This document shows positions 1 to 42,090 of a stretch of 42,090 nt of DNA, piece by piece. The notes below the pieces were generated by a model. The model was given only the letters and a program-made list of their open reading frames with translations, did not search any database and was not told where the DNA came from. How positions within the stretch are numbered: position 1 is the stretch's first letter; each line of letters opens with the position of its first letter. The DNA comes from Verrucomicrobiaceae bacterium (GTDB lineage: Bacteria > Verrucomicrobiota > Verrucomicrobiia > Verrucomicrobiales > Verrucomicrobiaceae): positions 1-42,090 of the forward strand of contig JAIYDW010000092.1 in assembly GCA_027487315.1 (NCBI GenBank), given 5' to 3'. The translations under genes and the position numbers were made by a program.

Positions 1-30
1 GGATGAAGATGGCGTCGTGCTTGGTTCCAC

Positions 31-106
31 AAGGCTTTCCGGTTCGCAGCGGTTGCATCGAAAAGGTGATGCCACCCGAGAAGCGGGAAGCCTTGTGGGG
101 CCAATG
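31..106. repeat. Palindromic repeat, copy 1 (REP-like)
   Basis: The left arm AAGGCTTTCC at 31-40 is complementary, with one mismatch (G-T in RNA), to GGGAAGCCTT at 85-94. The unit ends with GGCCAATG. A second diverged copy lies at 149-222 in the same orientation, ~118 bp downstream. Arms, the internal CGCAGCGG and GCATC words and the end word are shared, while the rest has drifted. Both position and structure resemble intergenic REP/MITE-type elements. I do not recognise a named family. Confidence 0.6.
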
Positions 107-148
107 ACGGCGGCAGATTTGCCCTCAGCCATTTCCGTTTTTAGGTTC

Positions 149-222
149 AAGGCTTTCCGGTCCGCAGCGGCTGCATCTCCTACGATGCCGCCCAAGGAGT
201 GGGAAGCCTTGAGCGGCCAATG
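149..222. repeat. Palindromic repeat, copy 2 (REP-like)
   Basis: Second copy of the element at 31-106. AAGGCTTTCC at 149-158 faces GGGAAGCCTT at 201-210, and the unit ends GGCCAATG at 215-222. Differences from copy 1 are mostly in the loop-side sequence, while the stem arms are identical in both copies, which suggests the paired arms are what is conserved. Confidence 0.6.
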
Positions 223-380
223 CTCAAGCCTATCAGGTGCCTCCAACTTCGGTGTTCGGGTCCAATTCAATTTCATAAAACAATCCATCAAAACGCACAA
301 CTCCGCCCATCCATAGCGCCTTTCTCCTACCCCCCCAAGCTTGCGCTCGCACCCATTCAAGCGTTTCTTACCGCTCTCCC

Positions 381-1058
381 ATGAAACTTCGCGACGCCCT
401 CATGAACCTCGCCATCACCGCCGTCCTGGTGCTGGTCATCGTTCTCGTCGCCCTCGTCCTCAAAAAAAGCAAAGCCGCTGTCCCCAAAGCCATCCCCGTC
501 AATCCCGCCAACCTCACCATCACCGACCAAAACGCCCGCCCCGTCCGCGAAACCTTCGAACTCCTCGACAAAACCACCCTCGTCGAAACCCGTGCCAACG
601 AAGCAGACACCCTCCGCTTCCGCACCGGCGCCGACGAAAACATCTTCGTCCTCTACTTCGTCGACGCCATCGAAGCCTCCTCCTCCCACCCCCAGCGCAT
701 CAACGAACAAGCCCGCTGGTTCGGCAACGTCAACGACCGCCTCCTCGTCGAAACCGGCGTCGAAGCCCTCAACTACGTCCGCGACCTCCTCAAATCCCGC
801 CCCTACCAGGTCCTCACCCGCTGGGAGCAAGTCCCCAACTCCACCCGCTACTACGCCCTCATCCGCGTCGAAATCCAACCCGGCAAAGGCGTCTACCTCG
901 CCGACCTCCTCATGCAGGCCGGCTACGCCCGCGTCCAAGGCGTCACCACCCCCCTCCCCAACGACTCCCGCGACGAAGTCGCCTACATGCTCGAACTCAA
1001 AAAACACGGCGACCGCGCCCGCACCAACAAAGCCGGCATCTGGCGCCACGTGAAGTAA
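381..1058 (+). CDS. Membrane-anchored SNase-like (thermonuclease-fold) protein, probably inactive
   Basis: 225 residues. Residues 8-28 form one strongly hydrophobic helix, so the protein is likely anchored in the inner membrane with the rest outside the cytoplasm. From about residue 85 the pattern follows the staphylococcal nuclease family: a strand ending in VDAIE (94-98) where active nucleases have IDTPE, then an 'ARWFG' helix, a 'LADLLMQAGYARV' segment (173-185) matching the family's conserved LLxxGYARV, and a C-terminal GIW. The catalytic Glu equivalent (E98) is present. By my alignment the position of Arg35 is Val90 and that of Arg87 falls on Tyr157 beside Arg156, so cleavage activity is doubtful. 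The ATG at 381 is the natural start because it directly precedes the membrane helix. It converges with the DUF1501 gene, 3 bp away. Function unknown; perhaps a binding domain. Confidence 0.75.
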   Translation: MKLRDALMNLAITAVLVLVIVLVALVLKKSKAAVPKAIPVNPANLTITDQNARPVRETFELLDKTTLVETRANEADTLRFRTGADENIFVLYFVDAIEASSSHPQRINEQARWFGNVNDRLLVETGVEALNYVRDLLKSRPYQVLTRWEQVPNSTRYYALIRVEIQPGKGVYLADLLMQAGYARVQGVTTPLPNDSRDEVAYMLELKKHGDRARTNKAGIWRHVK

Positions 1059-1061
1059 CCC

Positions 1062-2486
1062 TCACGCAAAAATCTCCTTCACCACCTTCGGATTCTCCAC
1101 CCCCGTCAGTTTCTGGTCCAACCCCTGAAACTTAAACGTCAGCCGCTCGTGATCCAATCCCGCCGCCGCCAGAATCGTCGCATGAAAATCATGCACACTC
1201 ACCTTGTCCACCGCCGCCTTGAACCCCAGCTCATCACTCTCCCCGTGATGATAGCCCCCCTTCACCCCGCCACCCGCCATCCACACCGTGAACGCATGCG
1301 GATTGTGATCCCGCCCCGGCTTCGCCGCCTTCTGTGAAATCGGCAGCCGCCCAAACTCACCCCCCCAGATCACCAGCGTCTGATCCAGTAGCCCCCGCTG
1401 CTCCAGGTCCGAAAGCAACGCCGCCACCGGCTGGTCGCTCTCCGCCGCAAACCCACTGTGATTCCCGATCAAATCATTGTGCCCATCCCAGCTCTGCTGG
1501 TTCTCCATCCCCCCCGAATACACCTGAATGAACCGCACCCCCCGCTCCACCATCCGCCGCGCCGTCAAACACTGCGCCGCAAAGTGCCCGCAATGCTTCT
1601 CATCCACCCCATACATTTTCCGAATGTGCTCCGGCTCCTTCGACACATCAAACGCCTCCGGTGCCGCCGTCTGCATCCGATACGCCAACTCAAAACTCTC
1701 CACCCGCGCGTTCAACTCACTCTCAATCGGCGACCCCGCCAACCCCTCCCGATTCAACCGCGCCAGCAGATCCAACTGCGCCCGCTGCCGCCCCGGCTTC
1801 AGCGAAGCCGGCACCGCCAAATTGTCAATCGGCTGCCCCGTCGGCTTCAACCACGTCCCTTGGTACACACTTGGCAAAAACCCCGCCCCCCAGTTCGCCG
1901 CGCTCCCCTTCGGCAGCCCCCGGTTCAGCGGATCACTCATCACCATGAACGACGGCAGCGAATCACTCTCACTCCCCAGCCCATATGTCACCCACGACCC
2001 CACACACGGATTCCCCATCCGCGTCACCCCCGTGTTCATCATGAACAACGCCGGCGAGTGATTGTTCGAACTCGTCCAGCACGAGTGAATGAAACACATC
2101 TTATCCACATGCATCGCCGTCTTCGGAAACAGCTCGCTCGCCCACGTCCCACTCTGCCCATGCTGCTTCCACTTGAACGGCGACGCCATCAGCGGCCCCA
2201 CCGACCCCGGAAAGAAACCCGTCTTCGGATCAAACCCCTCCAAAGGCTTGCCATCCCGCTTCTGCAACTCCGGCTTGTAATCCCACGTGTCCACCTGCGA
2301 CGGCCCGCCGTTCGCAAAGATCCAAATGATCGACTTCGCCTTCCCAAAATGCCCTGGCAACTTCGGCGCAAACGGATTGCTCGCCGCCCCCGCCTCCCGC
2401 TTCAGCATCGCCGCCAAAGCCAATCCCCCAAACCCACCCCCAGCCCGGGCCAGCATATCACGACGAGAAAATAAAGACGTGTTCAT
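1062..2486 (-). CDS. DUF1501 family Tat-exported protein (sulfatase-like fold)
   Basis: 474 residues, full length for the family. The N-terminus carries a twin-arginine signal (SRRDML near residues 7-12, followed by a Gly/Ala-rich hydrophobic stretch to about residue 34), so it is exported folded. The body matches DUF1501 (PF07394): 'WIFANGGPSQVDTWD' near residue 54, 'QVYSGGMENQQSWDGHND' in the middle and 'WGGEFGRLP...GRDHNPHAF' near the C-terminus, giving the Asp/His-rich metal site of an alkaline-phosphatase/sulfatase-like fold. Biochemical function is not established for this family, which is abundant in Planctomycetes and Verrucomicrobia. The ATG lies one base after the stop of the upstream DUF1549/DUF1553 gene, so the two are almost certainly co-transcribed and translationally coupled, with products probably acting together outside the cytoplasm. 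Confidence 0.92.
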   Translation of the reverse strand: MNTSLFSRRDMLARAGGGFGGLALAAMLKREAGAASNPFAPKLPGHFGKAKSIIWIFANGGPSQVDTWDYKPELQKRDGKPLEGFDPKTGFFPGSVGPLMASPFKWKQHGQSGTWASELFPKTAMHVDKMCFIHSCWTSSNNHSPALFMMNTGVTRMGNPCVGSWVTYGLGSESDSLPSFMVMSDPLNRGLPKGSAANWGAGFLPSVYQGTWLKPTGQPIDNLAVPASLKPGRQRAQLDLLARLNREGLAGSPIESELNARVESFELAYRMQTAAPEAFDVSKEPEHIRKMYGVDEKHCGHFAAQCLTARRMVERGVRFIQVYSGGMENQQSWDGHNDLIGNHSGFAAESDQPVAALLSDLEQRGLLDQTLVIWGGEFGRLPISQKAAKPGRDHNPHAFTVWMAGGGVKGGYHHGESDELGFKAAVDKVSVHDFHATILAAAGLDHERLTFKFQGLDQKLTGVENPKVVKEIFA

Positions 2487-2487
2487 A

Positions 2488-4680
2488 TCAATTCACATAA
2501 ACCAGTTCATTCAACCCCAGCAGCACCTGACAATACTCCGCCAGCGTACCCCCCTGACCCATAAAATCGCGTCCCGCCGCCACCTCATCCGCCCGCGGCT
2601 CCCGGCTGAAACAAATCGCATACGCCACCGCAATCTGCTTCTCCACCTCCCCGGCCCCGGCCACCCGCTTCGCCAGCCCCTCCGCCCACGCCAGCGCCTG
2701 CGGACTGTTCATCAGCAGCAACGCCTGCGGCGCCACCGTCGTCGTCGGCCGCTCCCCCTGGCTCACCAGCGGCTCCGGCGCGTCAAACGCCACCATGCTC
2801 CCGATCAACTGACTCCGCTTCACCGTGAAGTAAAGACTCCGCCGCCGACTATTCTCATCCTTCGTCCCCGGACCATACATCGTCTCATCCAGCATCCCGC
2901 TCACCGCCAGCATCGTGTCCCGAATCGCCTCCGCCTCCAGCCGCTGCGGCACCCGCCTCATGAACAACCCATTGTTCGGATCCGCCTTCTCTTTCACCGC
3001 ATCCCGCGCACTACTCTGCTGATACGCCCGACTCGCCATAATCAAACGGTGCATCGGCTTCAACTTCCACCCGTTCGCAATCAACTGCCCCGCCAGCCAG
3101 TCCAACAACTCCGGCTGCGTCGGCAACGCCCCCGTCTTGCCAAAATCATTCGTCGTCGGCACCAGCCCCGTCCCAAAATGATGCTGCCACAACCGGTTCA
3201 CCATCACCCGCGCCAGCAGCGCCCCAGCACCCGAATCCACATCCGTGATCCAGTTCGACAGCGTCCGCCGCCGCCCCGAACTCTTCGCCCCCTCCGGCGC
3301 CTTCCACTCCCACCGCGCCTCACTCCCCGGCTTCGACAGCACCTGCAAAAAGCCCTGCGCCGCCTCCCCATCCTTCAGATCCGGATTACCCCGCTTCAGC
3401 ACATACGTCTTGTCAAAAAACGGTCCCCCCTGCGTGTGCATCACGATCGGCTCATACCCCTCCCCGCAGATCATCATCCGCGTCGCTCCCGGAATCGGCG
3501 GCGTGTCCTTGTCCTTCCCCTTCTTCGTCGTGATCGCCGACGTGATCTTCCCATCCGGATGAATGTCCACATTGCTCCGAGTCGTCGTCGTGAACGTGCT
3601 CAGCATCCGATAATAATCCTTCGTCGGAAACGGATCAAACTTGTGGTCATGACACCGCGCACACCCCACCGTCAGCCCCAGCATCGCACTGCTCGTCGTG
3701 CTCAGCATGTCGTCCATCGCATCATACCGCGTCCGCTCCACCTCGTTCTCCGTGATCTGCGACGGAAAAACCCCCGCTCCTAAAAAGCCCGTCGCCGCCA
3801 ACGCCAGCGGATTCGTCGGCTCATACTCATCCCCCGCCAGCTGCCACTTCACAAACTGATCATACGGCATGTCCATGTTCAGCGCCTGGATCACAAAATC
3901 CCGAAAGTGATACGCATGCGGCCGGTCGTAATCCTGCTCAAACCCCGTGCTCTCCGCATACCGCGCCACATCCAGCCAATGCCGCGCCCACCGCTCCCCA
4001 TAGCGCGGCGACTCCAGCAACCGCTCCACCACCGCACCCACATCACCCATCCCCGCCTTCAGTTCCTCCGGCGTCGGCGGCATCCCCGTCAGATCCAGAT
4101 AAACCCTCCTCACCAGTGTCGCAGCGTCCGCAGGCGCATTGAACGCCATCCCCTTCGCCTGCCTCAACAGCAGCTCATCAATCGATCCACCAGCCACCTT
4201 CTGCAGCGGCTTGAACGCCCACCATTGCCGATCCTCATCCGTCACCACCGACGCATCACGCTTTGGCTTCTTCCCCACCACCAACGGCGCCGAATACGGC
4301 GCCCCGTCATCAATCCACGCCCGCACCTTCGCAATCACCTCCACCGCCAACTTCGGCTTGTCGTCCGGCATCATCGGCTCCTTCGAATGCTCGATCAACT
4401 CCACCAGCAAACTCTTCCCCGCCTCAAACGGCGTCACCACGCTGCCGTGCGATCCCCCTCGCAACAAATCCTCCCGCGTCACCAAATCAAAATCACTCTT
4501 CACCTTCTCTCCCCCGTGACACCCCAGACACTGCTCCTTGAACAACGGCGCAATGTGCTCGTCAAACGCCTTCAACCCGCGCTCCATCCGCTGCGCATGA
4601 TCCGCAGGCAGCCCGGCCCCAATCCCGGCCCCCGCCGAAATCCAAACCAAGCCTGACACCATCAAACACATCCGTTGCAT
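2488..4680 (-). CDS. PSCyt1 / DUF1549 / DUF1553 secreted cytochrome-like protein
   Basis: 730 residues from the ATG at 4680; a TTG one codon upstream is possible but less likely. A signal peptide covers about residues 1-24. A planctomycete-type cytochrome domain follows with a heme motif CLGCH (residues 51-55), then DUF1549 (about 145-365), which holds a second CxxCH (CARCH, 340-344) inside the conserved 'VGCARCHDHKFDP' segment, then DUF1553 (about 475-725, 'RVMVNRLWQHHFG', 'RRVPQRLEAEAIRD'). The order and size are those of the standard family. The proteins are predicted periplasmic c-type cytochrome-like proteins, usually encoded next to a DUF1501 gene as here; the substrate is unknown, with polysaccharide or sulfated-glycan oxidation often suggested. 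It is the first gene of a two-gene leftward operon, divergent from the AraC gene with only 54 bp between the starts. Confidence 0.92.
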   Translation of the reverse strand: MQRMCLMVSGLVWISAGAGIGAGLPADHAQRMERGLKAFDEHIAPLFKEQCLGCHGGEKVKSDFDLVTREDLLRGGSHGSVVTPFEAGKSLLVELIEHSKEPMMPDDKPKLAVEVIAKVRAWIDDGAPYSAPLVVGKKPKRDASVVTDEDRQWWAFKPLQKVAGGSIDELLLRQAKGMAFNAPADAATLVRRVYLDLTGMPPTPEELKAGMGDVGAVVERLLESPRYGERWARHWLDVARYAESTGFEQDYDRPHAYHFRDFVIQALNMDMPYDQFVKWQLAGDEYEPTNPLALAATGFLGAGVFPSQITENEVERTRYDAMDDMLSTTSSAMLGLTVGCARCHDHKFDPFPTKDYYRMLSTFTTTTRSNVDIHPDGKITSAITTKKGKDKDTPPIPGATRMMICGEGYEPIVMHTQGGPFFDKTYVLKRGNPDLKDGEAAQGFLQVLSKPGSEARWEWKAPEGAKSSGRRRTLSNWITDVDSGAGALLARVMVNRLWQHHFGTGLVPTTNDFGKTGALPTQPELLDWLAGQLIANGWKLKPMHRLIMASRAYQQSSARDAVKEKADPNNGLFMRRVPQRLEAEAIRDTMLAVSGMLDETMYGPGTKDENSRRRSLYFTVKRSQLIGSMVAFDAPEPLVSQGERPTTTVAPQALLLMNSPQALAWAEGLAKRVAGAGEVEKQIAVAYAICFSREPRADEVAAGRDFMGQGGTLAEYCQVLLGLNELVYVN

Positions 4681-4734
4681 CAAACACTAAACGCTCACAC
4701 CCTGTGCCGTTTCTCGAAAAGTTTGTGTCTGATC
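4681..4734. promoter_or_regulatory. Short divergent promoter region
   Basis: These 54 bases separate the starts of the leftward DUF1549/DUF1501 operon and the rightward AraC-type regulator, so both promoters and probably the regulator's binding site lie here or in the coding ends. The stretch is AT-richer than its surroundings and contains loosely inverted words (ACACTAAAC near its left end, GTTTGTGT near its right end). I cannot define -10/-35 boxes. Confidence 0.4.
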
Positions 4735-5580
4735 ATGAACCCGCGCCCCAAATACCTCAACTACACCACCAACCTCGGAGTCGAGCTCGCCCGCACCGCC
4801 ACCGCCAGTTGGACGCCCTTCATCATCCACGACAGCGGCTACCTCAACCCCCTGCAAAACTGGAATCACGAAGGCGTCGACAGTCCCTTCTGGCGATTCT
4901 ACTTCAATCCCACCCCGGGCTGCCACATCCAATCTCAAGGCGACAAAATCCCCCTCACCCCCCGCCACGCCGTCCTCATCCCCGCCAACACCGTCTTCGA
5001 CTGCTGCTCCCCCCGACCCGCCTCCCACTTCTGGCTGCACTTCACCACCTCCAGACCCGCTGTGTCCATTCCTGCTCATCCCATCACCCTCAGCATCACC
5101 CCACCCCTCCTCGCCCTCCTCACCCGCCTCATCACCACCCACCAGCAACCCGCCTCCGATTCCCGCAACCACACCCTCCTCCACCTCAGCGCCTCCCTCC
5201 TCCACCTCGTCTTCGCCGACCTCGAAACCCCCAACCCACCCTCCCTCCCCCAACCCCTCATCGACATCCTCACCCTCATCGCCCGCGCCCCGCATACCCG
5301 ACTCACCAACGACTTCCTCGCCGAACGCGCCGGCCTATCCCTCGAGTCCTTCATCCGCACCTTCCGCCAGCACATCGGCCAAACCCCCGCCGCCTACGTC
5401 CTCACCACCCGCCTCCGCCTCGCCGCCGAAGCCCTCGCGCTCACCCACAAAACCATCGACCAAATCGCCATCGAACACGGCTTCCCCAACCGCCACTACT
5501 TCACCCGCATGTTCGCCCGCCAAACCGGCTGCGGCCCCGCCGAATTCCGCCAGCGCCAGCACAACCGCAAAGGTCCCTGA
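4735..5580 (+). CDS. AraC-family transcriptional regulator
   Basis: 281 residues from the ATG at 4735; an upstream TTG would add 20 residues of no visible family character that overlap the neighbouring gene's start. The N-terminal half is a cupin-like sensor (about residues 35-110, 'FWRFYFNPTPGCHI' and 'LTPRHAVLIPANT'), the arabinose-binding type fold. The C-terminal ~100 residues are a typical double helix-turn-helix: 'AERAGLSLESFIRTFRQHIG' and then 'IDQIAIEHGFPNRHYFTRMF', ending in 'GCGPAEFR'. Such regulators usually sense a sugar or glycan fragment. It sits between the divergent DUF1549/DUF1501 operon and the downstream sulfatase (114 bp gap), so it is a good candidate to control one or both. 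The third codon position is almost always C. Confidence 0.9.
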   Translation: MNPRPKYLNYTTNLGVELARTATASWTPFIIHDSGYLNPLQNWNHEGVDSPFWRFYFNPTPGCHIQSQGDKIPLTPRHAVLIPANTVFDCCSPRPASHFWLHFTTSRPAVSIPAHPITLSITPPLLALLTRLITTHQQPASDSRNHTLLHLSASLLHLVFADLETPNPPSLPQPLIDILTLIARAPHTRLTNDFLAERAGLSLESFIRTFRQHIGQTPAAYVLTTRLRLAAEALALTHKTIDQIAIEHGFPNRHYFTRMFARQTGCGPAEFRQRQHNRKGP

Positions 5581-5614
5581 TACATCCCCTTCTCCCCCAC
5601 GTTCCCACCGACAA

Positions 5615-5638
5615 TCGTCCTCGTCCTCGTCCTCGTCT
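5615..5638. repeat. Hexanucleotide tandem repeat
   Basis: TCGTCC is repeated three times and followed by a fourth unit with one change (TCGTCT), in the gap between the AraC gene and the sulfatase gene. It lies 57 bp upstream of the sulfatase start, where slippage could alter promoter spacing, but four short units may also be chance in this C-rich strand. Confidence 0.55.
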
Positions 5639-5694
5639 CCGGCTTCCCACTGATCACTGATTACTCCCCCCAATCTCCCATCTCTAGCTCCCCC

Positions 5695-7155
5695 ATGCAC
5701 CGCCTCCTCTTCCTCACCCTCCTCGCCACCCTCCTCCTCACCTCCCTCGCCCCTGCCGCCGACACCACCCGCCCCAACATCATCTTCATCATGGCCGATG
5801 ACATGGGCTGGGGTCAGACCAGCTACAACAAGCACCCCCTCCTCAAAACCCCCAACCTCGACGCCATGGCCGCCAACGGCCTCCGCTTCGACCGCTTCTA
5901 CGCCGGCAACCCCGTCTGCTCCCCCACCCGCGCCACCGTCCTCACCGGCCGCACCAACGACCGCACCGGTGTCCTCTCCCACGGCTACGCCCTCCGCCTC
6001 CAGGAAAAAACCCTCGCTCAAGCCCTGCAAAAAGTCGGCTACAGCACCGGTCACTTCGGCAAATGGCACCTCAACGGCTACAAAGGCCCCGGCGCGCCCG
6101 TCCTCGCCTCTGACCCCCGTTCCCCCGCCGGATTCGGCTTCGACGAATACCTCTCCGCCACCAACTTCATCGACCGCGACCCCTACCTCGGCCGCAACGG
6201 CACCCCCGAGAAATTCGAGGGCGATTCCTCCGAAATCATCGTCGCCGAAGCCCTCCAATTCATCGCCAAACAGCACACCGCCCGGAAACCCTTCTTCACC
6301 ATCCTCTGGTACGGCAGCCCCCATTCGCCCTTCAAAGCCAGCGACCCCGACAAAGCCCCCTTCTCCTCGCTCGACCCCGCCTCCGCCGATCACCACGGCG
6401 AACTCGTCGCCATGGACCGCAGCATCGGCACCCTCCGCCAAAAACTCCGCGACCTCGGCATCGCCGACAACACCCTCGTCGTCTTCAACAGCGACAACGG
6501 CGGCCTCCCCGAAATCAAACCCAACACCACCGGCGGCCTCCGCGGTAACAAAGGCACCGTCTTTGAAGGCGGCCTCCGCGTCCCCGGCATCATGGAATGG
6601 CCCGCCGTCATCAAACCCCGCGTCACCTCCCATCCCGCCGGCACCGTCGACCTCTTCCCTACCGTCGCAGACATCGTCGGCCTCCCCGACTCCAGCTTCA
6701 TCCAGCCCCTCGACGGCATCAGCCTCAAACCTCTCCTCACCGCCGAAACCGCCCCCCGCCCCAAACCCCTCCCCTTCCGCTTCGGCACCAAAGCCGCCCT
6801 CATCGGTCCCCAATACAAAATCGTCACCCAAAACATCACACGAGGCCCCTTCGAACTCTACGACCTCATCGCCGACCCCCACGAAACCACCGACCTCAGC
6901 ACCACCCAACCCGCCGTATTCGACCAACTGAAAAAAGACCTCCTCGCTTGGAACCAAAGCGTCGAGTCCAGCTTCGCCGGCAACGACTACCCCGAAGGCC
7001 AAGTCACCCCCGCCGACCCCGAATCCATCAACTGGTATGACGCCCCCGCCTACGCCAGCTTCCTCCCCGAATGGAAAGCCTACTGGGCCTACGACAAATA
7101 CCTCAACCCCTCCGCAGGCAAAACCAAAGGCCCGAAAAAAGCCAAAAAGAAATGA
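5695..7155 (+). CDS. Secreted sulfatase (formylglycine-dependent)
   Basis: 486 residues, normal length for a family S1 sulfatase. Signal peptide about residues 1-21, then '[15 protein letters not shown]' with the metal-binding Asp pair D35-D36. The formylglycine motif is C-S-P-T-R with Cys75 as the residue converted by the formylglycine-generating enzyme. Also visible: GKWH (122-125), His210 in 'YGSPHSPF' and the second metal pair in 'FNSDNGG' (D267-N268). The C-terminus is Lys-rich. It should hydrolyse sulfate esters, probably on a polysaccharide, in the periplasm or outside; the sulfated substrate cannot be read from sequence. It is followed after 23 bp by a beta-helix protein gene, likely the same operon, and preceded by an AraC regulator. 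No modifying enzyme gene lies in the window. Confidence 0.93.
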
Positions 7156-7178
7156 TCCCGGAGCGTTGACTCCCCGTC

Positions 7179-8237
7179 ATGATCCGCCTCCTACCCCTGC
7201 TCCTCGCCTCCACCACCCTGGCCGAGACCATCATCATCAAAGACCCGGCCACCCTCCGCGCCACCCTCGCTGATCTCAAACCCCACACCACCCTGCAAAT
7301 CGCCCCCGGCGACTACCCCGGCGGCCATCACATCACCGGCATCGAGCACCTCACCCTCGAAGCTCTCGACAAAAACAACCCGCCCCGCTTCATCGGTGGC
7401 AACACCGCCTTCCAGTTCAGCCGCTGCCCTCATCTCACCCTCAGCCACCTCCACATAACCGGCCAATCCGCCAACGGCCTCAACCTCGACGACGGCGGCC
7501 AACTCGATTCCCCCATCCCCGGCATCACCCTCGACCACCTCGAAGTCAGCGACATCGGCCCCACCGGCAATCACGACGCCATCAAATGCTCCGGCTTGAA
7601 GCAACTCACCATCCGCGACTGCTCCATCACCGGTTGGGGCGGCCAGGGCATCGACTTCGTCGGCTGTCACGACTCCCTCATCACCGCCTGCCAGTTCACC
7701 GGCAAACCCGGCTTCACCGCCAGCGCTGCCATCCAGCTCAAAGGCGGCACCAGCGGCATCATCGTGGAAAAATGCCGCTTCCTCAATGCCGGCGAACGCC
7801 CCCTCAACATCGGCGGCTCCACCGGCCTCGCCTACTTCCGTCCCCCCGGCACCCAACACGAAGCCGCTAGCATCGTCGTCCGCCACAACCACATCGAAGG
7901 CAGCCCCTGCGCCGCCGCCTTCGTCGGTGTCGACGGCGCCGAGTTCTCCAACAACACCATCCTCTACCCTACCAAATGGATCTTTCGCATCCTCCAGGAA
8001 ACCCGCGAACCCGGCTTCACCCCCTGCCGCAACGTCCTCATCAAAAACAACCGCATCACCTTCCGCCGCTCCCAAGTCCAAACCGACATCAACCTCAGCG
8101 ACGGCACCGCCCCCGAAACCTTCCGCTTCGAATCCAACCATTGGCTCGCCGAAGACCGTCCCGACCGCTCCAAACCCAAACTCCCCACCCAGGAAATCGC
8201 AGGCACCTACGGCCAGCCCATCCCGAAGTCAGAGTGA
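7179..8237 (+). CDS. Secreted right-handed parallel beta-helix protein
   Basis: 352 residues. Signal peptide of ~15 residues (hydrophobic run ending LAET). The rest shows the periodic, Asn/Gly-rich pattern of parallel beta-helix proteins of the pectate-lyase type: 'HLTLSHLHITGQSANGLNL', 'LTIRDCSITGWGGQGIDFVGC', 'IIVEKCRFLNAGERPLNIGG', 'IVVRHNHIEGSP', 'VLIKNNRITF', each a turn with aligned hydrophobic strands. This fold is typical of polysaccharide lyases and hydrolases but also of non-enzymatic surface proteins; I see no diagnostic catalytic triad, so specificity is unknown. Its position 23 bp behind a sulfatase suggests action on the same glycan. It converges with the esterase gene only 10 bp away. 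Confidence 0.82.
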   Translation: MIRLLPLLLASTTLAETIIIKDPATLRATLADLKPHTTLQIAPGDYPGGHHITGIEHLTLEALDKNNPPRFIGGNTAFQFSRCPHLTLSHLHITGQSANGLNLDDGGQLDSPIPGITLDHLEVSDIGPTGNHDAIKCSGLKQLTIRDCSITGWGGQGIDFVGCHDSLITACQFTGKPGFTASAAIQLKGGTSGIIVEKCRFLNAGERPLNIGGSTGLAYFRPPGTQHEAASIVVRHNHIEGSPCAAAFVGVDGAEFSNNTILYPTKWIFRILQETREPGFTPCRNVLIKNNRITFRRSQVQTDINLSDGTAPETFRFESNHWLAEDRPDRSKPKLPTQEIAGTYGQPIPKSE

Positions 8238-8247
8238 GGCCTCACGT

Positions 8248-9108
8248 CTATTTCGCTCTCACCTTCTCGACAAAGTCCCCCAACGCCTTCGTCGTCAAAT
8301 CCCCTTCCGTTCCGATGAGCGCATTGATCTTCGAGTGATTCGTCTCCTTCCCTCCAAACACTGTCACCGGAACCTCCGCTCCCTTCAACACCGCCGCCAA
8401 ACGCCGCGCCTGAGCCGAGTTATCTGGATGATCCGCCACATGCACGATCAAAAACGGCGGAATCCCCTTCCCCTTCGCCACATGCGTCACCGCTGAAAAA
8501 CCCACGTGCTTCGCCGCATCATTCCCGAACTTCTCCCGATGCCCAAACGTCGCCTGCGGCTCGTGATGCACCCGCCGCCGCGTCTCCGCCGTCTCAATGA
8601 TCGCCGGAATGTCATACGTGTCGCCATCCACCGGCACGCAGCCCATGAGCACCTCAAACGATACCCCTTCCGCCTTCAAGTAACGATCATCCGTGCAAAT
8701 CAAAGCCGCCAGTTGCGCCCCCGATGAATGCCCACCCACCAGCACCCGCCGCGGATCTCCCCCATGCTCGCCAACATGCTTCTGCATCCACCCAAACGCC
8801 TTCGCCACATCCCCAACCAGCTCCTCCATCTTCACCTCCGGCAGCAGTCGATGATTGATCGACACAAACACAAACCCCTGCTCCATGAACCAGGCCGGCT
8901 TCTCTTGCACATTCGCCTTGTCCCCCGACTGCCAGCCTCCCCCATGAATCCAAAACACCACCGGCAAATCCTTCGCGTTCGCAGGCGCATACACATCCAG
9001 CACATGCCGCGCATGCCCATCCTCAAAGTAACGAAACTCCCGCTTCAGTTCCTGAGCCACCGCAGCGACCCCAACCAACAAACCCGCAAGCACAATGCAT
9101 TTCATCAT
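8248..9108 (-). CDS. Secreted alpha/beta hydrolase (esterase, BD-FAE/HSL-like)
   Basis: 286 residues from the ATG pair at 9108/9105. The longer open frame back to 9180 overlaps the upstream deacetylase gene and would bury the signal peptide (about residues 4-18, '[14 protein letters not shown]'), so it is rejected. The oxyanion motif HGGGW is at 55-59 and the nucleophile elbow GHSSG at 126-130 (Ser128). A plausible acid Asp lies in '[11 protein letters not shown]' and the His in 'ETNHSKIN' near the C-terminus. This is the arrangement of small-ester hydrolases that remove acetyl or feruloyl groups from polysaccharides, or cleave other short esters. It is the second gene of a leftward pair, 26 bp after the polysaccharide deacetylase, consistent with joint removal of substituents from a glycan. 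Confidence 0.9.
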
Positions 9109-9134
9109 ACCGACCCATACGTCGCCATTCACCC

Positions 9135-9854
9135 TTACTTGACGTATTTCGCCAAATCTCTCATCGCGACCACCATGCACCCCTCATCTTTCAAGTGCTG
9201 CATGTAAGCCTCAAACTTCACCGGATCGGTGTTCACCCACGGATGCTTGATGTCCGGCACCCCGTGAAACGTCATCACCGCAATCCGCCCCCCTTTTGCC
9301 TGCGCCACTGCCGCCTTGAATTGCTCCAGCGTACTCTCAGGCTTCCCATCAAACGCCTGCGGCATCAGCAAAGCAACATCCGTCGCCGGATCAAAAGCCT
9401 TCGCCCCTCCAGCCCTCGCAAACAGGTATCCCCGCTCCCGCAACAACTTCACCGCCACCTCGCTCGTCGCGTAGCCAGGATAACAAAAACTCACCGGCTT
9501 CGGAATGCCATGCTTCTCACACTGCTGCTCGATGAAGGCCACATCCGCCGCCAGTTGCTCAGGCTTCTGCTTCGCCACCCCGGTATGCTTCCTGGTGTGA
9601 TTGCCAATCTCGAAGCCATCCTGATGCAAAGCCTTGATCTGCTCCCAAGTCATGTAGTGCTTCTTGTCGATGAGAAACTCAAAACCCTCCGTGATGAAAA
9701 ACGTCGCCCTAAAGCCATGCTTCTTCAGTAGCGGCGCCACATAACTCGCCTGACTCGCCACCGAATCATCGAACGTCAACACCACCAGCTTGTCCGGCAC
9801 CGGTTCAGCCCGCAGCGAAGTCACAAACAACAAAGCTAAAAAGAACATTTTCAT
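9135..9854 (-). CDS. Secreted polysaccharide deacetylase (NodB domain)
   Basis: 239 residues from the ATG at 9854, chosen because a signal peptide ([16 protein letters not shown]) starts there; the upstream 16 codons carry no such feature. The carbohydrate esterase family 4 motifs are present: 'LTFDDS' with the catalytic/metal Asp pair near residues 28-29, and the zinc-binding H-x3-H in 'GNHTRKH' near residue 84. 'FCYPGYATS' follows as motif 3 (R of the usual RxPY replaced), and 'VMTFHGV' carries the late His. It would remove N- or O-acetyl groups from a polysaccharide or peptidoglycan. Its start faces that of the second sulfatase across 88 bp, and it heads an operon with the esterase. Confidence 0.9.
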
Positions 9855-9942
9855 CCGCCCATATCCTTCGACACCCCCACCACTCCGCAAGCCCGAATAC
9901 AAAACCTCGAAAGCCCTACCCCACCATGACGTTCACCCTCCC

Positions 9943-11325
9943 ATGATTCGACTGCTCTGCCTCCTCGCTCTCCACCTCGGGTGCTCACTGCAGGCCGCAT
10001 CAAAGCCCAACATCATCTTCATCCTCGCCGACGACTACGGCTGGGGTGATCCCGCTTGCTACGGCCATCCATACGCGCGGACGCCCAACATCGACCGCCT
10101 CGCGCGCGAGGGCACCCGCTTCACTCAGTTCTACGCCACCGGTGTCACCTGCTGCCCCGCACGCACAGGCCTCATGACGGGCAAACGGCCGGCGACCTTT
10201 GCAAAGTATCCCGCCAGCTTTGGTTTTGGGGATCGCATCACAGTCACTGAGCTGATGAAAAAAGCGGGTTACGCCACTGGCCACTTCGGCAAATGGCACA
10301 TCGGACCCAGCATGACACCGGGAACGTACGGCATCGACGTGATCGGCTCCGACGAGGAAAACGCAGCTCCTAAGCCCGTCGATGGCGGCAAGGACACCCG
10401 TCTCTTTGACAACGCCATCACCTTTCTGGAGAAGCACCAGGACATGCCCTTCTACATGAATGTGTGGGGCCATATCACGCATCATCCCATCCAGCCGCAG
10501 CAGCGCTTTGTGGATGAGTTCGCCAGCTTGAAGGTGAAGGACGACGACTTCTCCGACTACCAGCGCGAGAAGTTCGCCACCGTGCGAAAACACGGCGGCG
10601 ATGTCGATGACTCCATGCGGCGCTTCCTCGGCGAGGCCTTCTCAATGGATCAAGACATCGGTCGCCTGCTGGCCAAGCTCGATGAACTCAAACTCACCGA
10701 AAACACCCTCGTCATCTTCAACAGCGATCAAGGCCCCTCATCGCCACAGGATGTGTTGCGCGAGCGCACCGCCGCCACCGCCGCCAAGAAACCCCTCTCA
10801 CCCGAAAAGGCCCGTCTCGCACACCATTTGCTCGGATACCCAGGCCCGGACGTCCGAGGCGGAAAACACGGCGACTACGAAGGCGGCGTCCGCGTGCCCT
10901 TCATCGTCCGCTGGCCGGGAAAAGTGCCAGCAGGCCGAGTGGACACCCAATCCGTGCTCAGCGGCACCGACTGGCTGCCGACCCTGTGCGCCATCACCGG
11001 CGTGACCTTCAACGCCGACGAATTCGATGGCGAAGACGTCTCCGCCTCCCTCCTCGGCGGCGTCCACGTCCGCACCCAGCCGCTATTCTGGAAAGTGAAC
11101 TCCGAGAAAAGCGATCCCACCATGCGCTGGCAAAACTGGAAGCTCCACCTCCCGCATCGCGCACGCGGCGAAGTCGAACTCTATGACCTCTCCAACGATC
11201 CCGCCGAACGCCACAACCTCGCCTCCCAAAAACCCGACCTCGTCCAAGACCTCGCCTCCCGCCTCAAAGCCTGGACCGACTCGTTGCCCAAAACTTACGA
11301 GCACGGGGATGTGAAGGAGAATTGA
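9943..11325 (+). CDS. Secreted sulfatase (formylglycine-dependent), second copy
   Basis: 460 residues from the ATG at 9943, which opens a signal peptide (MIRLLCLLALHLGCSLQAAS); 51 further upstream codons in frame overlap the divergent deacetylase and look non-coding. Metal-binding D30-D31 in 'FILADDYGWG'; formylglycine motif C-C-P-A-R with Cys70 as the converted residue, a permitted variant of CxPxR. GKWH follows in 'GHFGKWHIG', then 'FNSDQGP', where the second metal pair is Asp-Gln rather than the commoner Asp-Asn. Compared with the sulfatase at 5695 it is a distant paralogue and less C-biased at third positions, so the pair did not arise by recent duplication. A catabolic role on sulfated polysaccharide is inferred from its neighbours. 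Confidence 0.92.
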   Translation: MIRLLCLLALHLGCSLQAASKPNIIFILADDYGWGDPACYGHPYARTPNIDRLAREGTRFTQFYATGVTCCPARTGLMTGKRPATFAKYPASFGFGDRITVTELMKKAGYATGHFGKWHIGPSMTPGTYGIDVIGSDEENAAPKPVDGGKDTRLFDNAITFLEKHQDMPFYMNVWGHITHHPIQPQQRFVDEFASLKVKDDDFSDYQREKFATVRKHGGDVDDSMRRFLGEAFSMDQDIGRLLAKLDELKLTENTLVIFNSDQGPSSPQDVLRERTAATAAKKPLSPEKARLAHHLLGYPGPDVRGGKHGDYEGGVRVPFIVRWPGKVPAGRVDTQSVLSGTDWLPTLCAITGVTFNADEFDGEDVSASLLGGVHVRTQPLFWKVNSEKSDPTMRWQNWKLHLPHRARGEVELYDLSNDPAERHNLASQKPDLVQDLASRLKAWTDSLPKTYEHGDVKEN

Positions 11326-11357
11326 GGGCTGAGGAAAGCTGAAAACGGCATTGGCAA

Positions 11358-11383
11358 ATTGCGTATTGCATGCAATATGCAAT
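11358..11383. promoter_or_regulatory. 26-bp near-perfect palindrome before the ATPase gene
   Basis: The half site ATTGCGTATTGCA is followed directly by its inverted copy TGCAATATGCAAT. Twelve of 13 base pairs match (only 11363/11378 mismatch), with no spacer. It ends 5 bp before the ATG at 11389. This spacing suits an operator of a dimeric regulator or an RNA hairpin covering the start codon. It lies in an otherwise unremarkable 63-bp gap after the sulfatase. Confidence 0.6.
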
Positions 11384-11388
11384 CATTC

Positions 11389-12540
11389 ATGGCGAATTAC
11401 ACCAGAGTTCAGAGCCTCCCGGAACCAGGAACAGAGACATTTTTCCTCTGGGGACCGAGGCAGTCCGGCAAGACGACGCTGCTACGTCAGCGCTACCCCG
11501 AAGCGGTGTGGATCGACCTGCTGAAGGCCGATGAGTTACGACGCTATGCCACGCGGCCCGAGCTGCTGCGGGAGGAACTCGCGAAGAGCGGTGGCCGTTT
11601 TGTAGTGGTGGATGAGGTGCAGAAAGTGCCCGCCCTGCTCGATGAGGCGCATTGGTTGCATGAGAATGCCGGCATCCATTTTGCACTCTGCGGATCGAGT
11701 GCGCGGAAGCTGAAACGAGGCCACGGCAACTTGCTCGGCGGCCGTGCTCTGCGGCGGGAACTCTTTGGACTCTCAGCGCATGAGGTGGGAGCGGACTTTG
11801 ACCTGAACCGGATGCTGAACCACGGCACGCTGCCGAGAATCTACGCCGGCAACAGCCCGCGCCCGCTGCTCAATGCCTATGTGGCCGATTACCTGAAAGA
11901 GGAGGTCATGGCCGAGGGGTTGGTCCGACATCTGCCGCCATTTTCGGACTTTCTGAATGCAGCGGCGCTGACGGATACGGAGCAGGTGAATTTCACGAAT
12001 CTGGGCCGCGAGCTGGGCGTGTCCCGCGAGACGGTGAGAGGCTATTTCGAGATACTGAGCGACACACTGCTGGCCCGCATGCTGCCGCCTTACCGCAAAC
12101 GCCCGAAACGGCGGCTGTCACTGGCGGACAAGTTTTACTTCCATGATGTGGGCGTCGTGAACTTCCTCGCCCGGCGCGGCACCATCGAGCCGGGTGGCGA
12201 ATTGTTTGGCAAGGCGTTCGAGAACTGGGTCTTCCACGAGCTATGCTGCTACAACAGTTATCGTGATCGCTTTGCAGACTTCAGCTTCTGGAGACTGAGC
12301 ACCGGCGCAGAGGTGGACTTCATCGTCAACGACCTCGAATGCGCCATCGAGTGCAAATCCTCCGCCGAGGTGCAGACACATCACTTGAAAGGCCTGCGCC
12401 AGCTGAAACTGGAGCATCCATCGGTGAAGAAGCAGATCGTCGTCAGTCGCGAGTCCAAAAGTCGCAAGACCAGCGATGGCATCGAAATCCTGAGCGTGGC
12501 GGATTTCGTGGTCGCGCTGTGGTCGGGCCACTTGTTCTGA
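11389..12540 (+). CDS. AAA ATPase with DUF4143 (restriction-nuclease-like) C-terminal domain
   Basis: 383 residues from the ATG at 11389. Two earlier in-frame starts (TTG 11359, ATG 11377) fall inside the palindrome, so the third is preferred though not proven. N-terminal ATPase with Walker A 'GPRQSGKTT' (22-30) and Walker B 'VVVDEV' (about 78-83); middle 'YVADYLKEEV' segment and a winged-helix-like 'LGRELGVSRETVRGYFEIL'; C-terminal DUF4143 with 'FENWVFHEL' and a PD-(D/E)xK-like pattern 'GAEVDF...ECKSS' (Asp, Glu-x-Lys). This family is widespread and often sporadically distributed; its function is unclear, with mobile or toxin-like and DNA-directed roles proposed. The base composition is unlike its neighbours: the coding strand is G-rich in a region where this strand is otherwise C-rich, suggesting recent arrival. 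Confidence 0.9.
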   Translation: MANYTRVQSLPEPGTETFFLWGPRQSGKTTLLRQRYPEAVWIDLLKADELRRYATRPELLREELAKSGGRFVVVDEVQKVPALLDEAHWLHENAGIHFALCGSSARKLKRGHGNLLGGRALRRELFGLSAHEVGADFDLNRMLNHGTLPRIYAGNSPRPLLNAYVADYLKEEVMAEGLVRHLPPFSDFLNAAALTDTEQVNFTNLGRELGVSRETVRGYFEILSDTLLARMLPPYRKRPKRRLSLADKFYFHDVGVVNFLARRGTIEPGGELFGKAFENWVFHELCCYNSYRDRFADFSFWRLSTGAEVDFIVNDLECAIECKSSAEVQTHHLKGLRQLKLEHPSVKKQIVVSRESKSRKTSDGIEILSVADFVVALWSGHLF

Positions 12541-12686
12541 CACCTATGAAAGTCAATGCCCCGTCGTTGCAGCCAGAGGATAAGCGAAATCACATCTGAC
12601 TCCGAACTTCCCTTTTGCCGAGCCAAACCGCGGACCCACTCACTCAACAGATCGAGCTTGACCCTTCCCGATCTCACCACCTTCCC

Positions 12687-13670
12687 CTACCCCAAATAAT
12701 CCCCCACATACGCCTCCACAATCCCCTTCAACGAAGGCGGCACCGGCAACCCCAACGCCACCGCCCTGCTGCCATCCACCGCCTGCGGCCAGTTGTCCAC
12801 AATCCCCTGAATCCGCGCGTCAAACGCCTCTACCCACGGCCCCAGCGTGATCCCCTTCTCCGCCGCCACCTCTCGCACCACCGCCTCCGCCAACGCCGGC
12901 GTCACCGCATGCGCCGGCAACACAAACGCTCGATCACTCCCCATCCTCGTCCCCTCCACTTCATGCAGCGCAATGAACGACTCCACCACCGTCCGATACC
13001 CCGTCATCGGATGCCGCTGATCCCGCCGCACCGGTAGCAAACACGCCTCCCCATTGAGCGGCTCCCGAAACATCCCGCTCGCCCAGCTCGACGCCGCCGC
13101 ATTCGGCTTCCCCGGCCGAACAATCACCGTCGGCAATCGTACACTCCGCCCGTCAAAGTGCCCCTTCCGCGTGTGATCGTTCACCAGCATCTCACAGATC
13201 GCCTTCGTCATCCCATAAGTCGTCTGCGGCGTGTGCTTCGTCCGATCCGTGTTCACCGCCTCCATCCCCTCCCCGCCAAAACACGCAATGCTGCTCGCAA
13301 ACACCACCCTCGGCCTGCCCGCGATCGCTCGCGCCGCCTCAAACACATGCCGACCCCCGTCCAAATTCACTCGCAACGCATCATCAAACCGCTCCTCGCA
13401 TTCCCCGCTCACCATCGACGCCAAATGAAAAATCGCCGTGTCCTCCCGGCTTCCCACCGCCTCAAACACCGTCTCCCGGTCCCCAATATCCCCCACCACC
13501 TGCCGCACCCGCCCATCCGTCGCCGCCACATGAAAAAACGCATCCAACAACACCACCTCATCAATCGCCTCAGCTTCCCCGCTCGGCCCCGTTAACGCCC
13601 CCCGCCGCAGCAACGCCTCACACAATTTGGATCCAAGGAACCCGCCGCCGCCAGTGATCAAGATTTTCAT
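12687..13670 (-). CDS. denD: NAD-dependent SDR, D-erythronate dehydrogenase-like (DenD)
   Basis: 327 residues, extended short-chain dehydrogenase/epimerase. N-terminal Rossmann motif 'ITGGGGFLG' (5-13) and catalytic 'YGMTK' (Tyr-x3-Lys) following 'TPQTT'; 'FASSIACFGG' supplies the active-site Ser region. The overall pattern, including 'RLPTVIVRPGKPNAAASSWASGMFREPLNGE', is that of DenD, which oxidises D-erythronate at C2, and of related epimerase-like proteins. Symbol and substrate rest on pattern recall rather than a search, so confidence in the exact reaction is moderate. The other enzymes of the four-carbon acid pathway (kinase, isomerase, aldolase) are not here. A GGGAGGGG ribosome-binding-like sequence lies about 11 bases before the ATG. 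It is divergent from the next dehydrogenase gene (64 bp between starts). Confidence 0.75.
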   Translation of the reverse strand: MKILITGGGGFLGSKLCEALLRRGALTGPSGEAEAIDEVVLLDAFFHVAATDGRVRQVVGDIGDRETVFEAVGSREDTAIFHLASMVSGECEERFDDALRVNLDGGRHVFEAARAIAGRPRVVFASSIACFGGEGMEAVNTDRTKHTPQTTYGMTKAICEMLVNDHTRKGHFDGRSVRLPTVIVRPGKPNAAASSWASGMFREPLNGEACLLPVRRDQRHPMTGYRTVVESFIALHEVEGTRMGSDRAFVLPAHAVTPALAEAVVREVAAEKGITLGPWVEAFDARIQGIVDNWPQAVDGSRAVALGLPVPPSLKGIVEAYVGDYLG

Positions 13671-13734
13671 GATGGTAAAACCCCTCCCACCCTAGCCAAC
13701 TTGCTTCACTTGCCAATCACAGCTACCACATTTC

Positions 13735-14607
13735 ATGCATCAACCCCTCCTCGGACAAAAAATCGGCTTTGTCGGCCTCGGCAACATGGGCCGCGCCAAC
13801 GCCCGCCACCTCCACGAAGCCGGCGTCGAAGTCATCGTCTGGAACCGCAGTGACGCCCCCGCCGAAGCCGCCGTCGCCCTCGGCATGAAACGCGCCCCCT
13901 CGCTCCCCGATCTCGCCCGCACCATCGGCCCCGGCACCCTCTGCATCAATCTCACCCTGACCGATGTCGTCGACCAAGTCGTCTTCGGCCCCGGCGGCCT
14001 CATCGAAGGCCTCCACCCCGACGCCCTCATCATCGACTTCGGCACCACCGGCGTCCCCGAAACCCAAGCCTTCGCCAAACGCGTGCATTGGATCGACGCC
14101 CCCGTCTCCGGTGGTCAAGTCGGCGCCGAAGCCGGCAACCTCACCATCATGGCCGGCGGCACCGAAGCCAATTTCCAACGCGCCCTGCCCGTTCTGCAGG
14201 CCGTCGGCCAAAATATCACCCACATGGGCGCCTCCGGTTCCGGCCAGGTCACCAAACTCGCCAACCAGCTCATCGTCGCCCAAACCATCGACGCCGTCGC
14301 CCAGGCCCTCCGCCTCGCCGAACTCTCCGGTGTCGATCCCGCCCTCGTCCGCCAAGCCCTCCTCGGCGGCTTCGCTGAAAGCCGCATCCTCAACCTCCAT
14401 GGCGACCGCATGGTCCGCCGCGACTTCACCCCCGGCGGTCGCTCCACCCTCCAACTCAAAGACGTCCGCCTCATCTGCCAGCTCGCCGATTCCCTCGGCT
14501 TCCACTCCCCCACCCTCGACAACTGCCGCGCCCAGTGGGAATCCTTCGTCCACGAAAAAAACGGCGCCGACCTCGACCACTCCGGCCTCTTCAAAATGTA
14601 CGAATAG
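13735..14607 (+). CDS. NAD(P)-dependent beta-hydroxyacid dehydrogenase (3-HIBADH family)
   Basis: 290 residues, the standard length. Rossmann motif 'GFVGLGNMG' (11-19); 'VWNRS' after the second strand, where Arg38 hints at NADP preference; substrate signature 'DAPVSGG' (121-127); catalytic Lys174 in 'GQVTKLANQ'. Members oxidise or reduce small beta-hydroxyacids: 3-hydroxyisobutyrate, tartronate semialdehyde, L-threonate (LtnD), glyoxylate/succinic semialdehyde. Sequence alone does not separate these here; divergent pairing with a DenD-like gene favours sugar-acid (tetronate) metabolism. No Shine-Dalgarno sequence is visible before the ATG at 13735. The gene ends 90 bp before the convergent SDR gene, with two hairpins between. 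Confidence 0.9.
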   Translation: MHQPLLGQKIGFVGLGNMGRANARHLHEAGVEVIVWNRSDAPAEAAVALGMKRAPSLPDLARTIGPGTLCINLTLTDVVDQVVFGPGGLIEGLHPDALIIDFGTTGVPETQAFAKRVHWIDAPVSGGQVGAEAGNLTIMAGGTEANFQRALPVLQAVGQNITHMGASGSGQVTKLANQLIVAQTIDAVAQALRLAELSGVDPALVRQALLGGFAESRILNLHGDRMVRRDFTPGGRSTLQLKDVRLICQLADSLGFHSPTLDNCRAQWESFVHEKNGADLDHSGLFKMYE

Positions 14608-14628
14608 CCCCATTCGCTAACCCGTAGG

Positions 14629-14646
14629 CGCAGTCGCCAGACTGCG
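14629..14646. terminator. Hairpin 1 of a pair between convergent genes
   Basis: Perfect 7-bp stem CGCAGTC / GACTGCG with a GCCA loop, preceded by CCCGTAGG. It lies 21 bp past the stop of the dehydrogenase gene. No T-run follows on either strand, so it is either a factor-independent-like bidirectional terminator of weak type or a dispersed palindromic repeat unit. Confidence 0.5.
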
Positions 14647-14675
14647 TTCCCCTTCCCCCCAATCACCCCCGTAGG

Positions 14676-14693
14676 CGCATTCGCCAGAATGCG
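14676..14693. terminator. Hairpin 2 of a pair between convergent genes
   Basis: Perfect 7-bp stem CGCATTC / GAATGCG with the same GCCA loop and the same CCCGTAGG lead as hairpin 1. The fifth base pair differs (G-C in copy 1, T-A here), and both sides have changed together. It ends 4 bp before the stop of the leftward SDR gene, so it would be in that gene's 3' end region. Confidence 0.5.
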
Positions 14694-14697
14694 ACCC

Positions 14698-15456
14698 TCA
14701 CGAGTGCATCACCTGCCCCCCATCCACATTCAGCGTCTGCCCCGTGATGTTCCGCGCATGCTCTGACGCCAAATAACACGCCATCGCCGCATACTCCTCC
14801 ACCGTCTGCCACCGCCCCAGCGGCGACACCTTCCGAATCTTCTCCTCCGCCCACACCGCATAAGGCACCCGCTCCCCCTCCGCCACCCGCGCCTGCGACG
14901 CCGCCCACACCGCCTCGTTCAGATTCGTCCGCACCATCCCCGGCGACAACGCATTCACTCGCACCCCATACGGCGCCAAATCCTTCGCCGCGCAGTGCGT
15001 GAAATTGATCAGCCCCGCCTTCGCCGCACTATACGGCGGATCCGTCTGCGACCCCATCTGCCCCGCCACCGATACCAAAAACAGCATCGACCCTCCCCCT
15101 CGCTCGATCAGCTTCGGCGCAAACGCATGCGCCACATTCACCGCCCCAATCAGATTGATCTCCAGCACCCGCGCCCAATCCCCCGGCTCCAAATTCCAAA
15201 ACGGAAACCCAAACTTCCCCGACCCCACCCCCACACAAAACACCACATGATCCACCTCCCCGCACCCCTCCGCAAACGCCCTCACCGCCGCATAGTCCGT
15301 CACATCCCCCGCCACAATCCCTCGTCCCTCATCTCCGTGCACATCAAACCCGCGCACCCCACATCCCTCCGCCGCAAAGCCCGCCGCAATCGCCGCGCCA
15401 ATCCCGCTCGCACCCCCAAAAATCACCGCCGTCTGTCCTGCAAGTTTCAAATCCAT
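14698..15456 (-). CDS. Classical short-chain dehydrogenase/reductase
   Basis: 252 residues from the ATG at 15456; the open frame extends 28 codons further but the Rossmann strand starts right after this ATG. Cofactor motif 'GGASGIG' (14-20, the usual T replaced by G); 'NLIG' with Asn101; catalytic Ser129 in 'LVSVAGQ', Tyr142 and Lys146 in 'YSAAK'; C-terminal 'NITGQTLNVDGG'. Asp38 after the second strand suggests NAD(H). The substrate cannot be assigned; sugar, polyol or sugar-acid oxidation would fit the neighbouring dehydrogenases. It converges with the beta-hydroxyacid dehydrogenase gene and diverges from the lipoprotein gene across 111 bp that contain an inverted repeat. Confidence 0.9.
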   Translation of the reverse strand: MDLKLAGQTAVIFGGASGIGAAIAAGFAAEGCGVRGFDVHGDEGRGIVAGDVTDYAAVRAFAEGCGEVDHVVFCVGVGSGKFGFPFWNLEPGDWARVLEINLIGAVNVAHAFAPKLIERGGGSMLFLVSVAGQMGSQTDPPYSAAKAGLINFTHCAAKDLAPYGVRVNALSPGMVRTNLNEAVWAASQARVAEGERVPYAVWAEEKIRKVSPLGRWQTVEEYAAMACYLASEHARNITGQTLNVDGGQVMHS

Positions 15457-15463
15457 CCCCCAT

Positions 15464-15485
15464 CCTGTCACAACCCCTCGACAGG
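15464..15485. promoter_or_regulatory. Inverted repeat between divergent genes (possible operator)
   Basis: CCTGTC at 15464-15469 and GACAGG at 15480-15485 form perfect 6-bp arms separated by 10 bases, a spacing that places the half sites on nearly the same DNA face. It sits 8 bp upstream of the SDR start and about 80 bp upstream of the lipoprotein start, where a shared regulator could act. No regulator gene is adjacent. Confidence 0.4.
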
Positions 15486-15567
15486 TAAAGTCCACTCTCT
15501 CTCGCTCCCTCCCAAAAACCTCGTGACCACACCCCGGCATCCTCCGTTAAAAACGAATTCACACCCC

Positions 15568-16830
15568 ATGATTCGTCCCCTCTGCTACCTCCTCATCCTC
15601 GCCCTCGCCGCCTGCCATCCCGGCAAAGCCCAATCGATTTCCACCGAACTCACCGCCGCCCTCGCCGCAAAAAACTCCCAAACCATCCAAACCCTCGTCC
15701 AAACCGAACGCCTCCGCCTCGGTGACCGCGCCGGCACCCCCGAAGTCGCCGACACCTACCAAAAAGTCCCCCCCAACACCCCCCTCCTCGACCCCGCCAT
15801 CGCCCAACTCGGTTTCTCCCCCCACTTCACCCGCCTCAAACAACTCGCCGCCCCCTGGAAACCCGGCCTCGATCCCACCACCCTCACCGAACCCCTCCGC
15901 GCCCCCGCCTCCATCATCTCCGGCTGCACCGCCATCGCCAAAGCCAACCTCCAAGGCAGCACCGAATGCCTCACCCTCGCCACCCAAACCGCCGACTTCC
16001 TCCTCTGGACGCAAGAACAAGCCGGAGCCGGCTGCTTCCCCTTCCCCGCCGCCCGCGGCACCTCCGAGGCCCGCGCCATGCAGGTCGCTACCCGCTTCCT
16101 CGATCGCGCCGAAAAAGCCGGCAAACTCGCTCAAACCGTCCGCAACGGCTGGGCCTTCGAAGACCATGGCGACGGCGGCCTCCAGTTCGACAACGCCGAA
16201 TGCGCCCTCGCCCTCTTCGACCTCCACCACCTCACCCAAGACCCCCGCCACCTCGCCGCCGCCCTCAAAGCCGCCGACTGGGCCCTCTCCCGTCCCCTCT
16301 GCACCAACTGGAATTACAACGCCTTCAGTGTCCATCTCCTCGCCAAAGCCCACGCCGTCACCCAAAACCCACACTTCCTCGACGCCGCCCTCCAAAAAGC
16401 CCTGCTCGGCGTCCTCCCCGGCCAACTCACCGACGGCCCCTTCGCCGGCCGCTGGCTGGATCCCCACAACGCCCGCCCCGCCTATCACTACATCATGATG
16501 AGCGCCCTCGCCCAACTCACCGCCACCCTGCCTCCCAATCACCCCGATCGCCCCGCCATCCTCACCGCTCTCCGCCTCGGCCTCACCACCCGCAACGCCG
16601 AGTTCACCACCCAAGGCGTCATGACCAAGGACAAAGCCATCGAATCCCTCCTCCTCGTCTCCCACCTCTTCCAAAACGATCCCGCCTTCCTCGAATCCAC
16701 CCACACCACCACCGCACTCCACACCCTCAGCCAGCTCGTCTCCGAGGAAGCCCGCCGCGGCAAACTCCCCCTTAGCCCCAGCGGCTGGGGCCAGTTCCTC
16801 GCCCATATGACCTCCCTCACCCGCCCGTGA
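15568..16830 (+). CDS. Lipoprotein with alpha/alpha-toroid-like (six-hairpin) domain
   Basis: 420 residues from the ATG at 15568, the first start that gives a signal peptide; a much longer open frame upstream is antisense to the SDR gene and is rejected. Lipobox L-A-A-C puts the lipidated Cys at residue 16, so the mature protein is membrane-tethered. The remainder is Ala-rich helical with paired helices and repeated aromatic/acid turns ('GCFPFPAARG', 'WAFEDHGDGGLQFDNAECALAL', 'AADWALSRPLCTNWNYNAFSVHLLAKA', 'RPAYHYIMMSALAQL'), the look of six-hairpin glycosidase/lyase-type toroids. I cannot name a family or catalytic residues. A role in glycan handling is an inference from fold impression and neighbours. 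Its stop overlaps the convergent membrane-protein gene by 14 bp. Confidence 0.75.
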   Translation: MIRPLCYLLILALAACHPGKAQSISTELTAALAAKNSQTIQTLVQTERLRLGDRAGTPEVADTYQKVPPNTPLLDPAIAQLGFSPHFTRLKQLAAPWKPGLDPTTLTEPLRAPASIISGCTAIAKANLQGSTECLTLATQTADFLLWTQEQAGAGCFPFPAARGTSEARAMQVATRFLDRAEKAGKLAQTVRNGWAFEDHGDGGLQFDNAECALALFDLHHLTQDPRHLAAALKAADWALSRPLCTNWNYNAFSVHLLAKAHAVTQNPHFLDAALQKALLGVLPGQLTDGPFAGRWLDPHNARPAYHYIMMSALAQLTATLPPNHPDRPAILTALRLGLTTRNAEFTTQGVMTKDKAIESLLLVSHLFQNDPAFLESTHTTTALHTLSQLVSEEARRGKLPLSPSGWGQFLAHMTSLTRP

Positions 16831-17488
16831 TCGGCCCCAATCGCCCCCCATACAAATCAATCGCCCGCCGCGCCACGATATCAATGATCGCCGGTTGCAG
16901 CGTCCGCGTCGCCACATTCGAAACCGCCATCGTCGCCCACACCAGCGGCGACTTGTACCGCGCAATCTGCCACACCGGCAGCAACCGCTTGTACCACTTG
17001 TTCGCCTCCTGCAGCGCCTCATGCTTCGCAATCTTGTGCGTCACCTCCCACGTCTTCAGCGCCGTGTTCGCACTCACATCAATCAGCCGCCCAATCGACC
17101 GCGTCTGCAAAAAATCCGCCACATCCAGCGCCGCCAAATGCACCGCCCGCGAAAACTGCCCCAGCCCCGGAGCCAGCAACGGATTCTCATGACTCGGGTG
17201 ATAGATCGCCGCAATCTCACGCACCAACTTCGGGATCTCATCCACCAGCGGCGGCAGCCACTCCGGATTCGGATTCTTCTGCCACCTTAGCCGATTCTTA
17301 CTCCGCTTCACCGCTTCCAAAGCCAAGTGATCCACCTCACTACGATCCCCCGCCTCCAAAAAACTCCCCGCCGCCGACCTCGCCGCCTTCAAATCCGCCG
17401 CAAACCGCAGCCCCTTCCAAATCACCCACGTCGCCAGCCCGCACACAAAGCCGGAAGCAAACAGCAGCACATATCCAATCCAGCTCAC
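16817..17488 (-). CDS. Small membrane protein of unknown function, coupled to response regulator
   Basis: About 223 residues if started at the GTG at 17488, 4 bp past the stop of the response regulator; the open frame extends further up but only inside that gene. A single hydrophobic helix covers about residues 3-25 ('WIGYVLLFASGFVCGLATWVIW'), followed by a mostly helical cytoplasmic or periplasmic part with several aromatic and basic patches ('EANKWYKRLLPVWQIARYKSPLVW'). A GGGAGG sequence lies 14 bases before the GTG, rather far. I do not recognise the family. Tight spacing with the two-component genes suggests co-expression and perhaps a role as output or accessory of the sensing system. 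Ends convergently inside the lipoprotein gene by 14 bp. Confidence 0.65.
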   Translation of the reverse strand: MSWIGYVLLFASGFVCGLATWVIWKGLRFAADLKAARSAAGSFLEAGDRSEVDHLALEAVKRSKNRLRWQKNPNPEWLPPLVDEIPKLVREIAAIYHPSHENPLLAPGLGQFSRAVHLAALDVADFLQTRSIGRLIDVSANTALKTWEVTHKIAKHEALQEANKWYKRLLPVWQIARYKSPLVWATMAVSNVATRTLQPAIIDIVARRAIDLYGGRLGPITGG

Positions 17489-17492
17489 AACC

Positions 17493-18212
17493 TCACGACT
17501 TACCTCCCTGGCTTTCCACCCACTGCACCGCATAACGCACCAGCTCAGCCCCGTCCGTAATCCCCAGCTTATCCTTAATGTGCGCCCGATGCGCCTCCAC
17601 CGTCCGCGTGCTGATCCCCATCTGCTCCGCAATGATCTTCGTCGCCTTCCCTCCCCCGATCAAAGCCATCACCTCCAACTCCCGATCACTCAATTGCTCC
17701 ACTCCCAAGCTCGCCCCTCGCCCCTTCCCTCCCACCGCCTGCTCCAACATCCGGCTCGCCATCGCCTCACTCACATACACGCCTCCAGACAGCACCTTCT
17801 GCACCGCAAAAATGAACTGCTCCGCCGCCACCTCCTTCATCAAATAACCCCGCGCCCCCGCCCGCAACGCACGCTCCGCATACATCCCCTCGTCATGCAT
17901 CGACAGCACCAAACACAACATCCCCGGATGCATCGCCTGAATGTCCTTCAACAACTCCAGCCCATTCCGATCCGGCAGCGTCAAATCAATCACCGTCAAA
18001 TCCGGCGCACACCGCCCCACCGCCTCCAAGCCCTCCCGCGCCGTCCCCGCCTGCCCGCAAATTTCCAACCCCCCCTCGTCCGCCACCAATTGCGCCAACC
18101 CATAGCGCATGATCGGATGATCATCGATCAACAGCAGCCGCTTCGCACAGCCCTCCCTCACGCGGGACTCGACTGACCTGGACTGATCGGCTTGTGAATC
18201 GGGATGCTGCAT
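17493..18212 (-). CDS. NarL/FixJ-type response regulator
   Basis: 239 residues from the ATG at 18212, supported by an AGGAGG sequence upstream; earlier starts lie deep inside the kinase gene. Receiver domain about residues 25-140: acidic pair D30-D31 in 'LLLIDDHPIMR', phosphoacceptor Asp76 in 'TVIDLTLPDRNG', Ser104 and Lys126 ('YLMKE'). C-terminal LuxR-type helix-turn-helix about 173-232 with 'LSDRELEVMALIGGGKATKIIAEQMGISTRTVEAHRAHIKDKL'-type pattern (positions 174-216). It should be phosphorylated by the kinase encoded immediately upstream, whose 3' end it overlaps by 55 bp, and act as a DNA-binding transcription activator or repressor. Targets are unknown; the adjacent stress-protein and copper-ATPase genes are natural candidates. 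Confidence 0.93.
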   Translation of the reverse strand: MQHPDSQADQSRSVESRVREGCAKRLLLIDDHPIMRYGLAQLVADEGGLEICGQAGTAREGLEAVGRCAPDLTVIDLTLPDRNGLELLKDIQAMHPGMLCLVLSMHDEGMYAERALRAGARGYLMKEVAAEQFIFAVQKVLSGGVYVSEAMASRMLEQAVGGKGRGASLGVEQLSDRELEVMALIGGGKATKIIAEQMGISTRTVEAHRAHIKDKLGITDGAELVRYAVQWVESQGGKS

Positions 18213-19618
18213 GTGACAACGGTTCCTCCTAGCGGGTGACATTCCACGCTGAGATCGCCGCCCATCATGCGCGCCCGCCGACTCATGGTCAAGAGCCCCA
18301 TTCCAGTTCCCTTCCCCGGCGCATGATCCGGTATCCCCTCGCCATTGTCCCGAATGCTCAGCCGCACCCACCCATCCACCTCCTCCAAACTCAAATCCAA
18401 CCGGTCCGCCTTGCTGTGTTTCACCGCATTCGCCACCGCTTCCTGCGCAATCCGGTAAAGCTGAATCGCCATCGTATTGTCACTCACCTCCACCGGCGGA
18501 TCACAATGCAACTGGCACGAAATCCGGAAAATCTGCTGCGTCCCCCGCGCCATGTCCGCCAGCGCCGCCATCAGCCCCGACGCATCCAGCACCACCGGCA
18601 CCAACCCCCGCGCCATCTCCCGCGCCCGCTGATTCGCCGACGAAATCATCTGCACCACCTGGTCCAAATCCGGCGCCGCCGCGCTCGCCGTTTTCACCAG
18701 CCGCTGATGCGCCACCTTCGCCAAACAACCAATCGCCGCCAACTGCTGGCACAAATCATCATGAATGTCCTGCCCGATGCGGTGCTGCTCCTCCTCGCTG
18801 ATCCGCAGGATCTTCTCCTCCAATTGCTTGTTGTCCGTCAAATCGCGAATGATCCCCGTGAACAACCGCTTCCCCGGCCCCAAAACCACCTCGCCCACCG
18901 ACAAATCAATCGGAAACAAATCCCCGTTCTTCCGCTTCGCCACCACCTCACGCCCGATCCCAATGATCTTCCGCTTCCCCGTCTTCACATAACTCTTCAC
19001 GTAGCCATCATGATGCCCCGCATACGGTTCCGGCATCAGCATCTTGATGTTTTGGCCGATCAACTCCTCACGGCGATACCCAAACATCCGCTCCGTCGCC
19101 GAGTTCACACTCGTGATCACCCGCCCCTCATCAATCGTCAAAATCGCATTCACCGCCGTCTCCAGCACCGCCCGGTTCCGCTCCTCCGACTCCCGCAGCG
19201 CCTCCCGCGCGCTTTGCAGTTCCGTCACATCCCGCCCGATGCAGAGAATCCCCACCGTCTGCCCCTGCTCATCTTTCAGGTCCGAGTGAAACCACTCCAT
19301 GTACCGGACCCCCCTCTCCCGCGTGATCAACGGCTTCGTGTGCACCTCCCTGCTGCTCCTCCCGACCAATTCCCGGCACTGCGCGCGCGTTGCCCCTCGC
19401 TCTTCCTCCGGAATGAACTCCTCCACCCAATCCCGCCCCCGCATCGCCTGCAGCTCCTGCCCCGTCACCGTCGCAAACACATTGTTGAACCACACCACCC
19501 GCCCCTCCAAGTCCAGCTTGATCACCAGCATGCCCGCATGACTCACCAACCCCTGAAGAATATCAGGGTCTTCCGTATCCAGCGTGCCCGCAGCTTGAGC
19601 AGAAAAAGGGACTTCCAT
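18158..19618 (-). CDS. FixL-like heme-PAS histidine kinase with NarX-type (HisKA_3) core
   Basis: 486 residues from the ATG at 19618 (a TTG five codons earlier is possible). No membrane helix is visible, so it is soluble. Two PAS domains: PAS1 about 20-135, PAS2 about 145-265. PAS2 closely follows rhizobial FixL: 'MFGY...ELIGQNIKMLMPEPY', then His203 and, exactly 20 residues on, Arg223 in 'IIGIGREV'. In Bradyrhizobium FixL the proximal heme ligand His200 and O2-contacting Arg220 have the same spacing. The kinase core is not FixL's but HisKA_3: H-box 'RIGQDIHDDLCQQL' (His286), N-box near 'EAVANAVKHS', G-box 'DNGEGIP' and 'GTGMGL'. It probably senses O2 (or CO/NO) and phosphorylates the overlapping response regulator. 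It lies 22 bp behind a universal stress protein and downstream of a CcoI-type copper ATPase. Confidence 0.92.
   Translation of the reverse strand: MEVPFSAQAAGTLDTEDPDILQGLVSHAGMLVIKLDLEGRVVWFNNVFATVTGQELQAMRGRDWVEEFIPEEERGATRAQCRELVGRSSREVHTKPLITRERGVRYMEWFHSDLKDEQGQTVGILCIGRDVTELQSAREALRESEERNRAVLETAVNAILTIDEGRVITSVNSATERMFGYRREELIGQNIKMLMPEPYAGHHDGYVKSYVKTGKRKIIGIGREVVAKRKNGDLFPIDLSVGEVVLGPGKRLFTGIIRDLTDNKQLEEKILRISEEEQHRIGQDIHDDLCQQLAAIGCLAKVAHQRLVKTASAAAPDLDQVVQMISSANQRAREMARGLVPVVLDASGLMAALADMARGTQQIFRISCQLHCDPPVEVSDNTMAIQLYRIAQEAVANAVKHSKADRLDLSLEEVDGWVRLSIRDNGEGIPDHAPGKGTGMGLLTMSRRARMMGGDLSVECHPLGGTVVTCSIPIHKPISPGQSSPA
18225..18230 (-). promoter_or_regulatory. Strong Shine-Dalgarno sequence for the response regulator
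   Basis: Read on the minus strand this is AGGAGG, 12 bases before the ATG at 18212 and inside the end of the kinase coding region. Clear Shine-Dalgarno sites are rare in this window, so it helps to fix this start over the upstream alternatives. The spacing is somewhat longer than ideal. Confidence 0.5.
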
Positions 19619-19640
19619 ACCAACCAAGATCAAACGCTTC

Positions 19641-20546
19641 TCACTGGCCCGTCACCTCATCCGGTTTCACCGCCAAAATCGAACACGTCGCATGTTGGAT
19701 GATCTTCTCCGCCGTCGTCCCTATGAACAGCTCCCGCAGTCCCGACTTGCCCCGCGTCCCCAGCACCACCAAGTCCGCATGCGAATCGCTCGCCTGCTCC
19801 AGGATCGCCTCCCGAATATTGATCCGCTCCTTCACCACCGAAGTCAGCGCCACCTCATGATCCCCCCGGTGCAACGGCTCCAAAAACGCCTTCAAATCCT
19901 TTTGCCAGTTCGCCAGCGCCTCCGGGTCCGCCCCCGTCACCGCAGGCGCCACCATGCCCCCGTAATCAAGCGCCATCGCCAGCGCGCTCTGATACACAAA
20001 CAGCGCCTCCACCGCCGCCCCATCCTGCTTCGCCACATGCAGCGCGCACTGCACCGCCTTCGCTGAGTTCTCAGAAAAATCCACGCACGCCAGCACCTGC
20101 TTGAACGGCCCCTGCGCATCCTCCCTCACCACCAGCACATCCACAGGCGCCTGCCGAATGCACTTTGCCGCGATCACCCCGATGCGATTCGGCTCATTCC
20201 GCGACCCCTTCGCTCCCATCACCAGCAAATCCGCATGCCGCACCCGGCACGCCTCCACCAACTCATCAAACGGTCGCCCAATCCGCACCTCCACCCGAAT
20301 CTTCAGCATATCCCTCACCCCGGCCTCCCAAATGAACTGAATCATCTTCTGCTCCCACTCATTCCGAATCGTCACCCGATCCGTCGCCTGCGCCCGCTTC
20401 AACTCCTCCATCAAAAACTCATCCATCACATGCACCGCAAACACCTCACTGTGATCCTCCATCGCACGATGCACCGCTTCTTTGAGTGCGATTCGACAGT
20501 GCTTGGTGAAGTCAATGGCGACGACAACGCGATGAAATGTTTTCAT
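19641..20546 (-). CDS. Tandem universal stress protein (UspA, two domains)
   Basis: 301 residues from the ATG at 20546, where the first USP strand begins ('MKTFHRVVVAIDFT'). Domain 1 about 1-145, domain 2 about 150-301, each ending in the family's nucleotide-loop region. Domain 2 has the full ATP-binding signature G-x2-G-x9-G-T ('GTRG...FIGT'). In domain 1 the loop is degenerate ('GAKGSRNEPNRIG'), so only one site may bind ATP. USPs are cytoplasmic proteins that accumulate under stress or low energy and are frequently controlled by oxygen-responsive regulators. It lies 89 bp after the copper ATPase gene and 22 bp before the kinase gene, in the same direction, which supports a low-oxygen or energy-stress role. 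Confidence 0.92.
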   Translation of the reverse strand: MKTFHRVVVAIDFTKHCRIALKEAVHRAMEDHSEVFAVHVMDEFLMEELKRAQATDRVTIRNEWEQKMIQFIWEAGVRDMLKIRVEVRIGRPFDELVEACRVRHADLLVMGAKGSRNEPNRIGVIAAKCIRQAPVDVLVVREDAQGPFKQVLACVDFSENSAKAVQCALHVAKQDGAAVEALFVYQSALAMALDYGGMVAPAVTGADPEALANWQKDLKAFLEPLHRGDHEVALTSVVKERINIREAILEQASDSHADLVVLGTRGKSGLRELFIGTTAEKIIQHATCSILAVKPDEVTGQ

Positions 20547-20635
20547 AAGGCTTTGGAATTCTGATCCAACGGTAACAGACAATCCACCCTGCCGCGCCAC
20601 CAGAATTGCGCCTTATCCCGCTTTCTTTGCGCTGC

Positions 20636-23059
20636 CTAGACAGGATAACCCGCCACTTTCAAAGGAGCGACCACCACCTCTCTCTTCTTGACCCGGGATC
20701 GCCCGCCTACCCGAAACGTCCACGCCACCAGACTCATCGTCGCCAGCGAACTCAGCGGCATCAATATCGCCGCCAGCAACGGATTCAAATGCCCCGCCAG
20801 CCCCAACCCCGCCGCACTGAGGTTATACAGCACCGAAAACGCAAACACCCGCCTCACCGCCACCCGATGCTGCCGCGCCACCCCAATCAATCCGCTCACA
20901 AACCGCAGACTGTATCCCAAAAAGAAAAAATCCGCCTTCTGCTCCAAAAAACTCCGCCCCGTCACCGGACTCCCCGCACACAGCGCCGCATCAAACGCCA
21001 GACTGTCATTCGCCCCATCTCCAATGAATAGCGCATGCCCCGCATCATGCTCCACCAGCCAGCGCGCCTTCCCTGCCGGATCCAAACCCGCCTCCCACTC
21101 TCCCTTGGCCAGCCCCAACTGCCCCGCCACCCCAGCCACCTTCTCCTCACGATCCCCACTCAAAATCGCCACCGCCAACCCCCGCGCCCGCAGCCTCTGC
21201 ACCTCCTCAACAGTATCCGGCCTCAAACTCTCCTGAAACGCGAACCCCGCCACAAACACCCCGTCCCGGCAGAGCTCCACATCCACCGCCTCCACGCCCA
21301 CACCCCAATTTCTCCACAACCCAGGACGCCCCAGCGTCCAGTTCGCTCCCCCGGTCGCCTTCAACCCCAAACCCTCTCCCACCCGCTCTTCCACCTCACC
21401 CTCCAGCATCACCCCCGGACCCACCGCATCGAACAAACTCCGACTCACCGGATGCAGATTACCCGTCACCAACCGCCGCAAGGCCGCGCGCCCCTCCTCA
21501 TCCAATCCCTCCATCACCTCAGCATTCATCAGCACCGGATTCTCCAGCGTCAACGTCCCCGTCTTATCAAACACCACCCACTTCAACCTCAGCAACTTCT
21601 TCCATAACCCTAGCGACCGCACAAACACCCCCAACCGCTCCGCCCGCGACGAAGCCAGTTCCTCCGCCAGCGGCACCGCCACCCCCAGCGCACACGGACA
21701 CGACACCACAAACACCGAGATCATCACCTGCAACGCACTCGCCACCCCCTCATGCCGCCACCACCACACCGCCCCCGCCAAACCCACCACCACCACCACC
21801 GCCAAATACCCGCGCAACAACCGCTCCAACCCCTGATCCCGAAACTCCGTCTCCCGCCGCGCCTCCAGCAACCGGTTCAACGTCGACTCCTCCCACCCCT
21901 CCAGCGCCTCCACCTCCAACTCACGCACCCCCACATTCAACACTCCCGACGGCAGCAACTGCCCCCCCTCCCGCCGTTGCACCTCGCTCTCCCCATTGAT
22001 CCACTCCAAACTCACCGACCCCTGCTCACTCAACAAACGCGCCGCCACCGGCAGCGTCTGACCCGGCTTCACCCGAAAACACACCCCCTTCGCAATCTCC
22101 GCCACCAGCAAACTCGCATCCTTTTCCAATAACCGCACCTGTTCCGGAATCGAAGTGTCCCGCATCAACTTGCGCCGGTTCCGCTCCACAGCCGACTGCT
22201 GCGCCCACCGCCCCGTCAGCATCAAAAACACAAACATCGCCACAAAATCAAAATACAACAGCCCTTCCACCCCAAACGCCCAGCCCCCCAGCGAACCCGC
22301 ATACGCCGCCACAATCCCCAGCGCAATCGGCGTATCAATATGCAGCACCCCCGCCCGCAGACTCTTCCAGGACCGCTCAATAAAATACGACCCACCCACG
22401 ATCATCGCCAACGTCGCCGAAGCCGCCGCAATCAGCGTGAACCAGCTCGCAAAAGGAAAATCCTTCGGCATCCCGAAATACGCCGGCAGTGAAAACGCCA
22501 TCGCATTCATCGCAAACGCCCCGCACGCCCCCATCCGCTTCTCCAACCCCGACCGCTCCCTCCGCTCCACTGCCCCACGCCCCTGCGCCGGCCCCAGCAG
22601 ATACCCAAAACCCTGCAGTTCCCTGGCAAATCCCACCCCATCAAACACACCCGCCTGCCACTCCAGCCGCATGTCCCCATGCATCACATCCACATTCACC
22701 CGCAGCGCCCCCGGCAGCCGCGCAAACACCCGCTCAATCAACCACACGCAACCCACACAGGAAAGCCCCTGCACACTCAGCCGCAACTCCGCCCGTCCAT
22801 CACACACCGCACACGCCTGCTCCGCCGCCGCCAACTGCGTCTCCAGCCACTCGTAATCCCGCTCCCGCAACGCCTCCGGCGCCACCGGCGAAAGCATCTT
22901 CCCCCCTTTCAAATCATAAAACCGCTCAAACCCCTCCTCCATTAACAGGTTAAACACAAACCCGCAGCCCGTGCAGCAAAACCCATCCGTCCGCCCCACA
23001 GGGACAGGAGTCCCGCAGTGACGGCAGTCAGCCAATGGCGCGTTGTCTGGATCCTTCAA
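20636..23059 (-). CDS. ccoI: Copper-translocating P-type ATPase, CcoI/FixI type
   Basis: 807 residues. N-terminal Cys-rich metal-binding region with CRHC (12-15) and CCTGC (28-32), the extra domain typical of CcoI/FixI; then a heavy-metal-associated domain with C-V-G-C (101-104). Membrane helices follow with the transport motif C-P-C (454-456). The phosphorylated Asp498 is in 'FDKTGTLT', the nucleotide-domain 'HP' in 'GNLHPVSRS', and the hinge is 'GDGANDS'. The actuator loop reads N-G-E-S (355-358) instead of the usual T-G-E. CcoI moves copper across the inner membrane for assembly of cbb3-type cytochrome oxidase; ccoNOPGHS genes are not in the window. First gene of a leftward set with the USP and two-component genes. 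Upstream lies a strong hairpin ending the giant gene. Confidence 0.9.
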   Translation of the reverse strand: MKDPDNAPLADCRHCGTPVPVGRTDGFCCTGCGFVFNLLMEEGFERFYDLKGGKMLSPVAPEALRERDYEWLETQLAAAEQACAVCDGRAELRLSVQGLSCVGCVWLIERVFARLPGALRVNVDVMHGDMRLEWQAGVFDGVGFARELQGFGYLLGPAQGRGAVERRERSGLEKRMGACGAFAMNAMAFSLPAYFGMPKDFPFASWFTLIAAASATLAMIVGGSYFIERSWKSLRAGVLHIDTPIALGIVAAYAGSLGGWAFGVEGLLYFDFVAMFVFLMLTGRWAQQSAVERNRRKLMRDTSIPEQVRLLEKDASLLVAEIAKGVCFRVKPGQTLPVAARLLSEQGSVSLEWINGESEVQRREGGQLLPSGVLNVGVRELEVEALEGWEESTLNRLLEARRETEFRDQGLERLLRGYLAVVVVVGLAGAVWWWRHEGVASALQVMISVFVVSCPCALGVAVPLAEELASSRAERLGVFVRSLGLWKKLLRLKWVVFDKTGTLTLENPVLMNAEVMEGLDEEGRAALRRLVTGNLHPVSRSLFDAVGPGVMLEGEVEERVGEGLGLKATGGANWTLGRPGLWRNWGVGVEAVDVELCRDGVFVAGFAFQESLRPDTVEEVQRLRARGLAVAILSGDREEKVAGVAGQLGLAKGEWEAGLDPAGKARWLVEHDAGHALFIGDGANDSLAFDAALCAGSPVTGRSFLEQKADFFFLGYSLRFVSGLIGVARQHRVAVRRVFAFSVLYNLSAAGLGLAGHLNPLLAAILMPLSSLATMSLVAWTFRVGGRSRVKKREVVVAPLKVAGYPV

Positions 23060-23126
23060 TCACCACACTCTACCCTGGCACCTTCTCATCCGCTAACCAC
23101 CCCTTGGCATTCCACCCCCAAACATT

Positions 23127-23153
23127 GCGCGCGCGGCTGTTTGCCGCGCGCGC
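23127..23153 (-). terminator. Strong GC hairpin downstream of the giant gene
   Basis: An 11-bp perfect stem, GCGCGCGGC with two more pairs, closes a 5-nt loop (TGTTT). It begins 31 bp after the stop of the giant surface-protein gene and ends 68 bp before the copper ATPase start, both leftward. No long U-run follows, so it may be a Rho-dependent pause/terminator or an mRNA 3'-stabilising hairpin. It is the best candidate for separating the two transcripts. Confidence 0.6.
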
Positions 23154-23183
23154 CCTGGGATCAAATGATAGGCCAATATCTCG

Positions 23184-26100
23184 TTACGGGATCTTCTCAA
23201 ACACTGCCTGACCGCTCAAGATCGGCGTCGCCGTCGTCTTCTCGCTGAAGCTGCTTGGCAGTTGTGGCAGCATGAAGTAACCCCACGCTTGTTGCTCCGT
23301 GCCATTGCGCACGATCATCCCGACCCCGCTGACCGCCCGCGCAACCGTCGCTGGGGAACCATTGAACGGATGCGGCTGGCTCAGGCTGAACTTGAACGAG
23401 ACCAACCCGGTCGCCGGAGTGATCGTCATCGAAACCTTCCGTGGGTTGTTTAGCACATCCGGGAACACCTTGCTCGCATTGTCCACCCGCACCGCCACCG
23501 TGTTCGCGGGGCTTCCGGTCATCACAGGCAGGGACGCCTCCGAGTTCGCTTCCACCAGGTTCAACCGCGCATTGTTCGTCGTGGCATTCTGCGCCAAGCC
23601 CAACACAGGGAAGCCCTTCAACGGCGGCAAATAGCGGCTGCCAAGCACACTCAGATCAAACGGCCCGAACCCTGCCGCATACGTGCGACCCGCCGTCGAG
23701 GTACTCACCGCCTGAGCCACCTTCCACCAGCTCACTGTACCGTCCAGCGTGTTGTCCGTCGTGTCCAACGCCACCACTTGGTCAATCTGCAGCTTGCCCA
23801 GCACCGACCCGCGCGTGCTCGTCGCTGTGGTTCCATACAGAGCTCGGTAAACCAGCACCTCGCCCGTCGGCCCCACATACGTCGCCGTCGTGAACGCCGT
23901 TCCATCCGCCAGCTTGCCGGACACCGTCAGCTTGCCAGTGGTCGAACTCACCGTGAACGACGCGTAACCCGTCCCTTGTGGGATGCTCGGATTGGTCGTC
24001 GTGCCTTGCAGCGGCAACGGAATGTCCAAGCCCATCGTGTAGTAGCCCGAGTAAGCCAGCGCCGGCGTCTTGTTCGTTGGCGTCACCAACCAGGTGTTCC
24101 TCCAGCCGTCAAACTGCGCAATCGTCCGGCCATCCGTGATCGTGCCGCGCGTCAGCGGATTGACAGGGCCCGTCACAAAGCCAGCCGAGTTCAATTTGAA
24201 GCTCACCAGCAACGGCCGCAACGTCGTGCCCCGGCTCACCTTCACGGTCACACTCGGGTTCGTCGGATCACTGATCGCCGAGTTCAACGCACCTTTGAAA
24301 GGAAACACCCTGGCTCCCATCGTCAGACTGCCGCTGTAGCTCCCCGTCTTGGTCGTCGTGAAGTTAATCATCCCGCCCAGATTGCCATTCAGGCTCGAAT
24401 TCCGATCGATCGGCCCGGTAAACGCACCAATCAGACCCACATCCAGCGGATTGACCACCAGGTTCTTAATGATCGGTGTCGTCGTTCCCAGCTTGTTGGT
24501 CGCCGTGATCGTCACCGTGTAAGGAATCACCAGCTTCGTCACCTTGTCACGCCGCTCCACCGTCGCACGCCCGCTGATCAGACCCGCGCTGTTGATCGTC
24601 AGACCCGGAGGCAGTCCCACCGCCTTGAAGCTCACTGGCATCTTCAGCGGATCAGGCTGCCCCGCTTCCGACGGATTGTCCACCATCGGCACCTGATAGC
24701 TGTAAGGCTGACTCACCACCGTGTCAGGCAGATTCCAGGAACCTTCAGGCTGAAGCGCAGGCGGCTGCGTGTAGATAAACACCAAGTTGTCACCCCCATC
24801 CAAGGACCGGGTCCCAAGACCCGCCGACACCCGGCAGAAGAACCGCTTCCGACCTGCCGTCAGGTTCGGCATCCTCAACGTCCTAGCCGTCGCACCAGGA
24901 ACCTCTTGCGCGGTCGTTGTCGAAACCAGACCATCATCATCCACAAACCACTGATAGGTCAGCGGATCAGCCTTGTCCGCGGTCGCGGTCACACTCAGAC
25001 TCACCGTTCCAGGCTGTGTCAGCACAAACCGTCCGGGCTTGCGATCCACCACCGATACATAAACGACCTGCGTATCCACCTGAGTCGATCCACTCACCAG
25101 CGAGTTGCTGATCCGGCAGAAGTATGGACCCGCACGCGCGCTCGTCACGTCCTCAATCCGCAAGGTCGAGTCGGTCTCATCCCCCACTGCCTTACCTTTG
25201 AAGAACCACTGGAACTTCTGTGGCTTGCCACCACTCGTCACCACATCCAACTCCAAAGTGGAACCCACCGCTACCACCTTCGAAATCGGCTGCGTGGTGA
25301 CCACCACCTGCGCCGCTCCAAAGATCACCGTTGCCTCGTTGCTGGTCAGAGTCGTGTAAGCATTGCTCACCACCAACCGATACTTGCCTTGGTTGGTCAA
25401 ATCCAGCGTCTGGGTGATCGTAGGCGCCGTCTGGCCGCTCACAGGCGCAAACGGACCAAAGTTGGACCCCGTCAACCCGATCCGCGGTGCCCGCTCCCAC
25501 TGGTAAGTGAACGGCCCATCACCCGTCACCGCCGCCGTCAGCGTCACTGGATTCCCCTCTGGTACCGCTGGGACCGGCGTCAGAGGCTGCTGTGTGAACG
25601 CGATCGCTTGGCTCACCGTCAACACCGCCACATCACTGGTGACACTGCCGAAGCCGTTGCTCACCGTCACCGTGTAGTTACCGCTGTCAGCCACTTGCAC
25701 CCCATTGATGGTGTACTCATCATCATTAGGCGCCCCAGGAATCGCCACTGTCGCCTTCTTCCAAACGTAAGTCAGCGTGCCAGGCCCAATCGCCGTCACA
25801 TTGAAGGTCTTGTTGGTTCCAGGAGATGGGAACAACGTCGCCCCGGTAGGTTGCGCCGTGATCCGCGGCAACGTCACCACATCCAGCGTCGCCAACTGGC
25901 TATCCACCGTGTCCTCGGGGTTCGGACCATTCGTCACTCGCGCCCAGTATTCACCCGAGTCAGCACCCACCACCGCAGGAATCGTGTAAGTCACCCCATT
26001 CGCCCCTGGAATCGGATTCGCCGTCGTCGGTCCCTTATACCACTGAATCACCAACGGATCAGACCCCGTCACTCCAAGCGTGAAGGTCACCGAATCCCCC

Positions 26101-29100
26101 GCAAACACCACCCCTCCCACTGGATTCGTCGTGATCGCCGGTCCCGTGCGCAATCCATCAACTCGCAAAATACCCAGCGTGTTGAAGTCCGTCGTCACCC
26201 ACACCGGTGCCCCCATGCCATCGGTAGGCAGCGGGAACAACAAGTCGGCCAGCGACGCACCCCCGCCAATGTTCAACGTCCCCCAGTTCAACAAATCAAA
26301 CGCAGACCCTGCACTCGGAATGTATCCGGAGTCCAAATTGATCCGGATGCGCGTCCCGGCATCCAGGTTCATCGCACCCGCCACATCCAGCTGCGTGAAT
26401 CCTGTCCGTGTCAGGTAGAAGTCCAGAATGCTGAAATTGCCGGTCGTCAAATCCCCGTTCAGATCCAGCACATTCAACCCGTTGCGGACACCACCACCAA
26501 CGTTGAGCAAGGACTGCTGCCCGGCCTGATACCCCGTCCCTGCTGCCAGCACCACCGGACCCGCCACCGAGCCAATACCACCAAACGTTGCCGCGGACGC
26601 CACCGAAACCGTCCCTGTCGAAAGACTGCCACCATCCAGCAGCAGCGCACCCGAGCTAATCGTCGTTGGCCCCGTGTAGGTGTTGGCACCCGTCAAAACG
26701 GCCGTGCCCGTTCCACTCATCGTCACCGCACCCGAACCTGCCAGCACGCTGCCGATCGTCGTCGTTCCCGTAGGGCTGAAGCCAAACCCAGCCGCCGAAT
26801 CAATCGACCCCGTGCCCGCGATCGAAGCGGAACTGCCCGTCACATTCAGCGAAGACACCGTCAGGCTATTCGCCCCAATGTCCAGCGCACCCGCTCCAGA
26901 CACCGTGACCGCTCCGCTAATCGCATTGTTCACGCCCAGCAGCAGTTTGCCGTCCTGCACCACCGTGCCACCCGTGTGCGTGCTCACCACATTCAGCAAC
27001 ACGGTGCCAGCCCCATCCTTGGTCAACTGACCCGCGCCAGTCAGCGCCGTGTCCAGCGTCAACTGCGTGCTGGGAGCGGTATTGAATGTACCCCCAAGCG
27101 CCCCCAGCGTGATGCCGCGATTCGCATCATTGATCGCAAAGCTCGCCGTGCTCAACAAGGTGCCGCCATCAAGCAGCAATTGATCTGCCGTGAATGCTGC
27201 CGGTGCCGCACCCAGGTTGTCCTCGGACGAGATGGAAAGCACCCCACCCGTCACAGCCGTTTGTCCATCAAACGTATTCACCGCACTGAGTACCAATGTG
27301 CCTGCACCAGACTTGGTCAGAGTTGATCCAACTCCACTCAAAGGAGAAGCATAGGTGACCGACTGACCCGCCGTGGCAATCTTGTAAGCGGTCCCGGGAG
27401 CACTCACAAACCGGGCGGAGTAATCCACCGTGTTGCCCGCTCCATGACGCAACGTCCCACCCCCAAAGGTGATCGACCCCGTCGTTCCCAAGGCCCCCGC
27501 ACTGCCAGCTTCAACGATCCCGGCATTCAACGCCAACCCACCCGTGAAGCTGTTGTTTCCAGCCAGTGCCAGCAGTCCCACCCCGTTTTTCGTGATTGCT
27601 CCCGTTCCAAGCTGCACATCACCGCTAAAGCTGACATCACCCGCACCCGCACTCGCCAACGTCAAACCGACATCAGTCCCCGTCAGCGCGCCCAAGGCCA
27701 AGGCCCCGGCCTCACTGGAGATCGTCAACGGGCTCAAGGCAGTGATCGCTCCAGCAAAGCTGTTGCTGCCACTCCGGTTCACCAAAGCCCCGGTTTGACC
27801 CGCCGCTCCGGTTCCACTGATCGTCAATGCCTCAGCCCCAACCGCGATTCCACCTTCCAACTGCAACGTCGCCCCATCAGCAACCACCGTGCCCGCCGTC
27901 ACCGCTCCCAGTGCTGTGCTGTTTGAAATGCGCAGCACCCCGCCATTCACCGTCGTCAAACCACTGTGCGTGCCTGCCCCCGTGATCGCCCAGGAACTTG
28001 TTCCACTCTTCACGATTGCAATCGTCCCCGCACCTTCCACCACGCCATTGATCGAGTTCACCAGCGAAGCGTCCGCCGTTCCATCGAGCGTCAGAGTTTT
28101 CGCTCCGAACGTCAATCCAGTCACCACACCAAATCCAACCGCACCAGAACCGTTCGCATTCAACGTTAACCCGCCCGTCGTGCCCTGCATCCCCAACACC
28201 CGGTCGCTGCTGTGCCCGGTCCCGATGTAGTTCAAGGCCACGTTCGCTGTCGTAAGTCCCAGACGAATCATCCCGTTCCCGGCAGTCGTCGGCGCACCCA
28301 GACCGCTCGCGCCGCCACCCACGTTGCCAATCGTGTTGAACGTCACCGCTCCTGCCTGGATCTCAGTTGGACCGCTGTATGTGTTCAATCCGTTCAACAC
28401 CAGCGTGTTCGCCTGTGCTTTGCGCAAGCCACCCGCACCCGCCAGAACCGCATCCACATTCGTCGTGGCCGGGTCAGTAGTGGTGTTATTGAAGAAGAAC
28501 CCGTTAGCCGCAGTGATCGTGCCGGTTCCGGTGATGACTGGAGCTGTCCCACTCATCGTCACCAACCCACTGCTTAGATTGTTGCTGCCCAAGGCCAGCG
28601 TCGTGCCTCCTGCCAGAGTGAGATCACCTCCAACCCCAAGTGCATTGTTCGCTCCAATGGTGATGGTGCCGGCGCTGAGCACCGTCGGCCCGGTGTATGT
28701 CGCCGCCGCATTGAGCGTCAGATTCCCCGCACCCACCTTGGTAAACCCGCCCACACCCGATCCCAAACTTCCCGCCAGAGTAACATCATTCCCGTTCGTA
28801 TCCAACGTGCCCCCCCCGTTCAGGAAGCTGATCGTCCGCGCCGATAAATCGCCGATAAATCCGGTCCCAAGGCGGAGCGTTCCTCCTGCAAATACCAGGT
28901 TACCCGCCGTTCCACCAATACTCGCCAACCCACCAATCTGGAGCACACCCTCGTTGATCGTCGTCCGCCGAGTTCCACCCCCTGCCGTGTTCGTCCCCGA
29001 AAGAATCAAGGTTCCGCGTCCACCTTTGGTGATATCAGCCGACGTTGTGAGAGCGGAACTGATCGTGGCTGTGAGCGCCTTAGTCGGAACCCCAGCATCT

Positions 29101-32100
29101 GGATTCACCACATGAATCACATATTCATTGGCCGCACCCACCGTGATCCCGTTGCCAAAGCCGCCCAACGTCAATCCATAATCCCCCGCCGCCGCTGCCG
29201 GATTCAACGTGAAGAGCAATCCTCCACTCGTGATCGCGAGAGATTCGCCGGCTCCGATACTGGACACATCGTGCGTCGCTGCAGCCACGCTGTTATTGTG
29301 AAGCACGAGAGCATTCACGGTTCGTGCCGGACCGAATGGCAAGGCCAAATTTCCCGTCAGCGATTCGCGGATGTTGTTCGTGTTGGCGGCCGCAGCTGCA
29401 AAGGTGCTGTATTCCGAGGTCAGATCCAATGGGCGCAGTCCGCCAACCGGCGTTGAGACGGGATCTCCGTCTTGGTCAACCCCTGATGTCGCCGCCGCAT
29501 ACGTCAGAAACGAATTGCCCATGTGGGTGGCGGCAAGCGCACCTGTGGTTGATTCGCCAATGGCCCAAGGAATAATGGAAACATTCTTGGATCCCGCCAC
29601 CCCGGCACCACCTCGCATCGCGGTGACGAAAGCCGTCTCATTGGTGGCATTACCGATTCGGAACTGGTTGCGATCCCCGGAGTTGGTGCCAAGTGCCCGA
29701 CCGCGAGCACTGAGGGTCGCATTGTTGACACGGACAAAGTTGGTTGCGATAATCGAAGCCCGTCCGGTGGTGCCACTGGCCTCGCCGCTGAGATAACTTG
29801 CGCCCGAGTTGAACGTCAGCACTCCAATCGTTTCACTCGTCTCCGCATTCTGGTCGGTGCGAATGGCCAATCCGCGCACGATGGTCTGTCCGTTGAAGGT
29901 CCCGTCAGCCGAATTCAAGGTGATACCCGCAGTATCCAGAATCCGTGTCCCTGAACGTGTCGCGCTGATGTTGTCCAGCAGCAGGTTGCCTCCTTTGTTA
30001 ATGGTGAATGCCGAGGCATCAAGTCGACCGACACCACTCAATTGAAGCAATCCGCCATTGACCACTACGGTGCCTGTAAATCCGGAACTACTCGCATTCA
30101 GGTTCAAGTTGCCCACACTTCCGGAGTTCATAACAAGAGCGCCCGTCCCGGTGATGACACCCGAGTAGGTCGTTGATGCGCTTTGATTGAGGCTCAACGT
30201 GTTGGCACCAATGGCGACAAGCCCATTGTCCTCACCATCCGATCGCCGACCCCCTTGCAGGCGCCCGATCGTTTCATTGCTCAGCAACTGGAAGGTCGTA
30301 TTGCGGTTGTCGTCAAGAATCACCAATGAGTTGTCGCCAATGGCATTGCCGCCGCTCACCTCGAGGGTGCCTTGAAGAATGTCGGTGTAACCCGTGTAGA
30401 AGTTGTTTCCGGAGAGACGCAGCGTGCCGTTACCAGACTTCGTGATCGCGTGGTTGGTGCCGATGGCCGACGAAATCTCGAACACTTGGGAACTGTCCTG
30501 GGTGACAATCAATTCCGGAACGTTGGCCGCGATGGCTCCCGAAGTCAGTGTGCCACCAAAAATCCCGGGCGTTCCCCCGACATTGCTCGTGACCAGAATA
30601 CCGCCACTGGTGATTCCAAGCACTCCGGTCGTATTGACGTTCAAATCCGAACCTGCGGCCGCATTGAATCGCAAGCTGTTGATGCCGATTGCTGCCAAGG
30701 TACCAGTGAAGCCGGTCGTCTCATCGGTGATATGGTCACCCGTGACCCACGTCGTCACGTCGTTCTTCGGCGTCGACAGAAGTCCAACCACATTGGTCCC
30801 GCTGGTTGTGGCGAAGTAGGTTCCTGTTCCATCATTCACCGTCGCAAAGCCCGAAAGCCCCAACAGGCCATTGGTAAGGGTTGCGGTCGTTGTTATCCCG
30901 TTGGTGGCACTTTGAACGCCATTTGGAAGGATGAACCGAATCGTGCCGTCATTCGCGTTCGCCGCCCGGGTAAGGCCGCCAAAATTCAGCACTGCTTCTT
31001 GCCCGGTTCCCCCATCCACTTCAATCACGTTCGCACCACCTTCACCCAAGGTCAGCGTTGCCACGGTTTGGGTCGTAGCGGCGCTATTGTTCCCCTGAAT
31101 TTGAAGCGTACCGCCTCTCATATCCAAATTCGACAATTCCCGGAGCTTCACGGTGTTGCTGAGCTTGTAATCCAAGATCAGCGTTCCCGCATAGATGGCG
31201 CTTGCCCCGGTGGAGGTCAGCGCGCTGTTATCCCCCCTCAGTGTGACCGTTCCAGTCGCCCCGAACTTGTCAAAAGTCGCCGTTCCGGAGCTTGCCAAAT
31301 TGGCATTAATCACGCCTTGATAAAGATCCACGTTACCGAGGACCGTAAGGGTTCCTGTCCCGTTGATGGTCCCCGTGCGGTCCAAGTTCCGGTTACCCAG
31401 GTGAAGTTCGGTGACCGTTTGATTGAATGCATTCATGTTGAATACGCCAGCGAGCCCGCCAGCATCAACACCGATGCGCAACTGATCGAACTGGTTGGGA
31501 TCAACTGCATCCGAGGCACCAAGATTGATGATGCCTCCAGCAGTGGCCCTCAAGGTTGCATCGGCACTGAGAGTCGTAGTGTTATATGACAAAACACCGG
31601 AACCATTCAGGTTTAAGGTCGCCCCGGCAGTGACCGTGAAGTCATTGCGGACCTGCAACAGCCCACTGTTCAAATTCAGAAACGTCGTCGCGCCCGTTAC
31701 CGTCAGGGCGTCTCCAATTCGGCTCACTCCAATCTCATGGTTCCAGGTGCCGCCGTTCACCGTCATATCAGCCGCATCTCCTGTTTGGGAAATACCTCCA
31801 CGGATGAATCCTTGGCTACCGGGCAGCCCCGTCAAAGTCAGTTGACTGCCGTCAGCAGTCCCCGTGTTGACGATGAGACCGTTGAAGGTCAAACTCGCTC
31901 CGCCAACTCCGTTGTTAGCTAGAGTGCTACCAGTGGTCGTCGTCGTGACGACCCGATCTGTCGCCTGACTGGCATTGCCTGTGAACCGCAGCGTTCCGCC
32001 GGACAAGGTCAGTGCACTGTCCTGCCCCAGGCTGCTCGGCCCGCCACCGATGTTCGATACGGTCGCAAACTCCACCACGCCAGTGTTGACTACAAGTGGT

Positions 32101-35100
32101 CCTGAAAAGGTGTTGGCATTATTACCCAAAACCATAACACTCGAGCCGCGTTTGCTCAAGGTGCCGGTTCCACTGATCAGATTATCAACCGTGTGCGTTC
32201 CAGTACGATTGAACTCCAGAGTGGCATTATTGACGACATTCCCAGTGCCTAGATTTCCCGTGCTGCCACCATTACCAACTTGCAGGGTTCCAGTGGTGAC
32301 AGTGGTAACGCCAGTGTAGAGCGGGTTGTCATTCGCCAATGCCAACAATCCGTTGCCCGACTTGGTCAAGTTGAACGCCCCAGTCAGGGCCCCCGTGACA
32401 CTAAGAGAGGAGGCGGCCGTAAGCGATGCTGCGGAACCCGCGGCTGTCGCCGCGTTCGATATCCGGAATCTCGAGCCACTGATGATTTGGGTAATCGTCG
32501 TGCCAAACGGGATCCCAGGGCCTGAAACAACCATCCCAACCCTCAAGTTGGTGGTGTTCACTCCATCCACTTTCGTTGCGCCGTTCGCGTAGTTCGCCCC
32601 CGCGAGAGCGATGGAATCCGCCACCGTCCAGGTTTGGTCAGCCCCGAGTTTGACACTGGTTCCGATCGTGACTGAGCCAGGACCGCCTGCCGCCAAGGTG
32701 ATCCCCTGAGCACCAGCAATTTCCAAACGGTTGGTGCTAACAGTGCCTGGATTGATGGTGACCGATGTCGGAATGTTGGTGCTGGGTTCAAAAGTCAGCG
32801 AGTTGATGCGGAAGTTTTGTCCCAGTGTCGTCGTGACGGCTGCGCCCGCCGCCGCATTGGATTGGAAGAAGACATCGTTGCCTGTTCCAGGAATGCTGGT
32901 CGAGGCAATGGCACCCGCCTTGTCAGTCGTCCAATTATTCACATTTCCGTTCCACACCGTGTCTGTCTGACCGCGCCAGTAAAGATTGCCAGTGATCAAA
33001 TCACCCGTACTAACCGAAATCAGATTGTCAGTACGATTGATCGTGAAGGAGGTGAAGCCACCAGGTGTGTTGGCCAATAGCCAATCCAGGGTTCCAAGCG
33101 CACCCGTCGTCAGTCCGCCGTCGACAGACGAGATCAGGTTGTACTGCTGATTGCCTCTAAGCCCGGCGTCCGAAAGGTCCAAGAAGACTTGGTTACCCGT
33201 AAACAGGCTTAGCAGTCCCCCTGTCTTGAGATTGATCAAGTCAGTGACTCCATTGTCTCCAGGAGTGGTCAAGTCGCCCACATCAAGACTCAAGGTCGTA
33301 ATCGTGCCGCCCGTTGAGCCCAAGGACAGTGAGTCCACATTGAGTTCGCTGCGCGCGGCATTCAACAAACTCAGGGTTGAGGACGCACCTACCGAAATGG
33401 TATTGATCGCTGAGGGGGTGGCGAAACCACCACGGAATGCCAGCACGCTACCGGAACCGGTCACACTCAAGCTTCCTGTTGTGGACGCTTGTCCCAGAAT
33501 ACTCAGCCGCCCGCCGGTAACCGACGTCGAACCGGTATACCCAGCCACCCCGGTTATCACCAAGCTGCCAGCGCCGGTCTTGGCAATGCCATAACTGCCG
33601 CCGCTCTCAGCGACCGAGTCCAGAGTAAGGGTGCCAATGCCCGCACCATTCACATTGGTCACATTGAAGGTCGGACTCCCGGTAAAGGTCGTCGCTCCAA
33701 AAGCCAAGTTCGCAACGTTAGGTGCTGTATTGCCGTTCCCGTTGCTTTGCGTCAATGTCACGGCGCCCACACTAAGCGTGCCCATTCCCAAACCGATGTC
33801 GGTGGCCGCGGCTGTCGTCCGCCCGGTGCTGATCGTAGCATCGTTGGTGATGATAACATTATTGCCAAAGTTTCCGCCCGAGTTCAGACGCAAATCCAGG
33901 TTACCACCCGCTAGCGTGATCACACCCTTATTGGCAGTGCCAAAAGCCCCGGCACTACTCTGCAACCGCAATAGGCCACCGGTCACAGTCATGCTCGTAT
34001 TGGCTCCAATCAACGTCCCATAATCTGCACCCAATACCAAGGTCCCAGGTCCGCTCTTGGTCAGGTTCACGTTGTCCGCCATGCCAAACTGCCCAGCGTC
34101 ATCTAGAGTCAATGACGAGTTAAACGCAGTGTCAATTGTCGCACCACCCGCACCCACACGAACCAAATTGTAGTTTGTTGTGGCCACCCCTCCCGGATTG
34201 ACCGCCCCATTCACATTGAGACGTGCGCCATTGATCAATGTCACTGTTTTGGACGTCACATTGGCCTCCGTTGCACCGCCCCAGGACCGATCACTGTTCA
34301 CTGTAAGTCCGGCGCCATTCACCAGGATGTCTCCCGCAAACGTGTTCGCCACATTGGACAAATTCACCGTCCCTGCACCAGTGATGGTCAAGGCCACATT
34401 CGCACCAGGCAGCGCTTGCGTCGAGTTCACCGTCCCGCCGCTGATCACTGCAGTTGCCGCCAGTGAAGAATTTGCATCGGCGACTGTCCAGATTTGTGGC
34501 GCGCTAAACACAATCGGCGCAGCGATGGTGGTGACCGCCTGTGCACCTGTTTGAATTTCGATTCCCTGGCTGCCGAGAGTCAGCGTCCCCGCTGCTCCTG
34601 GCAGGAGACTCACCGAAGGGGTAGCGCTACTCAGGAATCGAATCCCCTGGACGGACACACCAGAGTCCAGCGTTGTCGTCGCCGGCGCGGCGATGGTATC
34701 CGCACTGAAGATGACAAGGTTATTCGCTCCAGGTCCGTAGTTCGTGCCAGTCAGGCCATCCGAGGTGCTCGACCAGTTGGACGTCGTCCCGCCACCGCCC
34801 AAGCCACCCCAGGCATTGTTGACTCCACCCTTCCAATACAAATCACCAGCCGCTGCTTGGCCTACCACATTCAAAGTTACGGTTCCAAGTGATGTGCTCA
34901 CATTGTAGGTGAATCCTGAAGGCAGGTTGCCTGGTTCAAAAACGCCAGGCCCCGTTATGGTCGCTCCCGTCACCACATCATAGCTATTCCCTACCGTGAG
35001 ACTGCCCAATGCAGATCCATTGATTCGCCCTCCGCCAGCATTCACCACGAGGGAACTTCCGGGCGAGAAGATCATTCGATCGGACGTCGCTGTGTTCACA

Positions 35101-38100
35101 CCCAGATTAAAACCCAGGGCACCACTGCTGACAGCTCCACCAAGATTGATCGTAACCCCTGATGGCACCGTCCAGTTGGCGGCAACACCGTCATAAAGAA
35201 GGTCAAGAGCCCCCTCCTGCGTTGCCCCAATGTTGAAGGTAGTGACGTTTGCCAGGGCCGAAGGAGAAAACGAAATAGCCCCTCCATCCACATTCACCGG
35301 AACGCTGGTGGTGTTCGTGCCCGTGATATCCAGGCGTCCACCGTTCACCACAATGCCACCCGTGAACGTATTGGCACCAGTAAGGGCCAGGCGACCATTT
35401 CCCAATTTGAGAAAGGTACCAGCCTGGCTCGGCGCGTTTGCTAAGGGTTGGCTGATGGTAATGTTGATGCCGTCTCCCACATTCAGTTTTGCACCATTGC
35501 TGGTGAGGAAGGCATTGGTGAGTCCACTCATGTAGGACGCGCTTGAAGCCAGCGGCCGCAACGTGCCGCCATCCAGAGTCAGGTTTGCTATCGATCCCGT
35601 GCCCCTTACCGTTGGAAGTGCGGGCAGAGTCACATCAGCCGTACCACCAATAGTGATCGACGAGGTGTTGGTATTTCCAGCTGAAAGCAAGGTGAAGGCA
35701 TTGGCGACAAAGGTTCCTCCGGTGAGATTGAGATTGGACACTACACCTGTCGAACCTCCGGCTGAACCCCCTAGTGCGAGCGTCCCAATCGCGGCCGTTC
35801 CGCCGGTCTGATTGAACGTGTTTGTGGTGTTATTCGCCACCGCGTCGGATCTTCCAATCGCCAACAACGACCCCGTCCCCCCCGTCATCTGCAGGCTGCC
35901 CGTTCCACTCAGATTGAATATCCCGGTTGAACCAGTGTTGACTCCGAGTCGAACACCTGTCGTGGCCGATGCCACCGTTGCCAGCGTTCCGCCACTGAGA
36001 TTGTAAATGCCGGTGTTGCCGATGTTGGCAACGTTTCCAATCAGGAGTTGACTGCCGCCCGTAAAGGAAACCGCGCCGCCACTCTGATTGACCGTTCCAG
36101 TGGCCGCTGTCGTGGCAGCATTGCCCACCGTAAAGCTAGACCCTGCCAAATTGTGAACTCCATCTAAAATGTTTAGCGTGGCATTGATTCCGGCCAGGCT
36201 CGAAACGGTAATGGCTCCCGATGTTCCCGTACGCGCCCCGGATAACGTCAAGGTCCCGCCGTTTACCAGGGTGGTTCCTGAATAGGTGTTGGCACCGCTC
36301 AATTCCAGAGTCCCCGTTCCCACCTTCGTCAGTCCCAGCGTCCCTGCGAGCGCGCCATTTTCCAAAATCCCTGCGAAGGTTGTGCTGGTATCGTTCGCGC
36401 CAGCCGTGAGGACCGCACCGGCAACGCCGCCGTTGCTCACTGTGGAACCCACACTTCCCTCCAGTGAAGCCACCGTCTGGTTAAATCCATTCAGTTCCAA
36501 ACCACCTGCCGCACCAAGCAAGTGAGCGGATGTCGCATTGAATGCAAGGGCCGCACCAGCGCGCAGTTTACCTCCATTCACAGTCGTAAGCCCCGTGTAG
36601 GTATTGCTTCCAATCAGAGTAAGCGTGCCAGCTCCTTCCTTGGTCAGATTCGCCGCCCCGGTGATTCCACCGCTTGAGGTCAAAACCGAAGACGCATCCG
36701 TCACCGTCCAACTCTGGTTCGTCCCAAGAACAACTGGGGCGGATAGGCTGACCGCTGCGGGTGCTCCAGCTTTAACTTCGATCCCATCCGCTCCTAAGGT
36801 CAAAACACCACCAACGCCGGCACCGATGCTGACAGGACCCGTCCCGGAGTTGAGGAATTTCAGGCCTTGGACGCTGAACAAGCTGTCGAGCGTTGTCACG
36901 ATTGGCGCCGCACCCGCATTGGTGGCGCTAAAATTCACCACATTCCCTGAACCCGGAGTGAAGCCCGCCTCGGTCAAGCCGGCAGTGTCCGTCGCCCAAT
37001 TGGTATTGCCTCCAGCAATGTTTGCCCAACTCTGTGTGGAGGAATCACCTCTCCAATAAAGCTCGCCAGCTGCGGCGGCCAGGACGTTCAACGACACCTT
37101 GGTAGGGTCGGTAAGATCGAGAGCGTATGTAAACCCACCTGGAAGCACGCCGAGCGCTAAATTCGAGATGTTCGCAATGCTATTCGGGCCACTGATCAAT
37201 TCATAAGTCCCGATGCCAAATCCCAGAAGTCCGCGGGCGTTGATCAGCCCGACTCCGGCGGGATCGACAGTCAATGCGCCGGTTCCTGTAAAGACAATCT
37301 TGTCCGATGTCCCAAGGGTCCCGAGTTCAAACCCTAACCCCCCGCTGGTTGTCGCACTGCTCAGAGTGATGCCCGTGTTGTTAGGCACATTCCAAGTGGT
37401 CGTCGCTCCATCAGCATACAGATCAAAACTCCCGTTGCCGCCAACGCCAACGGACAACCCTGAGATGTTTGCCAGTGATCCCGAGTTCACCGACAGTGTT
37501 CCTCCATTCACCGTGACCACACCCGTAAACGTGTTAGCGGCACTCAGGGTCAAGATGCCTTGTCCCGTCTTCGTCAATCCGCCAGCCAAGTTTGCTGTAT
37601 TGAGTGCACCAAGGGTCACAGATGCCCCTGTTCCACCACCCCCGGACAACGTCACAGTTGGAACCGTTCCTGCCGTGTAGGTTCCAGGGGAGGTGATCAC
37701 AATGCCAGTCACCTGCCCACCACTCACCACAGCATAGCCTGAAGCTGGCGTCCCGCCGGGAATCATTCCATCAGTACTGAACCGGACAAGCGGTGGCGCC
37801 ACATAGCCCGTTCCGCCAGCCACACTGATGTTCGCTTGGGTCAGCCCCACTGATGTTGCGGCGCCCACGAGAGGCTGTCCGATCGTGCTGTCAAATCCAT
37901 TGCTATCGAAGATCAGGCCCCCACTGAACGAAGGCGCGCCAACGACCGCCGAGTTGTCAATCGCCCCAAAAATCGTGGAGGTCACCGTCACCGCTGCAGT
38001 GGTTGCGGGAATGACATTGGCCATGTTCGCACTCGACCGCAAAGTGCCCCCGGCAAAGTTGAGATAGACGTTGTTACCCGAAGTACCCGTGCTGGGGAAA

Positions 38101-41100
38101 AGAGTGGTGAAGCCCCCCCCCATGCTCAACGTACCTGCCGCCAGGTTGACGAAACCATTGTTGTTGGTGACGACCGTGGTGGTGCTGTTCCCAAATCGAA
38201 TGGCCTGCGAACCTGCTGTGAGAGTTCCGCCTGCAACGTTCAAGGCCCCATAGCCATTCGACTGGTTCAGCGTGATGCCCAGCACTGTGGATGCTCCCGT
38301 GCGATTCAATGTTCCCCCACTCAACAGCGTCAATTCTCCCGCCCCCCCCTGGCTGACCATGGTCCACTCCCCACCGGTGTGGTCTAGCAGGCCCGTTCCG
38401 GAGATGCGCGCTACCCCGACACCAGTGGAAGCGTTGGCGACAATAAAGCGTCCATTGGTTTTGTGGATGCCTCCTGAAAGGTCGAAATACCCGTAACCGT
38501 TGGTCGCCACATACTGAGTGTTGGCGGCTGGTGAAAGCGTGACGGTTCCGCCAGTTTGATTCCAAATGGAAACTGCACCAGTGGCGTTCGCTCCCTGAGT
38601 GGTGTGCATTGTGATGCTGCCGGTGCCAGTCACATTGACTGTGGCAACACCCGCCGTCGACCCATAAGTTAGCGTGCTCCCAGAAGCCACCGTGGTGCCA
38701 GTTAAGGATCCGGTCACGTTCAACGTTCCCCCGGTTACTACCGTGTTACCGGTGTAAGTATTCGCACCTGAGAGCGTCAAGGCACCGGCACCGACCTTGG
38801 TCAGTCCGAGTGCCCCTGCCAGCGTTCCGTTTCGCAAAACCCCTGAGAACGTGGTGTCAGTGCCCAGTGCTCCGACACTTAGCGCAGCCGCTGTGGCCGA
38901 CTCGTTCTCCACGGTTCCCGCCCCAGACAGAGATCCGATGGCATTTGCGAATCCGTTGAGCCGCAGAGTGCCTCCGACATTGAAAGGAGAAGCCGCGCTA
39001 AATGTATTCGCTGCACCACCGCGTAGCACGCTTCCGGTCGGCAAAGTCGTCACCCCGGTGTAACTCGAAGCCGTCCCCGAAAAGGTCACCAACCCGCCGT
39101 TGGTGCTCGCAATCGTCAAGTCTCCTGCCCCCCTGACCCCACCACTGACCGTCAAGCTCGATCCTCCACTACCGTTGACTGTCCATGTCTGATTCGCACC
39201 AAGCACAACCGGGGCGCTAATCGTCGCCGCACCAGAACTCGCCTCGACATTGATGCCGCCAGCCGAACTAGCAGGCGCAAGGGTCAATGAGTTTGTCAGG
39301 ACCGCCCCAGGTGCGATCGTCACGTCCGTCACTCCGGTGGGATTGCTCGAGAATCGAAGACTGTCAACGGTGTAGGGAGTATCCAAAAAGGTGTTGATCG
39401 AAGGTCCTGATACCGAGGATGCCGAAAAGACGACCGTATTCGCAGTGCCCGGGGATCCACCAGCATTGGTCACTCCTGCCAAATCAGTCGTGAAGTTGGA
39501 ATTGCCACCCGTTATCGTCGCCCAGCTGTTATTCACTCCACCACGCCAGAAAAGGTCTCCAGCCGCAATCGCGTTTACCCCCAACTGCACTAGGGTATCA
39601 CTCGAAGTCAGGTTGTAGCTGAATCCACCGGGCAGGAACCCCAGGCTATAGGTTGCCGTCGACAATCCACTGGTCGCCGAAATGAGATCATAAGTCGGAG
39701 ATGATCCAAACCCAGGCAGTACGCCAAAATTGAACCTCACGGTGTTAAGGGTCGTGGCTGCCCCCGTTAACGTCAGCGTGTCCGACGTCGCGGTGTTGGC
39801 GCCAATATCCAGTCCAAGAGTCAGCAGACCTGAACCAACCGCGCCTAAACTCATCGACGTCAGGTTCGTCAGTTGATCCGCCGAACCGTTGATCAAGCTC
39901 AGGCTGGACCCCACGCCAACCTCAACGTTGGTGATTAATCCAGGTGCCGCCAACCCTGCACCTATCCCAAGATTTCCACCCACAGCCCGCAATCCCGTGG
40001 TGCCATTCAGTGGCGAATTAATGTTCAAGGTGCCTCCAACGACACTGGTAGTGCCCTGATACGTCAGGGTCATCCCCGCATTAAAGGTAGTGGTGGTGTT
40101 ACCCGCCTTGATAATGCTCAAAGCTCCCGCTCCACTGTCCGTGATCGTCCGTGATCCGGTAGAAGTCGCAGGGTTCAGGTTCACCACGTTGTCATTGGCT
40201 CCAAAGCGCAAGGTCGCAGCCGTTCCAGAGGTGTTGTCGATGACGACGGCACCGTCCGTCGTGGCTGTCAGAGAGGTGATCGTCTGTGTGGTGCCATTGA
40301 GGTTCAAGGTCGCCGTGTCAGAGTTCACAAATTCGGGGCTCATGATCAGTCCGCCAGCCGCGATCGCACTGCTGTTGATGGCTTCGTTGGTCGTGAATCT
40401 GATCGTGCCGCGGTCGATGTCAGCGAAGACGATGCTCTGGTTGAAGTTCGAGGTTGCGCCGTTCGTCCCTAGTGTGAGGGTCCCACCCCCGTTCACGTCG
40501 AATCGGACACCAAAGGCCGTCGAAGTGGTGAAGTTTCCATTGATCACCGTCTCTCCCGGCCCATCGAGCGTCCATGAGCGGTTCGCGGTCAATGCATTGG
40601 CCGTGACGCCACCATTGAAGGTGACCGCTTTGCCTGCGACAACGCTGTTGATGGTGGTGACGTTATTGGCAGCAGCACCCAAGTTGAGAGCGGTGCTGAA
40701 GGTGAGGTTGTAATCGCCCAGGAATCCATTGGTGGTGTTGTTGTTGTGGGTAACAGCATTCGCGATGGTGCGATCGCCGCCGGAGGCGAAGACGTTCCCG
40801 TTGTTGAGAACCAACGCTCCCACCGTTCCAAGCGCGGCGTTGTTCCCGATACCGAGTGCACCTGCCGAAGCTGTGGTGTTACCCGTGTAAGTGTTGGCAC
40901 CGCTCAGGATCCAGGTCGCTCCGCCGTCCACGGCGACCGAGAGGACGCCAGCTCCGTTATCAGTAAGGACGTTGGTAATCGCGTTGCCATCGGCGTTGGA
41001 ACCCCGAAGGTTCAATGTCTTGTTGCCCGTCTCAGTGGTATCGTGCGCCACGTTCGTCAGGATGAGCGGTCCAGATCCGTCAGCGTGGATCGTGTTGTTG

Positions 41101-42090
41101 GCTGAGGTGCCACGCAGCCGGATCTTGCGGTCACTGGTCTCACCAGCACCCACATACACCAAGTTACCGCCAGTGGTAGTCGCATTCCCCAAGACGATGG
41201 CGTTGCCATCGTTCATAGCCACCCCGCCAGCCCCAACGCTTGAAGTCGAGCCACCGGTGCTGCTGCCAAGGGAAGTGACCACTAAGGTGCCCGCGTCAAC
41301 TGAGGTCAACCCTGTGTAGGAGTTGGCGTTACCAACGCGAAGGATGCCCGCGCCGTTCTTGAACAAGCCACCACCTGCGCCTGAGAGAACGCCTGATAGG
41401 GTCGCGTAATCAGCACCGGTCGTGCCGTTGTCATTGACGGTTACCGTGCGGGCGACTGCGCCCAGGTCGATGGCATTGGTGAAGGTCACATCATCGAGAG
41501 AACTCGCTGAGTTCAAGATGAGTGCTTGCGTGCCTCCGGTGCCAACGAAGCCGCCGCTTCCCCAGATCAAATCCGCGCCACCATTGAGGGTGACAGTGAG
41601 TGGTCCGCCGTGTGCCGCAAAGCCACCGCCACCCGTGGTCCCACCGAAGGTGATGGTTCCAGTGCCTGCTGTCGGTGTTGCTGACAAGTCTCTAGCGAAT
41701 GTGCCGGATGACTGGAAGATACCCGAGGTCGCGTTGGTCCCAAGGACAAGCGGGCTGTTGGCAGGAAGCGCGGTAGCATTGTTGACGGCGAGAACACCGT
41801 CAGTCACCCTCGTGATTCCGGTGTAGCTGTTGGCGCTGTTGGCCAAGTTCCACTGGCCTGCTCCCGTCTTGTTGATGCCCAGCGCGACTGACGCGGTGCT
41901 GTCCACCAACTGCGGGGCGAAGGTGTTGTCACCCAGCGAGGTGCCACCAAAAATCAAGGTCGCAGCGGCAATGGTGTTGTTAACGATAGGCCCAGTGCTC
42001 GTCCAGACCAGCGCGTTGTTGTTGGAGGCGTTGCTCGAAATGGTCGCGCCAGTTGCGGCGGCTGCCAGAGTAAACAAACGATTCGTTGAA
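23184..42090 (-). CDS. Giant PATR-repeat / Ig-domain surface protein (partial, N-terminus beyond window)
   Basis: One uninterrupted frame runs from the stop at 23184 through the right edge. The first in-window start-like codon is a TTG at 42077, but codons upstream of it stay open (S-T-N-R before LFTLAAAA), so the true start lies outside. At least 6,297 residues are present. About residues 1-5,310 are beta-strand repeats of autotransporter-associated type: more than 20 copies of a motif like 'LTKxGxGTLxLSGxNTYTGxTxVxxGxL'. Four large modules are marked by 'LYWRG...W' linkers. Then five Ig-like domains (about 5,312-5,768), one He_PIG-like domain ('GLPPGLTINSAGLISG', about 5,768-5,880) and a 418-residue beta-rich C-terminus. 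Cys was seen only in two Ig domains. Probably extracellular, adhesive or structural. No autotransporter barrel, PEP-CTERM or LPxTG signal is seen at the C-terminus. Confidence 0.93.
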   Translation of the reverse strand, partial: STNRLFTLAAAATGATISSNASNNNALVWTSTGPIVNNTIAAATLIFGGTSLGDNTFAPQLVDSTASVALGINKTGAGQWNLANSANSYTGITRVTDGVLAVNNATALPANSPLVLGTNATSGIFQSSGTFARDLSATPTAGTGTITFGGTTGGGGFAAHGGPLTVTLNGGADLIWGSGGFVGTGGTQALILNSASSLDDVTFTNAIDLGAVARTVTVNDNGTTGADYATLSGVLSGAGGGLFKNGAGILRVGNANSYTGLTSVDAGTLVVTSLGSSTGGSTSSVGAGGVAMNDGNAIVLGNATTTGGNLVYVGAGETSDRKIRLRGTSANNTIHADGSGPLILTNVAHDTTETGNKTLNLRGSNADGNAITNVLTDNGAGVLSVAVDGGATWILSGANTYTGNTTASAGALGIGNNAALGTVGALVLNNGNVFASGGDRTIANAVTHNNNTTNGFLGDYNLTFSTALNLGAAANNVTTINSVVAGKAVTFNGGVTANALTANRSWTLDGPGETVINGNFTTSTAFGVRFDVNGGGTLTLGTNGATSNFNQSIVFADIDRGTIRFTTNEAINSSAIAAGGLIMSPEFVNSDTATLNLNGTTQTITSLTATTDGAVVIDNTSGTAATLRFGANDNVVNLNPATSTGSRTITDSGAGALSIIKAGNTTTTFNAGMTLTYQGTTSVVGGTLNINSPLNGTTGLRAVGGNLGIGAGLAAPGLITNVEVGVGSSLSLINGSADQLTNLTSMSLGAVGSGLLTLGLDIGANTATSDTLTLTGAATTLNTVRFNFGVLPGFGSSPTYDLISATSGLSTATYSLGFLPGGFSYNLTSSDTLVQLGVNAIAAGDLFWRGGVNNSWATITGGNSNFTTDLAGVTNAGGSPGTANTVVFSASSVSGPSINTFLDTPYTVDSLRFSSNPTGVTDVTIAPGAVLTNSLTLAPASSAGGINVEASSGAATISAPVVLGANQTWTVNGSGGSSLTVSGGVRGAGDLTIASTNGGLVTFSGTASSYTGVTTLPTGSVLRGGAANTFSAASPFNVGGTLRLNGFANAIGSLSGAGTVENESATAAALSVGALGTDTTFSGVLRNGTLAGALGLTKVGAGALTLSGANTYTGNTVVTGGTLNVTGSLTGTTVASGSTLTYGSTAGVATVNVTGTGSITMHTTQGANATGAVSIWNQTGGTVTLSPAANTQYVATNGYGYFDLSGGIHKTNGRFIVANASTGVGVARISGTGLLDHTGGEWTMVSQGGAGELTLLSGGTLNRTGASTVLGITLNQSNGYGALNVAGGTLTAGSQAIRFGNSTTTVVTNNNGFVNLAAGTLSMGGGFTTLFPSTGTSGNNVYLNFAGGTLRSSANMANVIPATTAAVTVTSTIFGAIDNSAVVGAPSFSGGLIFDSNGFDSTIGQPLVGAATSVGLTQANISVAGGTGYVAPPLVRFSTDGMIPGGTPASGYAVVSGGQVTGIVITSPGTYTAGTVPTVTLSGGGGTGASVTLGALNTANLAGGLTKTGQGILTLSAANTFTGVVTVNGGTLSVNSGSLANISGLSVGVGGNGSFDLYADGATTTWNVPNNTGITLSSATTSGGLGFELGTLGTSDKIVFTGTGALTVDPAGVGLINARGLLGFGIGTYELISGPNSIANISNLALGVLPGGFTYALDLTDPTKVSLNVLAAAAGELYWRGDSSTQSWANIAGGNTNWATDTAGLTEAGFTPGSGNVVNFSATNAGAAPIVTTLDSLFSVQGLKFLNSGTGPVSIGAGVGGVLTLGADGIEVKAGAPAAVSLSAPVVLGTNQSWTVTDASSVLTSSGGITGAANLTKEGAGTLTLIGSNTYTGLTTVNGGKLRAGAALAFNATSAHLLGAAGGLELNGFNQTVASLEGSVGSTVSNGGVAGAVLTAGANDTSTTFAGILENGALAGTLGLTKVGTGTLELSGANTYSGTTLVNGGTLTLSGARTGTSGAITVSSLAGINATLNILDGVHNLAGSSFTVGNAATTAATGTVNQSGGAVSFTGGSQLLIGNVANIGNTGIYNLSGGTLATVASATTGVRLGVNTGSTGIFNLSGTGSLQMTGGTGSLLAIGRSDAVANNTTNTFNQTGGTAAIGTLALGGSAGGSTGVVSNLNLTGGTFVANAFTLLSAGNTNTSSITIGGTADVTLPALPTVRGTGSIANLTLDGGTLRPLASSASYMSGLTNAFLTSNGAKLNVGDGINITISQPLANAPSQAGTFLKLGNGRLALTGANTFTGGIVVNGGRLDITGTNTTSVPVNVDGGAISFSPSALANVTTFNIGATQEGALDLLYDGVAANWTVPSGVTINLGGAVSSGALGFNLGVNTATSDRMIFSPGSSLVVNAGGGRINGSALGSLTVGNSYDVVTGATITGPGVFEPGNLPSGFTYNVSTSLGTVTLNVVGQAAAGDLYWKGGVNNAWGGLGGGGTTSNWSSTSDGLTGTNYGPGANNLVIFSADTIAAPATTTLDSGVSVQGIRFLSSATPSVSLLPGAAGTLTLGSQGIEIQTGAQAVTTIAAPIVFSAPQIWTVADANSSLAATAVISGGTVNSTQALPGANVALTITGAGTVNLSNVANTFAGDILVNGAGLTVNSDRSWGGATEANVTSKTVTLINGARLNVNGAVNPGGVATTNYNLVRVGAGGATIDTAFNSSLTLDDAGQFGMADNVNLTKSGPGTLVLGADYGTLIGANTSMTVTGGLLRLQSSAGAFGTANKGVITLAGGNLDLRLNSGGNFGNNVIITNDATISTGRTTAAATDIGLGMGTLSVGAVTLTQSNGNGNTAPNVANLAFGATTFTGSPTFNVTNVNGAGIGTLTLDSVAESGGSYGIAKTGAGSLVITGVAGYTGSTSVTGGRLSILGQASTTGSLSVTGSGSVLAFRGGFATPSAINTISVGASSTLSLLNAARSELNVDSLSLGSTGGTITTLSLDVGDLTTPGDNGVTDLINLKTGGLLSLFTGNQVFLDLSDAGLRGNQQYNLISSVDGGLTTGALGTLDWLLANTPGGFTSFTINRTDNLISVSTGDLITGNLYWRGQTDTVWNGNVNNWTTDKAGAIASTSIPGTGNDVFFQSNAAAGAAVTTTLGQNFRINSLTFEPSTNIPTSVTINPGTVSTNRLEIAGAQGITLAAGGPGSVTIGTSVKLGADQTWTVADSIALAGANYANGATKVDGVNTTNLRVGMVVSGPGIPFGTTITQIISGSRFRISNAATAAGSAASLTAASSLSVTGALTGAFNLTKSGNGLLALANDNPLYTGVTTVTTGTLQVGNGGSTGNLGTGNVVNNATLEFNRTGTHTVDNLISGTGTLSKRGSSVMVLGNNANTFSGPLVVNTGVVEFATVSNIGGGPSSLGQDSALTLSGGTLRFTGNASQATDRVVTTTTTGSTLANNGVGGASLTFNGLIVNTGTADGSQLTLTGLPGSQGFIRGGISQTGDAADMTVNGGTWNHEIGVSRIGDALTVTGATTFLNLNSGLLQVRNDFTVTAGATLNLNGSGVLSYNTTTLSADATLRATAGGIINLGASDAVDPNQFDQLRIGVDAGGLAGVFNMNAFNQTVTELHLGNRNLDRTGTINGTGTLTVLGNVDLYQGVINANLASSGTATFDKFGATGTVTLRGDNSALTSTGASAIYAGTLILDYKLSNTVKLRELSNLDMRGGTLQIQGNNSAATTQTVATLTLGEGGANVIEVDGGTGQEAVLNFGGLTRAANANDGTIRFILPNGVQSATNGITTTATLTNGLLGLSGFATVNDGTGTYFATTSGTNVVGLLSTPKNDVTTWVTGDHITDETTGFTGTLAAIGINSLRFNAAAGSDLNVNTTGVLGITSGGILVTSNVGGTPGIFGGTLTSGAIAANVPELIVTQDSSQVFEISSAIGTNHAITKSGNGTLRLSGNNFYTGYTDILQGTLEVSGGNAIGDNSLVILDDNRNTTFQLLSNETIGRLQGGRRSDGEDNGLVAIGANTLSLNQSASTTYSGVITGTGALVMNSGSVGNLNLNASSSGFTGTVVVNGGLLQLSGVGRLDASAFTINKGGNLLLDNISATRSGTRILDTAGITLNSADGTFNGQTIVRGLAIRTDQNAETSETIGVLTFNSGASYLSGEASGTTGRASIIATNFVRVNNATLSARGRALGTNSGDRNQFRIGNATNETAFVTAMRGGAGVAGSKNVSIIPWAIGESTTGALAATHMGNSFLTYAAATSGVDQDGDPVSTPVGGLRPLDLTSEYSTFAAAAANTNNIRESLTGNLALPFGPARTVNALVLHNNSVAAATHDVSSIGAGESLAITSGGLLFTLNPAAAAGDYGLTLGGFGNGITVGAANEYVIHVVNPDAGVPTKALTATISSALTTSADITKGGRGTLILSGTNTAGGGTRRTTINEGVLQIGGLASIGGTAGNLVFAGGTLRLGTGFIGDLSARTISFLNGGGTLDTNGNDVTLAGSLGSGVGGFTKVGAGNLTLNAAATYTGPTVLSAGTITIGANNALGVGGDLTLAGGTTLALGSNNLSSGLVTMSGTAPVITGTGTITAANGFFFNNTTTDPATTNVDAVLAGAGGLRKAQANTLVLNGLNTYSGPTEIQAGAVTFNTIGNVGGGASGLGAPTTAGNGMIRLGLTTANVALNYIGTGHSSDRVLGMQGTTGGLTLNANGSGAVGFGVVTGLTFGAKTLTLDGTADASLVNSINGVVEGAGTIAIVKSGTSSWAITGAGTHSGLTTVNGGVLRISNSTALGAVTAGTVVADGATLQLEGGIAVGAEALTISGTGAAGQTGALVNRSGSNSFAGAITALSPLTISSEAGALALGALTGTDVGLTLASAGAGDVSFSGDVQLGTGAITKNGVGLLALAGNNSFTGGLALNAGIVEAGSAGALGTTGSITFGGGTLRHGAGNTVDYSARFVSAPGTAYKIATAGQSVTYASPLSGVGSTLTKSGAGTLVLSAVNTFDGQTAVTGGVLSISSEDNLGAAPAAFTADQLLLDGGTLLSTASFAINDANRGITLGALGGTFNTAPSTQLTLDTALTGAGQLTKDGAGTVLLNVVSTHTGGTVVQDGKLLLGVNNAISGAVTVSGAGALDIGANSLTVSSLNVTGSSASIAGTGSIDSAAGFGFSPTGTTTIGSVLAGSGAVTMSGTGTAVLTGANTYTGPTTISSGALLLDGGSLSTGTVSVASAATFGGIGSVAGPVVLAAGTGYQAGQQSLLNVGGGVRNGLNVLDLNGDLTTGNFSILDFYLTRTGFTQLDVAGAMNLDAGTRIRINLDSGYIPSAGSAFDLLNWGTLNIGGGASLADLLFPLPTDGMGAPVWVTTDFNTLGILRVDGLRTGPAITTNPVGGVVFAGDSVTFTLGVTGSDPLVIQWYKGPTTANPIPGANGVTYTIPAVVGADSGEYWARVTNGPNPEDTVDSQLATLDVVTLPRITAQPTGATLFPSPGTNKTFNVTAIGPGTLTYVWKKATVAIPGAPNDDEYTINGVQVADSGNYTVTVSNGFGSVTSDVAVLTVSQAIAFTQQPLTPVPAVPEGNPVTLTAAVTGDGPFTYQWERAPRIGLTGSNFGPFAPVSGQTAPTITQTLDLTNQGKYRLVVSNAYTTLTSNEATVIFGAAQVVVTTQPISKVVAVGSTLELDVVTSGGKPQKFQWFFKGKAVGDETDSTLRIEDVTSARAGPYFCRISNSLVSGSTQVDTQVVYVSVVDRKPGRFVLTQPGTVSLSVTATADKADPLTYQWFVDDDGLVSTTTAQEVPGATARTLRMPNLTAGRKRFFCRVSAGLGTRSLDGGDNLVFIYTQPPALQPEGSWNLPDTVVSQPYSYQVPMVDNPSEAGQPDPLKMPVSFKAVGLPPGLTINSAGLISGRATVERRDKVTKLVIPYTVTITATNKLGTTTPIIKNLVVNPLDVGLIGAFTGPIDRNSSLNGNLGGMINFTTTKTGSYSGSLTMGARVFPFKGALNSAISDPTNPSVTVKVSRGTTLRPLLVSFKLNSAGFVTGPVNPLTRGTITDGRTIAQFDGWRNTWLVTPTNKTPALAYSGYYTMGLDIPLPLQGTTTNPSIPQGTGYASFTVSSTTGKLTVSGKLADGTAFTTATYVGPTGEVLVYRALYGTTATSTRGSVLGKLQIDQVVALDTTDNTLDGTVSWWKVAQAVSTSTAGRTYAAGFGPFDLSVLGSRYLPPLKGFPVLGLAQNATTNNARLNLVEANSEASLPVMTGSPANTVAVRVDNASKVFPDVLNNPRKVSMTITPATGLVSFKFSLSQPHPFNGSPATVARAVSGVGMIVRNGTEQQAWGYFMLPQLPSSFSEKTTATPILSGQAVFEKIP
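24440..26150 (-). other. Ig-like array and He_PIG-like domain of the giant protein
   Basis: Five consecutive Ig-like units of ~85-95 residues, each with a 'QWxxxG/K' core Trp, a 'DSGxYxxxVxN'-like loop and a hydrophobic end strand. The first begins near 26,145; the fourth and fifth carry 'YFCRIS' and 'FFCRVS'. A putative-Ig (He_PIG) unit follows at about 24,770-24,445. This arrangement of PATR repeats, Ig units and a C-terminal beta region recurs in Verrucomicrobia surface proteins (family knowledge). Confidence 0.8.
32420..32580 (-). other. Inserted 'VGMxVSGxGIPxGTTI' module within the giant protein
   Basis: A ~55-residue stretch with 'DGVNTTNLRVGMVVSGPGIP', 'GTTITQIISGSRFRISNAAT' and 'AAGSAASLTA'. 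The pattern resembles a recurrent module of phage structural proteins and large adhesins (VGMxVSGxGIPxGTTIxxIxxxTxFxLSxxAT). It interrupts a block that begins 'LGADQTWTVADSIALAGANY' and resumes as 'SLSVTGALTGAFNLTKSG'. Approximate residues 3,166-3,220. Confidence 0.65.
37600..37835 (-). other. Inserted 'GGxGYxxPP...' module within the giant protein
   Basis: Between PATR units there is a ~78-residue stretch beginning 'VAGGTGYVAPPLVRF', continuing 'AVVSGGQVTGIVITSPG' and ending 'PTVTLSGGGGTGASVTLG'. The pattern GGxGYxxPPxV ... GxVxxIxVTxxGxxYxxxPxVTxxGGGGxGA is a known small beta module of phage tail and large bacterial surface proteins, different in style from PATR units. Approximate residues 1,415-1,493. 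Confidence 0.65.

Follow-up and report, generated by a model that had tools for sequence, protein, structure and literature searches.

How can a giant protein rich in PATR repeats reach the cell surface and be held there if it has no autotransporter barrel? We investigated this question at a locus of a Verrucomicrobiaceae bacterium. The window analyzed here, 42,090 bases long, is the whole of one contig (C69) of a draft genome of 5.87 Mb in 256 contigs.

A giant reading frame open at the contig edge

The minus-strand frame at 23184..42089 comprises 6,301 sense codons followed by a TAA stop, and its 5′ end is open at the contig edge. Because the window is the entire contig and the frame reaches its edge, the start of the giant gene and its signal peptide are missing. 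The 5′ remainder was sought through contig overlaps, as for the C104/C38 pair described below, and none was found among 40 further contigs. At the base composition of the frame, 6,301 stop-free codons have a chance of ∼10^-104; the remaining five frames of this stretch contain 111–363 stops in four cases and 86 in one plus frame, where stops are likewise sparse over long stretches. The sequence-only reading had described the frame as intact over 18.9 kb, and this holds at a length far outside chance.

Residues 1–5300 carry 21 PATR stretches by Pfam (PF12951) or 24 by TIGR02601, classing the product as a PATR-containing protein; the full layout is given in Table 1. The domain make-up first proposed by eye stands for the PATR repeats and for the Ig-like units, of which four PF13927/PF07679 stretches are significant and a fifth is visible by eye. 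The He_PIG-like unit is legible by eye only, Pfam being silent in the giant yet reporting He_PIG before the C-terminal domain (CTD) in paralogues. The C-terminus reads ...TPILSGQAVFEKIP and ends, as had been noted, in VFEKIP. It has no PEP-type motif, membrane helix or basic cluster, and no PEP-CTERM model matches the giant, in agreement with the earlier statement that such a signal is lacking. Type IX, type I and type V export genes had been suggested as neighbors to look for; no export genes are present among the window's other annotated genes. Long open frames at 15559–17031, 13723–14613 and 5335–7002 (-) are candidate genes without a family match, and short exact words of positions 1–130, probably from a repeat, recur in contigs C10 and C9.

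Table 1. Layout of the giant reading frame, with positions in the window
Feature	Position	Strand	Basis
PATR-rich passenger, residues 1–5190 of the open frame	26520..42089	-	PF12951 and TIGR02601 matches
PATR passenger end-cap, residues 5191–5312, "...FDLLNW...LFPLP...VWVTTDFNTLGILRV"	26154..26519	-	motif listing, blastp
About five Ig-like units, four of them significant by Pfam	24789..26153	-	PF13927/PF07679
He_PIG-like unit	24441..24788	-	by eye; Pfam He_PIG here in paralogues only
418-residue CTD	23187..24440	-	paralogues, AlphaFold; no Pfam/NCBIfam model
CTD barrel 1, model residues 10–126, avidin-like	24093..24443	-	AlphaFold and structural matches
CTD barrel 2, model residues 132–284	23619..24077	-	AlphaFold and structural matches
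CTD barrel 3, model residues 285–428, with conserved tail, avidin-like	23187..23618	-	folds alone
Stop codon TAA	23184..23186	-	sequence

The C-terminal domain ends many different proteins

Pfam and NCBIfam models gave no match to the last 418 residues. The homologue search that the earlier reading had called for proved productive: this stretch returned 32 matches in its own genome, about 30 of them strong, and the domain recurs in relatives. The N-terminal parts of the matching ORFs differ and include PATR, Ig, He_PIG, lamin-tail (LTD), FGE-sulfatase and lactonase-like domains. In this genome and its relatives the 3′ end is available for 52 CTD ORFs; the CTD lies within 5 residues of the ORF end in 48 of them and within 30 in 51, and the family shares a conserved tail ("GYFLLPQLP...TPILSGQV...P", consensus "GYFLLPQLP...TP.LSG.V...P"). 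Every CTD ORF with a complete 5′ end (23/23) has a signal-peptide-like start, versus 128/676 other ORFs, as called by a simple rule of our own and with many of the 676 comparison ORFs not being genes.

Within the family Verrucomicrobiaceae (36 genomes, G000–G035), the CTD is absent from 18 genomes; the 18 positive ones have 10–30 matches each in 16 cases, with 3 in G002 and 1 in G016. One genus (g8) includes both CTD-bearing and CTD-free genomes, Prosthecobacter is among the named matches, and an even draw across the phylum found the CTD in 18/288 genomes. Carriers number up to 30 proteins per genome and include giants of 6,000–9,000 residues. A many-or-none pattern across genomes was reported for PEP-CTERM by Haft and colleagues (PMC1569441, PMC3237569); the CTD distribution resembles it, with common descent contributing too. 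Judged by these searches, the CTD is a previously undescribed and widely used domain family. Two CTDs at the ends of contigs C55 and C10 (L048, L051) are near-identical over their visible part (ADGTTLLGTAWRNPW...), as if duplicated recently.

Three small barrels are predicted in the CTD

AlphaFold modeling of the CTD with 49 aligned homologues gave a nearly all-beta structure (mean pLDDT 91.1, pTM 0.90), predicted to form three small beta-barrels in tandem with a weak likeness to avidin and TbpB. The approximate barrel limits in Table 1 were read from the succession of strands and from the extents of the structural matches rather than from model coordinates. Barrel 3 also folds when modeled alone (pLDDT 89.6, pTM 0.83). 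A 12- or 14-strand outer-membrane barrel at the C-terminus had been named as the outcome that would overturn the first reading, and the prediction gave three small barrels instead. The remark that no beta-barrel is visible remains right for an autotransporter barrel and fails for the small barrels predicted here.

For barrels 1 and 3, alignments to avidins cover about 100 residues at a borderline Z of 6.5–7.8, a level that common arrangements also reach. TbpB, LbpB, HphA and HpuA are also among the structural matches of the CTD, with TbpB, HphA and HpuA at Z 4–7 among avidins and others. Overall the fold likeness is weak (Z 5–8). Sequence searches of solved structures with the CTD matched none, and Foldseek of the model gave no E below 0.001 against the PDB and nothing meaningful against viral models. 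An internal repeat relation among the barrels is weak at best by profile alignment: hhalign gave E 7e-4 (probability 26%) for barrels 1 and 3, E 1.5e-3 (16%) for barrels 1 and 2, and E 0.2 for barrels 2 and 3.

Homologous giants carry either the CTD or PEP-CTERM

Verru_Chthon A (TIGR02600) was found in 27/27 family genomes searched. Wherever the gene just upstream of A could be obtained and was a giant, its tail followed the genome: the C-terminus is the CTD in 10/10 CTD genomes (G010, G011, G017, G021, G023, G024, G028, G031, G033 and G034) and PEP-CTERM in 10/10 CTD-free genomes (G004, G008, G014, G015, G025, G026, G027, G029, G032 and G035). G030 has no giant upstream of A, and other genes occupy this place at the single cassette inspected in each of G012 and G013.

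We compared passengers using giants from six genomes of each tail kind. The final stretch of the passenger in G010, which takes in a non-repeat domain, is 36–40% identical to 6/6 PEP-CTERM giants in pairwise blastp, and three pairs (G010/G032, G031/G032 and G031/G025) show collinear matches of 27–46% along the proteins. Homology ends near a similar end-cap, followed either by VPEP...RRRRR or by Ig units and the CTD; in the relatives' PEP-CTERM giants the cap leads directly into VPEP. An HMM of the cap built from PEP-CTERM giants failed to pick up those with the CTD. A similar upstream gene, with a C-terminus like "RIEILEGAAQV", flanks the locus on its far side in G025, G031, G001 and contig C104 of the window's genome. 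This genome has both tails on PATR proteins: one on C46 ends in PEP-CTERM, and the giant spanning C104 and C38, which are joined by an exact 119-base overlap inside the giant gene (L182:1-119, L041:1-119), ends in the CTD.

In a tree of the A proteins from these slots, one well-supported branch (99/95) parts CTD rows from PEP-CTERM rows; the slots of G011, G024, G028 and G034 were typed afterwards, G011 being unlabelled in the tree. As few as one exchange therefore explains the rows, and the swap of tails may have been a single evolutionary event. On these comparisons, the tail exchange is the strongest evidence that the CTD would stand in for PEP-CTERM.

Several observations concern the giants more broadly. 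Assembly breaks fall within giant genes, as at C104/C38. PEP-CTERM frames of 8,000–12,750 codons occur in several CTD-free relatives, and G035:C83:236388-236453 (-) is the PEP-CTERM end of a 14,376-codon frame. Long PATR proteins with a PF03797 barrel occur in some relatives. One of them, a PATR-rich protein of 5,528 aa encoded by a CTD-free relative (L236:626-17209 (+)), has a true autotransporter barrel of this type at its C-terminus, which adds a third tail to the two described above for PATR passengers.

A pseudopilin-like cassette adjoins the giants

In model searches, Verru_Chthon A matches GspK, B GspI (XpsI), C GspJ and D GspH, all below the curated NCBI cut-offs. The A–D proteins (L116:1339-7152, L090:1266-3212) appear as giant or divergent GspK/I/J/H-like minor pseudopilins. 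Gene order is A-B-C-D-giant on C104 of the window's genome and in G001, and the giant precedes A in g8; on the joined C104 and C38, the cassette is followed by a PATR-Ig-CTD giant. No cassette is visible beside the window's own gene, whose upstream neighbors are off the contig.

Secretins were found in 18/18 genomes searched, with 8 matches in the window's genome, and minor pseudopilins of the T2SS form a substrate-binding tip (PMC6211770). From the GspK/I/J/H-like cassette adjoining the giants and the presence of secretins, we infer a T2SS-like export of the giants, possibly with dedicated pseudopilin tips.

No partner gene exclusive to CTD genomes was found among exosortase, secretin and Verru_Chthon A, all of which occur with and without the CTD. 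The window's genome has four exosortase matches (TIGR02602) and all CTD-free relatives have exosortase too, and it was rejected as the partner of the CTD. No CTD giant stood beside the counterpart of the window's downstream P-type ATPase in the short loci of relatives that were examined. The open-access literature yielded no paper that deals with the Verru_Chthon cassette, and none that treats PEP-CTERM in Prosthecobacter.

How the giants may reach and stay on the surface

On balance, we favor a reading of the CTD as a three-barrel sorting module at the place of PEP-CTERM on a giant, presumably Sec-exported PATR beta-solenoid surface protein. It builds on the C-terminal module, its position and paralogy, the replacement of PEP-CTERM and the cassette neighborhood, all observed by sequence and prediction (the cassette in relatives and at one paralogue in the window's genome), together with the signal-peptide-like starts of CTD ORFs. 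We read a sorting module because ∼30 copies end unrelated secreted proteins and because a homologous domain takes the place of PEP-CTERM. The CTD probably determines how its carriers get to the cell surface or remain there. Its C-terminal copies and the replacement of PEP-CTERM in homologous giants support the suggestion that the end of the protein may serve as a signal, hitherto unrecognised, for export or anchoring.

Under this scheme, the giant would be exported by Sec, as we suppose for the window's copy, and fold in the periplasm. It would then pass a secretin with the aid of dedicated GspH/I/J/K-like minor pseudopilins from the Verru_Chthon cassette. The CTD would retain it on the surface without exosortase cleavage and without a membrane helix. 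The cassette would thus act in export, and the CTD in retaining or routing the giants. More tentatively, and at somewhat short of an even chance, these elements may amount to an unrecognised outer-membrane sorting system of Verrucomicrobiota, in which a triple-barrel CTD replaces exosortase sorting and T2SS-like pseudopilin tips are gene-specific.

The CTD might instead be the recognition signal of a dedicated outer-membrane translocon, like the cargo domains of the T9SS and T11SS, and itself no anchor. A folded, C-terminal domain with many substrates per genome and a mostly all-or-none distribution would suit such a role, as would the presence of TbpB, HphA and HpuA among the structural matches, since the passage of T11SS (Slam) cargo across the outer membrane is directed by a small C-terminal barrel of eight strands (PMC12282271). 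We nevertheless hold this to be unlikely: Slam (PF04575) is absent from 34/35 family genomes, including that of the window, which led us to reject a Slam/T11SS route; no NCBIfam model of T9SS C-terminal signals matches any of 49 CTD members; SprA_N (PF14349) is absent in 28 genomes, control genomes being empty too; and homologous PEP-CTERM giants lie beside the same pseudopilin genes. A lone weak PF04575 (Slam-type) match occurs in G010 (L127, E 4.7e-5).

A domain at the C-terminus can also be adhesive rather than a sorting device. Avidin- and lipocalin-like barrels frequently bind ligands, and adhesins are where Ig and PATR domains are typically seen, in keeping with an ordinary domain that binds glycans or small ligands, lies C-terminally by chance and has no sorting role. 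The near-strict C-terminal position on ∼30 different proteins and the known sorting signal found in its stead on homologous passengers make this distinctly improbable. That one or more of the barrels are eight-stranded OmpA-like outer-membrane anchors we regard as very improbable indeed. Barrel 1 does match the transmembrane domain of OmpA, among others (Z 7.1), and hydrophobicity alternates in several CTD strands, but avidins match slightly better, the strands of barrels 1 and 2 are mostly 7–8 residues and short for a membrane barrel, and three membrane barrels in tandem would be unusual. BAM substrates usually end in an aromatic residue, whereas the giant ends in P.

How PATR giants that lack an autotransporter barrel leave the cell becomes a testable question here. 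Within a single genus, giants that are homologous end in one tail or the other beside the same pseudopilin cassette, and the roles of tail and cassette are therefore separable. An undescribed and widely used domain family is also added to a phylum about whose surface little has been learned.

Comparison with known systems

The giant resembles type Va autotransporters (PF12951 with PF03797) in its PATR-rich passenger and differs in its tail. A type Va route was rejected: the ∼255-residue PF03797 barrel is absent from the giant and from its genome, and AlphaFold predicts the three small barrels in its place. The T9SS C-terminal domain (Por secretion signal) is a folded beta domain common to many different secreted proteins, a description that also fits the CTD, although the CTD is matched by no T9SS signal model. 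With the T11SS cargo TbpB, HphA and HpuA the CTD would share a small C-terminal barrel; unlike them it is predicted to have three, with no sequence match and in a genome without Slam. Compared with the T2SS tip proteins GspH/I/J/K, Verru_Chthon A–D of relatives match the corresponding models, but below cut-off and with A reaching 1,300–1,800 residues. The avidin fold is approached by barrels 1 and 3 in structure, at borderline Z and with no sequence relation found. A further parallel is PEP-CTERM/exosortase (EpsH; PF07589, TIGR02602). Unlike PEP-CTERM, which has about 24 residues, the CTD is folded as barrels over 418 residues and has none of its motif, helix or basic cluster; like PEP-CTERM, it is C-terminal on many diverse signal-peptide proteins, is many-or-none in most genomes, and is found on homologous giant PATR proteins at the same locus.
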